Shown here: positions 1 to 64,000 of the stretch, piece after piece
Numbering within the stretch: position 1 is the stretch's first letter
Layout of the letters: each line of letters starts with the position of its first letter
Assembly: GCF_014334335.1 (NCBI RefSeq)
Contig: NZ_JACSEU010000001.1
Coordinates: 2,046,001 to 2,110,000, forward strand
Source: Treponema sp. Marseille-Q3903
GTDB taxonomy: Bacteria > Spirochaetota > Spirochaetia > Treponematales > Treponemataceae
Length of the DNA stretch: 64,000 nt
Reading direction: 5' to 3'
The notes under the pieces: model-generated
Database searches by the model: none
What the model was told of the DNA's origin: nothing
Seen by the model: the letters and a program-made list of their open reading frames with translations, nothing else
Translations under genes and position numbers: made by a program

Positions 1-1
1 G

Positions 2-412
2 TCCTACACCGGAATTATCACAAAGGAAGATTGCAAAATCAACTGGACAGAATCTGCACAAGTGATCGAAGCAAAAATCAGAGCATTTTATCCCGAACCT
101 GCATGCTGGTGCGTTTATGATGGACAACCGCTCAAGATACTCGCTGCAAAGGCAATTTCAACAGACACGATGTCCTGCTCGTCAGATACAACGACCCCAT
201 CAGACTTGTCAAACTCGTCGGGCTCACAAATTGCGGCAAACAATGCAGTTGCAGGAACTGTTTTAAACTACGAAAAAACGACCGGAATAAACATCAAAAC
301 AGGCGACGGCGTTCTGTGCGTTCAGCAATTACAAAAACAAGGAAAAAATAAGATGGATTATAAAGACTTTATCAACGGTGCACGCGATTTTATCGGCACT
401 GTTTTACAATAA
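2..412 (+). CDS. fmt: Methionyl-tRNA formyltransferase, C-terminal part (5' end outside window)
   Basis: The reading frame is open from the left edge of the window to the TAA at 410-412, so the gene begins upstream. The visible part reads SYTGIITKEDCKINW and later IRAFYPEPACWC, which match the hinge and start of the C-terminal tRNA-binding domain of Fmt (family pattern: KED..IDW...A..I...IRAF.P.P). Fmt formylates the methionine on initiator tRNA. The end (FINGARDFIGTVL) fits the usual Fmt C-terminus. The catalytic N-terminal domain is not in the window, so intactness cannot be judged. The PASTA-protein gene follows 18 bases downstream on the same strand, probably co-transcribed. A GTG at 62 is an internal valine, not the start. 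Confidence 0.85.
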   Translation, partial: SYTGIITKEDCKINWTESAQVIEAKIRAFYPEPACWCVYDGQPLKILAAKAISTDTMSCSSDTTTPSDLSNSSGSQIAANNAVAGTVLNYEKTTGINIKTGDGVLCVQQLQKQGKNKMDYKDFINGARDFIGTVLQ

Positions 413-430
413 ACACTCTGGAGAAAAAAA

Positions 431-1444
431 ATGAAAAAAATCAACTTAAAATTCAGTTTTAAAGATACTTATGAAAAGCTTCAGTCAAATGTATGGGGAA
501 TTCTCGCATTTTATGTTTCAGCTTTGATAATCATGGCGGCAATAGCTTTTACGGTGTATTTTGTGAATATAAAAAAGCCTGAAAAAGTGCTTGTTCCAAA
601 CGTTCAAGGCAAAAAGCTTGAAGACGCTCTCATCGAAATGCAGGTAAAAGAGCTCTATCCAAAAATCAACATGCGTTATTCTGACACTCCGGGTGATGAA
701 GGCACAATTCTTGAACAATCTCCGAAAGCCGGCGCAATTGTAAAAGGTTACAGCAGAGTTTCTCTTGTCGTAAGCCGCGGCGTAATTGTAGATAAAATTG
801 ATGAATACATAGGAATGAACATCGACGAGCTCAAGCTGAAACTTCAGACACTGTTCGCCGGTCAGACTCGCCCTCTGATTGTTCTGGCAGAACCTCAATA
901 TAAGCCCGATGCTTCTGAAGCCGGCACGATTATTGAACAGGATCCTCCTGCAGGCACAAGCATCTCAGAACCTGTCACTGTAACTTTAATTGTAAGCCGT
1001 GGGCCAAATTACGACAACACAAAAGTCCCTAATCTCATCGGACAGAGCGTAAACGATTTGCTCCAGACAATCACGAGGAGCAAACTCGTATTTGACATCA
1101 CAGCGCATAAATCCGACGATTCAGAAAAACCCGGCACAGTTGTGAGCCAGCAGCAGTTTGACTCTGAATATGTGCCAAACTATACAAGAATCAGCGTAGA
1201 AATGGCGATGCCGTCTAAACCAATTGAAGACAACATCTACGGAATCTTGACGGAAACTCTTGCAAATTATCCGTATCCTGTTCCGATGAAACTAGAAGCA
1301 GTCCCTTACGAAGGCGAATCTTATACGATTTTAAGCTTCAACCATCCGGGTGGAAATCTCACAATTCCTTACGCAGTGCCAAAAGGAACAACGCTTGTTC
1401 TCTCAGTCGTAGATAAAGTTGTCGCAAAAACGACAGTAAACTGA
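431..1444 (+). CDS. PASTA-domain membrane protein
   Basis: This 337-residue protein has a short cytoplasmic N-terminus, one membrane segment at about residues 24-46, and then three PASTA repeats at about 52-118, 119-190 and 191-263. Each repeat ends in an S-R-G or similar turn (LVVSRG, LIVSRG). The last 70 residues are not an obvious PASTA repeat. PASTA domains bind peptidoglycan or muropeptides in serine/threonine kinases and penicillin-binding proteins, but no kinase or transpeptidase domain is present, so this is a stand-alone PASTA protein. The likely site is the inner membrane with the repeats in the periplasm. The start ATG at 431 follows a CTGGAG ribosome site. It lies between fmt and aroDE. 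A role in envelope maintenance is inference. Confidence 0.85.
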   Translation: MKKINLKFSFKDTYEKLQSNVWGILAFYVSALIIMAAIAFTVYFVNIKKPEKVLVPNVQGKKLEDALIEMQVKELYPKINMRYSDTPGDEGTILEQSPKAGAIVKGYSRVSLVVSRGVIVDKIDEYIGMNIDELKLKLQTLFAGQTRPLIVLAEPQYKPDASEAGTIIEQDPPAGTSISEPVTVTLIVSRGPNYDNTKVPNLIGQSVNDLLQTITRSKLVFDITAHKSDDSEKPGTVVSQQQFDSEYVPNYTRISVEMAMPSKPIEDNIYGILTETLANYPYPVPMKLEAVPYEGESYTILSFNHPGGNLTIPYAVPKGTTLVLSVVDKVVAKTTVN

Positions 1445-1473
1445 TATTAAAAACGAAGTTAAGCAGGTAGATT

Positions 1474-2967
1474 ATGAACCAGCCGTTGATTTGTATGACG
1501 CTTACAGGACGCACTCTTGAAGAAGATGTAAATCTTGTAAAAAAATATGAAAAACAAGTTGATATCGTTGAGCTCCGCGTAGATTGCCTTTCTGAAGACG
1601 AACAGTTTTATGCAAGACGATTCCCGACAATGATACAGCTGCCTTGTATTTTGACTATCAGGCGCGATATTGATGGCGGTAAATTTACGGGTGGAGAATT
1701 TTCAAGAACAAACCTTTTTGCCCGTGCCCTTGCTTTTGCAAATGAAGACAAATCTCGAAACTTTGCATTTGTAGATTTTGAAGACGACTATCATATCCCA
1801 AGCATTCAGGATACGGCGATGGCGTTCGGAATAAAAATAATCAGAAGTACACATGTGATGAATCCTGTTGAAGTGAATATCAAAGGCAGATATGAAAAAA
1901 TGCGCAAAACAGGATATGAAATTCCAAAGATTGCGTTTACACCTCGTTCGCTCGATGATGTTACAAGCCTCTTTTCGCAATCTAGAGAAATAACTGATTA
2001 CGAACATATTTTGTGTGCGATGGGTCCGGAAGGGCTTCCGTCAAGGATTTTGGCAGCTTTTTCAAATTCATTTTTGACGTATGTTTCTCCTAACGAGACA
2101 ATCGACTGCATGAAAGATATCGGGCATATCGACATGCTTACGCTGACCAATATTTATCGTTTTAAAAATATTTCAAAAAAAACTAAATTATTTGGAATAA
2201 CAGGTTGGCCGCTTATTAAAACTTTAAGTCCCAAAATCCACAATGCGGGCTATCAAAAGCACAACATCGATGCAGTTTACATTCCAATAAGAACACCAGA
2301 CATTTCAAAGGCTTTGAATTTTTGCGATCGCATGAAAGTAAACGGGCTTTCGGTTACAATTCCGCACAAAGAATCTGTACTTTATTATTTAGGGGAGCAG
2401 TCACCCGAAGTTGTACAGATTGGAGCTTGCAACACGATTGTAAAGAACGGCGACAAGTGGTGCGGTTACAACACCGATGCGACAGGATTCCAAAGAGCAT
2501 TGGAAGAATTTATTGGCTCAGAAAAAATCAAACGTCGCAAAGTCGCAGTGATAGGAGCAGGAGGAGCGGCAAAAGCTGTCGTATATGCACTAAAACAGAT
2601 GGGGGCAAAAGTCTGCATCTTCAACAGAACAGAAGAGCACGCTCAACAGCTTGCAGATAGATATGGTTTTAATTACTGCAAATTAGACACCCATTGCATT
2701 GAAAAACTTGACGAATATTCTTCACTGATAATCCAGACAACTTCAGTCGGAATGAATTCGGAAGATAAATCAAGCAATGAACTCGACCCAATTTTCTTCT
2801 ACAAATTCCGTGGAGACGAGATGGTTTTTGATTTAATTTACACCCCATCTACGACGCCGCTAATGTTGAGAGCATCAAAGAAAGGATGCAGAACTTGCAA
2901 CGGATACAAAATGCTTGAATATCAGGCGTACGAACAATTTAAGCTTTTTACAGGAAAAGAATATTAA
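1474..2967 (+). CDS. aroDE: Bifunctional 3-dehydroquinate dehydratase / shikimate dehydrogenase
   Basis: The 497-residue protein fuses two steps of the shikimate pathway. Residues 1-225 are a type I dehydroquinase, with candidate catalytic His127 (STHVMNP) and Schiff-base Lys152 (PKIAFTPRS). Residues 238-497 are a shikimate dehydrogenase: GITGWPL...LSPKIHN substrate site at 241-256, VTIPHKE with Lys299, GYNTDATG with Asp335, and the NADP-binding GAGGAAKA at 361-368. The fusion converts 3-dehydroquinate to shikimate. AroDE fusions are known from plants, chlamydiae and some spirochaetes. All key residues are present. It lies 29 bases after the PASTA gene and 67 bases before rpiA. Confidence 0.95.
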   Translation: MNQPLICMTLTGRTLEEDVNLVKKYEKQVDIVELRVDCLSEDEQFYARRFPTMIQLPCILTIRRDIDGGKFTGGEFSRTNLFARALAFANEDKSRNFAFVDFEDDYHIPSIQDTAMAFGIKIIRSTHVMNPVEVNIKGRYEKMRKTGYEIPKIAFTPRSLDDVTSLFSQSREITDYEHILCAMGPEGLPSRILAAFSNSFLTYVSPNETIDCMKDIGHIDMLTLTNIYRFKNISKKTKLFGITGWPLIKTLSPKIHNAGYQKHNIDAVYIPIRTPDISKALNFCDRMKVNGLSVTIPHKESVLYYLGEQSPEVVQIGACNTIVKNGDKWCGYNTDATGFQRALEEFIGSEKIKRRKVAVIGAGGAAKAVVYALKQMGAKVCIFNRTEEHAQQLADRYGFNYCKLDTHCIEKLDEYSSLIIQTTSVGMNSEDKSSNELDPIFFYKFRGDEMVFDLIYTPSTTPLMLRASKKGCRTCNGYKMLEYQAYEQFKLFTGKEY

Positions 2968-3034
2968 AAGTATCGATTTGGAAAGCGATTTCGCAATAAA
3001 TAGTATCAGACAAAATATACAAGCGGGGTAAAAG

Positions 3035-3763
3035 ATGGCACTTTCACAGTCAGAGCAAAAAATATTGGTCGCAAACACGGCGATTGACACATTGATAGAA
3101 AAAGGACTTATTTTCAGCGGAATGAAAATTGGGCTTGGGACGGGCTCAACTGCAATGCCGGCGGTAAAAAGACTTGCCGAACACATAAAAGACGGCACTT
3201 TAAAAGACATAAAAGCCGTAGTGACAAGTTTTCAGACACAAAACGCATGTCAAGATTACGGCATCCCGGTTTATTCAATGAACGACAGGGCAATCGGCGG
3301 AAAACTCGACCTTGCAATCGACGGCGCTGATGAAGTCGACCCTGAATGCAGCTGCATAAAAGGAGGCGGAGCCGCACACGTCCGAGAAAAGATTGTTGAA
3401 TACAATGCAAAAGTTTTTGTTGTGATTGCAGACTCTTCAAAATCGGTAAAAACAATCGGAACAAAATTTCCGGTTCCTGTCGAAGTGATTGCAGAAGCTA
3501 GAATCCCCGTTGAAAATGCTTTGAATGAACTCGGCGCAGTCTGTGTGCTGCGCGAAGGTGTTAGAAAATGCGGACCTGTCATCACAGACAACGGAAACCA
3601 GATTCTCGACTGCACGTGGAAAACTCCGATAAATGTCGCTGAAATGGAAACCAAAATCGATGAAATTTGTGGTGTCGTAGAAGTAGGACTTTTTTCAAAA
3701 AATAAGCCTATCGTCTTCATTTCAAAAGAAGACGGCTCAGTCGAAATCAGAAACCTAAAATAA
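3035..3763 (+). CDS. rpiA: Ribose-5-phosphate isomerase A
   Basis: At 242 residues this is slightly longer than typical RpiA (about 220). Family motifs are in order: GLGTGSTA (phosphate loop, near residue 32), DGADEVDP (near 90, catalytic Asp) and KGGGAAHVREKIVE (near 107, catalytic Glu and Lys). It interconverts ribose-5-phosphate and ribulose-5-phosphate in the pentose phosphate pathway. The start ATG is preceded by GCGGGGTAAAAG, a usable ribosome site. Its TAA stop abuts the ATG of the next gene directly (3761-3763, then 3764), suggesting translational coupling. Confidence 0.95.
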   Translation: MALSQSEQKILVANTAIDTLIEKGLIFSGMKIGLGTGSTAMPAVKRLAEHIKDGTLKDIKAVVTSFQTQNACQDYGIPVYSMNDRAIGGKLDLAIDGADEVDPECSCIKGGGAAHVREKIVEYNAKVFVVIADSSKSVKTIGTKFPVPVEVIAEARIPVENALNELGAVCVLREGVRKCGPVITDNGNQILDCTWKTPINVAEMETKIDEICGVVEVGLFSKNKPIVFISKEDGSVEIRNLK

Positions 3764-5137
3764 ATGTTCCCACCGTTTCCGCAGGAAATTGCACATCATT
3801 ATTGCTGTAATTTGATTTCCCAAATTGAAAAAGGAGAAGCCATGTTGCAGCAAATTGCACAAGAGAGTACGGAACGAGCCGGACAAGGGCTGATGATAGG
3901 CTGCCTTGTATGCTGGAATCCAAATACAAAAAGCCGCGTAATCCTCTATGCAGTCAGCGGCAGCAGCAAAATTCCAGTCACTAAAAATCATGCACAAAAC
4001 GAGATATTCGTTCCCTCACTAGTCTCTCCTGAAAAAATCAACAAAGCGCTTGAGAAAAATGATTTAAAAATCCATCAGCTTACAGACAAAATCAATGAAA
4101 TTGCAAAAAAACTTCGTAATGAAAAATCACTTGCTGCTGATGAATTGAAAAAACTACAAAAGAAAATAGCCGCAAAACGGACAAAACTGACAACTCAATC
4201 GCTAAAAAAAGTTTTCTCGTTATATAATTTTACTCGCTTTGACGGCAAAAAAGTATCGTTGAATCAAATAATAGAAGAGCACAAAAACAAACTTCCGCCG
4301 ACAGGAACAGGAGACTGCTGCGCTCCAAAACTTTTATCTTATGCATTTGAAAACGGATTAGAACCTGTAAGCATGGACGAAGTTTTTTACGGCAGGAGCG
4401 CAAAGTCAAAAATCAATGGACAGTCATATCCGCCATGCGACGAAAGATGCGGTTATATACTGCCGTCAATTTTGGGAGTGGAGATTCTTTACAGAGACAA
4501 CGACATAATCGTCATAAATAAACAGTCGGGTTTACTTTCAGTTCCGGGAAAAGAAAGCAAAAAATCTGATTGCGCCGAATCGAGAATAAAAAAATTGTTT
4601 CCGTATTGCATAACGCAGCCTGCAACACACCGGCTAGACATGGAAACGTCGGGAATATTGATCCTCGCATTCAACAAGGAATCTCATAGAAATCTAAATA
4701 TGCAGTTTTCGCAGGGCAAAATTAAAAAAAAATATGTTGCATTGCTCGACGGCATTTTGCACGGAAAACAAAATGGTCATCTGGAATTAAAATTTAGACT
4801 GGATGCGGACAACAGACCATACCAGATTTATGATGAAGTGAATGGAAAATTGGGAATTACCGACTGGGAAAAAATACGCGTTCAAACGCTGATAAATCCT
4901 GAAACAGGACTCAAAAAAAAAGTGACAAGGATAGAGTTTTTCCCACAGACAGGAAAAACACACCAACTCAGGCTTGCAGCAAGCAACAAAAAAGGACTCG
5001 GCATGCCAATAGTCGGAGATACACTTTACGGCAGATGCCTAAAAGGCGAGCATTTGATGCTGCATGCAGCCCACATTGAATTCATTCATCCGACGAGCAA
5101 AGAGTTGATGACGTTCGACTGCCCTCCAGATTTTTAA
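3764..5137 (+). CDS. RluA-family pseudouridine synthase with N-terminal extension
   Basis: This 457-residue protein carries a C-terminal RluA-type catalytic domain (about 240-457), with the catalytic motif HRLDMETSG (Asp292) and the TGKTHQLR segment. The N-terminal 200 residues contain a Lys/Glu-rich coiled coil (about 85-150). They match the long RluA subfamily of gammaproteobacteria, which begins with an F-x-x-F-x-x-x-I motif and later has a FVP(P/S) and a GTGDCCAPKLL segment. It should isomerise uridine in rRNA or tRNA. Two starts are possible. ATG 3764 directly abuts rpiA and keeps the conserved FPPFPQEI. ATG 3842 has a much better ribosome site (AAAGGAG). I kept the upstream start because of the family N-terminus. 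A terminator follows. Confidence 0.85.
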   Translation: MFPPFPQEIAHHYCCNLISQIEKGEAMLQQIAQESTERAGQGLMIGCLVCWNPNTKSRVILYAVSGSSKIPVTKNHAQNEIFVPSLVSPEKINKALEKNDLKIHQLTDKINEIAKKLRNEKSLAADELKKLQKKIAAKRTKLTTQSLKKVFSLYNFTRFDGKKVSLNQIIEEHKNKLPPTGTGDCCAPKLLSYAFENGLEPVSMDEVFYGRSAKSKINGQSYPPCDERCGYILPSILGVEILYRDNDIIVINKQSGLLSVPGKESKKSDCAESRIKKLFPYCITQPATHRLDMETSGILILAFNKESHRNLNMQFSQGKIKKKYVALLDGILHGKQNGHLELKFRLDADNRPYQIYDEVNGKLGITDWEKIRVQTLINPETGLKKKVTRIEFFPQTGKTHQLRLAASNKKGLGMPIVGDTLYGRCLKGEHLMLHAAHIEFIHPTSKELMTFDCPPDF

Positions 5138-5174
5138 TACTACATTGATATGGAATAAAAGACAATGAGGATAT

Positions 5175-5209
5175 AAAAAAAGCACGACTATAAAAGCCGT
5201 GCTTTTTTT
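5175..5209. terminator. Bidirectional intrinsic terminator
   Basis: AAAAAGCACG and CGTGCTTTTT form a 10-bp stem around a short loop, with A-runs on one side and T-runs on the other. It lies between the convergent pseudouridine synthase gene (+) and porin gene (-), so it can end transcription from both sides. Confidence 0.85.
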
Positions 5210-5231
5210 AATTTAACTGATTAAATTACAA

Positions 5232-6185
5232 TTAGAAGTTGATTTTTGATTCAAATCCAACGTTGAATACTTTGCTAGCCAATTCATAAGATGGAGCAAT
5301 TTTCCATGAAGCAGCACCAACTTTTCCTTCAACATCTACACCAATCTTTGCTTTTTCATCAGAACTCAATTTCATTAAGTTCAATGATACAAAGTATGCT
5401 TTGATAGATGCTACATCCATAGTATATTTAACTTCTGCAGCACCACCTACAGCAACTGAAGATGGATCTACTTTGAACTGAACTGGTACACCAACTGCCC
5501 AAGACAATGCATCAGCACTACCTTTTGCAGATACGAGAGCATTCAAAGTTGTAACCATTTTTGCACCTGTGTTGTCAAAAACACCCTGTACATCGGCAAC
5601 AGCTTCGATATCACCGAATTTTCCTTTGTAACCAACACCAGCGCTAAATTTTTTGAAACTTGCTTTAGCACCAGCCAAAACAGCGATTTCACCGAAATCT
5701 GCTTTGTATCCAACTTTAGCTCCAAGATCATTAATTTTAGCATCTATCGATTTTGCTTTTATTACAAAGTCATCCTGAAGAGTAACATTGAATGTAAGTG
5801 CATCAGCAACATATTCAACACCATATCCACCTGCAAATCCATCGAGATATTTCTCGCCTGTTGCTGGGTCGAACAATCCGAGTCCGTTTTCACGGAAAGA
5901 GAGTTTCAAGTTGTCAATTGGTTTGAACCATACTTTGAATTCCTTAAATTTAACTTCACCAGTTGCTGCTCCTATATATTTGATTCCAGCACCAGCTTTG
6001 TCAGAAGAAAATTCAAGTTTGAACAAATCTTCAACATTGTCAAGTTTTCCAAGAAGTGTAATTGTTTCTGCACTGTCATATTTGAACAATGATGATTTTA
6101 CACCTACTGTTGCAGAAACATCTGCTGCAAATACAGAAGCTGTCAAAGTAGCAGCTGCTGCTAAAATTCCTATGATTTTTTTCAT
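5232..6185 (-). CDS. Predicted outer-membrane beta-barrel protein (porin-like)
   Basis: The 317-residue protein has a signal peptide (MKKIIGILAAAATLTASVFA, cleavage after about residue 20). The mature part consists of alternating short strands rich in Gly, Lys, Val and aromatic residues, for example ...GVGYKGKFGDIEAVADV. It ends in NF, the C-terminal aromatic typical of outer-membrane barrels. No enzymatic motif is seen. The composition (Ala, Gly, Lys, Val, Phe) resembles the abundant porin-like outer-membrane proteins of treponemes, but I cannot assign it to a named family. The start is fixed by a strong AAAGGAGG ribosome site. The consensus-like promoter upstream and long A-rich leader suggest high expression. 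Confidence 0.7.
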   Translation of the reverse strand: MKKIIGILAAAATLTASVFAADVSATVGVKSSLFKYDSAETITLLGKLDNVEDLFKLEFSSDKAGAGIKYIGAATGEVKFKEFKVWFKPIDNLKLSFRENGLGLFDPATGEKYLDGFAGGYGVEYVADALTFNVTLQDDFVIKAKSIDAKINDLGAKVGYKADFGEIAVLAGAKASFKKFSAGVGYKGKFGDIEAVADVQGVFDNTGAKMVTTLNALVSAKGSADALSWAVGVPVQFKVDPSSVAVGGAAEVKYTMDVASIKAYFVSLNLMKLSSDEKAKIGVDVEGKVGAASWKIAPSYELASKVFNVGFESKINF

Positions 6186-6260
6186 CTGAAAAAATCCTCC
6201 TTTTTTTTATGGGTTCTACAAGCCAACGACTTTTTTACGTATCACCCTCTTTTTCTAACA

Positions 6261-6289
6261 ATACTAACACGAGCACGCAACGAAGTCAA
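6261..6289 (-). promoter_or_regulatory. Sigma70-type promoter of the porin-like gene
   Basis: On the minus strand TTGACT (6289-6284) and TAGTAT (6266-6261) are separated by exactly 17 bases. Transcription would start about 70 bases before the ATG at 6185, giving a leader that includes the AAAGGAGG site. Confidence 0.7.
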
Positions 6290-6435
6290 GATTTTTTGCA
6301 TTTTTTCCTTACAAATCAAAGCAAATATTGCACTGTAGCGCTCGAATCAATGTTATTTATAACAAGTATTTTACCGTAATATTTTGTTTTCGGCAGAAAA
6401 AGATTCAACGATAAGACTTTTTTAGAAAAAATCTA

Positions 6436-6441
6436 TATAAT
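6436..6441 (+). promoter_or_regulatory. -10 element almost at the start codon (possible leaderless mRNA)
   Basis: TATAAT lies at 6436-6441 and the ATG of the next gene at 6449, so transcription would begin at or within a base or two of the start codon. No Shine-Dalgarno sequence is present. The -35 region is weak (AAGACT at 6413-6418). Confidence 0.5.
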
Positions 6442-6448
6442 CAGCGGT

Positions 6449-7198
6449 ATGGCTAACAAAAGATTAGATTACAGCGTTGTCTATTGCGATGATGATTTTA
6501 TTGTGCTGAACAAAAGAAGCGGACTTTTGATTGCGGCAGACCGTTACAATCCCGAAGAACCGCGTCTTGATTTGCTTGCCGAAAAAGAATTTGGTAAGAT
6601 TTATGCTGTTCACAGAATCGATAAAGATACATCAGGTTTGATTGTCTACGCGCGAAATCTTGAAGCTCAAAAAAATATTTCTATGCAGTTTGAAAAACGC
6701 GAAGTTCAAAAAATATATCATGCGCTCGTTTACGGTCACCCGATGTGGCAAACTCTACACGTTGATATGCCTCTCCTACCTGATGGAGATGCCCGTCACC
6801 GCACAGTTCCAAGCAAGAAATATGGAAAACCTTCTGTTACAGACTTCAAATTGATTGGCAATTGCGGGCCTTATTCATGGCTCGAAGCAAGGCCTAAAAC
6901 AGGACGCACGCACCAGATTCGCGTTCACATCGCTTCAAGCGGTTTTTCAATTGTCTGTGATCCTTTATATGGCGGAAACCAAAAACCTGTTCGTTTGAGT
7001 GAAATCAAAAAAAAATGGAACGGAGACGAAACTGAAGAACGACCGCTGCTGAAAAGACTTGCACTTCACGCTTATAAAATTGAATTTGCACATCCTTCAA
7101 CAGGAGAAAAAGTCAGTTTTACTGCTGAATATCCAAAAGATATGGAAGCGACGCGCAAGCAGCTTGCAAATCTCTTTAATGTTGATCCGCTTGCATAA
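6449..7198 (+). CDS. RluA-family rRNA/tRNA pseudouridine synthase
   Basis: The 249-residue enzyme is a compact RluA-type pseudouridine synthase without an S4 domain. The catalytic motif is HRIDKDTSG (Asp58), and the later RPKTGRTHQIRVH segment is the conserved C-terminal signature. It opens with the usual strand pattern (VVYCDDDFIVLNKRSGLLI). Length and architecture fit RluA or TruC subtypes, and the RNA target cannot be decided from sequence. It is the second RluA-type gene in 3 kb and is monocistronic or leads into the omptin-like gene, whose start is 27 bases downstream. The mRNA may be leaderless. Confidence 0.9.
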   Translation: MANKRLDYSVVYCDDDFIVLNKRSGLLIAADRYNPEEPRLDLLAEKEFGKIYAVHRIDKDTSGLIVYARNLEAQKNISMQFEKREVQKIYHALVYGHPMWQTLHVDMPLLPDGDARHRTVPSKKYGKPSVTDFKLIGNCGPYSWLEARPKTGRTHQIRVHIASSGFSIVCDPLYGGNQKPVRLSEIKKKWNGDETEERPLLKRLALHAYKIEFAHPSTGEKVSFTAEYPKDMEATRKQLANLFNVDPLA

Positions 7199-7225
7199 CT
7201 TGTGTATTTTTCCGGAGAGCTCTTG

Positions 7226-8221
7226 ATGAAACGCTTTTTTTTGATATTTTTTGCTGTTTTCTTCTATATGTATAATTTATCTGCATTTGATGATAAAAAA
7301 ATCAGGTTTGATTTTTCAACTTCGTATCAGCTGTTAAATGGCTTTATCAATGAATATGTATTTGACAAAAACTGTCTTAATACAGACAACAAAGAAAGTG
7401 AACTTGATTGGGATGTAAAAAATATTTCAGCGATCGGGTTTGGCGCCGATATTTTTTTATTTGAGCATGGATTTGCAGGATTATCAGGAAAATTCGCCGT
7501 TTCCCAAAAAAGCGGCATCATGCAAGATTATGACTGGCTCAATTCTCTTGCATTGATTGATAAAAATATTCCAGATTCATGGTACAACAACCCTCACACA
7601 GAGTTGACAAATTATTCAAAACACGATAATCACCTAGCTCAATATCACTCATTTGAAGCACGAGTTGGATGGAATTTCTATCTTCCATTTGAAATCACGC
7701 TTTCTCCGTTTGCCGCTTATCAATACGAGTTTATTCATTTTGATGGCTCTGACGGTTATAGCACGTACAAAGAAGATAATTGGAAACAAAAAGATTTTTA
7801 TGGAAAAGTGATTTCATATAAACAAGAAGCGAACGCATTTTTATTCGGACTAACGGCAAAGATTGATTTTATTCCGAAAACATCAATAAAATCTACAATC
7901 ATGATAAGCCCGAATCTTACAAAACTAGATACTCTTGATTTACATTATCTTAGACAAACTGCATTTTTAGACAGGATGAAAAACGTTTTCCAATTGCAGG
8001 CAAACATTGAGGCTCAATATCTCTTTACAAAATATATGAAAGTCGGAATTTCTGCCTCTGTCCAGTACATTCCGCTTTCTAAAGGTCTAGACTACACAAG
8101 AAGAATAACTTCAAAAGGCAACTACGCGGAGACGAGGTGGAGCGGTCCGCTAAAAAATGTTTTTGGCGGCACATCACGCTTTTTGTGGTCAACCGGAATT
8201 ACATGCACTTTTTCACTCTGA
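7226..8221 (+). CDS. Omptin-like outer-membrane aspartyl protease
   Basis: The 331-residue product (ATG at 7226, with GGAGAG seven bases upstream; a GTG at 7202 would add eight residues) has a signal peptide and reads as a ten-strand barrel. It ends in aromatic/hydrophobic TCTFSL. The four omptin catalytic residues can be placed: DYDWLNS gives Asp101 and Asp103 (OmpT Asp83 and Asp85), and DLHYL gives Asp238 and His240 (OmpT Asp210 and His212). The intervening W-Y-N-N-P-H-T-E-L segment parallels W.DESRHPDTQLNYA of OmpT. Omptins cut host and microbial peptides at dibasic sites on the cell surface. Overall identity to enterobacterial omptins looks low, so substrate specificity is open. Its end overlaps the convergent CNNM gene by 23 bases. 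Confidence 0.75.
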   Translation: MKRFFLIFFAVFFYMYNLSAFDDKKIRFDFSTSYQLLNGFINEYVFDKNCLNTDNKESELDWDVKNISAIGFGADIFLFEHGFAGLSGKFAVSQKSGIMQDYDWLNSLALIDKNIPDSWYNNPHTELTNYSKHDNHLAQYHSFEARVGWNFYLPFEITLSPFAAYQYEFIHFDGSDGYSTYKEDNWKQKDFYGKVISYKQEANAFLFGLTAKIDFIPKTSIKSTIMISPNLTKLDTLDLHYLRQTAFLDRMKNVFQLQANIEAQYLFTKYMKVGISASVQYIPLSKGLDYTRRITSKGNYAETRWSGPLKNVFGGTSRFLWSTGITCTFSL

Positions 8222-9458
8222 CAAAAGTTATGCGGCGCTGTTCGACATCTTCTGCTGTAAAAATATTTTTATCTTTTATAATAAAGTTTCCTGCCGACGG
8301 CAGATAGCCGAACTGTTCGAGCAGCCAGCCTCCGATTGTATTCATATCTTCTGATTCTAGGTTTAATTCTAAAATATCGTTTACATCTTCTATCTTCATA
8401 TCGCCCGGCACGATAAAAGTATTTGGAGAAATCAACTGAACTTTATCTTCCGGTGCTGTATCGTCGTATGAATTTTCATCGGTCATGTGACCAAACACCA
8501 AGTGAAGAATATCTTCTATTGTAATTATTCCTTCAGGCTGCCCTTGCTCATCTAAAACAACTGCAAACTTGTGTTCACTTGTGCGAAAAATTTGCAGAAG
8601 TTCAAGAACGTCCATCGTGCCCGGAACAAAACGGACGTCGCTTTTCATTCTGCCGGCATAGCCCTTGCCTTTGTCTTCTGTGTCGGAACCAAACATTATT
8701 TTTTTATAATTGAGAACTCCTACAACATGTTCGGGAGTCTTTTTGTAAACTGTCAGCGTCGAAAAATCTGACGATAAAAATTCCTTTATCACTTGCTCAT
8801 AAGTTGCAGCTTCTTCAATCATGCAGACTCTTGAACGGTGTTTCATCACGTCGTTTACAAGGAGATTGTTGAACCTTATTATTTTGTACAGGAGTTTGCT
8901 CTCGTCTTTTTCTATTGTGCCTTCGTTCGAACCGACGTCTATCAGAGTTTTCAGCTCTTCTTCTGTCACAATTGCCCCTGCCGGTTTCATAAACTTTTCG
9001 ACTAAAACTACAACTTTATGCGACAATTTTTCAAAAAGCCATACAATTGGAAAGAAAATATATTCAATAACAAGAAGAGGAATTGACGAAAACTGTGCAA
9101 CTTTATCTGGATATAGACCGGCAGCTGTTTTTGGAACAATCTGACCGAATGTCGTGATGAAAAAGGCGGTGACAAAAGGTGCGATTGCAGAGCCTTTGCT
9201 GCCAAAAACGTTTATTGCAAGCGCAGTAGCTATCGCCGATGCAAAAGAGTTCAAAAAGTTTGTACCGATCAGCACAGTTGTCAAAAGTCGATCCATATTT
9301 GACTTTAATTTTGCAATCACAGCTGCATTTTTTTTACGCTCTTCAATCATGCTGCGCAACTTTAATTTTGGCAGCAAGAGATACGCCGTTTCGGAAGATG
9401 TAAAAAAGCCGACACACAGCAGGAGGAAAAACAGCAGCAATAATGTATGTACGTTCAC
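8199..9458 (-). CDS. CNNM/CorC-type membrane protein (DUF21, CBS pair, CorC_HlyC)
   Basis: The 419-residue protein has an N-terminal DUF21/CNNM transmembrane domain (about 1-180, with the FFTSSETAYL opening). A CBS-domain pair follows (about 200-330, including VVGVLNYKK and AVVLDEQGQPEGIITIEDIL), then a C-terminal CorC_HlyC domain (about 345-419, with TIGGWLLEQFGYLP). This family includes CorB/CorC-like proteins involved in magnesium or cobalt efflux; the older label haemolysin C is misleading. It is paired with a paralogue that overlaps its start by four bases (9455-9458), so the two are translationally coupled and may form a heterodimer. Its 3' end overlaps the omptin-like gene by 23 bases. 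Confidence 0.85.
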   Translation of the reverse strand: MNVHTLLLLFFLLLCVGFFTSSETAYLLLPKLKLRSMIEERKKNAAVIAKLKSNMDRLLTTVLIGTNFLNSFASAIATALAINVFGSKGSAIAPFVTAFFITTFGQIVPKTAAGLYPDKVAQFSSIPLLVIEYIFFPIVWLFEKLSHKVVVLVEKFMKPAGAIVTEEELKTLIDVGSNEGTIEKDESKLLYKIIRFNNLLVNDVMKHRSRVCMIEEAATYEQVIKEFLSSDFSTLTVYKKTPEHVVGVLNYKKIMFGSDTEDKGKGYAGRMKSDVRFVPGTMDVLELLQIFRTSEHKFAVVLDEQGQPEGIITIEDILHLVFGHMTDENSYDDTAPEDKVQLISPNTFIVPGDMKIEDVNDILELNLESEDMNTIGGWLLEQFGYLPSAGNFIIKDKNIFTAEDVEQRRITFVRVKKCM

Positions 9459-10735
9459 TGTTCCGCCTCCAAAGTTTTTTTGATATTGAGTCTTTCTATT
9501 CTGTGTGACTGGATTTTTTTTACAGTAAACGTCCAGCCGCCAAAAGTAAGGGAATCTCCTTGTTCCGGCATTCTATCTATCTGCTCTGCAAACCATCCGC
9601 CTATAGTTTCGTTTATACTCGATTCAAGGGCAATGTGCAGGTCTTCGCTTAAATCTCGGAGCAAAACAGAGCCGTTTATTTCAAAATCAGATTTATTTTC
9701 TACTTCATCAAAATCAAAAACTTTGCCGCGGAGAGAATCGTCTCCAGGCAGCGCAAAAATCTCTTTTGCAATGTCTTTTTCTGTGATAACTCCGTCTGTA
9801 CCAGAATATTCATCTACGATGATTGCCATCGACTGGCGGCTGTCAAAAAGGAGCTCTTGGACAGACGTTATTTTTTTTGTTCCAAGTATAAAAAGAGGCG
9901 GACGCATAACTTTTTGAATATTAAAGTTTTCTTGATTGTCGCGAAAAGCTATCATATCTTTTAGGTAAATTATTCCGATTATGTCGTCGATAGACTTCCT
10001 GTAGACTGGAAAACGCGTGTAGCCAAGCCGCTGGCACATTTCTACAATGTAGCGATAGTTTGCATCACTGGCGACCGCTTTTATTTTTGTGCGAGGGACC
10101 ATGATATCTTGAGCTTCAAGATCTGAAAATTTGAAAACTTGCGACATCATTCTGTTTTCATTTTTTTTAAGCACTCCGTGCTCAGAACTTATGTCGAAAA
10201 AAGTTTTTATCTCAGACTCCGTATACGACGCTTTTTTTGTTTTTGTCTTTATTCCAAAAATACGTAGAACACAACGAGCTATAAATGTCACAATCATGAC
10301 GACAGGACTCATAACCCAGACAACAACTTGAACAAAAGGAGCAAGCGCATAAGCTATCTTATCAGGGCAGCGTGTAGAAATCGTCTTTGGAGTGATTTCA
10401 CCGAAAATCAAAAGTAAAATTGTCGCGATAAATGTTGCAATTCCAACTCCTTTTTCGCCGACAAGCTCAAGCGCAATTGAAGTTATGATAGACGAAATCA
10501 TGATATTTGCTATATCGTTTGAAACTAAAACGGAATTTATAAGCCGTTCTCGGTGATCTAAAAGTTTTCCTGCGATCATCGCTCTTTTATCTTTATTTTT
10601 TCTGAGGATTCTGAGACGGAGTTTGTTCATCCCAAGAAACGAACTCTCCGAAACCGAAAAAAGCATAGAAAATATAATCAAAACAATGAGGATTATAATC
10701 AGATTTACCGGAATCCCTTGCCCCGAATTTTCCAT
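9455..10735 (-). CDS. CNNM/CorC-type membrane protein, paralogue of the downstream gene
   Basis: The 426-residue protein repeats the architecture of its neighbour: transmembrane DUF21 domain (about 1-190, with SVSESSFLGMNKLRLR), CBS pair (about 210-335, with DIMVPRTKIKAV, GIIYLKDMI and IIVDEYSGTDGVITEKDI), and CorC_HlyC domain (about 350-420, with TIGGWFAEQIDRMPEQGD). The DIMVPR motif is typical of the CorC family. A divalent-cation transport or sensing role is inferred from the family. It ends in the four-base ATGA overlap with the next gene and starts two bases after the lipoprotein gene stop, so the three form one transcription unit. Confidence 0.85.
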   Translation of the reverse strand: MENSGQGIPVNLIIILIVLIIFSMLFSVSESSFLGMNKLRLRILRKNKDKRAMIAGKLLDHRERLINSVLVSNDIANIMISSIITSIALELVGEKGVGIATFIATILLLIFGEITPKTISTRCPDKIAYALAPFVQVVVWVMSPVVMIVTFIARCVLRIFGIKTKTKKASYTESEIKTFFDISSEHGVLKKNENRMMSQVFKFSDLEAQDIMVPRTKIKAVASDANYRYIVEMCQRLGYTRFPVYRKSIDDIIGIIYLKDMIAFRDNQENFNIQKVMRPPLFILGTKKITSVQELLFDSRQSMAIIVDEYSGTDGVITEKDIAKEIFALPGDDSLRGKVFDFDEVENKSDFEINGSVLLRDLSEDLHIALESSINETIGGWFAEQIDRMPEQGDSLTFGGWTFTVKKIQSHRIERLNIKKTLEAEQ

Positions 10736-10736
10736 T

Positions 10737-11726
10737 TTAATCAGTTTGCTCCTGAGGAGGTGTTTTGACGTAATCTATAAACCTTTGAATCGTAGAAACT
10801 TTGTCGCTTTCAGGATTTGCGTCGATAGCTTTTTGAAGAGTCTTTTCGATGACATCATCCTTTGCAGATTTTGTCAAAGCAAAAATAGATGCAGCGGAAA
10901 AATAAGCATCTTGCCTGTCATCGGGCGTAAGATATTTGTTGTCGCAGATTGAGATGTATGATTTTGCAGCCCCGACAGCATCGTTTTCAAAAAAACACCT
11001 TGTAGATTTTGCATCAGCTTTTGCCATAAGGTATTTGCTCAAATTGCCTGTTGAATTATTTTTGTCGAGAGAGAGCATTTTTTCTGTGATTGGTTCAAAA
11101 AGTGGAAGATATTTATCAGGGATTTCGTCAAAAAGAGTCTGAATTGCAGCGATTTTTTCTTTTTTTGAACCTTTTTTTGTCTTTTCAATTTTTTTTACAA
11201 AATCTGAAACACGCTCCTCTTGCGAAGTCAAAAGAAACTCTAGTTCTTCAACTGACGAGACTGGAGCTTGTTCATAAAGTTCTGCTATAAAATATTTTTC
11301 CTTCGTAAGAAGATAAAAAGACGGGGTTGATGTTACGTCCATGAGGCTTGCAAATATGACATTTTCCTTGAGCAGCTTAAAGTAAGATTCAGCCGCTTTA
11401 CGTTGCTTTTTTGAACTGTTTTCTTCGACTATAGTTTTCCGATTCGTTTTTGCCGAAAAATCCATGTGGGCTACGGAATACTTTGATGCGATTTTTTCTT
11501 TGAAGTTTTTGTCTTCCATCACATTTTTTATAAAATTTTCGCTTTCGTCGTCGTCTCCGTCCATAGTTATGATCAAAAAAATATTCTGATTGTTTTTTAG
11601 CGCATTTTGAGAGGCTGTAGCGATATCTGCATAGCAGCCGTTTTCATCAGCTACATTTTTTTTACAGCCTGCAAATAAAACAATTGAGAAGATGGCTATC
11701 GTTAAAAGTCTTTCAATATTTTTCAT
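10737..11726 (-). CDS. Lipoprotein with thioredoxin-like domain
   Basis: The 329-residue protein starts with a lipoprotein signal (LFAGC lipobox, Cys21). Residues 40-175 follow a thioredoxin-fold pattern (NQNIFLIITMDGDDDESENFIKN..., then VTSTPSFYLLTKEK with the cis-Pro equivalent). The Cys-x-x-Cys pair expected after the first strand is absent, so disulfide chemistry is unlikely. The C-terminal 150 residues are helical and TPR-like. It is probably anchored in the periplasm or outer membrane. It is followed by the two CNNM genes and preceded by purL on the same strand. The family could not be named. A binding or scaffold role is a guess. Confidence 0.6.
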   Translation of the reverse strand: MKNIERLLTIAIFSIVLFAGCKKNVADENGCYADIATASQNALKNNQNIFLIITMDGDDDESENFIKNVMEDKNFKEKIASKYSVAHMDFSAKTNRKTIVEENSSKKQRKAAESYFKLLKENVIFASLMDVTSTPSFYLLTKEKYFIAELYEQAPVSSVEELEFLLTSQEERVSDFVKKIEKTKKGSKKEKIAAIQTLFDEIPDKYLPLFEPITEKMLSLDKNNSTGNLSKYLMAKADAKSTRCFFENDAVGAAKSYISICDNKYLTPDDRQDAYFSAASIFALTKSAKDDVIEKTLQKAIDANPESDKVSTIQRFIDYVKTPPQEQTD

Positions 11727-11757
11727 TTTTGTCCTTATTTAATCATTCAAAATTACA

Positions 11758-14700
11758 TTATTTAAAATATGCGACTCCAGCCGCAAAGATATTTTCGCAC
11801 GTAGTTTCAGATTCGTTTGTAACAGTGTTTCCGACAACGTTTTTGAACAAATCAAAACTTGAACCGTTTGCTTCAAAGCCGATTCCGCGTTCCGAATGCC
11901 CCATCTTTCCAAGAACGTGTCCATCGGGAGATGTGATGCCTTCTATTGCAAACGCAGAGCCGTTTGGATTATCAGGTTCTGTCATTGCAGGATTGCCGAA
12001 TTCGTCGACATACTGTGTGAATACCTGACCGTTTTCAAAAAGTTTTTTTGCAGTCGCTTCTTCGCAGACAAAGCGCCCTTCTCCGTGAGAAACTGCAATC
12101 AAATGGTTGCGGCTGTCTATAACGCTTTGATGAAGCGCCCATGGACTTGCAGCAGAAACAATCCTAGTCCGAACAATTCGTGAAATATGGCGGCCAAGAC
12201 GGTTGTAAGTGAGCGTCGGCATATCTTCTTTCATATCGACTATTTCTCCGTAAACTGCAAGACCTGTTTTTACAAGTGCCTGAAATCCGTTGCATATTCC
12301 AAGAACAAGCCCTTTCCGTTTTTTTAGAAGATTCATAACTTCATCTCTGATGCAGCCTGCCCTCAAAACATTTGCGATAAATTTCGCAGAACCGTCAGGT
12401 TCGTCGCCGGCAGAAAATCCACCGCTAAGCGCCAAAATCTGTGTATCTTTCAACTCGCGTTCAAGCTCGCTCAGCGATTGCGCAAGCATATCCTGATTTT
12501 TGTTGCGGAGAACTAAAATTTTTGTATCTGCTCCTGCAAGATTGAATGCACGTGCCATATCAAATTCGCAGTTTGTGCCGGGGAACACAGGGAGCAAAAC
12601 TTTTGGGTGCGATGAAGGCTGAACAAATGCAGGGGCTTTTCTTATCTCGCTCAGCGATTGATGAACAGAAGTTGCCCATTTTGGAAGTTCCGTCTGAGGA
12701 GTCTCGTTGCTTACTCGCGGAAATACATTTTTAAGTTTATCTTCCCAAGCAAAAACCAAGTCTTCAAGAGGAATTTCTACACAATGATTGGTCTTGCCGC
12801 CGAGTTTTGCATTCAAGATTTTTATACTGCGTTCGGAAGTCGTCTTACCGATTAGAGACAAAGTTCCTTCTCTGAAACCTGCCCCGTCAGAAGCGCTTGA
12901 AAAATCTTCAGAAGTTTCAATGATGATGTTTCCGTACGTCGGAACAAACAGTGAATTTACATCAGCTCCGTCGATTTCCGCACCTATCATGTTTCCCATC
13001 GCCATCTTTGTCACTGCTTCTGCAATGCCGCCAGCCCCAACAGGATACATCGCCTTAATTTTGCCTGCCCGATTCAAATCATAGATGATGTCTGAGTTCG
13101 CAAGAAAAGTGTCATAATCTGGGGCAAGAAGCTTTGAATAAGGAACGCTCACCATGTATATTTTGTCACCGGCAGTTTTAAAAGAACCGCTTGCGATATT
13201 TTTTGCTTCATCGTGTGTCACCGCAAAACTTACGAGTGTGTGAGGCACGTCGATATCTTCAAAAGTGCCTGACATGGAATCTTTACCGCCGATTGAAGCA
13301 CATCCTGATTCAATTTGAGCATCTACAGAGCCGAGCAATGCGGCTGCCGGGTATCCCCAAGTTTTTTCATCTACAGCTCGTCCGAAAAATTCCTGAAAAC
13401 TCAAACGGCTTGTACGAGCTTTTCCGCCAAGACACGTGATCTTAGCAAGCGACGATAAAACAGAAATTTTTGCACCGTGCCATGGCGACCACTGCCCAAT
13501 GCGTGGGTCAAAACCATAAGACATAATGCTTACAGTAGATGTTTCACGAGGAGACACAACAGGAATCTTTGCTGACATTCCCGCTTCAGGAGTATTTTGA
13601 TATTTTCCACCGTAAGGGAATAATACAGTTCCAGAACCTATAGAGCCGTCAAAGCGCTCACCAAGCCCGCGCTGTGAGCAGCATGCAAGATCGTTTATAT
13701 TTGCTTTCCACGCATCTGTAAGATGGTTTTTTACGCAGTTTTCGCATTTTACATGCTTGTTAAGCTCTCGGGCAACACATTCCAAAGGATTCGAAAGAGG
13801 TGATGCATCAGGCTCGGAAGGACTTTCTATCAATGCGACTGCCTCGTGACTTGCACCGGCAGAATCTAAAAATTCGCGTTTAATATTAACAATTGTTTTG
13901 CCGCGCCACTTCATCACAAGGCGATTCGTATCTGTAACGACAGCGACGACGACTGCATTCAAGTTTTCTTTTTGCGCAGCTTCAATAAATTTTTCAACAT
14001 CGCTTTCGCGGACAACGACAGCCATTCGCTCCTGTGATTCGGAGATTGCAATTTCAGTGCCGTTAAGACCTTCGTATTTTTTAGGCACTGCATCCAAATT
14101 TATATCTAAGCCGGAAGCTAACTCACCTACAGCGACAGAAACACCGCCTGCTCCAAAGTCGTTGCAGCGGCGAATCATCAAACTGACTTCTTTATTGCGG
14201 AACAAACGCTGAATCTTACGTTCTTCAACGGCGTTTCCTTTTTGAACTTCGGCGGCAGCAGTTGTAACGGATTTTACAGTATGAACTTTTGAAGAACCTG
14301 TTGCGCCTCCAATGCCGTCGCGCCCTGTTCCGCCTCCGAGCAAAATTATGATATCGCCAGGTTCAGGGCGTTCTCTGATAACAAAATTGGCAGGAGCTGC
14401 TGCAATCACAGCTCCAAGTTCCATCCTTTTTGCAACGTAGCCGGGATGATAGATTTCTTCGACCAAACCTGTTGTAAGACCTATCTGGTTCCCATAAGAA
14501 GAAAATCCCTGCGCGGCTTCTCTACAAAGTTTAATCTGAGGCAGTTTCCCTTTCATCGTATCGCTCAGCGGGACAGTCGGGTCAGAAGCCCCTGTTATGC
14601 GCATTGACTGATAAACCCACGAACGCCCCGAAAGCGGGTCTCTGATTGCACCTCCAAGACAAGTAGCAGCACCTCCAAAAGGCTCTATCTCTGTAGGATG

Positions 14701-15741
14701 GTTGTGTGTTTCGTTTTTAAACATCATAAGCCAGCGCTCAGTAGCTTTAGGGTCTGCCGAATCTAATTTTTTGCCGTTTTCATCTGTCGTATAATGTACG
14801 TCGATATAGACAGAGCAAGCGTTGTTTTCTTCCGAAACTTCCATATCTTCAAGTTTTCCGTGCTTTTTAAGATATTTCATTCCAATCACAGCCATGTCCA
14901 TAAGGCAGACATGTTTATCTTTTCTGCCCACATACAAATCGGTGCGCATTTTGTTGTATTTTTCGAGAGAATTTTTGAACAAGCTAGAATAAGAGCCATC
15001 TGCGATTTTTATATCTTTGAGTTCTGTCAAAAAAGTCGTATGGCGGCAGTGGTCAGACCAGTATGTATCAAGCACGCGGATTTCAGTTTCGACAGGATCG
15101 CGCTTTTCGCCCTTAAAATAATCCTGAAGAAATTTGATATCCGAAAAATCCATCGCAAGACCCATTTTATTCCGATATTCTTCAAGAGTTTTATCGTCCA
15201 TTTTGATAAAACCGTCAACGACAGGAATATCGAAAGGCTCTTCGACGTGAAGTTTTAAAGTTTTTGGGATTTCGTCATCGGTTGTGAGACGAGAATCGAC
15301 CGGATTTATCAAATAATTTTCGATTTTTTTAATTTCAGCATCGGAAATACTTCCGCTTAAAAGCACAACTTTTGCACAGCGAACAGACGGCGATTGAGAT
15401 AAAGTTTTTATATTTTTTAAACCGGCTCGGAGCAATGACAAACACTGCTCTGCACTGTCTGCACGCTGATCGTACTGACCCGGAAGAAATTCCCACACGA
15501 TTTCACGGACGCTTTCATTTTTTGGAAGTTTTTCGTAAGTAACGTAATCGCTCTGAGGTTCGGAAAAAATACGAGTAGCGGCAATCTTTGCAATATTTTC
15601 ACTTACATTTTCAATATCGTAACGATTAAAATAACGAACTGCCGTGACGCTCGAAATCCCTAGAAATCCATTGATTTCAGATAAATAACGCTTTGCCTCG
15701 TTTTCAAAACCGGGCTTTCTTTCTACATAGAGTCTGTACAT
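11758..15741 (-). CDS. purL: Phosphoribosylformylglycinamidine synthase, large single-chain type
   Basis: At 1327 residues this is the large PurL that combines the synthase with its own glutaminase. The N-terminal PurS-like region covers about 1-170. Two AIR-synthase-type halves follow, the first with SDHCRHTTFLTEL and GGGTGRDGIGG, the second with GGKDSMSGTF. The C-terminal class I glutamine amidotransferase (about 1060-1327) has the nucleophile Cys1150 in GICNGF and the His in SHGEGRF. It converts FGAR, glutamine and ATP to FGAM in purine synthesis. The sequence follows the clade seen in Clostridia and spirochaetes rather than the proteobacterial PurL, judging from memory of family layout. 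The frame is intact throughout. No purine riboswitch is seen in the 131 bases upstream. Confidence 0.93.
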   Translation of the reverse strand: MYRLYVERKPGFENEAKRYLSEINGFLGISSVTAVRYFNRYDIENVSENIAKIAATRIFSEPQSDYVTYEKLPKNESVREIVWEFLPGQYDQRADSAEQCLSLLRAGLKNIKTLSQSPSVRCAKVVLLSGSISDAEIKKIENYLINPVDSRLTTDDEIPKTLKLHVEEPFDIPVVDGFIKMDDKTLEEYRNKMGLAMDFSDIKFLQDYFKGEKRDPVETEIRVLDTYWSDHCRHTTFLTELKDIKIADGSYSSLFKNSLEKYNKMRTDLYVGRKDKHVCLMDMAVIGMKYLKKHGKLEDMEVSEENNACSVYIDVHYTTDENGKKLDSADPKATERWLMMFKNETHNHPTEIEPFGGAATCLGGAIRDPLSGRSWVYQSMRITGASDPTVPLSDTMKGKLPQIKLCREAAQGFSSYGNQIGLTTGLVEEIYHPGYVAKRMELGAVIAAAPANFVIRERPEPGDIIILLGGGTGRDGIGGATGSSKVHTVKSVTTAAAEVQKGNAVEERKIQRLFRNKEVSLMIRRCNDFGAGGVSVAVGELASGLDINLDAVPKKYEGLNGTEIAISESQERMAVVVRESDVEKFIEAAQKENLNAVVVAVVTDTNRLVMKWRGKTIVNIKREFLDSAGASHEAVALIESPSEPDASPLSNPLECVARELNKHVKCENCVKNHLTDAWKANINDLACCSQRGLGERFDGSIGSGTVLFPYGGKYQNTPEAGMSAKIPVVSPRETSTVSIMSYGFDPRIGQWSPWHGAKISVLSSLAKITCLGGKARTSRLSFQEFFGRAVDEKTWGYPAAALLGSVDAQIESGCASIGGKDSMSGTFEDIDVPHTLVSFAVTHDEAKNIASGSFKTAGDKIYMVSVPYSKLLAPDYDTFLANSDIIYDLNRAGKIKAMYPVGAGGIAEAVTKMAMGNMIGAEIDGADVNSLFVPTYGNIIIETSEDFSSASDGAGFREGTLSLIGKTTSERSIKILNAKLGGKTNHCVEIPLEDLVFAWEDKLKNVFPRVSNETPQTELPKWATSVHQSLSEIRKAPAFVQPSSHPKVLLPVFPGTNCEFDMARAFNLAGADTKILVLRNKNQDMLAQSLSELERELKDTQILALSGGFSAGDEPDGSAKFIANVLRAGCIRDEVMNLLKKRKGLVLGICNGFQALVKTGLAVYGEIVDMKEDMPTLTYNRLGRHISRIVRTRIVSAASPWALHQSVIDSRNHLIAVSHGEGRFVCEEATAKKLFENGQVFTQYVDEFGNPAMTEPDNPNGSAFAIEGITSPDGHVLGKMGHSERGIGFEANGSSFDLFKNVVGNTVTNESETTCENIFAAGVAYFK

Positions 15742-15789
15742 TCTTTAATAATAATGGATTTTAATAGAATATACAATGAATGAAGTTTT

Positions 15790-15847
15790 GGTCGCACAGA
15801 CCCCGCCTACAAAGTTTGATTATCGGCGGAGCCCGCTGTTTGCGACC
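15790..15847. terminator. Nested hairpin between purL and htrA
   Basis: GGTCGCA (15790-15796) pairs with TGCGACC (15841-15847), and inside it CCGCC (15803-15807) pairs with GGCGG (15825-15829). It lies downstream of htrA and upstream of purL on the minus strand. It lacks a clean U-tract, so it could be a rho-independent terminator of low quality, an RNA processing site or a small repeat. Confidence 0.45.
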
Positions 15848-15872
15848 GATTTATAAAAGTTTGTTTATAAAA

Positions 15873-17324
15873 TTAAAATCTATAAGTTCCTGTAGTGATT
15901 GTACCGCCGTTGCTGTATATATCGAAATTTACAGACTTTTCAGCTGATGCAAGCTCTTTATAGAATTCTGCAACATTTGTAACTTTTTTACCGTTTACAG
16001 CTGTGATGATGTCACCATTTTGGAGACGCATTGAAGCCGCAGGAGATTTTTCCTGAACGTTTGTCACAACAACTCCTTTGAGTTTCTTGTCGTCAATCTT
16101 GAGCTGCGTCTTTATGTCATCTGTCAAAGAACCGGCAATAAAACCAGGCCAAAGTTTACTGTTTGTGATATCAGCTTCTTTTGCGCGCTCTTCAACTTTT
16201 ACTGAAATATCTGCAATGCGTTTACCGCCGCGAATCACTCCGAACTTAGCTGTCGTGCCTGCTTCGAGCATACCGACATCGCGGACAAGCTGATTTGTAT
16301 CTTTTACAGTTTTGCCGTTAAGGGCAACAATGTAGTCGCCAGGTTTAACTCCGCCTTTGAATGCAGAACCGTTCGTAAACACCTGAAGTGCTAAAGCTCC
16401 GTCGATTCCATCTACGCCGAGCTCTTTTTTATATTCATCTGTAACATCGCCGAGAGAAACTCCAACCCAGCCGTAAATCACTTTACCGTTTTTGATAAAT
16501 GAATCTATTGCGCTTTTGATGTTGTTGATTGGAATTGCAAAACCAAGCCCTACAGAACCGCCTGAAGAAGACGCAATCCAAGTGTTGATTCCGATAACTT
16601 CACCGTAAATGTTTACAAGCGGACCACCCGAGTTTCCCTGGTTTATTGCAGTATCTGTCTGAATGTAGTCACTGATTGCAGACATCTGGCTCTCTGAACG
16701 GCCGATTGCGCTTACAATACCTTGAGTAACAGACTGGCTGTATCCTAGAGGTGCTCCGAATGCAAGACATATATCACCTGGTTTTACTTCATCTGAATTA
16801 CCGAGAACTGCGACTGGAATTGAGCTGTCTTTTGCCTCAAATGAAACAAGCGCTATATCCATCCGTGAATCTGCGCCGACGAGCTTTCCATCGAATTTGC
16901 GACCATCGTTCATCTTGATGCTGATTTTTGAAGCAGCTCCTGCAACGTGGTTGTTTGTAAGCACATAAAACGTATTGCCTGTTTTACGAACAATTACGCC
17001 GGAGCCAAGCCCTTTAGACTCATATTCGCGTTTACCATCATCTTTTTTCTTGCTGTCATCGCCGGAATTCGGACGACCGAAGAAATACTCAAACGGATTT
17101 GTCATTCCAGCAAAAGGATCTGTATAAGTTTTTGTTTCTGTGATATCAACTTCTACGACTGCCGGCAACATGCTCTGACTGATAGATCTGAATGAACTTT
17201 GGAGAGCTTCAACTACGCTTAGCGAAGCATTGCCAGACTTTTTTGACGGCTGATCAGCGAAAACCGACACAGTAAAAAGCGCAACAATCGCAACAGTTGC
17301 AAATAATTTTGTGATTTTTTTCAT
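15873..17324 (-). CDS. htrA: Periplasmic serine protease of the HtrA/DegP family
   Basis: The 483-residue protein has a signal peptide (about 1-23), a trypsin-like protease domain with the full triad His126 (TNNHVAG), Asp156 (MDIALV) and Ser232 (GNSGGPLV), then two PDZ domains (about 275-375 and 395-480). It degrades or chaperones misfolded envelope proteins. A charged, disordered stretch at 85-103 precedes the protease core, as in the Q-linker region of DegP. The start at 17324 is supported by CAGGAG upstream and the signal peptide. It is probably monocistronic, with 131 bases before purL and 144 bases after map. Confidence 0.93.
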   Translation of the reverse strand: MKKITKLFATVAIVALFTVSVFADQPSKKSGNASLSVVEALQSSFRSISQSMLPAVVEVDITETKTYTDPFAGMTNPFEYFFGRPNSGDDSKKKDDGKREYESKGLGSGVIVRKTGNTFYVLTNNHVAGAASKISIKMNDGRKFDGKLVGADSRMDIALVSFEAKDSSIPVAVLGNSDEVKPGDICLAFGAPLGYSQSVTQGIVSAIGRSESQMSAISDYIQTDTAINQGNSGGPLVNIYGEVIGINTWIASSSGGSVGLGFAIPINNIKSAIDSFIKNGKVIYGWVGVSLGDVTDEYKKELGVDGIDGALALQVFTNGSAFKGGVKPGDYIVALNGKTVKDTNQLVRDVGMLEAGTTAKFGVIRGGKRIADISVKVEERAKEADITNSKLWPGFIAGSLTDDIKTQLKIDDKKLKGVVVTNVQEKSPAASMRLQNGDIITAVNGKKVTNVAEFYKELASAEKSVNFDIYSNGGTITTGTYRF

Positions 17325-17468
17325 TTCTGTAAACTCCTGTATCTTATTTAAGAATGAAAACTGTTTTCTGTTCTTTATAAAATATAACTACAAAAATAAA
17401 AAAAAGTAACAAAAAATCAATGAGGTTTTTTGAAATTATCAAAATGAATATAAAATCAGGCTGCTCAC

Positions 17469-18227
17469 CTATTTTGCGTAATGAAGGTCTGTCAAAATTT
17501 CCGTGTGGTCTTCAAATACAGCAACGGTGTGCTCTTCATGGCAGCTCACTTCGCCGTCTGCGGTGACAACAGTCCAGCCATCATCTTTGTCTGCAATTGC
17601 AGCGGTACCTAAGTTTATCATCGGTTCAATTGCGAGAACCATTCCCGGTCTGATTCTTGGGTTTGCACCATGAAACGGACAATTTGGAATACTAGGATCT
17701 TCGTGAACTTCAATTCCAACTCCATGACCGCAGTATTCGGAAACTACGCCGTAACCGTGTTTCGTCGCCAAAGAATAAACAGCATTCGATATATCGCTGA
17801 TTCTGTTTCCTGCAACGCACGCTGCAATCCCCGCATAAAGGCATTCCTCAGTAATCTGCTGAAGTTTTCTAACTTTTGGAGGAACATTACCTATCAAAAG
17901 TGAATGAGTTGTATCGCTGATGTAACCGTTTTTATCGATTCCGACGTCGATGCTTACAAGGTCTCCGTCGCAAATTATTCGTTTTTTAGAAGGAAGACCG
18001 TGTATGATTTCATCGTTGATGCTTATGCAGATTGCGCCCGGAAAATCTTCACGCCACCAAGCAGCTTTACCACCGTGAGAAAGCATGTATTCTTTAAACA
18101 TGTCATCTACATCTTTTGTTGAAAGCCCGGCTTTAATTTTTGGTATAAGTTCATTGAACATATCTGCTGTCAGATGACAAACTTCTCTGATACCGTCAAT
18201 CTGTTCTTTTGTTTTTAAAATAATCAT
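17469..18227 (-). CDS. map: Methionine aminopeptidase, type I
   Basis: The 252-residue enzyme removes the N-terminal methionine from new proteins. The metal ligands are visible: the two Asp in SIDVGIDKNGYISDTTHS, His in CGHGVGIEVHEDP, Glu in LAIEPM and Glu in HEEHTVAV. The substrate His precedes them in CISINDEIIHGLP. There is no N-terminal zinc finger, so it is the short type Ia form. The AT-rich gap to the upstream DnaJ gene is about 98 bases. Confidence 0.95.
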   Translation of the reverse strand: MIILKTKEQIDGIREVCHLTADMFNELIPKIKAGLSTKDVDDMFKEYMLSHGGKAAWWREDFPGAICISINDEIIHGLPSKKRIICDGDLVSIDVGIDKNGYISDTTHSLLIGNVPPKVRKLQQITEECLYAGIAACVAGNRISDISNAVYSLATKHGYGVVSEYCGHGVGIEVHEDPSIPNCPFHGANPRIRPGMVLAIEPMINLGTAAIADKDDGWTVVTADGEVSCHEEHTVAVFEDHTEILTDLHYAK

Positions 18228-18325
18228 AAAATACCTCTGTATTACGAAAGTACAATATCACTTTTAAGATAAAAATACAATTTTTATGATTTTTTTATTT
18301 TATTTTTTTTTGAGTCTGTATGTTA

Positions 18326-19081
18326 TTAAAACATCAGTTTTTCTGCTTCGTTAAAACAGATTTCAGCTGTAGAAAGATCTCCAAGTCTGCTATATTCTTC
18401 ACCCATCTTGCGAAGAAAAAAAGCGTTTTCTTTCTCTGAAAAGCCAAGTTCTAGCGCACGTTCGTAAACATCAAGGGCAAGCTCATCAGAAATAACGCCG
18501 TCAATATTGTTGCGAAGAATTGCCATAGTGAAGTCCATCACTTCTGGAAAAAAAATATAAAAATAATTAAAAGAATATTCCATCTTTATTATCTGTTCCA
18601 AAAGTATGATTGCATCGTAATATTCACCGCGGATTACAAGTTCTTCTGCAAGAATGTAGCCGTAATCCATAAAATCTTCCCGTGTAAACCATTTTTTCAG
18701 ACTAAAGTCCACGTAATTCATCTGCATGCGCTTAAACTCTGCGACAGCTTCATCTTCTCTGTGATGCATCAACGTCCAAAATATGAGTTTTGAACGGCTT
18801 TCTTCGTCTTCGCGGGCAACAAGCCAGTCATAATAATTGAAAGATTCAGAATCTTTGTGCTGATTTTTTATCTTGATAAAAAAAGATTCGTCAAAAATGC
18901 TTCGTTGGCGGGCATTTGAAAGGACTCTATATGCTTTTACAACTTCGTCAAATTCGTCGCTTCTGGAAACATCTCCGGTTAAATCAGGATGGAGGAGTTT
19001 TGCTTTTTCGCGATACGCTCTCTTTATTTCTGCAATTGTCGCATTTTTCCGTACACCGAGTACTTTGTAAAAGTCTTTCAT
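18326..19081 (-). CDS. J-domain protein
   Basis: The 251-residue protein has an N-terminal J domain (1-68) with the His-Pro-Asp loop at residues 31-33 and the usual opening DFYKVLGVRKNATIAEIK. The rest lacks the Gly/Phe region and zinc fingers of DnaJ. It is instead a helical region with a TPR-like C-terminus (LGFSEKENAFFLRKMGEEYSRLGDLSTAE split into repeats). It should stimulate an Hsp70 (DnaK) on a special client, a type III J-protein. The adjacent stress protein and V-ATPase genes do not identify the client. Confidence 0.8.
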   Translation of the reverse strand: MKDFYKVLGVRKNATIAEIKRAYREKAKLLHPDLTGDVSRSDEFDEVVKAYRVLSNARQRSIFDESFFIKIKNQHKDSESFNYYDWLVAREDEESRSKLIFWTLMHHREDEAVAEFKRMQMNYVDFSLKKWFTREDFMDYGYILAEELVIRGEYYDAIILLEQIIKMEYSFNYFYIFFPEVMDFTMAILRNNIDGVISDELALDVYERALELGFSEKENAFFLRKMGEEYSRLGDLSTAEICFNEAEKLMF

Positions 19082-19120
19082 GAGTTTTGTTTTTGTAAAG
19101 ATGAAAAGTTATATGAAATA

Positions 19121-19609
19121 TTAAAAAATTTTGAACTGTTTTTCAATATCAGGCTGCTGAACAACGAGGACGGGAATTTTTGAATTTGCCAAAAGCTCTA
19201 TCTGATCAGGTGAAAAAACATTTCTCTGCAGCGAATCTTTATCAACTCCACCGATTAGAATTACATCAGCATTAAAAGCATCGGCAGCTTTGATTATTTC
19301 CGTATAAACTCCACCGCAAAGCAACTCCGCTTCCGAGTCGACGCCTTTAGCCTTCGCAAGGCTCGTGATGTAGTTCAATGTATTTTGACCATCCTGATGA
19401 AGTTTTTCTTCAAAATCGAGGCGTTCATCAGATACAAGAAGTTTGTTCATTGCAAGATATTTTAAAGTTGCCGTATCAACGACATAAACAAATTTGATTT
19501 CAAGGTCATAACTGCGCGCCATCATAATTCCATACATAGCTGTATGAACTGCTGACATTTTGCCATTTACTGCGACCAAGATTTTCTGATAAAAGTTGTT
19601 CTTTGCCAT
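19121..19609 (-). CDS. Universal stress protein (UspA family)
   Basis: The 162-residue protein has the UspA fold: KILVAVNGKMSAVHTAMYG at the start, a central VDSEAELLCGGVYTEII strand-helix, and the ATP-binding-type C-terminus (DVILIGGVDKD...LLANSKIPVLVV). The canonical G-x2-G-x9-G(S/T) loop is changed (GGVDKDSLQRNVFSPDQ), so nucleotide binding is uncertain. It lies 40 bases after atpD on the same strand and could be carried on the ATPase transcript. Confidence 0.8.
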   Translation of the reverse strand: MAKNNFYQKILVAVNGKMSAVHTAMYGIMMARSYDLEIKFVYVVDTATLKYLAMNKLLVSDERLDFEEKLHQDGQNTLNYITSLAKAKGVDSEAELLCGGVYTEIIKAADAFNADVILIGGVDKDSLQRNVFSPDQIELLANSKIPVLVVQQPDIEKQFKIF

Positions 19610-19648
19610 AAAATTAAATTATTTTCTGATTTATTCTAACACAGCAAA

Positions 19649-20272
19649 TTATTTTTTGCCATTCTTCTTTTTAAGTGCTTTTAAAACAAAAACATTTTCA
19701 CGTTCACGCTCTTCCAGCACGTTTTCAATATATTTCCTTGTTTCCTCTGTCTGAGGAATAATCAATTTATCGAGGGCGTTTACGCGGCGCTGAGTTTTTT
19801 TGACTTCGCCTGCAAGCCGCCAGACAATTGTCCGTATAGACGCCAACTGAGTCAGCAGTGCAAGAAGCTCAAAAAGTTTGTCGATTGTGGCGTCAGTATT
19901 TGCATAAGTTCCCAAAAACGAGTAAAAGAGCTCTTTTCGTGGCATCGTCACATCAAGAGTAGAAAAAGGCATGCCACCGATTGTGACTTTCTTTTCCAAA
20001 ATCTCAAAATCGTAGTGAATTCCTTGCGAAAGCCTTTCTATCTGGTCGGAACCTTCTGTCAAAAACATCCTGCGGAACGCCGGATATGCTTTTGCAATGA
20101 CTTCATCGAGTCCTTTTTCAAGGAGTTTTACCTGCTCAACAAGGTGCATGAGTTCACGCACAAGAATTTCTCGTTTTTCTTCAAGAAGCTCGTAGCCGTT
20201 TGTAGAAATTGCCAACTGTTCTTTCATAGCGAGAAGATTCGATTTTGTAGGTGCTAAGTTTAACCTTGCCAT
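19649..20272 (-). CDS. atpD: V-type ATPase subunit D (central stalk)
   Basis: The 207-residue protein is helical at both ends, as expected for the rotor shaft. It begins RLNLAPTKSNLLAMKEQL, very like the start of archaeal and bacterial subunit D (PTK..L), and ends in a basic tail (LKKKNGKK). It couples rotation of the K ring to the A/B hexamer. It is the last gene of the ATPase operon, 32 bases after atpB. Family length is 200-220, so it is complete. Confidence 0.93.
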   Translation of the reverse strand: MARLNLAPTKSNLLAMKEQLAISTNGYELLEEKREILVRELMHLVEQVKLLEKGLDEVIAKAYPAFRRMFLTEGSDQIERLSQGIHYDFEILEKKVTIGGMPFSTLDVTMPRKELFYSFLGTYANTDATIDKLFELLALLTQLASIRTIVWRLAGEVKKTQRRVNALDKLIIPQTEETRKYIENVLEERERENVFVLKALKKKNGKK

Positions 20273-20304
20273 TTTTATCCTTGATCAGTGTAAATATGAA
20301 TTTC

Positions 20305-21675
20305 TCAACTCATATACTTTGCTATGAACTCCGGCTTTATACGAGTCAACTCAGATGATGGAAGCTCTGCAAGAATTTTCCAACCTATGTCCAATGTCTG
20401 TTCGATCGTGCGGTCTTCGTATTCGCCCTGACTGAAAAATTCTTCTTCCAGCCGTTTGCCAAATTTAAGATATTGTTTATCCAATTCTGATAGCTCTTCT
20501 TCACCGATGATTGCAGCAAGATTTCGAATCGACTTTACTTTAGAGTAAGATGCAAACAACTGACTTGAGACGTTTGCGTGATCTTCACGTGTCATTTCCG
20601 GACCGATTCCGTCTTTCATCAAGCGAGAAAGCGATGGAAGCCCTGCAACAGGCGGATACAGACCTTTTTGTGTCATTTCCCTGCCAAGTACAATCTGACC
20701 TTCGGTTATATATCCAGTTAAATCCGGGATCGGGTGAGATATATCATCGTTAGGCATTGTAAGAATCGGAATCTGAGTGATTGAACCTTCGCTTCCTGTA
20801 ACGCGACCTGCACGTTCATAAAGTTCTGCAAGATCCGAATAAAGATATCCCGGATAACCTTTACGACCAGGAACTTCTCCTCGTGTTGTAGAAATTTCAC
20901 GGAGAGCCTCGCAGTAGTTTGTCATATCTGTCATCACGACAAGTACATGCATTCCTTTTTCAAATGCGAGATATTCTGCCGCTGTCAGTGCACAACGAGG
21001 CGTAATTATTCGTTCGATAGAAGGTGCGTCTGCAAGCGACTGAAACATGACCACATTTGAAAGTACACCAGACTCTTCAAAAGTATCTACGAAAAATTTT
21101 GCAACGTCATATTTTATACCCATACCGGCAAAAACCATTACAAACTGTTCGTCGCTGTTTCGCAGTTTAGCCTGTCTGATGATTTGTGCGGCGAGTTTAT
21201 TGTGCGGAAGACCGTTTCCCGAAAAAATAGGAAGTTTTTGTCCGCGAACAAGCGAGTTCATACCATCGATTGCAGAAATCCCAGTCTGAATAAAATCACG
21301 CGGATAAATACGAGCATATGGGTTCATCGGGTTTCCGTTTATGTTTCGTTTTTCAGAACTTATGATTGCAGGATACCCGTCGATCGCTTCTCCAAGCCCG
21401 TTGAACACTCGCCCAAGAAGTTGCTCTCCTACCCTCAGTTCAAGAGGTTTATCGAGAAACTCAAATGAAGATTCTTCGAGGTCGAGACCTGTAGTAGAGC
21501 CGAAACTCTGAACAACTACTGCGTCTTCAGAAATATCAACAATTTTACCGATTCTCTTCTCTCCGCGTCTGTCGCGAATGCAGACTGTTTCATTGTAAAA
21601 AACATTTTCCGTGCGTTTCATAACAACGATTGGTCCGTCTACTGAGGTCACACCTCTATATTCTGTTCCTTTCAT
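20305..21675 (-). CDS. atpB: V-type ATPase subunit B (regulatory nucleotide-binding subunit)
   Basis: The 456-residue protein is homologous to subunit A but lacks a Walker A loop; the equivalent site reads [15 protein letters not shown], characteristic of B subunits. Other B landmarks are the [34 protein letters not shown] segment (in pieces) and [10 protein letters not shown]. It alternates with A in the catalytic hexamer. It starts one base after the atpA stop region, so the two are coupled. Confidence 0.95.
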
Positions 21676-21676
21676 T

Positions 21677-23458
21677 CTACATTCCTACTTTATAAAGTCG
21701 TTCAACTTCGCCAATCTGCTTATCAAGATTGCCTTTGATATCCTGTATTTTTTCGAGCTTGTCGTTCGGAATTGTCATCTTAATACGGGTGATTTCTTCG
21801 CAAACAGGAAGTGTTGATACTTGCTGTAAAGTTGCACCGCCTTTTATGCAGTTCAATGCCCGCTCATAGTATTCCAGAATCAATTCGAGGATTCCAATCT
21901 GTTTGTCTGTCGAGCAATATTTATCAACATCGTCAAACGCATTTTGCTGAAGAAAACCGTTCTTTATCATATCAGCAACTTTGAGGACAAGGCGGTCTGT
22001 ATTTGGCAGAGCATCCGGTCCAATCAGCCGGACAATCTGTTCAAGTTTATTTTCGTTTTTAAGAAGTTCCAATGCTTTTTGACGAAGTGTTCCCCAAAGC
22101 GGATTGTGAACTTCCCACCAGTCACGAACTTCATCAGCATATTCCGAATAGGAATCTATCCAACCGATAGCAGGATAATGACGCGCATTTGCAAGTTCTC
22201 GGTCGAGAGCCCAGAAACAACGGATAAAACGCTTTGTGTGCTGGGTGACAGGCTCTGAAAAATCACCACCAGGTGGAGAAACAGCTCCAATTACAGAAAC
22301 AGAACCTTCTTGACCTTCCAGACTTATCACGCGTCCTGCTCGTTCATAAAATGAAGCGAGACGTGTCGGCAAGTATGCAGGAAATCCTTCTTCAGCAGGC
22401 ATTTCTTCCATACGTCCAGAAAGTTCTCGAAGAGCCTCCGCCCAACGAGAAGTCGAATCTGCCATTATAGCGACTGCCATTCCCATATCGCGGAAATATT
22501 CTGCAAGAGTAATCCCTGAATACAGAGAAACTTCGCGAGCCGCAACAGGCATGTTTGAAGTGTTTGCAATGAGAATTGTTCTTTCCATAATAGAACGACC
22601 GGTTCTCGGGTCAATCAATTCAGGAAATTCAGTGAGAACTTCTGTCATTTCGTTGCCGCGTTCTCCACAGCCGATATATACGATTAAATCAGCATCACAC
22701 CATTTTGCAACTGCATGCTGAGTCATTGTCTTTCCGGTTCCAAAACCTCCCGGAATTGCAGCAGTACCACCTTTTGAAAGAGGAAAAAAGACATCGATTA
22801 CACGCTGTCCTGTAATCAAAGGCTCCGAAACTCCAAGTTTTTGTGTAAATGGACGAGGCTGACGAACAGGCCAATATTGAGAGAGTTTGATATCTTCCCC
22901 GAGTTCTGTTGTAGCAATCACGTCATCTACAGTGTAGTCGCCGGTTCCTTTAAAAGAAGCGAGTGAACGCCCACGTATATAAGGAGGAATCATAATTTTT
23001 TCTGTAATAGACTCGGTTTCTTTTACAGTTCCGATAGACATTCCGGGCTTTATGGCAGTCCCTTTACAGATTTGTTTTCCTTCAGAATCATCTCCTGCCT
23101 CAAAATGCCAAACTTTTTTTACATCAAGAGGGTCTGCTCGCTCTCCCGGAAGCAAAAAAGCACCGGAATTTTCATACATAGCTTGAAGCGGACGCTGAAT
23201 TCCATCGTAAATGTTTCCCACAACGCCGGGTCCAAGCCTTAAAGAAAGTGGACGTTCTGTACACACAACTTTTTCGCCGATGTGCATACCGGTTCCGTCT
23301 TCGTAAACCTGAATCGTAGTGTTCCCTTTATTTTGACGGATGATTTCACCGATAAGTTTTTTTTCGCCTACATCGACAACATCATAAAGTCCGCAACCGT
23401 CAAGCCCTTGAGCGTAGATGACAGGACCTGCAATACGAGTGATCTTTCCTTCAATCAT
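21677..23458 (-). CDS. atpA: V-type ATPase catalytic subunit A
   Basis: The 593-residue subunit contains the P-loop GGFGTGKT, the bulge domain typical of V-type A (about 110-190), and conserved catalytic surroundings ([16 protein letters not shown] with the catalytic Glu, SRWAEALRE). It hydrolyses ATP to pump H+ or Na+, or synthesises ATP. Its start ATG overlaps the atpE stop by four bases (23455-23458). Length fits bacterial/archaeal A subunits (580-600). No defect is visible. Confidence 0.96.
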
Positions 23459-24075
23459 AGGTGTCCTCCAAACAAAGTATCAAACAATTCCTCTCTGTTT
23501 TCATCAAGAATGTGACTCAAAATTTCGCTCATTGTAAGACTAACCCTAAATGATTTATCTTCTGCTTCTAGAATAATTCCTTCTGGAGTTTTAAGGCCGC
23601 AGTCGTCTTCTATTATTATTTTTCCAAACTGCGTCTGCCGGCAGCTCAAAAGTTTTTTTCCAAGCTTAGATTCAAGAAACTTTTTCGCATCTCCAATATC
23701 AAATCCGTAAACAAAAGCATTGACTTTTTTATCAGACTTAAAATCGTAGTTTTTGCAGACAAGTCCTAATTTTTTTTCAACCGAAAGCTTTCCAATATAT
23801 GCATCGATATTTTTTAAAATCTGATCGTTTACAAATGAAACTTCAAAACGTTTCTTTTCAAGAGGAAAAAAAGCTTTTTGGTCTTTTTCAAAATCTGCAA
23901 GTTTGTTTGCGTAAAACGATTCTTTTTCTGCCTTTGCTTTTTGAATATTTTCATCAACAGAAGCCAGAAGATTTTCGCAATCCGAATCTGCTTTTCTAAG
24001 GATTTTTTCTGCCTTTTTGCGGGCATCTGACTGAATCTCTTTATCCAGTATGTCTGTAGATCTTAATTCCTGCAT
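23455..24075 (-). CDS. atpE: V-type ATPase peripheral stalk subunit E
   Basis: The 206-residue protein has a long charged helix (about 1-90, rich in Lys, Glu and Ala) followed by a mixed alpha/beta C-terminal domain that ends [23 protein letters not shown]. This matches subunit E, which joins the catalytic head to the membrane part. Assignment rests on position between F and A and on the architecture; sequence motifs of this subunit are weak. It overlaps atpA by four bases. Confidence 0.8.
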
Positions 24076-24092
24076 AAAACTTTCCTACCTAC

Positions 24093-24425
24093 CTAAACCT
24101 GTACACCGATTGCTTCGCGAATTGCGTCAAGCAAAGACCTTTTACCTTCAATGTGCCCGTTCAATCCCGGTATTTCAACAATCAGAGGAAAATTACCTGT
24201 TTTTTGCCACGCGATTTGTTCATCTTCAATCTGACTGGCAGCATGTTCCGTGAGAATTAGAACACGAGGTATTTCACCTGTGGGAACATTTGAAATTCCG
24301 CCTTTGCCTATGACACGGTTAAAAGCATCTAAAACTTCCTGACGGGTTTCTGCAAACGTACCCGATACCCCAATCATCTTGAAAGCGAGAACTAATTCAC
24401 GCTCTCCGATAATATAATATTTCAA
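24093..24425 (-). CDS. atpF: V-type ATPase subunit F
   Basis: The 110-residue protein reads KYYIIGERELVLAFKMIGV at the start, the characteristic beginning of subunit F (IG....V.GFRL.G), then a small alpha/beta fold (RVLILTEHAASQI, FPLIVEIPG). It binds the top of the D shaft and modulates activity. It lies 18 bases before atpE and 29 bases after atpK. Confidence 0.9.
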   Translation of the reverse strand: MKYYIIGERELVLAFKMIGVSGTFAETRQEVLDAFNRVIGKGGISNVPTGEIPRVLILTEHAASQIEDEQIAWQKTGNFPLIVEIPGLNGHIEGKRSLLDAIREAIGVQV

Positions 24426-24453
24426 TTTATGTCAGCTTTATAGAAAAATCGGA

Positions 24454-24750
24454 CTATCTGAATAAGATAAGAACCCCAACAAGCATTCCCCAAAGACAAA
24501 TACCTTCAGCGAGCCCTACGAACGGAAGTGCTTTACCTGAGAGTTCAGGATTTTCACTCATCGCACCCATAGCAGCGGCACCGATTTTACCTACAGCCAT
24601 TCCAGATGCAATACAAGCAAGTCCGACTGCAATAGCAGCAGCGAGATATTTGATTCCGCTTCCGCTAAAACTAGAAGCGCCTTCAGCTTCTTCAGCAAAC
24701 AAGCATGCACCGCCTGCCAAAACTGTCAAAAACGAAAGAAATTTTTTCAT
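24454..24750 (-). CDS. atpK: V-type ATPase membrane ring subunit K with signal-like N-terminus
   Basis: The 98-residue proteolipid has two core membrane helices (about 33-57 and 72-97) joined by a polar loop (SENPELSGK). The ion-binding carboxylate is the Glu in FVGLAEGICLWG. Unusually, the N-terminus (MKKFLSFLTVLAGGACLFAEEAEG) looks like a cleavable signal peptide and adds a third hydrophobic stretch. It has one hairpin per subunit, like F-type c, rather than the duplicated four-helix form of Enterococcus NtpK. Whether H+ or Na+ is moved cannot be settled from this alone. Confidence 0.88.
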   Translation of the reverse strand: MKKFLSFLTVLAGGACLFAEEAEGASSFSGSGIKYLAAAIAVGLACIASGMAVGKIGAAAMGAMSENPELSGKALPFVGLAEGICLWGMLVGVLILFR

Positions 24751-24783
24751 ATTAACTCCTTTGCCGGCACTCGCCGGGTTATC

Positions 24784-26799
24784 TTAATTATCTATTTCTG
24801 CTTCAAACACAAACGGTTTGAATTCGCTTCCTGTTTCATGGAAGAATTTGCTAAAAAATTCATAATACTGAAGACGTATCACCTGAATTGCGACAATCAT
24901 TCCTTCAAGAACAATGATCAATGCATTTCCTAAAATCATGATCAAAATTCCACCTGGAGAAAGGACTCCACCACACATATTTGTCAGCGTCAATATTGTA
25001 AAGTTTAACACGGCGTGCGAAAGCGCAAAAGCACCGACACGCACAAAACTTATTGTATTCGATAAATATCCTGAAATAACTTCGATTATTTCAACAATAC
25101 TCGAAATAAAATAAGCGCCAAAACCGTTTTCAAATAACTCTTTTTTACCTTCAAGTTTGAGCGCAAAAGGTTCAGCAAAAGCTGCAAAAAACAATGATAC
25201 TGCAATTATAACAATATCATAAACCGCAACTGAATGATGCGCAATCACAATGCGCAAAATCAACGCAATCACATACCAAAAGAAGATTGCACCGGCAAGT
25301 CCATTTTTCCCGAACAACGCCTGAGCATATTTTTTTCTGATTATATTGTTGATGATGTTGAGCAAAAGTCCGCACGTGTTTATCACAAAACCGATTGCAA
25401 CTGCGGCACCAAAAACGCCGAACATAACAAAAATTGAATTAGGGTCAGAAGAAGGCATCAGCTTTAAAATCGGAGCATGTGGAGTTCCAAAGAAGCCTGT
25501 CACCCATTCAGCAAAAGGTTCGAGGACTTTTTCAGTACCAAAAAATTCACCTGTCAAAAGTCCCATAATTGAGCTTGAAATACCGATCGACATAAAAATC
25601 GGAGCAAATTTGTTCCATCTGCCGACTTTAATCACGTTTCGCATCATCAAAATTCCGAACAAAACAAAGAACATTCCCTGTCCAAAATCTCCGAACATGA
25701 TTCCAAACAAAATCGTAAAGAAAATAGCTACAAACGGGCTCGGGTCAATTGTCCCATAAACAGGCGAACCATAAGAAAAAATCATTCTTTCAAAACTTTT
25801 TACGAATTTGCCGTGTTCGAGTTTTACAGGAACATCTTCTATTCCGTTCATGACGGCAGGAACTTCATAAGGCTCGAATTCACGGATTGCAATTCGCCCT
25901 TCGGTAAGATCTTCGAGTTCTTTCATATATGCTTCTGCTTCGCCTGCAGGAATCCAGCCTGTAATTCTGTATACTAATTCCGTAGATTCAAGATTCCGTT
26001 TTATACCTTCAATCTGGACTGCAATTGCAAAGCTCGCTGCGAGTTTTATGAAAGACTGTTTGTGAGTTTCTGCAAAATTCTTTTTTTGGATTTCGAGTTC
26101 TTCAATCGCACTCTCTGATTCGATTTTACGTTTTTTTAGCCCGTCGAGGACATTCTGAGGAACGCCCTTAAAATCAGGAGGAATCTCCATAGTAACAAAA
26201 TCGTATTCTTTTAGAATTGAATCGAGGGCAAAACGACCTTTTTTAGAAGATGCAATGAGCAGATGAGATTTATCATCGCCGAGAGGAATTACAACTGCGT
26301 TTCCTTCAAGCGCGTTTTTAAGGTCTTCGTATTTTCCGGAAGAAATTTTACCGATTTTGAGTGAGAGAAACGAAAGGTGCTCGAGTTCTGCATACGAAAC
26401 TTGAAGATTCGAAAAAGCCATCGCTTCTTTATAAGCATCTTGAATTTTTGAAGCCGATTCTTTTGCTTCTGTAAGCTGTTTGGAAAGATTTCGGTACGAT
26501 TGAATTATATAACCGGCACTTTCTCGGTCTTTTTCAGTCGGAGATGAACTTTTTGCAATAATTTCAGAAACTTCGCTGAGGTCGATTGAAAGATCCGAAC
26601 ATGCCGACTTTATTTCATCATAAAACTGGCTGTCTACATCTACAAATGCGTTTTCATCGCTCTGATTGATAGCATTGCGTGACTTTTCTTTTTTCTGAAA
26701 CTGAAAACTGCCTTTTTTCCCAATATATTCAATCACCGCTGAAATATCTTCTTTTAGAACCATCAGCTCAAGCAGCTTCATTTCTGCAGTTCTAGCCAT
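24784..26799 (-). CDS. atpI: V-type ATPase membrane subunit I (a-subunit homologue)
   Basis: The 671-residue product has a soluble N-terminal half with two coiled-coil helices (about 75-130 and 215-260) and a C-terminal membrane half with about seven to eight helices. The latter includes PSPFVAIFFTILFGIMFGDFG-type sequence (split) and NTISFVRVGAFALSHA, which carries the functional Arg opposite the K ring. The ATG at 26799 is chosen because GGAGGAGC lies directly upstream; the longer reading from 26853 lacks this. It overlaps the atpC stop by eight bases, a sign of coupled translation. Confidence 0.92.
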   Translation of the reverse strand: MARTAEMKLLELMVLKEDISAVIEYIGKKGSFQFQKKEKSRNAINQSDENAFVDVDSQFYDEIKSACSDLSIDLSEVSEIIAKSSSPTEKDRESAGYIIQSYRNLSKQLTEAKESASKIQDAYKEAMAFSNLQVSYAELEHLSFLSLKIGKISSGKYEDLKNALEGNAVVIPLGDDKSHLLIASSKKGRFALDSILKEYDFVTMEIPPDFKGVPQNVLDGLKKRKIESESAIEELEIQKKNFAETHKQSFIKLAASFAIAVQIEGIKRNLESTELVYRITGWIPAGEAEAYMKELEDLTEGRIAIREFEPYEVPAVMNGIEDVPVKLEHGKFVKSFERMIFSYGSPVYGTIDPSPFVAIFFTILFGIMFGDFGQGMFFVLFGILMMRNVIKVGRWNKFAPIFMSIGISSSIMGLLTGEFFGTEKVLEPFAEWVTGFFGTPHAPILKLMPSSDPNSIFVMFGVFGAAVAIGFVINTCGLLLNIINNIIRKKYAQALFGKNGLAGAIFFWYVIALILRIVIAHHSVAVYDIVIIAVSLFFAAFAEPFALKLEGKKELFENGFGAYFISSIVEIIEVISGYLSNTISFVRVGAFALSHAVLNFTILTLTNMCGGVLSPGGILIMILGNALIIVLEGMIVAIQVIRLQYYEFFSKFFHETGSEFKPFVFEAEIDN

Positions 26800-27826
26800 A
26801 AATTGCTCCTCCATCAGTTGAAATGCCGACAGATGACATCGCTTCACTTGCATTTATATTCAACCTAAGACTTTCAACAGCCGTACGAATACAACGAAGT
26901 TCGTATTTTTTAATTTTGTACCAGCCAATCAGCGAACATTCAGTCATCGGGTACTGATGAAAAACTTTTAAAGAAAGTCTATTCAAAACTACCCTATTTC
27001 TGTTTTCAATCCATGTAGGATCAATTTCCCAAGGTTCTCCCTCTACGTAAGGATTGATCAGATCTTTGTATTTCCAGTTTGACCATGTTTCGTAGTTATC
27101 CAAAGGCATGTCGAGCACGCTCAATGCAGGTCCCGCGATAGGATCATCTGAACTAGGTTTGTCGGTTACATAAATGAGTTTATCAGCTATATCTTCTTTT
27201 GCCATCTTGTAGTAAATTCGCAGGCGCAACGCCCAGATTATATTTTTAATTGTATATTCGTTTTCGTAAATTTTCAAAAGAACTTCTCTGATTTCGCCTT
27301 TTTTTTGAATCACAGAATTCCAAAGATGGCGGATAACTTGAAGGTCAAGTTTAAATTCCATCTTTTGCTGCTCATGAACATCCGGAACACGGTTATACCA
27401 TGAGTAAGGTGTGTCTTTTGTAATTTTTGCGATATCAGGCCATGCTGTAAAATCAAGCTTTGTCATCCCCTCAAGGTCTACAAGAGCAGGCGGCGTTTTT
27501 TGACCGTTTGAAAGAGCGTCTGAAACTTCTTTGAGATTTTCCGCTTCATAAATACAAAGTTGGTCTATAAGGAGAGGGTCGGGTTTGTCGTAACATTTTA
27601 CAAAATATTTGTATTCGCTAATGAACTTAGTGAAAGCCTCGCTCTCAATCTGCTCTGCAAGCATGACTTCAGGAATAATCGGAACAGGAGTTTTAAAAAT
27701 CATTGTCCACAATCCGCTTAAAGATTTTTGTTCAAAAAGAAGGTGCGTGCGAGAACCTATAAAAGAATGTCCTAAAATGCCGCTTGCCTTTGCGTAAACA
27801 AAAGCTCCTGCCGACTCTCTGTCCAT
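26792..27826 (-). CDS. atpC: V-type ATPase subunit C
   Basis: The 344-residue, mostly helical protein starts SAGAFVYAKASGILGHSFIG, which resembles the Y-x-x-(A/V)-K-x-x-x-x (S/L)...L opening of subunit C (eukaryotic d). It forms the socket between the central shaft and the K ring. The motif AENLKEVSDALSNG fits the family's later helices. It sits between the G-like gene and atpI in the standard operon order, with 15 bases to the former. Subunit C is poorly conserved, so position adds much of the confidence. Confidence 0.85.
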   Translation of the reverse strand: MDRESAGAFVYAKASGILGHSFIGSRTHLLFEQKSLSGLWTMIFKTPVPIIPEVMLAEQIESEAFTKFISEYKYFVKCYDKPDPLLIDQLCIYEAENLKEVSDALSNGQKTPPALVDLEGMTKLDFTAWPDIAKITKDTPYSWYNRVPDVHEQQKMEFKLDLQVIRHLWNSVIQKKGEIREVLLKIYENEYTIKNIIWALRLRIYYKMAKEDIADKLIYVTDKPSSDDPIAGPALSVLDMPLDNYETWSNWKYKDLINPYVEGEPWEIDPTWIENRNRVVLNRLSLKVFHQYPMTECSLIGWYKIKKYELRCIRTAVESLRLNINASEAMSSVGISTDGGAIYG

Positions 27827-27841
27827 AAATACTTCCTCAAA

Positions 27842-28156
27842 TTAAGCAAAAAGCAATTTATCGAGCAGAGCAAAAAATTTCTGCTGTTCCTGATTTTTTG
27901 ATTCAAGCGTTTTCTTGTATGTTTCAATTTCAGATTTGTATTTTGATTTTATTTTTGAATATTCAGACTGATATTTTTTTTCAAGTTCCTGCGCAACTTT
28001 GTCGTAAGCGGTTTTAAATTGCTCATTGTATTTTGCACGAGCAGCGGCACGCCTTTTATCGGCTTCTGATGTGGCATCGTTTATGAGTCCAGATGCCTGC
28101 TTTTCTATTTTTAGAAGGTGATTTATTGCATCAAGTTCCGGATTATTTTCTGCCAT
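27842..28156 (-). CDS. Coiled-coil protein, probable V-ATPase peripheral stalk subunit G/H
   Basis: The 104-residue protein is a single charged helix of Ala, Glu, Lys, Gln and Ser (for example IEKQASGLINDATSEADKR). The heptad pattern fits a right-handed or straight coiled coil. Its place as first gene of the ATPase operon, just ahead of C, is that of subunit G/H, the partner of subunit E in the peripheral stalk. Sequence identity with known G/H subunits cannot be judged by eye, so the name comes from architecture and position. Confidence 0.7.
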   Translation of the reverse strand: MAENNPELDAINHLLKIEKQASGLINDATSEADKRRAAARAKYNEQFKTAYDKVAQELEKKYQSEYSKIKSKYKSEIETYKKTLESKNQEQQKFFALLDKLLFA

Positions 28157-28177
28157 ATAAGAACCTCCTGCTTATAC

Positions 28178-28651
28178 TCAAGAAACAATAGAAATTATCA
28201 AATCATAAACTTCCTGTGAAGACTTTGAATTGACAACATTTTTTACAAAGTCAGGGTTGTTGATTAATTCGAGGATATCTCGCAGCACTTGCAAGTGAAT
28301 TTCAGTATCATGCTCTGCAAATAAAATTTCAAACACGATATTTATATCAACATCAGCTCCGCTTATTTTTCCGTTATCTTCGATTGCATCGAACGTCACA
28401 CCATCGCGGCTTACTCCGATTGCAATTGCTATGTTTTTTATATCGCAAACAGCATGCGGAACAGCCACGCACGGAAATATAGCGGTGCTCATTTTTTCTT
28501 CACGTTGAACAAGAGCGTTCATCGCTTCCGTTCTATCTACATCATGATGATTTGCTATGATAACTTCGAGCAACTCTGCAAAGCATTCTTCGTATTCAGA
28601 GCTTTTGAGGTCGAGTTTTATGCATGAAGGACTTATAAGACTACCGAGCAT
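28178..28651 (-). CDS. PTS EIIA (fructose/PtsN-type) domain protein
   Basis: The 157-residue protein has the EIIA fold of the fructose/mannitol/PtsN group. The phospho-acceptor is His66 in VAVPHAVCD, followed by the family segment AIAIGVSRDGVTFDA and the late FEILFAEHDTEIHLQVL (split), matching VFLLLAP....HL..L. In spirochaetes such proteins are usually regulatory (PtsN-like) rather than sugar-transporting. It begins two bases after the secG stop and ends 21 bases before the ATPase operon, so all may share an mRNA. A link between phosphotransfer state and ATPase expression or activity is speculation. Confidence 0.85.
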   Translation of the reverse strand: MLGSLISPSCIKLDLKSSEYEECFAELLEVIIANHHDVDRTEAMNALVQREEKMSTAIFPCVAVPHAVCDIKNIAIAIGVSRDGVTFDAIEDNGKISGADVDINIVFEILFAEHDTEIHLQVLRDILELINNPDFVKNVVNSKSSQEVYDLIISIVS

Positions 28652-28653
28652 AA

Positions 28654-29007
28654 TTATTCAGCATTAGCTCCTTCTGCCCACCAGTTGCTGTCTGCCGCAG
28701 GAGCTGTAGATTCTGTCTCAGTTCCAGACTCAGATTCAACAGAAGTTGCAGGAGCGAGATCTTTGTCAAATTTTGGTTTATTGTTCATCAATGCAAGTCC
28801 CAAAGTGAGAGCAAAAAACAAAAATACTAATACAAGAGTTGTTTTTGAAAGAACACTTGCAGAATGAGAACCGAATGCAGCCGTACCACGACCACCGAGC
28901 AAACCTCCCATTCCGTTTTCGCCATCGTCTTGGATTGAAACCAAAAGAACTAAAAGCAAACTAACGATTACGAAAATTACTAAAAGAACAACACCAATTG
29001 TACTCAT
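28654..29007 (-). CDS. secG: Preprotein translocase subunit SecG
   Basis: The 117-residue protein has two membrane helices (about 3-25 and 55-77) joined by the conserved SecG loop (SIQDDGENGMGGLLGGRGTAAFG). The C-terminal 35 residues are a low-complexity Ser/Glu/Thr/Ala tail. It supports SecYE in protein export. The gene lies between tpiA and the PTS-like gene. The order pgk-tpiA-secG-ATPase matches what I recall for Treponema pallidum. Confidence 0.92.
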   Translation of the reverse strand: MSTIGVVLLVIFVIVSLLLVLLVSIQDDGENGMGGLLGGRGTAAFGSHSASVLSKTTLVLVFLFFALTLGLALMNNKPKFDKDLAPATSVESESGTETESTAPAADSNWWAEGANAE

Positions 29008-29145
29008 TTTTTATTTCTCCATATTTCTTTTCAGATAAAAATTAGATTAATTTTATTAAATATTCATTGTTTGGTCAATGGAATTAAAAAGCTTTTATCT
29101 ATAGGATGACAGCGCATTCAAAACAGATAAACTGTTTCCGACAAA

Positions 29146-29181
29146 AAAAACGTCACAGAAAAAAAAGTCCATGACGTTTTT
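29146..29181 (-). terminator. Intrinsic terminator downstream of tpiA
   Basis: AAAAACGTCA (29146-29155) and TGACGTTTTT (29172-29181) form a 10-bp stem. It lies in the gap between tpiA and secG, so it may separate the glycolytic genes from the secG-ATPase unit. Degenerate direct repeats (CGACGTTTTTACATCG) follow at 29187-29203. Confidence 0.7.
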
Positions 29182-29230
29182 ACATCGACGTTTTTACATC
29201 GGTGTTTATAAAACTGCCGATATCGCTTGA

Positions 29231-29980
29231 TTAAAGCACGCAGATAGGCACAAAAGTTTCAGCTTTCAAAGAAGCTCCGCCAATCAGACCGCCGTCAATA
29301 TCAGGCTGAGCCAGAAGTTCAGCAGCATTTGACGCTTTCATTGAACCGCCGTACTGAATTATAACTTCATCAGCAACTTTCTGATTGTAGAGCTTTGCGA
29401 TATATCCACGGATAAATTTATGAATAGCCTGAGCATCTTCGGGAGTAGCTGTTTTTCCTGTTCCAATAGCCCAAACAGGTTCGTATGCGATTGTAACTCT
29501 TTTCATCTGATCTTCTGTTACTCCGGCAAGCCCTGCAGAAAGCTGAAAAGCGCAAACTTGTTCAGCTTCGCCTGCTTCACGTTCCGCTAGAAGCTCACCG
29601 ATACAAAGGTCAACTTCAAGACCGTCGTTCAAAGCCTTGCGAACTTTTTTGTTGATAAGTTCATCAGATTCACCGATTTCGTGGCGGCGTTCAGAGTGAC
29701 CGAGAATCACACACTGGCAACCAACATCTTTCAACATAGTTGTAGAAATTTCTCCTGTATGAGCGCCATTCGAAGTTGCAGCACAATCTTGAGCCGCAAG
29801 GATTATATTTGAACCTTTTACAACTTGAGCAACTGCATCTAGGTATACAAAAGGAACACCAATCATGAATTTATTTGTTTTGCCTTTTAACTGAGCAACC
29901 AAATCTTTTGCCAAAGCAACAGCTTCTTCTTTAGAAGTGTTCATCTTCCAGTTTCCTGCAATATAATGTGTACGTGCCAT
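29231..29980 (-). CDS. tpiA: Triosephosphate isomerase
   Basis: The 249-residue TIM-barrel enzyme interconverts dihydroxyacetone phosphate and glyceraldehyde-3-phosphate. Active-site Asn and Lys are in AGNWKMN, the catalytic His in ILGHSERR, and the catalytic Glu in the AYEPVWAIGTGKTA loop. The phosphate-binding GGSM and GGLIGGASL segments are present. Start at 29980 with AGGAG upstream. The gene follows pgk by 92 bases. Confidence 0.97.
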   Translation of the reverse strand: MARTHYIAGNWKMNTSKEEAVALAKDLVAQLKGKTNKFMIGVPFVYLDAVAQVVKGSNIILAAQDCAATSNGAHTGEISTTMLKDVGCQCVILGHSERRHEIGESDELINKKVRKALNDGLEVDLCIGELLAEREAGEAEQVCAFQLSAGLAGVTEDQMKRVTIAYEPVWAIGTGKTATPEDAQAIHKFIRGYIAKLYNQKVADEVIIQYGGSMKASNAAELLAQPDIDGGLIGGASLKAETFVPICVL

Positions 29981-30072
29981 TTAAGAACTCCTTTATAATT
30001 GATAAAACTAAAAAAATAAAATTCAGTTGAGCGAGCCTTGATTTTTACAAAACCCGCTGCAACATAAAAAAA

Positions 30073-31344
30073 CTATTTTGTAGCCAAAATAGCGATTCCC
30101 GGCAATGTCTTTCCTTCGAGGAATTCAAGAGAAGCGCCTCCACCAGTAGAAACGTGGCTCATCTTATCTGCAAGATTAAACTTGTTTACAGCAGCGACAG
30201 AGTCACCACCTCCAACAACAGTCATAGCACCGCGTCCTGTAGCGTCGGCAACAAGTTTGGCAACAGCAGCAGTTCCTTTTGCAAAAGCGTCAAATTCAAA
30301 AACCCCAACAGGACCGTTCCATACAACAGATTTTGCAGTAGAGATAACTTCTTTATAAGATTCAATAGTCTTTGGACCTACATCCATAGCCATAAGATTG
30401 TCAGGAATATCAACACCGTCTACAGCAACAGGAACAGCGCTTGCATCAAATTTGTCTGCAGCGACGTGGTCAACAGGAAGGACAATTTTTACATTTTTAG
30501 CAGCTGCATCAGCGAGCAACTTTTTAGCAGTATCGATAAAATCATCTTCAACAAGAGAAATACCTACTTTATGCCCCTGAGCTTTGAGGAAAGTGTAAGC
30601 CATACCGCCGCCGATTATGAGGGCAGACGCATTTTTCAACAAAGATTCCAAAACGGCAATCTTAGAAGAAACTTTTGCACCGCCGATAATTGCAACTTGA
30701 GGTTTTGGAGGATTTTCAACCATCGGCTGAATATATTTCACCTCTTTTTCCATAAGGAAACCGCCTACAGACGGAACAGGCATAAATTTGGCGATAGAAG
30801 CAGTAGAAGCCTGGTCGCGGTGAGCAGTACCAAAAGCATCGTTTACAAAAATATCACCGTAAGAAGCAAGTTCTTTTGCCATTACATCGCGTTCGGCAGG
30901 ATCTTTAGAAGTTTCTTCTTTGTGAAAGCGGACATTTTCGAGCATTGCTACAGCCCCATCAGGAAGTGCGTCGATTGCAGCTTTTTGTCCAAGAGCGTCC
31001 GGCAAGAAAATAACATTTTTTCCGAGTTTTTCTGCAAAATATTTTACAACAGGTTCCATGCGGTTTTTACCGTTGATAAACTTTTCAGTATCGGCATCAG
31101 TCCATGTCTTACCTGCTTTTTCAGCTTTTTCCTGAGCTTTTTTTACATCTTTTTTAGGGTCTCCAAGGTGACTCATAAGAACTAACGAACGCGGGTGCTG
31201 TTCAAGAATATATTTAATAGTCGGAAGAGCAGCCATAATGCGAGTATCGTCCTGCACAACTCCGTCTTTCATTGGAACGTTAAAGTCAACACGCATAATA
31301 ATACGCTTGCCTTTCAAATCAACATCTTTAACTGTTTTAATCAT
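30073..31344 (-). CDS. pgk: Phosphoglycerate kinase
   Basis: The 423-residue enzyme carries the N-domain signature RVDFNVPM, the SHLGDP segment, and the C-domain nucleotide site ([18 protein letters not shown], then [12 protein letters not shown]). It transfers phosphate from 1,3-bisphosphoglycerate to ADP in glycolysis. The start is backed by AAGGAGTTTTT. It is divergent from the radical SAM gene, with 131 AT-rich bases between them. Confidence 0.97.
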
Positions 31345-31463
31345 AAAAACTCCTTATAACTTCCGCAATTCCGCATTGCGGCATCACCCCAAATAGAGAT
31401 GTTTTTACATATTGATAAGTTTAACTATAATGATTTTAATTCGCAATTTCAATCAAAATTCCT

Positions 31464-31469
31464 TATAAT
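31464..31469 (+). promoter_or_regulatory. -10 element at the start of the radical SAM gene (possible leaderless mRNA)
   Basis: TATAAT at 31464-31469 is followed by the ATG at 31476, leaving six bases, so a transcript would start at or next to the start codon. There is no Shine-Dalgarno sequence. A weak -35 (TTCGCA, 31440-31445) sits 18 bases upstream. Confidence 0.45.
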
Positions 31470-31475
31470 AAAAAT

Positions 31476-32435
31476 ATGTTTAATCCGACCGAAATTATTT
31501 TTTCCGTGACAACAGCTTGCAACCTACATTGCCCACATTGCTTTGTGAACAAAAATCCGCAAAAATTGAGCATTGAAAAATCTATCACTTTTATACAAAA
31601 CTGCCTGGACTCGCACAAAACCGACAAAACACTTCCAAAAATAGAAAAAATCGGATTCACAGGCGGCGAACCGTTTTTGTACACCTCATTTATAGAAGAA
31701 ATCGTTAAGTTTTCAGTCAAAAACGACATGATGTTCGACCAAATCATGACAAACGGCGACTGGTGGAAAACAGAAGAAGAACTGAACACAACGCTCAAAA
31801 AAATCTACGACGCCGGCTACGATGGAAAAATCGGAGTCAGTTGGGACTCATTTCACGGACAAGATTCAAACAGAATCGTCACATTCGTAACCGCAGTTCA
31901 AAAAATTTTCGGGCAAACTTCAGTCAACATTCAAACAGTAGATAGAACAGAAGAAAGGGAAAGTCTTCCCCTGTCTCCAGCCCACAAGTGGTCTTGCGCC
32001 ACCCCTTCTAACGGGGTTTCACCCCGTAACGCCCCGGATTTTTCATTGCTGCCAAAAGATATCCCAATCTACCATCTGCCGCAAACATTCCTGTCAAACG
32101 ATAAAAGGGCATGGAATTCAAAACATTGGTTCAAAGACGACTATTGCGAAGGACCCGGAAACATACTTTTTGTTCACCCAGACGGCAATATCGCGCCGTG
32201 CTGCGGATTTGCAAATGAAAATCAAGAACTTTTCATAGGAACAATAAACGACAGCTTGGAAGAAATTATGCAAAACGCAAAAAACAACAAAATGGTAGAG
32301 ATTTGCTTTAACAAAGGACTCTCAAAATACCGCAAAGAGCTTAAACGACAGTTAAAAAAAGAAGGAACAAAATACCTCGGCAAATGCGGCGATATGTGCT
32401 CCTTTTGTGATTTTGTGTGCAAAAAAATGCGCTAG
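31476..32435 (+). CDS. Radical SAM protein with SPASM-like C-terminus
   Basis: The 319-residue protein has the radical SAM cluster motif CNLHCPHC (C-x3-C-x2-C, residues about 12-19) and GFTGGEPFL near residue 65, which binds SAM. The C-terminal part has extra cysteines (DYCEGPG, APCCGF, KCGDMCSFCDFVC) that could hold auxiliary iron-sulfur clusters. The substrate cannot be named; such proteins often modify peptides or act in cofactor synthesis, but no precursor peptide gene is seen next to it. Residues about 161-188 are coded by a GC-richer palindromic insert, listed separately, that keeps the frame. The gene converges on the SUMF1 gene. Confidence 0.8.
   Translation: MFNPTEIIFSVTTACNLHCPHCFVNKNPQKLSIEKSITFIQNCLDSHKTDKTLPKIEKIGFTGGEPFLYTSFIEEIVKFSVKNDMMFDQIMTNGDWWKTEEELNTTLKKIYDAGYDGKIGVSWDSFHGQDSNRIVTFVTAVQKIFGQTSVNIQTVDRTEERESLPLSPAHKWSCATPSNGVSPRNAPDFSLLPKDIPIYHLPQTFLSNDKRAWNSKHWFKDDYCEGPGNILFVHPDGNIAPCCGFANENQELFIGTINDSLEEIMQNAKNNKMVEICFNKGLSKYRKELKRQLKKEGTKYLGKCGDMCSFCDFVCKKMR
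31960..32040 (+). repeat. In-frame palindromic insert in the radical SAM gene
   Basis: A stretch with higher G+C than its surroundings interrupts the otherwise smooth AT-rich coding sequence. Its core is ACGGGGT-TTC-ACCCCGT (32011-32027), a perfect 7-bp hairpin, with a weaker GTGG/CCAC hairpin (31988-32002) before it. It is read as HKWSCATPSNGVSPRNAP-like sequence that does not look like part of a radical SAM fold. The outer borders are approximate. Confidence 0.5.
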
Positions 32436-32445
32436 CAAACGCTAG
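32432..32445. terminator. Short hairpin at the convergent gene ends
   Basis: CTAGC-AAAC-GCTAG forms a 5-bp stem with a four-base loop and contains both stop codons (TAG of the radical SAM gene and TAG of the SUMF1 gene). It directly follows the variable-looking 3' end of the SUMF1 gene. A terminator role is weakly supported because there is no T-tract. Confidence 0.35.
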
Positions 32446-33470
32446 TTGGCGGAGCGAACAAGGCGGAAGCCAAAGTAGTAGTTGCGGCCGTACGTGTAGT
32501 AGTAGCCCCGACTAGCAACCTTAGCGTATTTGGCGTTGATGTACCAAGAACCGCCACGATAACAACGGTAGAAACCCGACGACGCTCCTGTGTTTGGTGT
32601 GGCGTTCGATATGTCTTCGTACCAGTCCCAGCACAATTCCCACACGTTCCCGCTCATGTCATAAAGTTCATAGCCGTTCTTTTTCTTTGTTTTCACTTCC
32701 CTCGTTCCTGTAGCGCTTGTGTTCAATTTATACCATGCGACATCATCGCTGTTGTCGCTTCCGGCGTAGGTGTAGTTCTGTCCGCCGCGGGCAGCCCATT
32801 CCCATTCCGCTTCTGTCGGAAGCCTGTAGCCGTCGGCAGTAAAGTCGCATGTAGCGGCGTTCCATGTAGCGTCGTCTGAATTCGGAATTGCGCCCCAGTC
32901 ATCAGGGTTTGTAGAGCCGTTGATTTTATAGCATGGGGTGAGGCTTTCTTTTATCGAAAGCTTGTTGCAGTACACGAGTGCATCATACCAGCTGACTTGG
33001 TTTACAGGATTCTTGCCTGCAGCTTCTCCCGTAAGTTCATGTCCGTCCTTGTCGTGAGCCTTTGCTATACTCGGGTCGCTTCCGATTACCTTTTTGTACT
33101 CAGCCCTTGTCACTTCGTGGTCGCTCATGAAAAAGGGTTTTATCTCCAGCATTCGTCCGCTCACAAACACTCTTGAGGATGGTGTCCAAGTCTCATCTCC
33201 TCTTATTGAGATGCCGGGGACTCTTACAAAGTTCTCTGGAACTGCTGGCGGAATTGTTGGCTCAGGTGTCTCTGGATTAGGGGTCTCTGGATTAGGGGTC
33301 TCTGGCTCAGGTGTCTCTGCACCAGGTTTCTTTGTGTCAGTTTTTTTTGTGTCAGATGCATTTGTGTCAGGTGTTTTACCTCCGTCAGTGGAGATCCAGC
33401 ATCCTGTAATTCCTATCACCGCGACGACAACCGCCGCAAGTATTCCGATTTTTCTTAAACAGGTTCTCAT
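32442..33470 (-). CDS. SUMF1/formylglycine-generating-enzyme-fold lipoprotein, possible DGR target
   Basis: Read from ATG 33470 (TAGGAGG upstream), this is a 342-residue lipoprotein with a GITGC lipobox (Cys24). A repeat-rich linker (PNPET units and DTKK units, about 30-75) follows, then an FGE-sulfatase/SUMF1 domain (about 80-342) with HEVTRAEY, NPVNQVSWYDALVYCN, RLPTEAEWEWAARGG, GNVWELCWDWY and the final GFRLVR. In treponemes this fold is used for surface display, and T. denticola TvpA is a target of a diversity-generating retroelement. The C-terminal segment from W-Y-I-N-A to Y-Y-F-G-F is dense in Tyr, Asn and Gly at the positions that vary in such proteins. No reverse transcriptase lies in the window. 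Enzymatic FGE activity is unlikely. Confidence 0.8.
   Translation of the reverse strand: MRTCLRKIGILAAVVVAVIGITGCWISTDGGKTPDTNASDTKKTDTKKPGAETPEPETPNPETPNPETPEPTIPPAVPENFVRVPGISIRGDETWTPSSRVFVSGRMLEIKPFFMSDHEVTRAEYKKVIGSDPSIAKAHDKDGHELTGEAAGKNPVNQVSWYDALVYCNKLSIKESLTPCYKINGSTNPDDWGAIPNSDDATWNAATCDFTADGYRLPTEAEWEWAARGGQNYTYAGSDNSDDVAWYKLNTSATGTREVKTKKKNGYELYDMSGNVWELCWDWYEDISNATPNTGASSGFYRCYRGGSWYINAKYAKVASRGYYYTYGRNYYFGFRLVRSAN
32475..32543 (-). other. Candidate DGR variable region
   Basis: Between the fixed RGGSW and FGFRLV codons nearly all codons are TAC, AAC, ATC, GGC or ACG. These could derive from AAC codons of a template by adenine-specific mutagenesis. The end matches the C-terminal lectin-fold position of known DGR variable regions. 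There is no template repeat or reverse transcriptase in the window, so this is a resemblance, not proof. Confidence 0.4.
33259..33321 (-). repeat. 15-bp tandem repeats coding Pro-Glu-Thr linker
   Basis: Imperfect 15-base units (GGATTAGGGGTCTCT on the + strand) encode repeated P-N-P-E-T in the linker between the lipid anchor and the SUMF1 domain. Such repeats can change number by slippage and vary linker length. A second, shorter repeat (DTKK) follows at about 33330-33370. Confidence 0.7.
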
Positions 33471-33774
33471 ATTTCCTCCTACGTAAGTTAGTTTTATGTT
33501 AAACCGCAAGTTTGCGCACAACTTGTTGGCTTGGAAAACCTATTAAAAACAAAAAAAACGACGTACCGCGAACGCATTTTCTCACGCTCGGACACGACGG
33601 TCTTTTTCTTCTATATAAAAATCATTAAAGAAAGATTTATCTGTTCTGTTCAAGATTATGCTCTCCTCAAAACCCTTGTCAACATTTTTTTCAATATTTT
33701 CATATTAACACTACCTTTCGAATTTTGCAAATGGTAAAAAAGCGGCTGTTTTCAGTGAATTGGATTTTTTTCAC

Positions 33775-34020
33775 TTACAGGGGCATTTTCTTCAAATCCA
33801 AAACGAAAAGAATATGAGTTACAGTTTCATTGTCATTTCCTTTGAAAACTGCATTTCTCGAAAGTGATTTTTTATCATAAATTTCATAAATCAAAAATCT
33901 ATCTGATTTAGGTGCTGAATTTGGAAACGGCGTCAGATGATTTATGCGTATACGTGCATTTTATTTCTTTCGGTGAAACCGAATCTGATTCTTTCCGCAC
34001 CTTAGCTGCACATTACCGCA
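33775..34020 (-). pseudogene. Degenerate remnant of an unknown gene
   Basis: On the minus strand one frame reads VRKESDSVSPKEIK and a shifted frame continues to a TAA at 33777-33775 with SDRFLIYEIYDKKSLSRN and THILFVLDLKKMPL. The text looks like coding sequence broken by a frameshift near 33930. No start or family is recognised. The rest of the 33.5-34.25 kb interval shows no intact gene. Confidence 0.35.
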
Positions 34021-34115
34021 AAAAGTCTCCGAGTCCCAGGCAGAATAAATTACGGGTGTTAGATTTTATTTATATTAAATTATTATAATCTCTTTTTGCG
34101 TAAAAAATATGTACA

Positions 34116-34240
34116 TTATAGACCATGTTTTTCCCTTATATGAGCAACCGCATCTTCAACAGAAGAATATCTGCGCTTTTCATGTCCTGCTTTGCTTCTT
34201 CAAGTTTACCATAAACATTGGAAAGAAAAAGATTTTTTTC
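34116..34240 (-). pseudogene. Remnant of a small antitoxin-like gene
   Basis: One minus-strand frame gives NVYGKLEEAKQDMKS and a second gives RYSSVEDAVAHIREKHGL ending at a TAA (34118-34116). Joined, these resemble the C-terminus of small RelB-like antitoxins, but a frameshift separates them and no toxin partner follows. It lies directly downstream of the broken vapC. Confidence 0.35.
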
Positions 34241-34249
34241 ATAGGTTCC

Positions 34250-34656
34250 CTATGATTCTTTTGTCCAGTCTTCGACTTTCAGTCCGGGTATTCGGGAAAA
34301 TTCTCTTATATTATTTGTAACTACAGTAAGATTTCTTGCTAACGCTTGGGCGGCAATCTGTGTATCAAAAGGTCCGATCGGAATACCTTTGTTTTCAAGA
34401 TAGGCTCTAATCATTCCGTATGTTTCCGTGTCTTCTGTAGTAAAATCTATTATGTTAGTAAAATCTGCACAAAAATCCAAAAGCGCCCGGCGATTCTTTT
34501 CTCTACATTGACTTTTTGAAACACCGTACTCCAATTCCGCAATCGTGATAGCGGAAAGAAACAATTCTTCTTTTTTACAGTTAAATATTTTTTTTCCAAA
34601 TACTGATTTTTATTTTTTATGAGGAAAATACAGATATTTGTATCCAGCAAATACAT
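34250..34656 (-). pseudogene. vapC: VapC-type PIN-domain toxin, frameshifted
   Basis: The first frame, from ATG 34656, reads MYLLDTNICIFLIKNKN with the first PIN Asp. A second frame, from about 34575, reads LSAITIAELEYG (second acidic residue), GPFDTQIAAQAL (third) and TNNIREFSRIPGL, ending at 34250. The frames join if one A is restored (or two removed) in the AAAAAA run of GTAAAAAAGAAG near 34580. VapC toxins are RNases kept in check by VapB. As written the toxin is dead. The cause may be true decay, a reversible A-tract switch or a sequencing error. It starts six bases after vapB. Confidence 0.8.
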
Positions 34657-34662
34657 TAAACT

Positions 34663-34890
34663 TTAAAATTCCCGTTTTTGCATTGCCGGTTGATTTCTTC
34701 CTTCCGACATAAAATCATCGGAAAACTCGGAAAGACTTCTTTTAAGATTTTCCCACTTGCTTTCTTTCGGCGTCAGAATTATTGATGAACCGATTTTCTT
34801 GATGAATAATTCGGAAAAATCGATATGAAATTCTTTAGGGATTCTTACTGCCTGGCTGTTTCCGCTTGTGAACACTTTTGTACAAACCAT
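34663..34890 (-). CDS. vapB: VapB-type antitoxin (AbrB/SpoVT fold)
   Basis: The 75-residue protein has the swapped-hairpin DNA-binding start (TKVFTSGNSQAVRIPKEFHID) of VapB antitoxins, and an acidic/basic C-terminal tail that would wrap the toxin. The gene appears intact while its partner vapC, starting six bases downstream, is frameshifted. It probably binds the AT-rich palindrome that overlaps its own -10 element. Kept without a working toxin, it may be on the way to loss or may control other loci. Confidence 0.85.
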   Translation of the reverse strand: MVCTKVFTSGNSQAVRIPKEFHIDFSELFIKKIGSSIILTPKESKWENLKRSLSEFSDDFMSEGRNQPAMQKREF

Positions 34891-34903
34891 ATCATCACCA
34901 CCA

Positions 34904-34942
34904 TATATATTGTAGTATATACGAGGGAAAGCTTATCGTCAA
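34904..34942 (-). promoter_or_regulatory. vapB promoter with overlapping operator
   Basis: On the minus strand TTGACG (34942-34937) and TATACT (34919-34914) are 17 bases apart. An AT-rich imperfect inverted repeat (TATATACTACAATATATA, 34921-34904) covers the -10 element, the expected place for VapBC autorepression. Confidence 0.6.
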
Positions 34943-35010
34943 GTTTCGTTTATCACAGTGGAAAAGATCTCTACAACTCCATTTGTTCTGATGTAGGACA
35001 CAAAAACAAA

Positions 35011-35127
35011 ATGAGGGAACTGATGCAAAACCTGCATAATGCATGGGAACTGCCGGAAGAAAAAGATGAAAAGGGTCAGGAAGATTTAGAAAAATTTAAT
35101 GCGCTGTTTGAAAATAAAGGAGACTAG
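35011..35127 (+). CDS. Short orphan ORF or gene fragment
   Basis: A charged 38-residue peptide (MRELMQNLHNAWELPEEKDEK...) looks like genuine helical protein sequence and continues upstream in frame for at least 12 residues without a convincing start. No ribosome site is seen. It may be the tail of a deleted gene. It overlaps by four bases the convergent 31-residue ORF. No family is recognised. Confidence 0.25.
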   Translation: MRELMQNLHNAWELPEEKDEKGQEDLEKFNALFENKGD

Positions 35128-35219
35128 TCCAGCCAGGGCTGGTACTTAATGTAATCACCTTTTTTTGTTAAACGAACAGCGATTACTGTTACTGCCACTA
35201 AAATAATTAAGTTAAACAT
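35124..35219 (-). CDS. Possible 31-residue single-pass membrane peptide
   Basis: An ATG at 35219 opens MFNLIILVAVTVIAVRLTKK followed by a short polar tail ending in PWLD and TAG. It has one hydrophobic helix (2-16) then a positively charged flank, the layout of small membrane proteins. A GATGAGG ribosome-like sequence lies upstream, and a good promoter with 17-base spacing lies about 30 bases further. It is too short to assign. Confidence 0.4.
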   Translation of the reverse strand: MFNLIILVAVTVIAVRLTKKGDYIKYQPWLD

Positions 35220-35249
35220 ATAAGTACCTCATCCTTTCTTTCTGACTTT

Positions 35250-35278
35250 ATTTTAAATAAAAATATCATTATTTGCAA
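35250..35278 (-). promoter_or_regulatory. Promoter of the small membrane peptide
   Basis: On the minus strand TTGCAA (35278-35273) and TAAAAT (35255-35250) are separated by 17 bases. The predicted start lies about 25 bases before the small ORF. Confidence 0.45.
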
Positions 35279-35299
35279 TTGTTTTACATCAAAGACAAA

Positions 35300-35672
35300 T
35301 CAGACATCTATATATTTCTTTTTTATATAAAACAATTCTTCTTTTGATAAAAACTTATTTCCAGCAAACTCCGTTTTTACGATATAAGGCATAAAATCAA
35401 TTATTTTCATAAAACTCTCTCCATTAAAACCCGGATCATAATAATTGAATATACTGCTTAATGCCGTCCCATGAGTTCCTATGACAATATTTTTATCCGC
35501 ATATTTTTGAAGAATTTCATTCAGAGCTTCGATATTCCGTTTTTGCACATCGCCAATAGGTTCGCCGTCAGCTTCTGCAAAAGCAAAATCTTCCCATCTT
35601 TTTTTTAAACATTTCGCGGTTATTACTGTTTTTCCCCGCCTTGCGTTCGCTCAATCGCTCATCAATTTCAAT
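35300..35672 (-). pseudogene. Histidine phosphatase (phosphoglycerate-mutase-like) fragment, frameshifted
   Basis: The 3' part reads RWEDFAFAEADGEPIGDVQ, then IVIGTHGTALSSI (second catalytic His) and PYIVKTEF, a histidine phosphatase C-terminal half. The preceding IEIDERLSERKAG...REMFKK is in another frame; the two join across an A8 run near 35608. The N-terminal RHG motif is missing. Upstream of 35672 the frame runs into unrelated sequence (YVTSETVYWEYGRLQRG), so the gene is both truncated and shifted. Confidence 0.65.
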
Positions 35673-35840
35673 GCAGCTTATGTCCGGCGTCGCAACATTC
35701 CCACGCTGCAACCTACCGTACTCCCAGTACACCGTCTCACTAGTTACATAGATTCGTTTTCAGATATGAGATAAAATAAATCGAATTGAATTGCAAATCC
35801 CTGTTTGCAGAAATTAAAAACCGGAAATCAGGAGGCATTT

Positions 35841-36224
35841 ATGAAAATCGAACACATCGCCATGTATGTAAATGATCTGGAAAAGGCACGAGATTTTTTT
35901 ACCGGATATTTTAACGGACGAGCGAATGCCGGTTACCACAATAAAACTACAGATTTTCGTTCGTATTTTATAAGTTTTGATGGTGGTGCTCGGCTGGAAA
36001 TAATGAACAAGCCCGAAATGTCGGATCCAAAAAAACTTCCGACACGCACTGGGTATGCACACATCGCTTTTTCAGTCGGCAGCAAAGAGGCAGTAGATGA
36101 ACTGACCGAAAAGCTAAGACATGCGGGATTCAGCGTTGCAAGCGGTCCTAGAACAACAGGTGACGGATATTACGAAAGCTGCATCGTTGCGTTCGAAGAC
36201 AATCAGATTGAAATCACAGTGTAG
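35841..36224 (+). CDS. VOC (glyoxalase/bleomycin-resistance) family protein
   Basis: The 127-residue protein (ATG 35841 after AGGAGG; an upstream TTG reading adds 12 unlikely residues) shows the two beta-alpha-beta-beta-beta modules of the VOC fold. The first is [19 protein letters not shown] and the second [21 protein letters not shown]. Candidate metal ligands are His4, Glu51 in ARLEIM, His73 and a late Glu in NQIEITV. Family members include glyoxalase I-like lyases and antibiotic-binding proteins; the substrate is unknown. It is the only intact gene of the 33.5-36.3 kb strip. Confidence 0.85.
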
Positions 36225-36358
36225 TGAATAAGAAAAAAAGCTGTATCCGCAAACTGTTTTTCACGGTACCGATGTAAGCATCAATACGACACAACATTGG
36301 AACATTTTCTGCAAATTTTTGCGGTTTTCACTGTGTTCTTACAAATGGAAAATCACCG

Positions 36359-38104
36359 TCAGTTTTTAGATTCTTCCAACAATTCTTTATAGAGGCCTTC
36401 TTCTTTTATCAGCTCCCCATGCCTGCCGCGCTGAACAATGTGCCCGTTTTCGAGGACCAGAATTTGGCCGGCGTTGCGGAGGTTTGTCAGCTTGTGAGCA
36501 ATCATGATGACGGTTTTATCTTTGAGCAATTCCTGTAAGGCGGCTTGTATTTTGGCTTCGTTTTCCGCATCGACATTGGCGGTAACCTCGTCCAAGAGCA
36601 CAATCGGAGTATTTTTAAGAAAGGCACGGGCAATCGAAATGCGCTGTTTTTCTCCGCCCGAAAGCCGCAAGCCAGCCTCTCCGATAACCGTATCGTAGCC
36701 TTTTTCAGTTTGCATAATAAAATCGGTGCAGCCCGCACGCTCAGCCGCCTGATACACTTCCTCCAAAGAAGCATCTTCCCTGCCGAGTTTGATATTATTC
36801 AATATCGTGTCGTTAAACAAAAACACATCCTGAAACACAAAGCTGATATTGTGCAAAAGGTTTTCGTAATTGAGTTCTTTAATATCGGTGCCGCCGATAC
36901 TGATACGCCCCTTTTTTATATCCCAAAAACGGGCAAGCAGATTCACAATAGTCGTCTTGCCGCTTCCCGAAAGACCTGCGAGAGCGGTTACCGTTTTTTC
37001 GGGAACTGAAAAGCTGATATTGTGCAGCACCTCTTTTTCGGCGTACGCAAAAGAAACATCTTCAAATTGAATATCGAAAGCGTGCGGTTTTTGAGGATCG
37101 AGCAGCAGGTTCCCTGAAAGGTTTTGCATTTCCGGAACAGCTTTGATGGCATTCATACGGTCGATTGACTGCTGAGTCATTTTAGAAAAGATACTGAAAA
37201 TCCCCATCGCTTCAATACCGCTGAATAAACCGAAAGAGGCGGTCATCATCAAAAAGATGTGTGCAAAAGAAAGCGTTCCCCGTAAAAAAAGCAGGGCGGA
37301 AGAAAAAACTATTCCCGCCGTAACAAGCCGTAAGCAAAACTGAAAAAGAGAGCCGACAGGAATATGAGCGAGTTCCGCGCGGACGGAAAAATCCCGTAAA
37401 TTCTTTACCGCTTCAGCCGTTTTTGAAAACCGCTTTTCCGCCATGTTGTATATTTTAAGCACATGGATCCCGTTGATAAATTCAACAATATCGGCGGTAA
37501 CTTTTCCGATAAAGTCCTGCCGGTTTATTTTTAATTTGTCCTGCAATGTAGATAATTTTTTATACATGTACCATACTGGAACAAACAAAAAAGCGGTGAG
37601 CAAAAAGATGCGGTAATCGAAGGCAAGCAAGACAGTAAGTCCGATAGCAAAAACAGGAATGCCCAGAGCGATTTTTTCGATAACGCCCATGCCTTCAATT
37701 TCCAAAAACGCCGCATCGGAAGTAATGGTCGAAACCAAGTCGCCCGTGTTTTTTTTATTGAGAAAGCCGAGCGATACCTTGCGTAATCGTGTCCCTAAGT
37801 TTTTACGCTCGCGGCACATTGCCTTATAACCTGCCCCACCGCGGAAATAGAGCGTAAAGTAACGCAGTACAATTCTAATAAAAACCGCTGCCGCCATAAC
37901 GCCGATGTACCGGTACATACTACGGACATCAAGCGTTCCCAAAGCGTCGGGATTAAAAAGCGGTACGGCGTTTACGATTTCAAAGGCGATGATAAAAGGT
38001 ATCATTATAAAAAAGCCGTCGATAAAACTTAATACAACGGAAAAAACAATTTCCTTTTTTTGGTTTTGCATAAGGGCCAAAAAAGCCTTCACCGTTTTTA
38101 GCAT
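36359..38104 (-). CDS. ABC transporter half (membrane domain plus ATPase), IrtB/YbtQ-like
   Basis: The 581-residue half-transporter has six membrane helices (about 15-300) and an ATPase domain (about 340-581). The latter has Walker A GLSGSGKTT, signature LSGGEKQRISIARAF, Walker B IVLLDEVTANVD and switch His in MIAHKLT. It groups by motif wording with the half-transporter at the right edge (62.9-64 kb) and less closely with the second gene of each TetR module. Such proteins work as pairs, and here no intact partner is adjacent. The remains of a partner-type gene lie at 45.4-45.9 kb on the same strand, beyond the defence genes. Possible roles are siderophore or peptide transport. Confidence 0.85.
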   Translation of the reverse strand: MLKTVKAFLALMQNQKKEIVFSVVLSFIDGFFIMIPFIIAFEIVNAVPLFNPDALGTLDVRSMYRYIGVMAAAVFIRIVLRYFTLYFRGGAGYKAMCRERKNLGTRLRKVSLGFLNKKNTGDLVSTITSDAAFLEIEGMGVIEKIALGIPVFAIGLTVLLAFDYRIFLLTAFLFVPVWYMYKKLSTLQDKLKINRQDFIGKVTADIVEFINGIHVLKIYNMAEKRFSKTAEAVKNLRDFSVRAELAHIPVGSLFQFCLRLVTAGIVFSSALLFLRGTLSFAHIFLMMTASFGLFSGIEAMGIFSIFSKMTQQSIDRMNAIKAVPEMQNLSGNLLLDPQKPHAFDIQFEDVSFAYAEKEVLHNISFSVPEKTVTALAGLSGSGKTTIVNLLARFWDIKKGRISIGGTDIKELNYENLLHNISFVFQDVFLFNDTILNNIKLGREDASLEEVYQAAERAGCTDFIMQTEKGYDTVIGEAGLRLSGGEKQRISIARAFLKNTPIVLLDEVTANVDAENEAKIQAALQELLKDKTVIMIAHKLTNLRNAGQILVLENGHIVQRGRHGELIKEEGLYKELLEESKN

Positions 38105-38771
38105 GGAATCTCCTACAGGTTACTCCGATTTTAATTATTCTCCCGCCCGGCGTCCATGAAATAAACGAAACATTGTCTACCGGCGATATATTTTGGCTGA
38201 AAACGAATGTGAGGGACAATAAGCAGAATTATATTTTTTAATTATGATATTATGATTATGGGCGTGCCGGTTTACGCCGTATAATTATGTACCGGCGGCG
38301 CAAACCGTCGGGCTTTTCGCTTGTAGCTTTTTGCCATTACTGCATTATAGAGGCAGTGTTTCTCCTCACGTCGAAAACTGCTTTTGCCATGTATCAACGG
38401 CAAAAAGGCTACCGCTGCAATCCCTCACGCTGTCCAAGAATTGACACCCTTGTCAATTCTTGGACGCGAGTTTTTTGAGAAGTAAAAAACATCGCTGCTG
38501 TGTGGAACCACAGACATCCTTGTCCGTTTGGGAAGGGGATATCTGCGACCTCGCTGAACATGAGGTTGCTTGGAACCAGCGGTATCCGTGACAAAAATCT
38601 GCACAACAGACGAGTTTATGTCAGAACCGCCATCTTCTGTGAAATCTGTATAATCTTAGTTTTGATCTCGTATGAGCAATATACGTATACAATAAGTTCT
38701 ATTTTTCTTCGTTATAATACACTTTGTTGAATTTACCTTTTGTATCCGTACCTTGTTCGATGTTTTGAGTG
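38105..38771. other. Gene-free interval with several hairpins
   Basis: No convincing ORF is present. The interval holds a perfect 13-bp inverted repeat (listed separately), TGTGG/CCACA (38498-38510 area), ACCTC/GAGGT (38548-38568 area) and two matches to GACA-YCCT-TGTC (38443-38454 and 38514-38525). It marks the downstream border of the defence operon and may be a patchwork of small palindromic repeats. Confidence 0.5.
38433..38464. repeat. Perfect 13-bp inverted repeat
   Basis: TCCAAGAATTGAC (38433-38445) and GTCAATTCTTGGA (38452-38464) flank a six-base loop ACCCTT. There is no T-tract, so it is a weak terminator candidate. The centre GACACCCTTGTC recurs as GACATCCTTGTC 70 bases downstream. 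Confidence 0.7.
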
Positions 38772-40436
38772 TTATTTTCTTCTAAGTTTTGGTGTTTCAG
38801 AATCAGGTCTGTTTTTAGGCTCATCGATTTTTAGTAGTAGAGGCATAGGAAAATCGACCCCAACAAGTAATGCTTCGCCTTCGCCAAGTATGGGTAAAAA
38901 TGATAGAACATTTCTATTTGCAGAAGAAGCGGCATTCTCTACTGCTTTTTTATCCAAATCATTAATTAGGCGATGAACAATAAAAGTTCCCATTTGGCTT
39001 AATGTTCCAACAGGAATATCTCTCGGCATTTGTGTAGATAAACAGAGAAATAAGCCGTATTTACGAGCCTCTTTAGCAATCAAATCAAATGCATCAAGTG
39101 AGTGTATCTCAAAAAATTCATCTTTCACACCTTTATTTAAAAATTGGTGAGCCTCATCTAAAAATAATACAACAGGATTTTTTACGAAGTCTTTACTTCT
39201 TGCTTTCTGTAACAGATATGTTGCCAAGGCATTCGAAACAATCTCTTTAGCAGAAAAAGATGATGGAATATCTTCAAAGCTGATCCGTAATATTGCACCT
39301 GTTGATGAAGATAAAAAGTCATCTATAGTTTTAATTATTGAAGAAATATTTCCTGGTATATTATTAAATCCGAGTAATTTTTTAAAAATATCTGTATTCA
39401 GAAGATCTGTTATGCGTGCAATAAGAGAAGTTTGATAATCGTATGTCTTTTTATCTTCCCCTCCAAATATTGTTATATCCTGATAACCGTTAGGATAAAT
39501 ACACTCTTCATGAATTTGTCTTACTAAGAGATGTATGTCAAAGTTGCAGTAATTGTCTTCAATAATATTTATATTCTCATCATACAAATTCCTATAAATA
39601 GATTTTTTGGTACCTGCTTTTACATATACGTTATTTTCTCCTTGTAACTGTTTTATCTTTAATGATCGAATCGCTTCTAATAGAATAGGTCGTTGTGATT
39701 GCCCTGTCGGTCTTAATAAATAGAATAAATCAGGAATAGACAGTTTTTGATATGGAAAATAAGAATTCACACCTAAAATATATGAATTATTTGTTAGATT
39801 TTTATATTCTCCTGTTGCATCGATCAAAATGACTTTATTCTTTGTATACTCAGTTATTCCTTCTATTAGTTTTGCTACTGTCCAGCTCTTTCCTCCACCT
39901 GTAGTACCGATAACAGCGCAATGACGTCCAAATAAAGAATCCAAAGAGACATTACAGAGAGCATCATTTGCAGTGAGTTTTCCTATTGGTGCATATGCGA
40001 CATCTATATTGTTCTCTTTTTTACCGAATTCCTTAATATATTTTGAAATCTGCTCATCAGAACAGGCATATACTTTTGCTCCTATATGAGGATAATTGGA
40101 GACGGTTTTCTGTGTTTTATTTGGTTCAAATAGATTAAATGTTAAAAGCAATTCCGCCTTACCGGATGGATGAAATAATGTTGTATCATCGTATATTGCT
40201 TTTTCGTTTATTTCTTTTCGTTCACTATCCGGTAAATTTAATTCGATAATACGTGCAAGGAAGCCATATTCTTCTCCTTCAATTACGATAAACTTACCGA
40301 CATTTCCACCTGTAAAATTTAATCCTTCATGATAGAATGTATGTAATAAATTAGAAGAAGGAAAATGAATCTTTACATATTGAGCTGTAATTTCATTGAT
40401 ATATCCTAGAAAATAGTTATGGTTAAATGGTTTCAT
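38772..40436 (-). CDS. HerA-type DNA translocase ATPase of a defence operon
   Basis: The 554-residue protein (ATG 40436; a longer reading from 40511 lies inside the SIR2 gene) has an N-terminal beta-barrel-like HAS domain (about 5-60, FLGYINEITAQYVKIHF). A HerA/FtsK-like ATPase follows: Walker A GTTGGGKSW (177-185), LIDATGEYK, Walker B VVLFLDEAHQF (422-432), and the late LSTQMPRDIP with sensor and Arg residues. HerA ATPases form hexamers, and in bacteria they pair with SIR2, nuclease or DUF4297 proteins in phage defence. The start overlaps the SIR2 stop by 14 bases, so the two are made together. It is the last gene of the operon. Confidence 0.85.
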   Translation of the reverse strand: MKPFNHNYFLGYINEITAQYVKIHFPSSNLLHTFYHEGLNFTGGNVGKFIVIEGEEYGFLARIIELNLPDSERKEINEKAIYDDTTLFHPSGKAELLLTFNLFEPNKTQKTVSNYPHIGAKVYACSDEQISKYIKEFGKKENNIDVAYAPIGKLTANDALCNVSLDSLFGRHCAVIGTTGGGKSWTVAKLIEGITEYTKNKVILIDATGEYKNLTNNSYILGVNSYFPYQKLSIPDLFYLLRPTGQSQRPILLEAIRSLKIKQLQGENNVYVKAGTKKSIYRNLYDENINIIEDNYCNFDIHLLVRQIHEECIYPNGYQDITIFGGEDKKTYDYQTSLIARITDLLNTDIFKKLLGFNNIPGNISSIIKTIDDFLSSSTGAILRISFEDIPSSFSAKEIVSNALATYLLQKARSKDFVKNPVVLFLDEAHQFLNKGVKDEFFEIHSLDAFDLIAKEARKYGLFLCLSTQMPRDIPVGTLSQMGTFIVHRLINDLDKKAVENAASSANRNVLSFLPILGEGEALLVGVDFPMPLLLKIDEPKNRPDSETPKLRRK

Positions 40437-41640
40437 TTTTATCACCTTCGTATTTTTCGGAATATGTTTCATTTTCTGGATAATTATTAGAAAAATTTTT
40501 AAATGAATCAAATATAATTGTCACATTTCTTTTAATTATTTTATGTTTATCGTCCTCAAAAAAATCTTTTAGACCTTCTCTATCAATTGAACCATCTTCA
40601 GTACCGCTATAATTAATGATCACTAATTGAAAACTGGGGTTTTGATTTACTGCTTCTAAAATTACATTTTTGATATGTTTATCTTTAAAGCCGAAACCAA
40701 TAACGATTAATAAAATATTTTCTTTCCGTAGCGCTTGTTGGAATCTTGACATCATTTCAAAATAAGGTTGTTCGTAGGAACTCTCATACTTATTTGAGGC
40801 CGGATAAATAATTAAAGGCTGCTCTGGGTTTGCAGTTTGTATAATTTTTTCCCCTGTTTTCTCCCAATTCAAGGAACCGTGTAATTTATATAAATGAAAA
40901 ACTCTTGAAACAAAACTGTCTTCTTGTTTTAATCTTGTTCTTTCCCTATTTACAATATCATAATCAAAATATCGTCCTGAAAATTCTCTTGGTTCGGTAA
41001 ATGAAAAACCGTCTATAATTACAAAGCCTCCGGTTTGAGCGGCTTGTTCAAATAGGGTATCATAATTCGTAGTAAATAGTTGAATCCGTGAATCACTTGA
41101 TTTCCGTGCAGTAATTTTATCAAGAAATAGTTTATGAGGAGCCCCTTCCTGTAACGTTAATGTACAAGCTTCCGCTATTTTCTTTTCAAGAGCAGTAATT
41201 TTATCTGAAAATGCTTCATTTGAGCTATTAAGTTTTTTATGTAAGATAATATGAGATAATAAATTTTCAATATCTTTATGCTTATAGAAATCTCTTTCCT
41301 TTAAATCCGTTATATCATTTATAAAAGCATCAATTTCAGACAAACAATATTCCCAAAGTCCGTCACGTATTTTGCCACGCTTCGTTTCATCAGCTCCATT
41401 ATCCAAAGATGTCCCTGCTGCAGATAATATGACAATATTCTGAAAATGCCTTTTAAAAAAATTATTGTAAAACTTGAGTTTTTCTTTATTAGCCGCCTGT
41501 TCGATTGGAGTGGAGATATTGGTTGCCAATTCAAATGCATCAGTTTTATTATCTGTAGAAGAGATAATTTGACCGTCCACATAACAATGTGTATCATCAT
41601 ACGCTATTGTTTTATCTTTTCTAATGACTATTTCTTTCAT
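40423..41640 (-). CDS. SIR2-family NAD-binding effector
   Basis: The 405-residue protein carries the SIR2 core: NAD loop ILSAAGTS (71-78, an A-A-G-x-S version of GAGIS), TTNYDTLFE (190-198), catalytic His254 in KLHGSLNW, and IGFGFKDKHI (314-323) near the end of the NAD fold. It lacks the zinc-binding cysteines of sirtuin deacetylases. It resembles SIR2 proteins of Thoeris, Nezha (SIR2-HerA) and related systems, which hydrolyse NAD during phage infection. It overlaps the HerA gene by 14 bases and follows hsdS by 14 bases. The operon position suggests it is the toxic effector, with HerA as partner. Confidence 0.85.
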   Translation of the reverse strand: MKEIVIRKDKTIAYDDTHCYVDGQIISSTDNKTDAFELATNISTPIEQAANKEKLKFYNNFFKRHFQNIVILSAAGTSLDNGADETKRGKIRDGLWEYCLSEIDAFINDITDLKERDFYKHKDIENLLSHIILHKKLNSSNEAFSDKITALEKKIAEACTLTLQEGAPHKLFLDKITARKSSDSRIQLFTTNYDTLFEQAAQTGGFVIIDGFSFTEPREFSGRYFDYDIVNRERTRLKQEDSFVSRVFHLYKLHGSLNWEKTGEKIIQTANPEQPLIIYPASNKYESSYEQPYFEMMSRFQQALRKENILLIVIGFGFKDKHIKNVILEAVNQNPSFQLVIINYSGTEDGSIDREGLKDFFEDDKHKIIKRNVTIIFDSFKNFSNNYPENETYSEKYEGDKNETI

Positions 41641-41654
41641 TTGTTTTCTCCAAA

Positions 41655-43142
41655 CTAAAATCTTATGATTTTACCTTCAATAACATCGTCCATCATCTTA
41701 ATGGCTTCTTGTTCTTTTAAGTAAGCCTGATAACGAAGATCATTTGCTTGTAGTACCATATTGTTTATCTCTTGTTGTTTTAATTCATTTTTGAGTAGAG
41801 GAATTTCTACATCCCCAACATGATGTATATCAATTTCATCTACAACAGCTCCATATGTATGCTTTTGAATAAATTGCAAACCATAATCAGTACTTAACCA
41901 GCAATACAAATAACCGGCGATTTCTTTATTTGCAGGAAATACTCTTATCATATGCTCATTTGCAGCCCAGTTTTCCCAATGCTTAGGTACAATAGATACT
42001 TTACCAATTGTACCGCTTCGAGTTATAAGAATAGTATTTTCTTTTAAGAGGAGTTCTCTTCCCAATCTTGTTCCATGTAATGTTGTAGACAAATATTTTT
42101 CTGAGGTAGGATTTAATTCATTTATATGTTTGCCTCCTATGAATTTTGTACCATATTCATGCCCCTCAACATATGTTCTTTTAAATCTCATTGGTAAAAT
42201 AATTGAATCTGAAATAGCTTTATCCTTACATAGAAGAATATTTTTCGCTGTTTTTTTTAAAGTATCTATTATTGAATTACATATTGGTACATGATACGAA
42301 CAATCCAATCTCAAATCCAAACTGCTCAGCCGAGTAGTATAATTACGCAGGTCAACGGTTTTATCAAAATATGTTGGCTTTAGATCTTCTATTGGCGGTA
42401 GTTGTAATTCTTGATAAAGTATTTTTTCTGCATTTTCAATAAGGTCATTTGATTGATCTCGTAAATTATACGAAGTAATAATTAACTCGTGTATATTCTG
42501 TTTTATACTTTCGGGAGCATCGGGAATAATGATATTCTTTAAGTGTTCGGGTTCTATTTCATCAATCACAGCACCAAAGGTATTTGCTTTAATAAGTGTT
42601 TTACCAATTGTTGTTTTCAAATAAGAATAAATATAGCCTCCAAAAGCAATAGGTTCAATTCTTATTGCATGTTCGCTAACTAATAGTTTTGATAATGTTT
42701 TATTAACAAATGTAACATTACCTATAGTACCTGAGCGAGAAAGCAGTATGCACCCCTCTTTAACAGAGAATTGAGAAGATTCAGTTTTTATTAGAAACTT
42801 GAGCGGTCTAGGATTAATATCTAACATTTCTGAACTTCCAATAAAGCCTTGCGAACCTATTACAGTTTTGTCAACATAATTACGTTTTTTACGATTCCCG
42901 TAAAAGGCTTCTTTCACTAATCCACCATCTCCCCAAAGGTGTACATATCCGTATAGACAATGCTTTACTTTTGATTTTGCTGCTTTAGCATTAAGGTTAA
43001 AAGCACTTGCTTCAAGACGGAGTTTGTTGTATTGAACTTCAGATAGAGAAACGGAAGTATATTGTAATGGTGTAGGAGATAAAGGATTTTCAATCGGTTT
43101 TTCTTCATGAAACCTGTTTAAAGCTAAGTTATCGGCTACCAT
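41655..43142 (-). CDS. hsdS: Type I restriction-modification specificity subunit (HsdS)
   Basis: The 495-residue protein has two target-recognition domains (about 30-210 and 275-450). Each contains the HsdS-type strand ILLSRSGTIG or ILITRSGTIG and a later (F/Y)GAV(I/V)DEI segment, and each is followed by a helical spacer (NLRDQSNDLIENAEKIL and NDLRYQAYLKEQEAIKMM). Each domain recognises half of a bipartite DNA site. ATG 43142 is preferred since GGAAGG lies before it; it overlaps the hsdM stop by seven bases. The partner must be the adjacent HsdM-like protein. No HsdR translocase is present in the operon. Confidence 0.9.
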   Translation of the reverse strand: MVADNLALNRFHEEKPIENPLSPTPLQYTSVSLSEVQYNKLRLEASAFNLNAKAAKSKVKHCLYGYVHLWGDGGLVKEAFYGNRKKRNYVDKTVIGSQGFIGSSEMLDINPRPLKFLIKTESSQFSVKEGCILLSRSGTIGNVTFVNKTLSKLLVSEHAIRIEPIAFGGYIYSYLKTTIGKTLIKANTFGAVIDEIEPEHLKNIIIPDAPESIKQNIHELIITSYNLRDQSNDLIENAEKILYQELQLPPIEDLKPTYFDKTVDLRNYTTRLSSLDLRLDCSYHVPICNSIIDTLKKTAKNILLCKDKAISDSIILPMRFKRTYVEGHEYGTKFIGGKHINELNPTSEKYLSTTLHGTRLGRELLLKENTILITRSGTIGKVSIVPKHWENWAANEHMIRVFPANKEIAGYLYCWLSTDYGLQFIQKHTYGAVVDEIDIHHVGDVEIPLLKNELKQQEINNMVLQANDLRYQAYLKEQEAIKMMDDVIEGKIIRF

Positions 43143-45151
43143 GTAATGCCTTCCTGCTTTTTCCATTTAGCAAAAACATCGGCAACCAAAACAGTTTGGT
43201 CATTTACGCCTTTTACCTGATGTGTTTCTCTGCGGTAAACTACATTTCCGTCCGAATCTTTTTCGGCAATGTTTTCTTCTTTCTCTACCATAATAAGATT
43301 ACCTTTTTCATCCCGCTTAAAAATAGTATTGCCGCGTTTGTCGTGTCCGATATGGTCTATCATGGTCATAAATATGTTGTAATCAATTATTTGGCCGCTT
43401 TTTTCTTCTTCGTCCATTTCTTTTTGTGTTTTCTTTTGAAGAAAGAGAATCGAACATTGAGTTCCGTTACGCGGCTGGAATGCATCGGCGTGTAGGTCTA
43501 TACTGGCAATGATGCGAGTTTTACAAATCAACCACTGGCGGATATACTCCAATCCGGGAGCGCCGAGAATGCTGTCGGGCAGCACGATTGCACAACGCCC
43601 TCCCTCTTTGAGCAATTGCAATATGCGTTCGATAAATAACTGCTCGGGCGGTACGCTACTTTGCAAGCGTGCGGTTTTATGCCAGTTACCTTTTTCATCT
43701 TTTTGCCAGATATGTCCTAAATCAAATTGCTCCAATATCTGGGTGTCTTGTATGGGAATCTTGGAACCGAAGGGCGGATTTGTAACAATCACATCGAAAA
43801 GACCGATTGTTTTATGATTTAGAATGGTTTTAGAATCTACTTCGAGCGCTGTTGCCAGATATTTTTTTGTTTCTTCTGCCCATTCTTGCGGCGGAAGCAA
43901 GGTATTGAGTTGTACAATATTACCACTGCCGTCATTATTCATCACCATATTCATTTTAGTAGCTTTTACAAGGTCAGGATTAATATCAAAGCCGAAGAAG
44001 TTTTTTGCAGCTGTTTCTGAAATCTTCTCATTGTAAGCCTTTAGAATATCATGATTCCATTTTGCCTTTTCGCCATACTGTTCTATAAACCGTTTTTGCA
44101 GGCGTTCAATTACTTTATTCATTGCTGTAACTACAAACCCGCCCGTACCGCAGCTGCTATCCAAAACTTTTTCGGTATCTTGAGGGTTAATCATGTCAAC
44201 TGCCATTTTCATTACATTGCGCGGAGTAAAAAACTCTCCGCGGTCTCCCCGTAAGTTTGCTCCCACAATTTCTTCATACGCTTTTCCTTTAATATCGATG
44301 TTCGTATTGAGTAAGGCGTATTTTTGGAGTTCTGCTACAAGAAAAGTAAGGGTACGCGGTGTAAGTTTTATGCTGTCATTCTGATCAAATATCTGAGCAT
44401 GTTTCTTTTTTACTGCTTCAAATATTTTCGTAATTCGTTTATATACCGTTGCTTGACCGTCTTTATAATTGCGTTCTGTTGAAGTTGTATAGAATTCAAT
44501 TGGATCAAGAACATTGTGTTCATCATGAATTTTACAAAAAATAACTTTTAAGAATTCAAAAAAAGCAGGCTGCTTTTGCAGCCCTTCATATACATAAATA
44601 ATATTATGACAAGTGCGGAAAGTAAACAGCAGATTATCATCAAAAGCTTTCTTTAACGTGTTGCGGTTGGGTCTTTCATTTTCATCAGCACTTCCATCTG
44701 CTGAAGGAATATCATTATATTCATCCCATACAAACATACCTTTTTCGTCAATAGTTTTTCGGAAAACGGTCTTGTGCAGCCCATTTGTCCACATACCCCA
44801 TTCGCAGTTACTACATGATGACATATAGGTTTTCAGCTGTTCCGTGCCGTTATCCTTGTCAGTCGGTTTTATGGCTTCTTTTTTGCATTCGATGATAAGA
44901 GAAACACGCTGTTGATCTTTTTTTTCATCTTCAGTTGTGCCATCAGGAAAAATAACGATATCAGCTCGTTTCCTGCCTGACCCCATTTGTATACTATATT
45001 CAATAGCTATGCGTTCTTTAGCATATTTATGCTCATTTACTAACCGCTTTTCAACTGTTTGACGTACATACTCTTCAGGGGTCTCGTTTCGAATTGTCCC
45101 ATCTACATAGTCACGTATTTTTCCTTCAGGAATGATTATTATCTTTTCCAT
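43136..45151 (-). CDS. HsdM-type adenine methyltransferase fused to an N-terminal PD-(D/E)XK nuclease-like domain
   Basis: The 671-residue protein starts with an HSDR_N-like domain (about 20-130): RADIVIF with Asp64 and LIIECKKE with Glu88 and Lys90, the D...E-x-K pattern of an active nuclease core. Residues 170-671 are an N6-adenine methyltransferase: FFTPRNV, motif I LDSSCGTGGF (330-339), and motif IV NPPF (458-461). The nuclease part of classical HsdR is thus attached to the modification subunit, while its helicase is absent. Such a protein could modify and cut together with HsdS, as in type IIG/I-like enzymes. It is the first gene of the four-gene operon and has a good promoter about 50 bases upstream. 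Confidence 0.85.
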   Translation of the reverse strand: MEKIIIIPEGKIRDYVDGTIRNETPEEYVRQTVEKRLVNEHKYAKERIAIEYSIQMGSGRKRADIVIFPDGTTEDEKKDQQRVSLIIECKKEAIKPTDKDNGTEQLKTYMSSCSNCEWGMWTNGLHKTVFRKTIDEKGMFVWDEYNDIPSADGSADENERPNRNTLKKAFDDNLLFTFRTCHNIIYVYEGLQKQPAFFEFLKVIFCKIHDEHNVLDPIEFYTTSTERNYKDGQATVYKRITKIFEAVKKKHAQIFDQNDSIKLTPRTLTFLVAELQKYALLNTNIDIKGKAYEEIVGANLRGDRGEFFTPRNVMKMAVDMINPQDTEKVLDSSCGTGGFVVTAMNKVIERLQKRFIEQYGEKAKWNHDILKAYNEKISETAAKNFFGFDINPDLVKATKMNMVMNNDGSGNIVQLNTLLPPQEWAEETKKYLATALEVDSKTILNHKTIGLFDVIVTNPPFGSKIPIQDTQILEQFDLGHIWQKDEKGNWHKTARLQSSVPPEQLFIERILQLLKEGGRCAIVLPDSILGAPGLEYIRQWLICKTRIIASIDLHADAFQPRNGTQCSILFLQKKTQKEMDEEEKSGQIIDYNIFMTMIDHIGHDKRGNTIFKRDEKGNLIMVEKEENIAEKDSDGNVVYRRETHQVKGVNDQTVLVADVFAKWKKQEGITW

Positions 45152-45197
45152 AAATATATCAAATCTTACCCTAGAATAAAATGCCCAATTTTAGTGC

Positions 45198-45225
45198 ATT
45201 ATACCCATTTTATACAAAAAAACAA
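45198..45225 (-). promoter_or_regulatory. Promoter of the HsdM-HsdS-SIR2-HerA operon
   Basis: On the minus strand TTGTTT (45225-45220) and a perfect TATAAT (45203-45198) preceded by GGG are separated by 16 bases. Transcription would begin about 40 bases before the hsdM ATG. All four genes downstream overlap or are within 14 bases, so this may drive the whole cassette. Confidence 0.65.
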
Positions 45226-45372
45226 AGAAGGTATAAGGCAAGTTTCAAAGATTTCGCATTATAGAGAGGTAAAAATGCTTCAAGACCGTTTTATCATTCA
45301 TTAAAAAGTCTTTTTTATGATTTATACCGTATTTTTTGATAGTCAACACTATAAAATCCCTTTTACCGTCCT

Positions 45373-45899
45373 TTACTCTCCCCTTTCCAGCTTCCAGTTC
45401 CGGCTCTGCACCTGCGTTTCCCACAGCTTTGCATACAGCGGTGATTGCTTCAACAGTTCGCCGTGTGTTCCCGTTGCAGCGACCGTTACGTTATTCATCA
45501 CGATAATTTGATCGCAGTCGGTAACTGCTGATAACCGGTATGCAATTACAATGAATATTTAACCAGACCTCTCAAATTATGCGGTCTGGTTAAACGCCGA
45601 GTTTGCGCAAAGCGCAAACATCGCTTATTAACGTATGCGCTATCGCGCATGAATTCGTCCGCCTCCAAAATTGATATTTTGTTCGGCTATCGAATTTTAA
45701 GGATTGTTTTGTCTTTACATAATTCTTCGAGCGACTTTTGAATTTTGTGCTGATTTTCCATATCAGCATAAGCGGTTGCTTCGTCAAGAATCAGTATCAG
45801 TGCGTTCCGCAACAGAGCACGGGCAATGATAATCCACTGCCGCTGCCCTCCCGACAATTTTGCACCATCGTCTCCTGCACTCGTATTGTAGCTATCCAA
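45373..45899 (-). pseudogene. ABC transporter ATPase-domain remnant, split by a structured repeat
   Basis: The remnant starts in the middle of the ATPase domain (SYNTSAGDDGAKLSGGQRQ, then ILILDEATAYAD) and breaks after KDKTIL. It resumes 150 bases later with IVIAYRLSAVTDCDQIIVMNN and ends ETQVQSRNWKLERGE at the TAA 45375-45373. The membrane domain and Walker A are gone. The LDEATA(F/Y)AD wording matches the first half-transporter of the second TetR module (56.5-58.2 kb), so it was probably the IrtA-like partner of the gene at 36.4-38.1 kb. Its 5' side meets the GmrSD remnant head-on at about 45900. Confidence 0.8.
45553..45703 (+). repeat. Structured repeat, copy A (four covarying helices)
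   Basis: A 151-bp insert in the ABC remnant. In order: GAATATTTAAC, helix CAGACC/GGTCTG, GTTAAACGCCGAG, helix TTTGCGC/GCGCAAA, CATCGCTTATTAACGT, helix ATGCGC/GCGCAT, then an outer helix AATTCG/CGAATT with inner GCC/GGC and AAAAT/ATTTT separated by TCC and GTTC, ending ATTTTAAGGA. The same joints recur in copy B at 63075-63228 with different helix sequences. Borders are uncertain by a few bases. Confidence 0.75.
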
Positions 45900-47556
45900 C
45901 GGCTTAATGTTGCCGTTATTTTCTTAGATGAAAGACCCTTAAAGGTGAAGACTCGCAAATTATTTTTGAAACGCTCAATTCTTTAGGAAAACCGCTCACT
46001 CTATCCGATTTAATCAGAAATTATGTCTTGCTCAATATGGACTGTACGCATCAATCGATCATGTATGAAACAATTTGGTATCCAAAAATTGAACTACAAT
46101 TAACCGGCAGTACGTCGGACTTTTTTCGAGATTTTTTACAGTATAAAAAATCTACTTCTATAAAAGTTGTAGGTGATAATAACACAAAAGAAGTTTATGC
46201 AAACTTCAAAAACTTTGTCGAAGAATCGTATGCTAATCATAAAGCTTTTATTGACGACATCGTAAAGTATGTAAAACTTCATACTTGTATTATACAAGCA
46301 GAAATCACTGATACTATTTCACCAGATAAAATAGAAGACAGTCAAATAAAGGAACTGTTGAGGAATTTTTTTCATGATATAAAAACTGAAGCATTCAAAC
46401 CGTTTATCCTTGGGCTGCTTTATTATCATCAAAATCAAACAAGCACTATAATATTTAGTGATGATAATTTTATAGCGATATTGCAAATCATTAGAACGTA
46501 TCTAATACGGAGACGAATAGCACGGCTAACGCAAGGAGAAAATAAAAATATCGTACTTCTCTGCAATCGAATACATGATCTCGTGCAAAAGAAAATTTAA
46601 ATGATCGATTTATTATCAAGTATGTTTTATAAAATGAGACTTCCGAATGATGATGAAATGCGGCAAGTCTTGATGATTTCAAAATTTTATGAAGATTTTA
46701 AAACCTATGGAAAATTTATTCTGGGGAAAATAGAAGAACACAATGCAAAAGTCCCGGTTGATTTTAGAAATGCTAAAATCACGATAGCACACATTATGCC
46801 GCAGACGCTCAATGATGAGTGGAAAACAATGCTTGGAAAAATTATGAAAAAATACATAAAAAATATTTGCATAATATTGGAAATCTCATTCTAATTCTAA
46901 CAGAGTTTAATAGTGAAATGGGGAACAATCCCTTCAAAGATAAAAAAATACAATTACACACCTCTTCTTTATATTATAGACTGGAAATGCTTAACAATGA
47001 TGCTTGGAATGAGGATAGTATAAAACAACACCAATCAAATATGATTAATTGGTTCTTGGAGACATTCCCATTACCTCAACAATATCAAGCAGCTTCTAAC
47101 TATGATAGAAAAAAAACTGATGTCACAACCTTTTCTCCTATAGATGACGATGCCGGTGATTGGGCAGAGGGAAATAAACCGGCAAAAATGATAATCAACG
47201 AGAGCGTTTTTAATGTCTCGACTTGGCAAGATGTTTTCATAAAGTTTATTACATTTATGAAAGAAGATAGCAGATATGATTTTCAATTTATCCTTGATAA
47301 TCAAACTGACTTATTCAATCGCGAAGGTGTAATTCTACACTGGGGTTTATTAAAAACGATCATAGACAAGAATTTAGATCTAACCACCCGATATAAATAA
47401 TTTGATGGGCTATTCCCGGATAAAATCTCAAACCTTAAAGGTGATATGCTGTTTATTCATACCAATATATCTGCAGCAACATGTATGAATCGTATCGCAA
47501 GCATTATGACCAAGTTTGATATGCCGAGAGAATTTGTGATTATTACTCTAAAGTAA
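45900..47556 (+). pseudogene. GmrSD-type (DUF262 + DUF1524) type IV restriction enzyme, degraded
   Basis: Pieces of one protein follow each other. RLNVAVIFLDER, then after a frameshift near 45945 EDSQIIFETLNSLGKPL (DUF262). An in-frame TAA at 46598-46600 comes next, then the DUF1524 nuclease motif IAHIMPQTLNDEW, a frameshift in an A-rich run near 46845, and NIGNLILILTEFNSEM. A second in-frame TAA lies at 47398-47400, and FDGLFPDKISNLKGD continues to the natural-looking stop at 47554-47556. GmrSD enzymes cut modified (for example glucosylated) phage DNA. The N-terminus is missing at the junction with the ABC remnant. With two nonsense codons and at least two frameshifts it is inactive. Confidence 0.8.
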
Positions 47557-48108
47557 TATAGGTTTGCAACGGATTTTGACGACCTTAAATATTTCTTGTT
47601 TTGATACCGCTTAAGTGATATGTATGTAACTATTGATAGTCGGTGTGCAATTACAACCCAAACGATGTATGTTTTGAAAAAAATAATTATGCACGTTATG
47701 ATTATACAGAGCAAATATTCTTCTAAAATAGCTATCGAAAAACCTTCATTGCTAAAATTTTTCTGTATGAAAATATGAATGCGAAATCGATACTTGGTTC
47801 GTTGCTGATTCCTGCAGGAATCCTTTGTATGGTGCTGTAAAGATGGTACACTGTTTGCATATCAAGATTGTGGTAGCATAATCCAATCGATCATTTCCGC
47901 TTTTAGTTGGTGTATCAAAATCGAGACGGTAATTATAATTTTTCAATGGTGATTATATCTTTTTTTAGCACTGGTCAAAAATATAAGGGGTATAGGACTC
48001 CGTATCTGCTCTGCAAATACTCTGTTTAGGCAGGGAAATCCGTTTTTGACCGCAGCACAGTAGACAGGCTGTATACTTCCAAAAGTGTCAGCCAGACTTG
48101 ACAAATAT
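47557..48108. other. Gene-poor interval with a tiny ABC-gene trace
   Basis: No intact gene is supported. On the minus strand near 47640-47680 the words VVIAHRLSIV resemble the switch region of an ABC ATPase, suggesting another eroded copy. The rest is AT-rich sequence without clear coding text. Confidence 0.3.
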
Positions 48109-48137
48109 TTGAGTTCCTTTTAATATTAAATTATAAT
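48109..48137 (+). promoter_or_regulatory. Promoter of the first TetR gene
   Basis: TTGAGT (48109-48114) and a perfect TATAAT (48132-48137) are 17 bases apart. Transcription would start about 38 bases before the ATG at 48181. Confidence 0.65.
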
Positions 48138-48180
48138 TCAGTATTGACAAAAAAGATAACGTTTCAAATGCGCAGGTAGT

Positions 48181-48750
48181 ATGCAGGTATTAAAAGAAGA
48201 AGTCAAGGATAGAATTCTGACGGCTGCGGAAAAAATATTTTATGAACAAGATTATAGAAGCGCCAAGCTGACGGATATTGCAGAACAGGCTGATATTCCC
48301 GTTGCGCTTATTTATACCTACTTCAAAAACAAAGAAGGATTATTTGATGAAGTAGTCGCAGGTATGTTGGATAAAATCATTAAGATGATGGAAGATGAGG
48401 AAAAGATGGAGACCGGAAGTCCCTATGAAAGATTTAATCGGGGCGGAGCATCTCAACTTCCCAAACTGTTAAAGAGTAGAATAAAACTCATCATTTTGAT
48501 CGACAAGAGCTCGGGAACGAAACATGAGAATGCAAAAGATATGTGGGTTAAACGATTGGAACAGCATATAAAAGACGGTTTAAAGAGATATTCAAAAACC
48601 AAGCACGATCCCATGCTTGCTCATATTCTGGCAAATAATTATGTTGAGGGACTTATGGAAATTGCACGGCACTATAAAAATGAAAAATGGGCAGAAGATA
48701 TGCTCTTTGTTCTTAATACGTGTTATTTTAACGGCGTGGAATCACTTTAA
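48181..48750 (+). CDS. TetR-family regulator of the first ABC/ECF module
   Basis: The 189-residue protein has the TetR helix-turn-helix at residues 8-55 (RILTAAEKIFYEQDYRSAK, then LTDIAEQADIPVALIYTYFKNKEGLFDEV) and a helical ligand-binding C-terminus that is not conserved. Its gene stands 136 bases before the ABC genes on the same strand, separated by a terminator and a long palindrome that could be its operator. It probably represses the transporter genes and responds to their substrate. Confidence 0.88.
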   Translation: MQVLKEEVKDRILTAAEKIFYEQDYRSAKLTDIAEQADIPVALIYTYFKNKEGLFDEVVAGMLDKIIKMMEDEEKMETGSPYERFNRGGASQLPKLLKSRIKLIILIDKSSGTKHENAKDMWVKRLEQHIKDGLKRYSKTKHDPMLAHILANNYVEGLMEIARHYKNEKWAEDMLFVLNTCYFNGVESL

Positions 48751-48770
48751 TATAGAAGAGCATTTATTTT

Positions 48771-48790
48771 AGGAGCGTTCAACCGCTCCT
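48771..48790 (+). terminator. Intrinsic terminator after the first TetR gene
   Basis: AGGAGCG-TTCAAC-CGCTCCT forms a 7-bp GC-rich stem with a six-base loop, followed by TATTTTAT. It ends the tetR message before the operator of the ABC genes. Confidence 0.75.
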
Positions 48791-48803
48791 TATTTTATCT
48801 ATC

Positions 48804-48827
48804 AATATTGAATAAATATTCAATATT
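48804..48827. promoter_or_regulatory. Perfect palindrome, candidate TetR operator
   Basis: AATATTGAAT-AAAT-ATTCAATATT is a 24-bp site with 10-bp perfect arms, 60 bases before the first ABC gene. Its position between regulator and target genes suggests the operator for the TetR protein. Confidence 0.6.
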
Positions 48828-48886
48828 ATTCGGTTTTGAAGGTAAACGAATATACATGCGCACTATAGATGTAGAGAGGAGTAGAT

Positions 48887-50608
48887 ATGACTGAAAAGGA
48901 ATTAAAAAAACAGGTAACGGGTAAAACCTTTTTGTCCAATGTGCTGCTTGCACTTAAAATAGTGTTTGACTTACTACCGCAGATTTTATTGGTATTGGTG
49001 ATAAGCAGCCTATTTTCGGGCAAAGCGGAAAGGGAATATTTTAAAATGATTGCCGGAGGTATTTTCATCTCGTTTATGCTGAAGGCGTGTTGTAATTATC
49101 TTGCCGTAAAGACAGCTCATGACAGGGCTTTTAGTACATTGACGGAATTACGGCTTGCCATAATTGAACACCTAAAAAAATTGAATTTAGGCTTTTTTAA
49201 AAAGCATACTACCGGCGAGCTTACAAGCATCGTTGAACACGATGTAGAGCAGGTTGAAATATATCTGGCGCATGGTCTTCCGGAAATTATGGCGGCAACT
49301 CTGCTTCCTGTTCTGGTTTTTATTACAATGCTTTTTATAGATTACCGGCTCGCATTAATAATGATTGCAGGGGTACCGCTCATGTTCCTTGTACAACAAT
49401 TATCTGCAAAGACCATGCAAAAAAGATTCCAAATATATTTTGAACGAGAAATGCAGATGAGGGAAGATATGATGGAATATGTAAAAAATATTGCCGTCAT
49501 AAAGGCATTTGCAAAAGAAGAGTGTTTTAGCGGCAAGACTTTGGATTCCGCACGCTCTTATGTGCAAGATGTAAAAAAGAGTATGGGTGCCGTTACGGGT
49601 CCGATGGTGCTTATAGATATTTTTATGGAAGCCGGAGCGGTATCGGTTATGATGTTAGGAAGTATACTGCTATTACATAACAATATTTCTACCGCTCAGT
49701 TTATACTGTCCGTTATCTTATCTTCGGTGTTTGTGTCAGCAATAAGTAAAACCGCAACGCTCCATCATTTTTCCATCGTGTTTACTGAAAAGCTCAAAAG
49801 CATAGCGGTAATTCTCTGTGCTCCTCTTGCAAAAGAAAAGATCAGCGAAAAACTGAAAATGGGGGATATAGAATGTAAGAACGTACATTTTAAGTATGAA
49901 AAAGACGGCTTTGCGTTAAAAGATATTACGGTACAGTGTAAAGAAAACACTTTAAATGCGCTTGTCGGGCCGAGCGGTTGCGGTAAAAGCACTCTTGCGA
50001 ATCTTATCATGGGTTTTTGGGATGTTGATTCAGGCGTGCTCACAATTTCGGGCAAAGATATTTCACGCTATGATACGGACAGCATTTCCGCTCTTATCGG
50101 AAGTGTTCAGCAGGAAGTAATTCTTTTTAATATGAGCATCTTTGAAAATATCGCGATCGGTAAGGCGGGCGCTTCCCAAGCGGAAGTGATAGAAGCCGCT
50201 CAAAAAGCACGATGTCATGATTTTATTTCCGCCCTGCCTCACGGCTACAACACACGGGTCGGAGAGATGGGCGTAAAACTTTCGGGAGGAGAAAAGCAAA
50301 GAATATCCATTGCTCGGATGATTCTTAAAAACGCTCCAATTCTTATTTTAGATGAAGCGATGGCGGCGGTTGACAGCGAAAACGAAAAACTCATAAACGA
50401 GGCTATCGAAGAATTAAGAAAAAATAAAACGGTTATCACGATTGCGCATCACCTGAACACCGTACAAAACGCGGACAAAATAATCGTTATGGATAAAGGC
50501 CGCATACTGGATTCCGGCACACATGAAGAATTGATTTTGCGATGCACCTTTTATAAAGAAATGGTCGAAGCCCAAAACAAAGTCGACAACTGGAAAGTGT
50601 CGGGATAA
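48887..50608 (+). CDS. ABC half-transporter, first of pair (module 1)
   Basis: The 573-residue half-transporter has a six-helix exporter-type membrane domain (about 20-300) and an ATPase domain with Walker A GPSGCGKST, signature LSGGEKQRISIARMI, Walker B ILILDEAMAAVD and switch His in TIAHHLN. It is followed, after 273 bases, by the second half gene. The pair resembles heterodimeric exporter-fold systems such as YbtP/YbtQ and IrtA/IrtB that import siderophores. The linked ECF genes support a role in uptake of a small, scarce nutrient. The substrate cannot be named from sequence. Confidence 0.87.
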   Translation: MTEKELKKQVTGKTFLSNVLLALKIVFDLLPQILLVLVISSLFSGKAEREYFKMIAGGIFISFMLKACCNYLAVKTAHDRAFSTLTELRLAIIEHLKKLNLGFFKKHTTGELTSIVEHDVEQVEIYLAHGLPEIMAATLLPVLVFITMLFIDYRLALIMIAGVPLMFLVQQLSAKTMQKRFQIYFEREMQMREDMMEYVKNIAVIKAFAKEECFSGKTLDSARSYVQDVKKSMGAVTGPMVLIDIFMEAGAVSVMMLGSILLLHNNISTAQFILSVILSSVFVSAISKTATLHHFSIVFTEKLKSIAVILCAPLAKEKISEKLKMGDIECKNVHFKYEKDGFALKDITVQCKENTLNALVGPSGCGKSTLANLIMGFWDVDSGVLTISGKDISRYDTDSISALIGSVQQEVILFNMSIFENIAIGKAGASQAEVIEAAQKARCHDFISALPHGYNTRVGEMGVKLSGGEKQRISIARMILKNAPILILDEAMAAVDSENEKLINEAIEELRKNKTVITIAHHLNTVQNADKIIVMDKGRILDSGTHEELILRCTFYKEMVEAQNKVDNWKVSG

Positions 50609-50747
50609 TTCATAATTAGGAATTAGGAATGCTGATGAGGAATTAAAGAGATAGCTAATTTAAGAATTAATTTTGAGCTGAATATCTCTATAAATTCCCA
50701 TTAACTGTTTCAATATAAAAATAAACCTAGCCATAAAAGGCAGGGTT

Positions 50748-50868
50748 CTTAGGGGCGGCAGCCCTAAGCGGTTCTTTTGAAAATAGGAGGGGTTATAGGG
50801 GAGGCAACAACCAACGAAGTTTCGAGGTGAAGAAATCTTTTATCCGAAAAAGTGTCTTTCCTCCCCTA
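50748..50868. repeat. Hairpin-rich intergenic element between the ABC genes
   Basis: CTTAGGG-GCGGCAG-CCCTAAG (50748-50768) is a perfect hairpin, and TAGGGGAGG (50796-50804) pairs with CCTCCCCTA (50860-50868) across 55 bases. It ends just before the AAGGAG ribosome site of the next gene, so in RNA the outer stem could influence its translation. Confidence 0.5.
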
Positions 50869-50881
50869 AAAAGGAGTATTT

Positions 50882-52606
50882 ATGTATAAAGAATTATTTG
50901 TATTTTTGAGTAAGAGGGGAAAAATCGATGTATGTATTTCTTCTCTGTTTTTTACCTTGTACGGATTGAGTTCCGTAGGGATGTTACTTACGGTGTTTTC
51001 GATTTTGTTTAAGATTGCTGCCGGGACTAATGTGCAGGGACTCTACGGGGCTTTTGCAATGCTGATAGGCTTGGTCGTTTTTAAGGGCATTTGCAATATG
51101 ATTGCCGACTTAAAAAAACACGGAGCCGGCTTTGATGTGGTGCAGCAAATACGGGAGCGGATGATTGTCAAATTAAAGCTGTTTAGTTTGGGATTTTATA
51201 CGAATGAACGGCTGGGAGAATTAAATACAATTCTTCATAAAGATGTGGACAATATGTCGATGGTGGTAGGGCACATGTGGCCGCGGATGTTCGGTGATTT
51301 TCTCATTGCTCTTGCGGTATTTATAGGCCTTTGCTTTATCAACCTTAGTGCAGCCATTGTTATGGCCGCGTCGATTCCGATTTCGCTTGCCTATCTTTTT
51401 TACACAATTAAGGGAGCAGAAAAAACGGAACATAACAATAATTCCGCACTTGCCGATATGGTGAGTTTATTTGTCGAATATGTACGCGGTATTCCGGTGC
51501 TCAAAAGTTTTTCGCATAATAAAAGTCTGGATAATGAACTTTTTGAAAAGACTAAAAAATTCGGAGAAACAAGTAAGGCTGCGTCCCGTTTTAAGGCAAG
51601 ACAGCTTTCGGTTTTTTCGTTTTTAATTGATGCTGGGTATTTTGTTCTTTTTATTTATTCCGGTCTTGCCGCATTACGCGGAAGCATTGATGTACTCAGC
51701 TTTATGATTATCGCAGTCATTTCAAAAGAATTTTATAAACCTTTTGCAGCGATGGAAACGCACTATATGTATTATGTGTCTGCCGTAGATAGCTATCACC
51801 GCTTGGGAAAAATTCTTCATGCCGAGGTAATAGCCGATAAAACAGATGGGGTTACTCCTGCACAAAACGATATTGTTTTTAAAGATGTAGAGTTTTCTTA
51901 TGAAGAAGATGAGTTCAAAATGAATGGAGTAAATTTTTCTGTTCCGGAAAAAACGATGACCGCGCTTGTAGGAGAATCGGGAAGCGGTAAGACGACGGTT
52001 ACGAATTTGCTGTTGCGCTTTTACGATGTGCAAGGCGGAAGTATTACGCTCGGCGGAATTGATATACGAGATATTCCCTACGATGAACTTTTGGATCGCA
52101 TCAGTATTGTTATGCAAAACGTGCAGCTTTTCGATAACACCATCGAGGAAAATATCCGAGTAGGAAAAAAAGGAGCAACGAAAGAAGAAATCATCGAAGC
52201 TGCAAAAAAGGCAAGGATTCACGATTTTATTATGAGCTTGCCGAAAGGCTATGAAACGGATATAGGCGAAAACGGAGGTCTCTTATCCGGCGGACAAAGA
52301 CAGCGGATTTCCATTGCACGAGCATTTCTAAAAGACGCTCCGATTTTAATCCTTGATGAGATGACCAGCAATGTCGATCCCGTAAATGAGTCTTTAATAC
52401 AGAATGCCATTACCGAACTTGCAAAAAATAGAACGGTCATAGTGATCGCTCATCATTTAAGGACTATTCAAAAGGCAGATCAAATCCTTGTCTTTCAAAA
52501 AGGCTGTCTTATCGAAAAAGGAAAACACGATGAACTTTTGGAAAAAGATGGGTACTATGCTCGGCTGTGGAAAACACAATACGGGAGCGGAATGTGCTCT
52601 CGCTAA
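50882..52606 (+). CDS. ABC half-transporter, second of pair (module 1)
   Basis: The 574-residue half-transporter has a membrane domain (about 15-290) and an ATPase domain with Walker A GESGSGKTT, signature LSGGQRQRISIARAF, Walker B ILILDEMTSNVD and switch His in VIAHHLR. AAGGAG precedes the ATG. It partners the product of the gene upstream. Its last 13 bases overlap the preferred start of the ECF ATPase gene, giving strict translational coupling between the exporter-type pair and the ECF importer. Confidence 0.87.
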   Translation: MYKELFVFLSKRGKIDVCISSLFFTLYGLSSVGMLLTVFSILFKIAAGTNVQGLYGAFAMLIGLVVFKGICNMIADLKKHGAGFDVVQQIRERMIVKLKLFSLGFYTNERLGELNTILHKDVDNMSMVVGHMWPRMFGDFLIALAVFIGLCFINLSAAIVMAASIPISLAYLFYTIKGAEKTEHNNNSALADMVSLFVEYVRGIPVLKSFSHNKSLDNELFEKTKKFGETSKAASRFKARQLSVFSFLIDAGYFVLFIYSGLAALRGSIDVLSFMIIAVISKEFYKPFAAMETHYMYYVSAVDSYHRLGKILHAEVIADKTDGVTPAQNDIVFKDVEFSYEEDEFKMNGVNFSVPEKTMTALVGESGSGKTTVTNLLLRFYDVQGGSITLGGIDIRDIPYDELLDRISIVMQNVQLFDNTIEENIRVGKKGATKEEIIEAAKKARIHDFIMSLPKGYETDIGENGGLLSGGQRQRISIARAFLKDAPILILDEMTSNVDPVNESLIQNAITELAKNRTVIVIAHHLRTIQKADQILVFQKGCLIEKGKHDELLEKDGYYARLWKTQYGSGMCSR

Positions 52607-54063
52607 AAGATATTTCGTATAAAACAAGGACAGGTCTTCTCATTCTCGACAATATAAACCTCGAAATAAAAAAAGGAGAATTTGTTGTCATTACCGGAAA
52701 AAGCGGAAGCGGGAAGAGCACACTCGGCTCTGTTATCAACGGCCTTATCTCGCATTACTATGACGGAGTATTAACGGGCGAAGCTTATCTAAACGGAAAA
52801 GATATACGCACTATGGAGCTTTCACAAATAGGCAAGAAGGTAGGAACTGTATTCCAAGACCCAAGAAGTCAGTTTTTTATGTTAGATCCATTTAACGAAG
52901 TTGCTTTTGGTTTATGCAATATGCGTTTGAACAAAGATGAGATAAAACAGCGCGTCACAAACAGCTTACGGATTTTCGGGATAGAAAACTTAAAAGAAAA
53001 AAGTATTTTTAAACTATCCAGTGGAGAAAAACAGAAAGTGGCGATTGCATCGTGCTATGCTATGGATCCGGATGTCTATTTATTTGATGAACCTACTGCA
53101 AATTTAGATATACAGTCTATTTTTGATTTAAAAGACATTTTAAGAGAATTGAAAAATAATGGAAAAACCATAATCGTATTGGAACACAGATTGTTTTATC
53201 TTACAGAGTTATTGGATCGTATCATTGTGCTTAATGATGGAAAAATTGAAGGAGAATATTCATCCCAATCCCTCATAGATATACAGCGAAAACATCGGGA
53301 TATTAGAAGATTGTATTTGAATGATTTGAAAGTGGTCAACCACAATGAGCAAAAGATTATGAAAACTCCGATCTTGGAAGTTAAGAATCTTTCATATTTT
53401 CATTCAAAAAAAGAAAATACCGGTATCTTAAAAGACATATCAATTACTGCATTCGGTAATGAGATTATAGGAATTATAGGTGAGAACGGAGTCGGCAAAA
53501 CAACTTTTGCAGGAATTTGTGCGGGTTTATTAAAGGAAACAAGCGGCACTGTCTTTATCCAAGGTAAAAAATATGTCTATAAAAAAAGATTAGGGAAGGT
53601 CTATTTTGTTATGCAAGATTCCGATTTTCAGCTTTTTGCGGAAAGTGTAAATAAAGAACTCAGTATTGGAAAATCCGGTGCAATGCTTACAGACGAAGAA
53701 AAAGCCGCTATTTTGTCAAGGTTTGAAATTCTTGATTTTAAGAATAGACACCCGATGACCCTATCAAGAGGTCAGAAACAAAGATTGACTATTGCAACTG
53801 CGGTAAGCAGTGAAAGTAATGTAATATTTTTTGACGAGCCGACGAGCGGCTTAGATAAAAATTCAATGGACTTAGTATCAAATAGCATTTTAGAAATTTC
53901 CGATACCAATAAAACTCTTTTTATAATCTCGCATGATTATGAATTTTTATTATCCGTTTGTAATCGAATTGTTTATTTCAAAGATGGAAGTATACAAGCT
54001 GATTTTAAGCTCAATAATGATACTAAGAAGAAACTTTGGGAACTTTTAAGTAAAGGTAGGTGA
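52594..54063 (+). CDS. ECF transporter double ATPase (EcfA-EcfA' fusion), module 1
   Basis: The 489-residue protein has two complete ATPase domains. The first has Walker A GKSGSGKST, signature LSSGEKQKVAIA and Walker B VYLFDEPTANLD. The second has GENGVGKTT, LSRGQKQRLTIA and VIFFDEPTSGLD. This is the fused form of the two ATPases of energy-coupling-factor importers. I prefer GTG 52594, with GGGAG eight bases upstream and alignment with the paralogue at 60 kb; a GTG at 52567 would add nine residues. It works with the EcfT and EcfS proteins coded next. Confidence 0.85.
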   Translation: MLSLKDISYKTRTGLLILDNINLEIKKGEFVVITGKSGSGKSTLGSVINGLISHYYDGVLTGEAYLNGKDIRTMELSQIGKKVGTVFQDPRSQFFMLDPFNEVAFGLCNMRLNKDEIKQRVTNSLRIFGIENLKEKSIFKLSSGEKQKVAIASCYAMDPDVYLFDEPTANLDIQSIFDLKDILRELKNNGKTIIVLEHRLFYLTELLDRIIVLNDGKIEGEYSSQSLIDIQRKHRDIRRLYLNDLKVVNHNEQKIMKTPILEVKNLSYFHSKKENTGILKDISITAFGNEIIGIIGENGVGKTTFAGICAGLLKETSGTVFIQGKKYVYKKRLGKVYFVMQDSDFQLFAESVNKELSIGKSGAMLTDEEKAAILSRFEILDFKNRHPMTLSRGQKQRLTIATAVSSESNVIFFDEPTSGLDKNSMDLVSNSILEISDTNKTLFIISHDYEFLLSVCNRIVYFKDGSIQADFKLNNDTKKKLWELLSKGR

Positions 54064-54791
54064 TGAAAATGAATGTAAAAAAAGAGTTGGATCCAAGAAC
54101 GGTTCTTGGAATTGTATTTATTCTCGTTATGCTGGGACTCGCTATAAATAAACCTTTACCGTCACATGTTTTACTGATTATTTGCAATATATATTTGCTA
54201 ACTGCAAAAGCATATTGTGAATGTATTTTGTATAGCGTGATTTATATAATAATTGCAGGATTGATGTTTTATATTCACCATATTCCCAACACGACAGTAG
54301 CATTAACAATTGTTTCGATAAGCTATTTTGTTCATAAGTTTATCATTGCTATAATGATGATTGAATTTTTGAAGAGAAAGACTTCAATGCCGTATGTTAT
54401 ATCTGCTATGCAAACAATGAAGTTTCCCAATGCTATTGCAATCCCGTTTATTGTCATATTGAGATATATGCCAACGCTGAAAGAGGATTATAGACACTTA
54501 AAAGATAGTTTAAAAATAAGAGGACTTCGGACTTCAGGAGTGCAGTTTTTTATTCATCCTATCCGCTCACTGGAGTTTATGATTGTTCCAATTTTATTCA
54601 GGAGCATTCGAGTAGCGGAAGAACTATCAACTTCGGTTTTGCTGAGAGGAATTGAAAATTATAAAAACAGAACAAATATCTATCCGCTCAAATTTACAAA
54701 AACGGATTTTGCATACGGATTATGTACGGCTATTGCTGTAGGTGCGGTATCGTACTTACAGTTTAGTAATAGGGTGGAGTTTATGTTTTAA
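54063..54791 (+). CDS. ECF transporter transmembrane coupling protein EcfT, module 1
   Basis: The 242-residue protein has about five membrane helices and the EcfT coupling segments rich in Ala-Arg-Gly, here DSLKIRGLRTSG and SVLLRGIENYKN, which contact the ATPases. ATG 54063 overlaps the stop of the ATPase gene by one base (TGATG) after an AGGTAGG ribosome site. It matches the CbiQ/EcfT family in length and layout. Confidence 0.85.
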   Translation: MKMNVKKELDPRTVLGIVFILVMLGLAINKPLPSHVLLIICNIYLLTAKAYCECILYSVIYIIIAGLMFYIHHIPNTTVALTIVSISYFVHKFIIAIMMIEFLKRKTSMPYVISAMQTMKFPNAIAIPFIVILRYMPTLKEDYRHLKDSLKIRGLRTSGVQFFIHPIRSLEFMIVPILFRSIRVAEELSTSVLLRGIENYKNRTNIYPLKFTKTDFAYGLCTAIAVGAVSYLQFSNRVEFMF

Positions 54792-54810
54792 TGCGACAAG
54801 GATTGAAGGG

Positions 54811-54886
54811 GCGGCTTTGCCGTTCCGCAGGAATGGAGCGATAGCGGAACCCCGAAAAGCCTGTTTTTTGCGATGTGTCGCAAAAA
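54811..54886. repeat. Hairpin cluster between EcfT and EcfS genes
   Basis: GTTCCGC (54832 area) pairs with GCGGAAC (54844-54850), and TTTTTGCGA-TGTG-TCGCAAAAA (54865-54886) is a perfect 9-bp hairpin followed by GTCGCCC. The arrangement hairpin, A-run, TCG(C/T)C recalls part of the structured repeat found at 45.6 and 63.1 kb, but the match is loose. Confidence 0.5.
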
Positions 54887-54953
54887 GTCGCCCTAAAAAT
54901 ACAGTATGATAAAACAAAATATTCAAAGCAAATATAAATGTAAGGAGAATGTC

Positions 54954-55556
54954 ATGGAAACAACGACAAACAAACTAAACGCCAAAGATTTTATTTTTAT
55001 CGGAATCTTCGCTGCGGTTGCACTATTAATTTTCTTTATTACGGGAGCACTCGCTGCATTAACGCTTTTCGGAACGATAGCCAATATCCCGATTACGCTG
55101 TTTTTTGTATCGATAGCATTTATGCTGGCGGCATCAAAGGTAAGAAAAACGGGCGTCTTTTTTATTATGGGGATAATTATCGTTTTACCGGGATTTATGG
55201 CGGCAAACGGAATAGGCGTCGGCCTTTCAATTATCGGCTGGTTCATTGCGGAGATTCTTGCGTCAACGATGAAGTACAAAGATAAAAAAGCAATCATATT
55301 GCCCTATGTGCTGGGCTCCACATTGCAGACAGCCTTGTTCACCCTGCCTATGTATATTTCGCATGGAGAATATTTTATGCAAAGAAAGGAGATTTTACAT
55401 TTAACGGATGAAGCTTTACAACAGTATTTGCAGGTTGTGGGTTCATGGCAGATGTACGGTTCAATGATTGCATTGACGATTATAACAAGTTTCGCGGGAG
55501 CGTGGATTTCTATGCGGATATTAAAAAAGCATTTTGAAAAAGCGGGAGTTATTTAA
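54954..55556 (+). CDS. ECF transporter S component, Trep_Strep type, module 1
   Basis: The 200-residue membrane protein has about six helices. It starts LNAKDFIFIGIFAAVALLIFF, which resembles the S-component opening that binds EcfT, and ends in a basic tail LKKHFEKAGVI. The pattern fits the Trep_Strep integral membrane family, assigned to ECF substrate-binding subunits. ATG 54954 follows AAGGAG; an upstream ATG at 54906 has no ribosome site. It decides the substrate of the importer, which is unknown. Confidence 0.82.
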   Translation: METTTNKLNAKDFIFIGIFAAVALLIFFITGALAALTLFGTIANIPITLFFVSIAFMLAASKVRKTGVFFIMGIIIVLPGFMAANGIGVGLSIIGWFIAEILASTMKYKDKKAIILPYVLGSTLQTALFTLPMYISHGEYFMQRKEILHLTDEALQQYLQVVGSWQMYGSMIALTIITSFAGAWISMRILKKHFEKAGVI

Positions 55557-55582
55557 AAAGTAATATTTTAATTGTTTAAGTA
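55523..55582 (+). repeat. 60-bp near-identical repeat, first copy
   Basis: The last 34 bases of this EcfS gene and the following 26 non-coding bases (stop, then AAAAGTAATATTTTAATTG) are almost identical to 62731-62790, with three differences. It marks the end of the duplicated ABC/ECF module. Confidence 0.85.
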
Positions 55583-55693
55583 GAAGACCACTCATACATA
55601 CTATCTTTGCCGCTCGCCACCGCATAAAGGCAGCGGCTTCATTAATTTTCCCGTTGGTGGGAAAAATAGAAAAAATTTTAGATGAACGTTCTA

Positions 55694-55729
55694 TTGACCA
55701 AAATGTAAAGATTTGATAATCTAATTATC
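55694..55729 (+). promoter_or_regulatory. Promoter with overlapping GATAAT palindrome before the second TetR gene
   Basis: TTGACC (55694-55699) and TAATCT (55717-55722) are 17 bases apart. The perfect palindrome GATAAT-CTA-ATTATC (55715-55729) covers the -10, and a second GATTATCAT-like half follows at 55736-55749. The site resembles Fur/DtxR-type iron boxes as well as a TetR operator. Confidence 0.6.
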
Positions 55730-55772
55730 AAAAATATCATGATTATCATTTTTAAGGCTATGGGGAATCTAG

Positions 55773-56414
55773 ATGTCTTACTGTTCGGATATAACAAAAA
55801 ATAGAATTTTAGAGTGTGCTAAAAAAGAATTCCTGAAGAAAGGCTTTGATAAGGCTCAGGTAGGTGAAATTGCAAAAGCGGCAAATGTAACTACAGGTGC
55901 GATATATCGTCATTTTAAGAACAAAGAAGATTTATTTTTCACACTGATTGAAGATGTATACAAATATACTTTAGAAGTTGTGGTTGAGGTTGAAACCAAG
56001 AATGAGAGTGAAGATTATAAGACGCTGTTAGCGCAAGATGAACACATTGTTATTGAGGCCATGTTTTCCGAGGCAATGAACTTTGTAAATTATATGTATG
56101 AACATTTCGAGGAGTTTAAGCTTATTTTTGAATGCAGCAAAGGCTCAATGGTTGAAAATTTTGTTGAAGAAATTGTCAACAGATACACGAAAAAAAACAT
56201 GCGGTTAATACACTCTTCCGGAAATAAGAAATTGGGAATTGATAAGATTGAGGAATTTGAAGTTTATATGCTTACGAGAGGATATATCATTTCTTTGTGT
56301 GGATGTATCATACATAACATTCCACACAATTATGCAAACAGATATATAAAAAGTATTGTTGCTTTTCAATATTATGGTTGGAACGGCTTGCTAAATTTCA
56401 ACACCCGAAAATAA
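55773..56414 (+). CDS. TetR-family regulator of the second ABC/ECF module
   Basis: The 213-residue protein has the TetR DNA-binding domain at residues 8-55 (RILECAKKEFLKKGFDKAQ, then VGEIAKAANVTTGAIYRHFKNKEDLFFTL) and a divergent helical C-terminus. It stands 51 bases before the ABC genes of module 2 on the same strand without a terminator between, so it may be co-transcribed with them. The palindrome over its own -10 suggests autorepression or control by an iron-type regulator. Confidence 0.88.
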   Translation: MSYCSDITKNRILECAKKEFLKKGFDKAQVGEIAKAANVTTGAIYRHFKNKEDLFFTLIEDVYKYTLEVVVEVETKNESEDYKTLLAQDEHIVIEAMFSEAMNFVNYMYEHFEEFKLIFECSKGSMVENFVEEIVNRYTKKNMRLIHSSGNKKLGIDKIEEFEVYMLTRGYIISLCGCIIHNIPHNYANRYIKSIVAFQYYGWNGLLNFNTRK

Positions 56415-56465
56415 CCTTTCTCGTGTCAAGGTTAGTAGGAACTAAGTATCTAAGTATAGAGAGGA

Positions 56466-58223
56466 ATGTTTGTGAAAAATAAAAAAAATAATGCAATCGC
56501 GTTACTGATGAAGTATGCAGCGGATAATAAAAGAGCATTATACAAATCAATATTTTCTGCAACTATAGGTGAGTTGTTCGGAATGATACCATTTCTTGCG
56601 ATAGCTCAATTAATAGAAAAAATATATGTATCTGAGGCTTCTGTTAGAACTGCTTTGCAAATAACTGTAATAGCCTTATCTGGACAGATTTTAAAAGGAG
56701 TATTTACATTATATTCAACGCTGACTTCGCATAAAGCAACCTATCATATTTTGAAAAATATAAGAAGTAAGGTCGCAGAAAAAATGCTAAAGGTACCGAT
56801 GGGCGTGATGATTGATACACCGACAGGGAAGTTTAAGAATTTAATGGTAGATACTATATCGAAACTTGAAGATTCTATGGCTCATTTTATGCCTGAGATA
56901 ACATCAAGCATAGTTTCGCCTATATTTTTTTTGATTTTAATTTTTACTCTGGATTACCGAATGGGCTTTGCATCTTTACTTACGATTCCGTTAGGTATGC
57001 TCGGCTATATAGGCATGATGAAAGATTACAAAGTGAAAAGTAAAACGTATACGGATGCTCAAAATAATATGAACAGTACATTAGTCGAATATGTAAACGG
57101 CATTGAAGTGATAAAAGCATTTAATCAAAGTGCGGTCTCCTATGGAAAATTTACCGACGCGATTAATTTTTTTCATGATAGTACACTGAGCTGGTGGAAG
57201 CAGAGTTGGTTATGGTCAGCTTTTGTTCAGGCCGTTATGCCGTCAACTTTACTTGGAACGTTACCGGTCGGCGCATATTTATATATGGAATCAGAAATAT
57301 CCTTATCAAATTTTATTGTATGTATTATTTTACCTATCGGCTTTATTGCTCATTTGATGAAAATCGGAAAATATTCCGAACAATTTAATATGGTTAAAGC
57401 AAGTTTAGAAATTATAGAAGATTTTTTATCGAAAGACGAGCTTGTCAGACCAAAAGAGAAAGTGAATTTTGATGATACTTTATATCGATTTGAAGATGTG
57501 TCTTTTGCTTATGATAATACGGAACTAGTACTGAAAAATATCAATTTTGGAATAAAACCTCATACAGTTACGGCAATCGTAGGAAGCTCAGGTTCCGGTA
57601 AATCAACAATTGCTAAGTTGATGGCTGGTTTTTGGGATTCAACAAAAGGAACGATATATTATGGCGGAAAAAAAATATCAGAGATTCCCTTTGAACAACT
57701 GAGTGGTGAAATAAGTTATGTCTCTCAGGATAATTTTTTGTTTAATACAAGTGTAAAAGAAAATATCAGAATAGGAAAGCCGGATGCAAATGATGAAGAA
57801 ATCATGGAAGCAGCGAAAGCTGCAGCGTGCCATGATTTTATTATCGGATTGAAAGATGGCTATAATACAATCGTCGGTGATGCCGGAGGTGCCCTTTCCG
57901 GCGGAGAAAGACAGAGAATTACAATTGCACGAGCAATATTAAAGCAGTCAAAAGTGATAATTTTAGATGAAGCGACTGCCTTCGCAGATCCTGAAAATGA
58001 ATATTTGATTCAGAAAGCGATAAATAATCTCATAAAAGGTAAAACACTGATTGTTGTTGCTCACAGACTTTCTACAATTATAAATGCAGATAACATTTTA
58101 GTGATGAAGAACGGTGAGATTGTAGAAAGAGGAGTTCATAGAAGTCTGTTAAATAAAAATGGAGAATATGCATCATTGTGGACAAATTATATCAGCGGCA
58201 TAGATGAAGATATGGAGGCATAA
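56466..58223 (+). CDS. ABC half-transporter, first of pair (module 2)
   Basis: The 585-residue half-transporter has a six-helix membrane domain (about 20-310) and an ATPase domain with Walker A GSSGSGKST, signature LSGGERQRITIARAI, Walker B VIILDEATAFAD and switch His in VVAHRLS. The LDEATAFAD wording links it to the remnant at 45.4-45.9 kb. The start is ATG 56466 or GTG 56472; AGAGG is better spaced for the GTG. Its stop is followed at once by the ATG of the partner half, so the pair is coupled. Confidence 0.87.
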   Translation: MFVKNKKNNAIALLMKYAADNKRALYKSIFSATIGELFGMIPFLAIAQLIEKIYVSEASVRTALQITVIALSGQILKGVFTLYSTLTSHKATYHILKNIRSKVAEKMLKVPMGVMIDTPTGKFKNLMVDTISKLEDSMAHFMPEITSSIVSPIFFLILIFTLDYRMGFASLLTIPLGMLGYIGMMKDYKVKSKTYTDAQNNMNSTLVEYVNGIEVIKAFNQSAVSYGKFTDAINFFHDSTLSWWKQSWLWSAFVQAVMPSTLLGTLPVGAYLYMESEISLSNFIVCIILPIGFIAHLMKIGKYSEQFNMVKASLEIIEDFLSKDELVRPKEKVNFDDTLYRFEDVSFAYDNTELVLKNINFGIKPHTVTAIVGSSGSGKSTIAKLMAGFWDSTKGTIYYGGKKISEIPFEQLSGEISYVSQDNFLFNTSVKENIRIGKPDANDEEIMEAAKAAACHDFIIGLKDGYNTIVGDAGGALSGGERQRITIARAILKQSKVIILDEATAFADPENEYLIQKAINNLIKGKTLIVVAHRLSTIINADNILVMKNGEIVERGVHRSLLNKNGEYASLWTNYISGIDEDMEA

Positions 58224-59948
58224 ATGTTCAATATTGTAAAACGAATATTTCAAATAGCAGGTAAGTATCGCTCCAGTATCATTATAGGTCTTATCTTCGG
58301 CGCATTAAAGTCTTTTTTTGCTTCTTTTATGTTACTTGCGGTTTTACTGATAATGATCAATCTTGAAAAATTAAACATGACTATTATTATGCAAGCAATG
58401 TTAATAGTGGGAATAAGTATATTAGGGAGATTTATATTTCAATATCTTTGCGATAGAAAATTAAGTGCATCTGGGTATGAGATTTTCAGAGACAAGAGAA
58501 TTGAAATAGGAGAAAAATTAAAGAAAGCACCCATGGGTTATTTTTCGAAAAATAATTTAGGGACGATTCAAACTATTCTAACAACAACAATTTCCGATTT
58601 GGAAGGAATGGCAATGCTTGCGCTGAACTTTATTGTAGGTGGATTTTTTCATGCTTTCGGTATGACAGTTATGCTATTGATATTTTGTATTCCAGTAGGA
58701 ATAATTTCTTTGATAACAATTATTCTCGGAGCATTTTTACTTGGAATAATGGCACAGAAAGCTGAAAAATATTCATCCGTTATGCAGAAAGCAGGAGAAG
58801 AACTGGTTATTGACTCTATCGAATATATCAGAGGTATTTCCATTCTTCGTGCATTTAAAAGTGGCAAAGAAGGTAAAAACAAAATCGAAGAAGCTTTTAG
58901 TAAAAAATGTAAAGTTGACATAGAAGTAACAGAAGCTACCGCCTTGGTAATGAAACTTTACGAAATGGTTTTTAAGGTAGCAAGCTGCGTGTTGGTTTTT
59001 GTTTCTGTGATTTTATATTTAAATCACACTATCCCGCTTTCTTATTCACTGATGTTTATCGTATCGGCATTTTTAATATTTATGGAACTGGAACTGGTGA
59101 ATAATGGTGCATTTCTAAGTAAATTGCTAGCAACTTGGCTGGATAGGCTCGACTATATTTCGAATATCCCTTTATTAGATAAGGACGGCAAGGATATAAG
59201 CTTATCGTCTTACACTATAGAGTTTAAGGATGTTAGCTTCGGATACAATGAAAGGAAAATTTTAAAGGATATACATTTAAAAATAGATTCAAAAAGCTCT
59301 TTGGCAATCGTCGGTGTTTCGGGCTCAGGGAAGACAACCCTTTGCAATCTGATAGCACGGTTTTGGGATGTTCAGAAAGGTGAAGTTCTTATAGATGGAA
59401 AGAATGTTAAAGAGTTTACTTCTGAAAGTTTATTAAAAAACATCAGTATGGTTTTTCAAAAGGTGTATTTATTTAATGACACAATAGAAAATAATATAAA
59501 ATTCGGTAACCCTAATGCTTCACGCGCTGAGGTTATAGAAGCTTGCAAAAAAGCACAGTGTTATGATTTTATTATGAGCCTTGCGGACGGATATAATACG
59601 GTTGTCGGAGAAGGCGGCTCCACATTATCAGGCGGAGAAAAACAGAGAATATCTATTGCAAGAGCAATTCTTAAAGATGCTCCTATTGTTATTCTTGATG
59701 AAGCAACCTCGAGTGTTGATCCTGAAAATGAATATATGCTAATCAGTGCGATAAAGGAATTAACCAAAAATAAAACGCTTATCAGCATTGCGCATAGATT
59801 ATCTACGGTAAGAGAAGCCGATAAGATTATTGTTATTGATAAGGGGAGAATTGTGCAACAGGGAAATCATAACGAATTGATTAACCGAGAGGGAATATAC
59901 AGACATTTCATTGAGATAAGAAAAAAATCAATCGGTTGGAAAATATAA
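58224..59948 (+). CDS. ABC half-transporter, second of pair (module 2)
   Basis: The 574-residue half-transporter has a membrane domain (about 15-290) and an ATPase domain with Walker A GVSGSGKTT, signature LSGGEKQRISIARAI, Walker B IVILDEATSSVD and switch His in SIAHRLS. Both halves of this pair appear to have complete catalytic sites. It begins one base after the stop of the first half and ends just before the ECF ATPase gene, as in module 1. Confidence 0.87.
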   Translation: MFNIVKRIFQIAGKYRSSIIIGLIFGALKSFFASFMLLAVLLIMINLEKLNMTIIMQAMLIVGISILGRFIFQYLCDRKLSASGYEIFRDKRIEIGEKLKKAPMGYFSKNNLGTIQTILTTTISDLEGMAMLALNFIVGGFFHAFGMTVMLLIFCIPVGIISLITIILGAFLLGIMAQKAEKYSSVMQKAGEELVIDSIEYIRGISILRAFKSGKEGKNKIEEAFSKKCKVDIEVTEATALVMKLYEMVFKVASCVLVFVSVILYLNHTIPLSYSLMFIVSAFLIFMELELVNNGAFLSKLLATWLDRLDYISNIPLLDKDGKDISLSSYTIEFKDVSFGYNERKILKDIHLKIDSKSSLAIVGVSGSGKTTLCNLIARFWDVQKGEVLIDGKNVKEFTSESLLKNISMVFQKVYLFNDTIENNIKFGNPNASRAEVIEACKKAQCYDFIMSLADGYNTVVGEGGSTLSGGEKQRISIARAILKDAPIVILDEATSSVDPENEYMLISAIKELTKNKTLISIAHRLSTVREADKIIVIDKGRIVQQGNHNELINREGIYRHFIEIRKKSIGWKI

Positions 59949-59956
59949 GTGATAAA

Positions 59957-61468
59957 ATGAAAGATACTATTATTGATTTTAATAATGTGAGTTTTAGTTA
60001 CGGAGCAAAGACAGAAGGTTGCCTAAAAAATATAAATCTTAAAATAAGAATGGGTGAATTTGTGCTATTTACGGGAGCGTCGGGTTCCGGGAAGACAACT
60101 GTTATGAGGTTAATAAACGGTTTGATTCCTCATTTTTTTGAAGGAAACTTATCAGGGCAGGTGAAGGTCTTGGGGAGAAGGATAAAAACAAGTTCTCCCG
60201 GTGTACTTGGCAGAAATGTCGCATCCATATTTCAAAATCCGCGGAATCAGTTTTTTACAACAAATAGCACTCATGAAGCTGCATTTGCCTGTGAAAATTA
60301 TGGAATCGACAGAAACGAGATAATAAAGCGAGTAGAAGCTGCTTTTAGTGATTTTAAGGCTGAAAATCTTATGAACAGGGATATGTTTTCTTTATCAAGC
60401 GGGGAGAAACAAAAAATAGCGATTATTGCAGCAAAAACTCTCAATCCTAACATTTATGTATTCGATGAACCATCAGCAAACTTAGATATTCGTTCAATTA
60501 TACAATTAAAAGAGTTTATGAAGAAACTAAAAGAAGCGGGACATACGGTAGTTGTTTCGGAACACAGGTTGTTTTATTTGACAGATTTATGCGACAGATG
60601 TCTGATAGTGAATGACGGGAAGATAGTTAAAGACATTCCCGGAAATGATATAAAAAATATGGATAACGGTGATTTAGAAAAATGCAATCTAAGAACATTT
60701 GATTTAAATACAATCGAATTTTCTTTGGAACAGAGAGAAAGCGGAAATAAAGAACACGCTGATTTTGAAATTGACAATGTATCATTTTCATATAAAAGCT
60801 CCTTATCCATTCTTCAAAAGTGCAGTTTGAAGGCTAATTATGGAGATACCGTGGCTATTATCGGGCATAACGGTGAAGGCAAAACAACCTTAGGAAAAAT
60901 TATTGCAGGCCTGCTTAGAAGTGAAACAGGACAATTCTTTCTTGATGGTAAACAAATAAAACAAAAGGAACTGTATAAAAGTGTGTATTTCGTAATGCAG
61001 GATGCCGACTATCAATTATATTCCGATTCTGTGGTGTCGGAATTAAGATTAAGCGGAGAAGTTCATGGTAATATAGATGATGACGAAATTGAAAATACAA
61101 TGAAATTATTAAATATTTTTGAATTTAAAGACTATCACCCTCAGGCACTTTCAGGCGGACAAAAACAGAGAGTAATTATCGCAGCAGCTATGACTTCAAA
61201 TAAACGGATTATTGTTTTTGATGAGCCGACTTCGGGACTTGATTATAGTAATATGAGAGCCGTTGCAAAAGCAATAAATACTCTTCGCGAACATAAAATA
61301 TTGAATTTTGTCATTTCACATGATTTGGAATTTTTAAGCAAGGTCGCTACAAAAGCAGTATTTGTTGAGGAGGGAAAAATAAATAACACTATTCGACTAA
61401 CTGATAATTCTGATTTTAAGATAATAAAAAATTTTTTGCTGCAAAAAGAGGTTGAAAACTATGCTTAA
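59957..61468 (+). CDS. ECF transporter double ATPase (EcfA-EcfA' fusion), module 2
   Basis: The 503-residue paralogue of the module 1 protein carries two ATPase domains: GASGSGKTT, LSSGEKQKIAII and IYVFDEPSANLD, then GHNGEGKTT, LSGGQKQRVIIA and IIVFDEPTSGLD. ATG 59957 is used; a TTG at 59936 would add seven residues and overlap the ABC gene, and neither has a clear ribosome site. It powers the EcfT/EcfS pair that follows. Confidence 0.85.
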   Translation: MKDTIIDFNNVSFSYGAKTEGCLKNINLKIRMGEFVLFTGASGSGKTTVMRLINGLIPHFFEGNLSGQVKVLGRRIKTSSPGVLGRNVASIFQNPRNQFFTTNSTHEAAFACENYGIDRNEIIKRVEAAFSDFKAENLMNRDMFSLSSGEKQKIAIIAAKTLNPNIYVFDEPSANLDIRSIIQLKEFMKKLKEAGHTVVVSEHRLFYLTDLCDRCLIVNDGKIVKDIPGNDIKNMDNGDLEKCNLRTFDLNTIEFSLEQRESGNKEHADFEIDNVSFSYKSSLSILQKCSLKANYGDTVAIIGHNGEGKTTLGKIIAGLLRSETGQFFLDGKQIKQKELYKSVYFVMQDADYQLYSDSVVSELRLSGEVHGNIDDDEIENTMKLLNIFEFKDYHPQALSGGQKQRVIIAAAMTSNKRIIVFDEPTSGLDYSNMRAVAKAINTLREHKILNFVISHDLEFLSKVATKAVFVEEGKINNTIRLTDNSDFKIIKNFLLQKEVENYA

Positions 61469-62162
61469 ATCTTGTAAACAGCACGGGGTAAGATATGATC
61501 CCAGGATTAAGCTGTTGCAGGTGTTGTTAGTAGGGATTCTGGTTTTTGTATTAACAGGGAAAAAATATGAAATATCATTATTCCTTTCGGTTTTTACTTT
61601 TGCAATGTTGAGCGGTCTTTTTAAGACCGGTATAAAATTCCTAGTTATATACAGCGGGCTGTTTCTTGCAGCTGAAATCAGTCCGTTGTTTATTGCCACA
61701 ACTATACATTATTTTGTTTTATGTTTTATTACGATAGCATTTGCGGCTTTGAATTTGGCTAAAACTACCGATATTTCAGAAATACTGGCTGCACTTCATA
61801 ATATGAAAATTCCGTATTATATCAACATTCCTTTGGCGGTAATCCTGCGATTTTTTCCTACCATAAAGCAGGATGTCATTTGTATTAGGCAGGGCACTAA
61901 AACAAGAGGGATAGACATCTCAGTATTAGGTGTATTAAAGCATCCGTTTAAAATATACGAAATGATGATAATACCACTCTTGATGAGAATATTGTCTACT
62001 GCAACAGAATTGGCAGCCTCTGTTGAAACAAGAGGACTTGGTATCTCATGTAAAAAAACAAGCTATACTGAAATTCATTTCAGTATATTTGATGCATTGT
62101 TATTAATAGCAATGGTAACATTTTATACAGTCATTATTGTTATGAAAATGAAAAATTATTAA
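61461..62162 (+). CDS. ECF transporter transmembrane coupling protein EcfT, module 2
   Basis: The 233-residue membrane protein has the EcfT layout, with coupling helices around IRQGTKTRGIDIS and ASVETRGLGIS that carry the Arg-Gly contacts to the ATPases. ATG 61461 overlaps the ATPase gene stop by eight bases and has AGAGG upstream; a TTG at 61452 would add three residues. It is the equivalent of the module 1 EcfT though clearly diverged. Confidence 0.85.
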   Translation: MLKSCKQHGVRYDPRIKLLQVLLVGILVFVLTGKKYEISLFLSVFTFAMLSGLFKTGIKFLVIYSGLFLAAEISPLFIATTIHYFVLCFITIAFAALNLAKTTDISEILAALHNMKIPYYINIPLAVILRFFPTIKQDVICIRQGTKTRGIDISVLGVLKHPFKIYEMMIIPLLMRILSTATELAASVETRGLGISCKKTSYTEIHFSIFDALLLIAMVTFYTVIIVMKMKNY

Positions 62163-62182
62163 ACTCCAAGGAGGACTGAATA

Positions 62183-62764
62183 ATGAAAGAAAAAAGAAGG
62201 TTTCAACTCAAAGATTTGATTGTTACCGCATTAATGGTTTTATGCTCACAGATTTTGTATAGAGTATTATCATTTCTGTTTATATCACCATATACCTTGC
62301 TTTTTGCTATTCCTATCTGGGCAATCATAGGAGCAATCGCTTATTTCCTAGTACCTACTAAAACAAAAAATCCATGGATGATATTACTGTTTTGTGTACT
62401 TACCAGCCTGATAGGCTTTTATCCGCCATATATAATCAGCTGTATTACCGGTGGAATTGCTGCAATGCTGATCGCAAAAATAAAAGGCATAGGGGATTAT
62501 ATAGGTTTAACCGTAGGATATATGATATTTTGTGTACTTGCAGGATTTGGTGGAATGTATGTACCGTTCTTATTTTATGCGGAACAGACAATTACTTCTT
62601 ATAAGGAACTATTTGGAGATGAATACTTAGATATTTTAACTAAAATAGTTTCACCAATCACAACAGTAATAATGCTTATTGTTATAGCAATCTGCGCGAT
62701 TATTGGTGCAATGATTTCAAAAAAGCTTCTAAAAAAGCATTTTGAAAAAGCAGGGGTTATTTAA
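62183..62764 (+). CDS. ECF transporter S component, Trep_Strep type, module 2
   Basis: The 193-residue membrane protein has about six helices, begins RRFQLKDLIVTALMVLCSQ and ends LKKHFEKAGVI, the same last eleven residues as the module 1 S component although the middle is much more different. AAGGAGG precedes the ATG. The diverged core suggests a different substrate from module 1 on the same scaffold. Confidence 0.82.
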   Translation: MKEKRRFQLKDLIVTALMVLCSQILYRVLSFLFISPYTLLFAIPIWAIIGAIAYFLVPTKTKNPWMILLFCVLTSLIGFYPPYIISCITGGIAAMLIAKIKGIGDYIGLTVGYMIFCVLAGFGGMYVPFLFYAEQTITSYKELFGDEYLDILTKIVSPITTVIMLIVIAICAIIGAMISKKLLKKHFEKAGVI

Positions 62765-62790
62765 AAAGTAATATTTTAATTGTTTAGGTA
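62731..62790 (+). repeat. 60-bp near-identical repeat, second copy
   Basis: The counterpart of 55523-55582, covering the end of the EcfS gene and 26 bases beyond the stop. The conservation of non-coding bases next to diverged coding sequence suggests recent exchange or selection on this 3' end. Confidence 0.85.
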
Positions 62791-62856
62791 TGAGTAATCT
62801 CTAAAAACCGTAACCCCCATTTGCCTGTTCTGTAAGGAATGATTATTATAGGCAAT

Positions 62857-62880
62857 CTCTAAAAAACGAAGTTTTTAGAG
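62857..62880. terminator. Hairpin between convergent transporter genes
   Basis: CTCTAAAAA (62857-62865) and TTTTTAGAG (62872-62880) form a 9-bp stem with a six-base loop. It covers the stop of the minus-strand ABC gene and lies 93 bases after the EcfS gene, so it may end transcription from either side despite its low G+C. Confidence 0.5.
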
Positions 62881-64000
62881 GTTCCTTGAATATCCCACAG
62901 CCGCCGGTATAGTCCCTCTTGTGCAATCAGCTCTGCATGAGAGCCGCGCTGACTGATTGTTCCGTTTTCCAGCACGAGAATCTGATCGGCGTTCTGTATA
63001 GTAGAAAGTTTATGTGCAATCATAATCACTGTTTTGTTTTTTAAAAGTTCCTGTAAAGCCGTTTGAATCAGCGTTCCTTAAAATGCAACAGTTGAACAAA
63101 GTTTGAACTTTGGAAACTGTTGCATTCGTGCGCGATAAGCGCACATATAATACTGCGATGTTTCGGCTTCGCCCGAAACTCGTCGTTTAACAAGGCGGTG
63201 CTATTTTAACCGCCGAAGTTAAACATTCGTCTTCCGCATCGACATTTGCCGTTACCTCGTCCAAAAGGATAATCGGCGCATCCTTGATAAGAGAACGCGC
63301 AATGGAAATACGCTGCTTTTCTCCGCCGGAAAGTCGTGCTCCCGCCTCACCGATAACCGTGTTGTAGCCATCTTCCATCGCTTCAATAAATTCCGCACAG
63401 CCTGCACGCCGTGCTGCTTCACGGACTTCTTCAATCGTTGCTTCCGGCCGGCCGATGCGGATATTGTTCAGCACGGTATCATTAAACAAAAACACATCCT
63501 GAAATACAAAACTGATATTCTTTAACAAGTGTTCGTACGAGAGCATTTTTACCGCCTTGCCGCCGATGCTGATCTCCCCGTGCCCGGGCAGGATATCCCA
63601 AAAGCGGGCAATCAAATTCGTAACCGTCGTTTTGCCGCTCCCCGAAAGTCCGACAAGAGCCGTCGTCGTTCCTTCCGGTACGCAAAAACTAACATCTCGC
63701 AATACCGGCGTTTTATTGTATGCAAAATTCACATGCTCAAAACAAATATCGTACCGCTCAAGTTTTTCCGTGCCGGAAATATCTTCTAATTTAGGAATCG
63801 TCTTAATTTGATTCATCCGGTCGATGGACTGTTGCGTCATCTTCGCAAAGATACTGAATATACCCATCGCTTCGGCGCCGGTAAAAAGACTGAACGAGGC
63901 AAGCATCAATAAAAAGGCTTGCGGAAATACGAAGTCCTTGTGCAATAGAAACAGTCCGGAAAGAAATACAATTCCCGTCGTAATCAGCCGAAAACATAAT
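62859..64000 (-). pseudogene. ABC half-transporter interrupted by the structured repeat (5' end outside window)
   Basis: The frame is open from the right edge of the window: end of the membrane domain (FSLFTGAEAMGIFSIFAKM), then Walker A GLSGSGKTT, signature LSGGEKQRISIARSL and Walker B IILLDEVTANVD. After DAEDE the frame enters the 154-bp repeat and stops. Beyond the repeat TLIQTALQELLKNKTVIMIAHKLST continues without any other damage to a TAG at 62861-62859. It is a close relative of the gene at 36.4-38.1 kb. The lack of other lesions suggests a recent insertion. The truncated product lacks the switch His. Confidence 0.85.
63075..63228 (-). repeat. Structured repeat, copy B (four covarying helices)
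   Basis: Read on the minus strand: GAATGTTTAAC, helix GGCGGT/ACCGCC, GTTAAACGACGAG, helix TTTCGG/CCGAAA, CATCGCAGTATTATAT, helix GTGCGC/GCGCAC, then GAAT and an outer helix GCAACAGTT/AACTGTTGC with inner AAAGT/ACTTT separated by TCC and GTTC, ending ATTTTAAGGA. The single-stranded joints match copy A at 45553-45703; the helices differ but still pair. Confidence 0.75.

Follow-up and report, generated by a model that had tools for sequence, protein, structure and literature searches.

TD-1, a structured Rfam motif, as a probable non-autonomous mobile DNA element of the Treponema family

Two structured repeats inside ABC-transporter genes

The window, a stretch of 64,000 nucleotides from Treponema sp. 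Marseille-Q3903, contains two copies of a repeat, copy A at 45553-45703 on the plus strand and copy B at 63075-63228 on the minus strand. Copy A interrupts an ABC-transporter gene in antisense orientation, and copy B interrupts a different ABC-transporter gene in sense, where the remaining frame (63187-63945) has ABC_tran. Adjoining copy A, at 38772-45151, are type I restriction-modification genes (a methylase with an HSDR_N domain and a specificity subunit) together with a HerA-type helicase. An exporter paralogue cluster occupies 48887-61468 and comprises four similar-sized ABC exporter genes, a Trep_Strep membrane protein and a double ABC protein.

The first-pass annotation had described a structured, non-coding repeat in which the two copies share a set of joints in the same order, while the helices between them differ in sequence and each arm still pairs with its own partner. 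This description is supported throughout: every joint was found in both copies, and the named helix differences are real. The repeat had not been recognised as a known riboswitch, intron or REP element, and its apparent novelty is not supported, since both copies exceed the gathering score (64.5 bits) of the Rfam family TD-1 (RF03155) and are the only TD-1 matches in the window to do so. An Rfam match that already explains the repeat had been named there as grounds for discarding the proposal; such a match exists in name, although the Rfam lines consulted give a type and no mechanism. We also scored the copies with a covariance model, R1, which was built from 24 sequences, both window copies included, so that their R1 scores below are those of members of its own building set.

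38428-38527, minus strand: TD-2 match (RF03162, 57.7 bits)
45553-45554: GA, left junction of copy A, present again at 45702-45703
45555-45701, plus strand: copy A of the TD element, class G (Rfam TD-1, 68.2 bits; R1, 98.7 bits)
45558-45594, plus strand: H1 of copy A, its 5′ arm absent from the Rfam TD-1 model
45598-45623, plus strand: H2 of copy A, CGAGTTTGC...GCAAACATCG
45635-45650, plus strand: H3 of copy A, ATGCGC-TATC-GCGCAT
45652-45696, plus strand: H4 of copy A, a long hairpin with internal loops
45702-45703: GA, right junction of copy A, from comparison of empty and filled sites
63074-63076: GAA (minus strand), right junction of copy B
63077-63225, minus strand: copy B of the TD element, class G (Rfam TD-1, 77.9 bits; R1, 98.1 bits)
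63083-63125, minus strand: H4 of copy B
63128-63144, minus strand: H3 of copy B
63185-63224, minus strand: H1 of copy B
63226-63228: GAA (minus strand), left junction of copy B, repeated at 63074-63076

The full TD unit consists of four hairpins, H1-H2-H3-H4, with conserved loops or joints between them, and spans 145-235 bp. H2, H3 and H4 coincide with the model of RF03155 (clan CL00124). That model starts partway through H1: the 5′ arm is missing, and the 3′ arm makes up positions one to ten, which are left unpaired. TD-2 belongs to the same clan but is typed by Rfam as an sRNA gene. Its match at 38428-38527, which like the two gene interruptions was absent from the first-pass annotation, forms hairpins resembling H1-H2-H3 on the opposite strand, with no H4 by eye, and the TD-2 model scores 39.0 bits, under its gathering score, against the opposite strand of copy A. 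TD-2 looks like the TD-1 architecture on the other strand, without H4.

TD-1 was reportedly first described by Weinberg et al. in 2017. In the literature searched by listings, a scope outside which the original description falls, there is no account of TD-1 or TD-2 as mobile, and a term search of PMC10969869 gave no match. While the motif itself is a known Rfam entry, the present account is new in its mobility, its full extent, its Shine-Dalgarno siting and target classes, and its DNA-like stems.

Dispersal, end motifs and siting

The copies fall into two classes. Class S has an H1 of the GATAAAA type, usually ends in ...TTTTTATRGGAG, shows by eye a putative terminal inverted repeat of only about 7 bp (ATAAAAA) and lies at ribosome-binding sites in the orientation of the gene. 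Class G, the type found in the window, ends in ...TTTTAAGGA, has an H1 with RTTTAAC, and is mostly intergenic, in arrays or inside genes.

The covariance-model search that had been proposed for the repeat returned further copies both in this genome and in other Treponema genomes, with at least 23, 84, 103 and 93 R1 copies in four genomes, counted among the best 150 of more than 1500 candidates per genome; the at least 103 copies belong to a genome of 2.8 Mb, and others carry as few as one. Within the genus, 55 of the 146 genomes contain Rfam TD-1, each with 1 to at least 22 matches among the best 22 candidates. Among 392 sampled Spirochaetota genomes, scanned with filters that lose weak matches, 50 were positive for R1, all of them in the family of the window and distributed over 10 genera. 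No Rfam TD-1 match was found in 14 control genomes outside Spirochaetota, plasmid and phage records gave no match to one 228-bp class-S copy, and a search of IMG/VR with narrow, exact patterns found no TD.

The evidence, which is wholly comparative, indicates that TD-1 has been dispersed as a mobile element. Empty counterparts exist for nine insertion loci, namely copies A and B, six class-S loci of a related genome (G119), and one rpn locus within G119, where one paralogue lacks the element and two have it. The site of copy A is uninterrupted in a paralogue of 92% identity that lies 19 kb from it in this genome and has the frame of an ABC transporter, and also in a homologue in G048 (empty counterparts L097 and L099, the L099 frame having ABC_tran and ABC_membrane); the empty site reads ACAATGAGCGTTTTG and the filled one ACAATGA[element]GATTGTTTTG. 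For copy B, the empty site was found in G048 (L100), with flanks 93-96% identical. Copy A is flanked on either side by GA and copy B by GAA, a motif that each empty site has a single time, and the right junctions carry small additional changes (GC to TT in A, one base lost in B). A look for empty sites in relatives, suggested in the first-pass annotation, was thus successful for both copies, and together with the copy number this lends support to the 'mobile hairpin element' that it had offered as one possibility. Rfam types RF03155 as Cis-reg, whereas here it behaves as a mobile unit with empty sites.

When the flanks of 11 G119 copies were queried in four relatives, six copies had at least one continuous empty counterpart, giving eight comparisons; in a typical pair, the empty site is ACAACGGAGGAAAAAATG and the filled one ACAACGGAGG-TACGATAAAA...TTTTTATG-GGAGGAAAAATG. 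In three of the eight (L239, L246 and L254) the left flanks are merely 77-80% identical. L239 may hold a remnant of the element. The G142 counterpart of L107 retains a stretch that resembles the 3′ terminus of the element and may be a remnant; in L109 the left motif is changed. At obg, the Shine-Dalgarno site is occupied by a copy in this genome, but an element was found upstream at none of the 79 public loci showing upstream sequence (80 named loci taken), and in a second set, with organisms overlapping the first, it was absent from 26 of 27 loci with at least 200 nt upstream. Recent spread is indicated by 11 copies of 231 bp in this genome that are at least 97.5% identical. These eleven copies (L009-L018 and L020) have an insert in the loop of H2, and since G048, G119 and G132 have matches of 230-232 bp as well, these copies may represent a currently active type.

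In class S, GGAG stands at either junction of the insert and occurs a single time where the site is empty, which leaves the gene with a ribosome-binding site; the corresponding motif of class G is GA or GAA. Of 36 class-S copies (11 from this genome and 25 of the 26 in G119), 31 have the same tetramer at both ends, GGAG in 30 and AGAG in one, and insertion occurs 3′ of a fixed motif, with GGAG to the left of the element in 33 of the 36. Two copies repeat a deviant motif on both sides (AGAG in L075, AACG in L082), which speaks for target duplication. The end tetramers differ in the other five of the 36 (L109, L265, L268, L277 and L279), which speaks for a motif borne by the element as in IS200/IS605, or for later change. 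Most sites fit duplication and an element-borne motif alike. Either way, a purine motif stays at the old distance from the start codon.

All 11 single class-S copies of this genome lie directly upstream of a gene, at Shine-Dalgarno sites, and the genes below them include obg, a MurD-like ligase, a malic enzyme and a TPP enzyme; in addition, a threefold tandem array precedes an rsgA-like gene with a TTG start. In G119, where 62 of the at least 103 R1 matches were examined, we assigned 26 to class S and 36 to class G, four copies with GAGAGG ends having been moved by eye from G to S (the script labels before that move were 22 S with 20 at gene starts, and 40 G with 7). A frame of at least 60 codons starts 5-10 nt past the right motif in 24 of the 26 class-S copies, which are not fully independent because rpn loci are duplicated; of the other two, one lies at a locus cut by its end and one is followed by another copy. 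By the same rule, only three of the 36 class-G copies are at a gene start, and 33 lie elsewhere.

The window contains 319 GGAG tetramers on both strands, of which 23 are at Shine-Dalgarno positions, 263 in genes and 33 elsewhere under a simple ORF rule. With these proportions, the siting of 11 out of 11 copies has P = 3e-13 if insertion is blind and P = 6e-5 if all in-gene insertions are lost. As both probabilities are low, purging of harmful insertions does not by itself account for the siting, in which survival may nevertheless play a part.

Several copies depart from the standard form. In L030 (G087:C19), a 34-nt direct duplication flanks a 5′-truncated copy and takes in the gene's Shine-Dalgarno site as well as its start codon. 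The right flank of L007 (G000:C1, around 864940) has three tandem copies followed by 18 nt equal to the element start, before the rsgA-like gene, and copies in L084, L078 and L026 are likewise trailed by 5′-end fragments. In G119, the class-S copies of L304-L307 have extra hairpins within H1, where they interrupt its 3′ arm, and L309, L310, L315, L317 and L321 are half-elements of H3+H4 only, three of them (L309, L310 and L317) at a ribosome-binding site. At L333 (about 1834-1994, G119), a class-S copy occupies an internal ribosome-binding site of an rpn nuclease gene, and an internal start after the copy would give the C-terminal part alone. The class-G copies of seven other G119 loci (L264, L271, L274, L275, L277, L282 and L283) are inside a larger repeat, 394 bp in L283 and longer in some, whose terminal inverted repeats, TCAGGG(A/C)TTACGCATGA, make it a classical MITE with a TD passenger.

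Covariation in the four hairpins

On a plain, structure-free MAFFT alignment of 24 copies, RNAalifold predicted 39 pairs, and two-sided compensatory change occurs at least once in 33 of these. A larger alignment of 83 copies (70 chosen sources, 79 distinct rows) was fitted to R1 and hence favours the structure; in it, standard pairs make up 94.3% of 2981 cells compared to 65.6% in shuffles, the covariation score is 0.684 against 0.180, and 36 of the 39 pairs vary on both sides. None of 500 shuffles reached any observed value, and slid partners paired in at most 48.3% of cases. Because covariation exceeds both shuffles and slid partners, the central observation of the first-pass annotation, compensatory change between the helices, holds. 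That this change betrays selection on folded RNA or single-stranded DNA, as was proposed there, is doubtful, given that outside one H3 pair G-U pairs are about as frequent as A-C mismatches.

The 2981 cells contain 80 G-U pairs and 50 A-C mismatches, divided as 22/22 in H1, 1/3 in H2, 8/7 in H4 and 49/18 in H3, where a single pair accounts for 27 of the G-U cells. Without that pair, the counts are 55 G-U versus 51 A-C over all 83 rows, 46 versus 43 after thinning to 90% identity, and 34 versus 24 at 80% (p = 0.24); with it retained, the G-U excess is significant (p = 0.009 to 0.028). For comparison, the stems of seven distinct tRNAs at the same loci have 10 G-U and no A-C in 161 pairs, a zero that is partly built in because ARAGORN itself favours G-U. 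That G-U is no commoner than A-C in H1, H2 and H4 points to DNA rather than RNA, as it means that the structure is held about equally on both strands. Palindromic DNA, or template switching that corrects hairpins, fits these counts better than RNA does.

Template switching in quasi-palindromes could keep stems perfect without selection. Such a process bears on the covariation alone and does not conflict with mobility; mostly Watson-Crick stems, the lack of a G-U preference in H1, H2 and H4, and copies that differ by whole stems are all consistent with it. Conserved unpaired stretches such as CTGAAATAGCG and CTTATT, however, imply constraint outside the stems, and R1 finds four hairpins in a fixed order in 10 genera, so that we regard template switching as a possible but doubtful source of the pattern.

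Mobilisation and known systems

Considering the empty sites, the siting and the stems together, we interpret TD-1 (with TD-2) as a non-autonomous mobile DNA element of the Treponema family, at a probability of about 0.87. An enzyme supplied in trans would recognise the hairpins or the ends and move the element as DNA, the target would be opened at the purine motif, and the motif would be either duplicated or carried at the right end of the element, as in IS200/IS605; of the possible modes of mobilisation, such an enzyme acting in trans on the hairpins seems the most likely. Class S leaves its right-hand motif 5-10 nt before the start codon. The genes obg, murD and ftsY are essential, and the SRP54-type GTPase below one class-S copy is, by our reading, ftsY; insertion at these genes is presumably tolerated because the gene never loses its ribosome-binding site. 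The hairpins would persist as Watson-Crick palindromes because it is in DNA that they function, and effects on translation would be a by-product. Class G, the type of the window copies, is able to break genes.

An autonomous relative was sought with a second model, R2, comprising H3+H4. It gave at least 18 matches in this genome among the best 150 of 3551 candidates, compared to at least 23 for R1, and every one lies inside an R1 match or beside a TD-2 match, so that none is an orphan right half. Among 11 further G119 places (of 20) that were examined, no autonomous or gene-bearing form was present; five were H3+H4-only forms, four had extra hairpins in H1 and two were of other kinds. The ORFs that recur near copies encode ABC proteins, rpn nucleases and antisense-looking frames. 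That TD is a separate kind of mobile DNA, in which a host or phage enzyme of no known transposase family would act in trans and target Shine-Dalgarno sites, can be put forward only tentatively.

One alternative would be a single-strand element of the IS200/IS605 type, as a palindrome-associated derivative, moved by a Y1 transposase and inserting 3′ of a fixed motif without target duplication, with the motif at its right end. The hairpin ends, the fixed target motif, the right-end motif, the head-to-tail arrays and the five copies with unlike left and right motifs would all follow from it. Yet no match to the Y1 transposase (PF01797) was found in this genome in spite of its 11 copies of at least 97.5% identity, Y1 is not associated with TD across the genus (17 of the 55 genomes with TD have it, against 23 of the 91 without TD; n = 146), and L075 and L082 repeat their deviant motifs on both sides, all of which makes this mechanism unlikely.

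Another candidate for the mobilising nuclease is the PD-(D/E)XK family T_den_put_tspse (Rpn, TIGR01784), which NCBIfam calls a putative transposase. In G119, six class-S copies out of 26 are located at an rpn gene or ahead of a C-terminal piece of one; two of the six loci score above the cut-off of TIGR01784, two above the PF04754 cut-off, and two are short pieces below it. Several of these loci are, on the other hand, duplicates of one another, and no rpn-like ORF occurs in 464 kb (18%) of this genome; we consider a role for Rpn improbable.

In line with the type assigned by Rfam, TD-1 could also be a cis-regulatory RNA leader, that is, an ancestral 5′-UTR structure controlling the genes below it and lost in some relatives. 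The sense orientation of class S, upstream of genes and beside the start codon, agrees with such a role, as does the RNA-like excess of G-U over A-C in H3. The genes below the copies, however, have no relation to one another (obg, rpn nucleases, a malic enzyme, an SRP54-type GTPase, a MurD-like ligase and a TPP enzyme), and those sites that could be compared are not conserved between species. Moreover, copies A (antisense) and B (sense) break coding genes, 33 of the 36 class-G copies of G119 are away from gene starts under the rule used above, and H1, H2 and H4 have no G-U preference, so that a leader function is very improbable as the explanation of the family.

A retro-element, SINE-like and copied by a reverse transcriptase, would account for the 5′-truncated forms (L030 and the H3+H4-only copies) and for the one 34-nt duplication, but RVT_1 is absent from 12 of 14 TD-carrying genomes, this one included (it is present in G084 and G021), and H1, H2 and H4 are without an RNA signature, which leaves this origin barely tenable. 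Self-splicing or translational bypassing of the host gene was dropped, as copy A is antisense to its gene, and an integron attC site was rejected by eye, class-G H1 resembling the core boxes and class S not.

If TD is indeed a mobile DNA element, an unexplained RNA family would become one, and would constitute a major repeat class of some Treponema genomes. It would also provide a case in which insertion at a translation start signal leaves the gene intact. On the tentative reading of TD as a separate kind of mobile DNA, each cell would have dozens of genes, some of them essential, that carry a mobile hairpin leader yet keep their ribosome-binding site. Covariation and a 5′-UTR position, the usual marks of regulatory RNA, could then both arise from a hairpin transposon, the count of G-U versus A-C would offer a simple test for other orphan Rfam motifs, and the hunt for the mobilising enzyme would become a defined question.

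Among known systems, the core boxes of integron attC sites are RYYYAAC and GTTRRRY; the likeness to TD lies in the arms of class-G H1, and the differences are that class S has no boxes and that the target motifs are scattered purine motifs. Palindromic elements derived from IS200/IS605 are hairpins with a fixed left target motif, a like motif on the right and one hairpin at each end, whereas TD has four hairpins, this genome has no Y1, and some of the junctions look like target duplications. TD shares with MITEs that it is short, without a transposase and repeated at many places. The pneumococcal MITEs BOX and RUP are described in PMC3049150 as short, highly base-paired, present in high copy number, clustered, inserted into one another and parasitic. 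TD differs from them in that no partner insertion sequence with matching ends was found here and in that class S sits at Shine-Dalgarno sites, and it is like them in being short, highly base-paired, high in copy number, clustered and nested.
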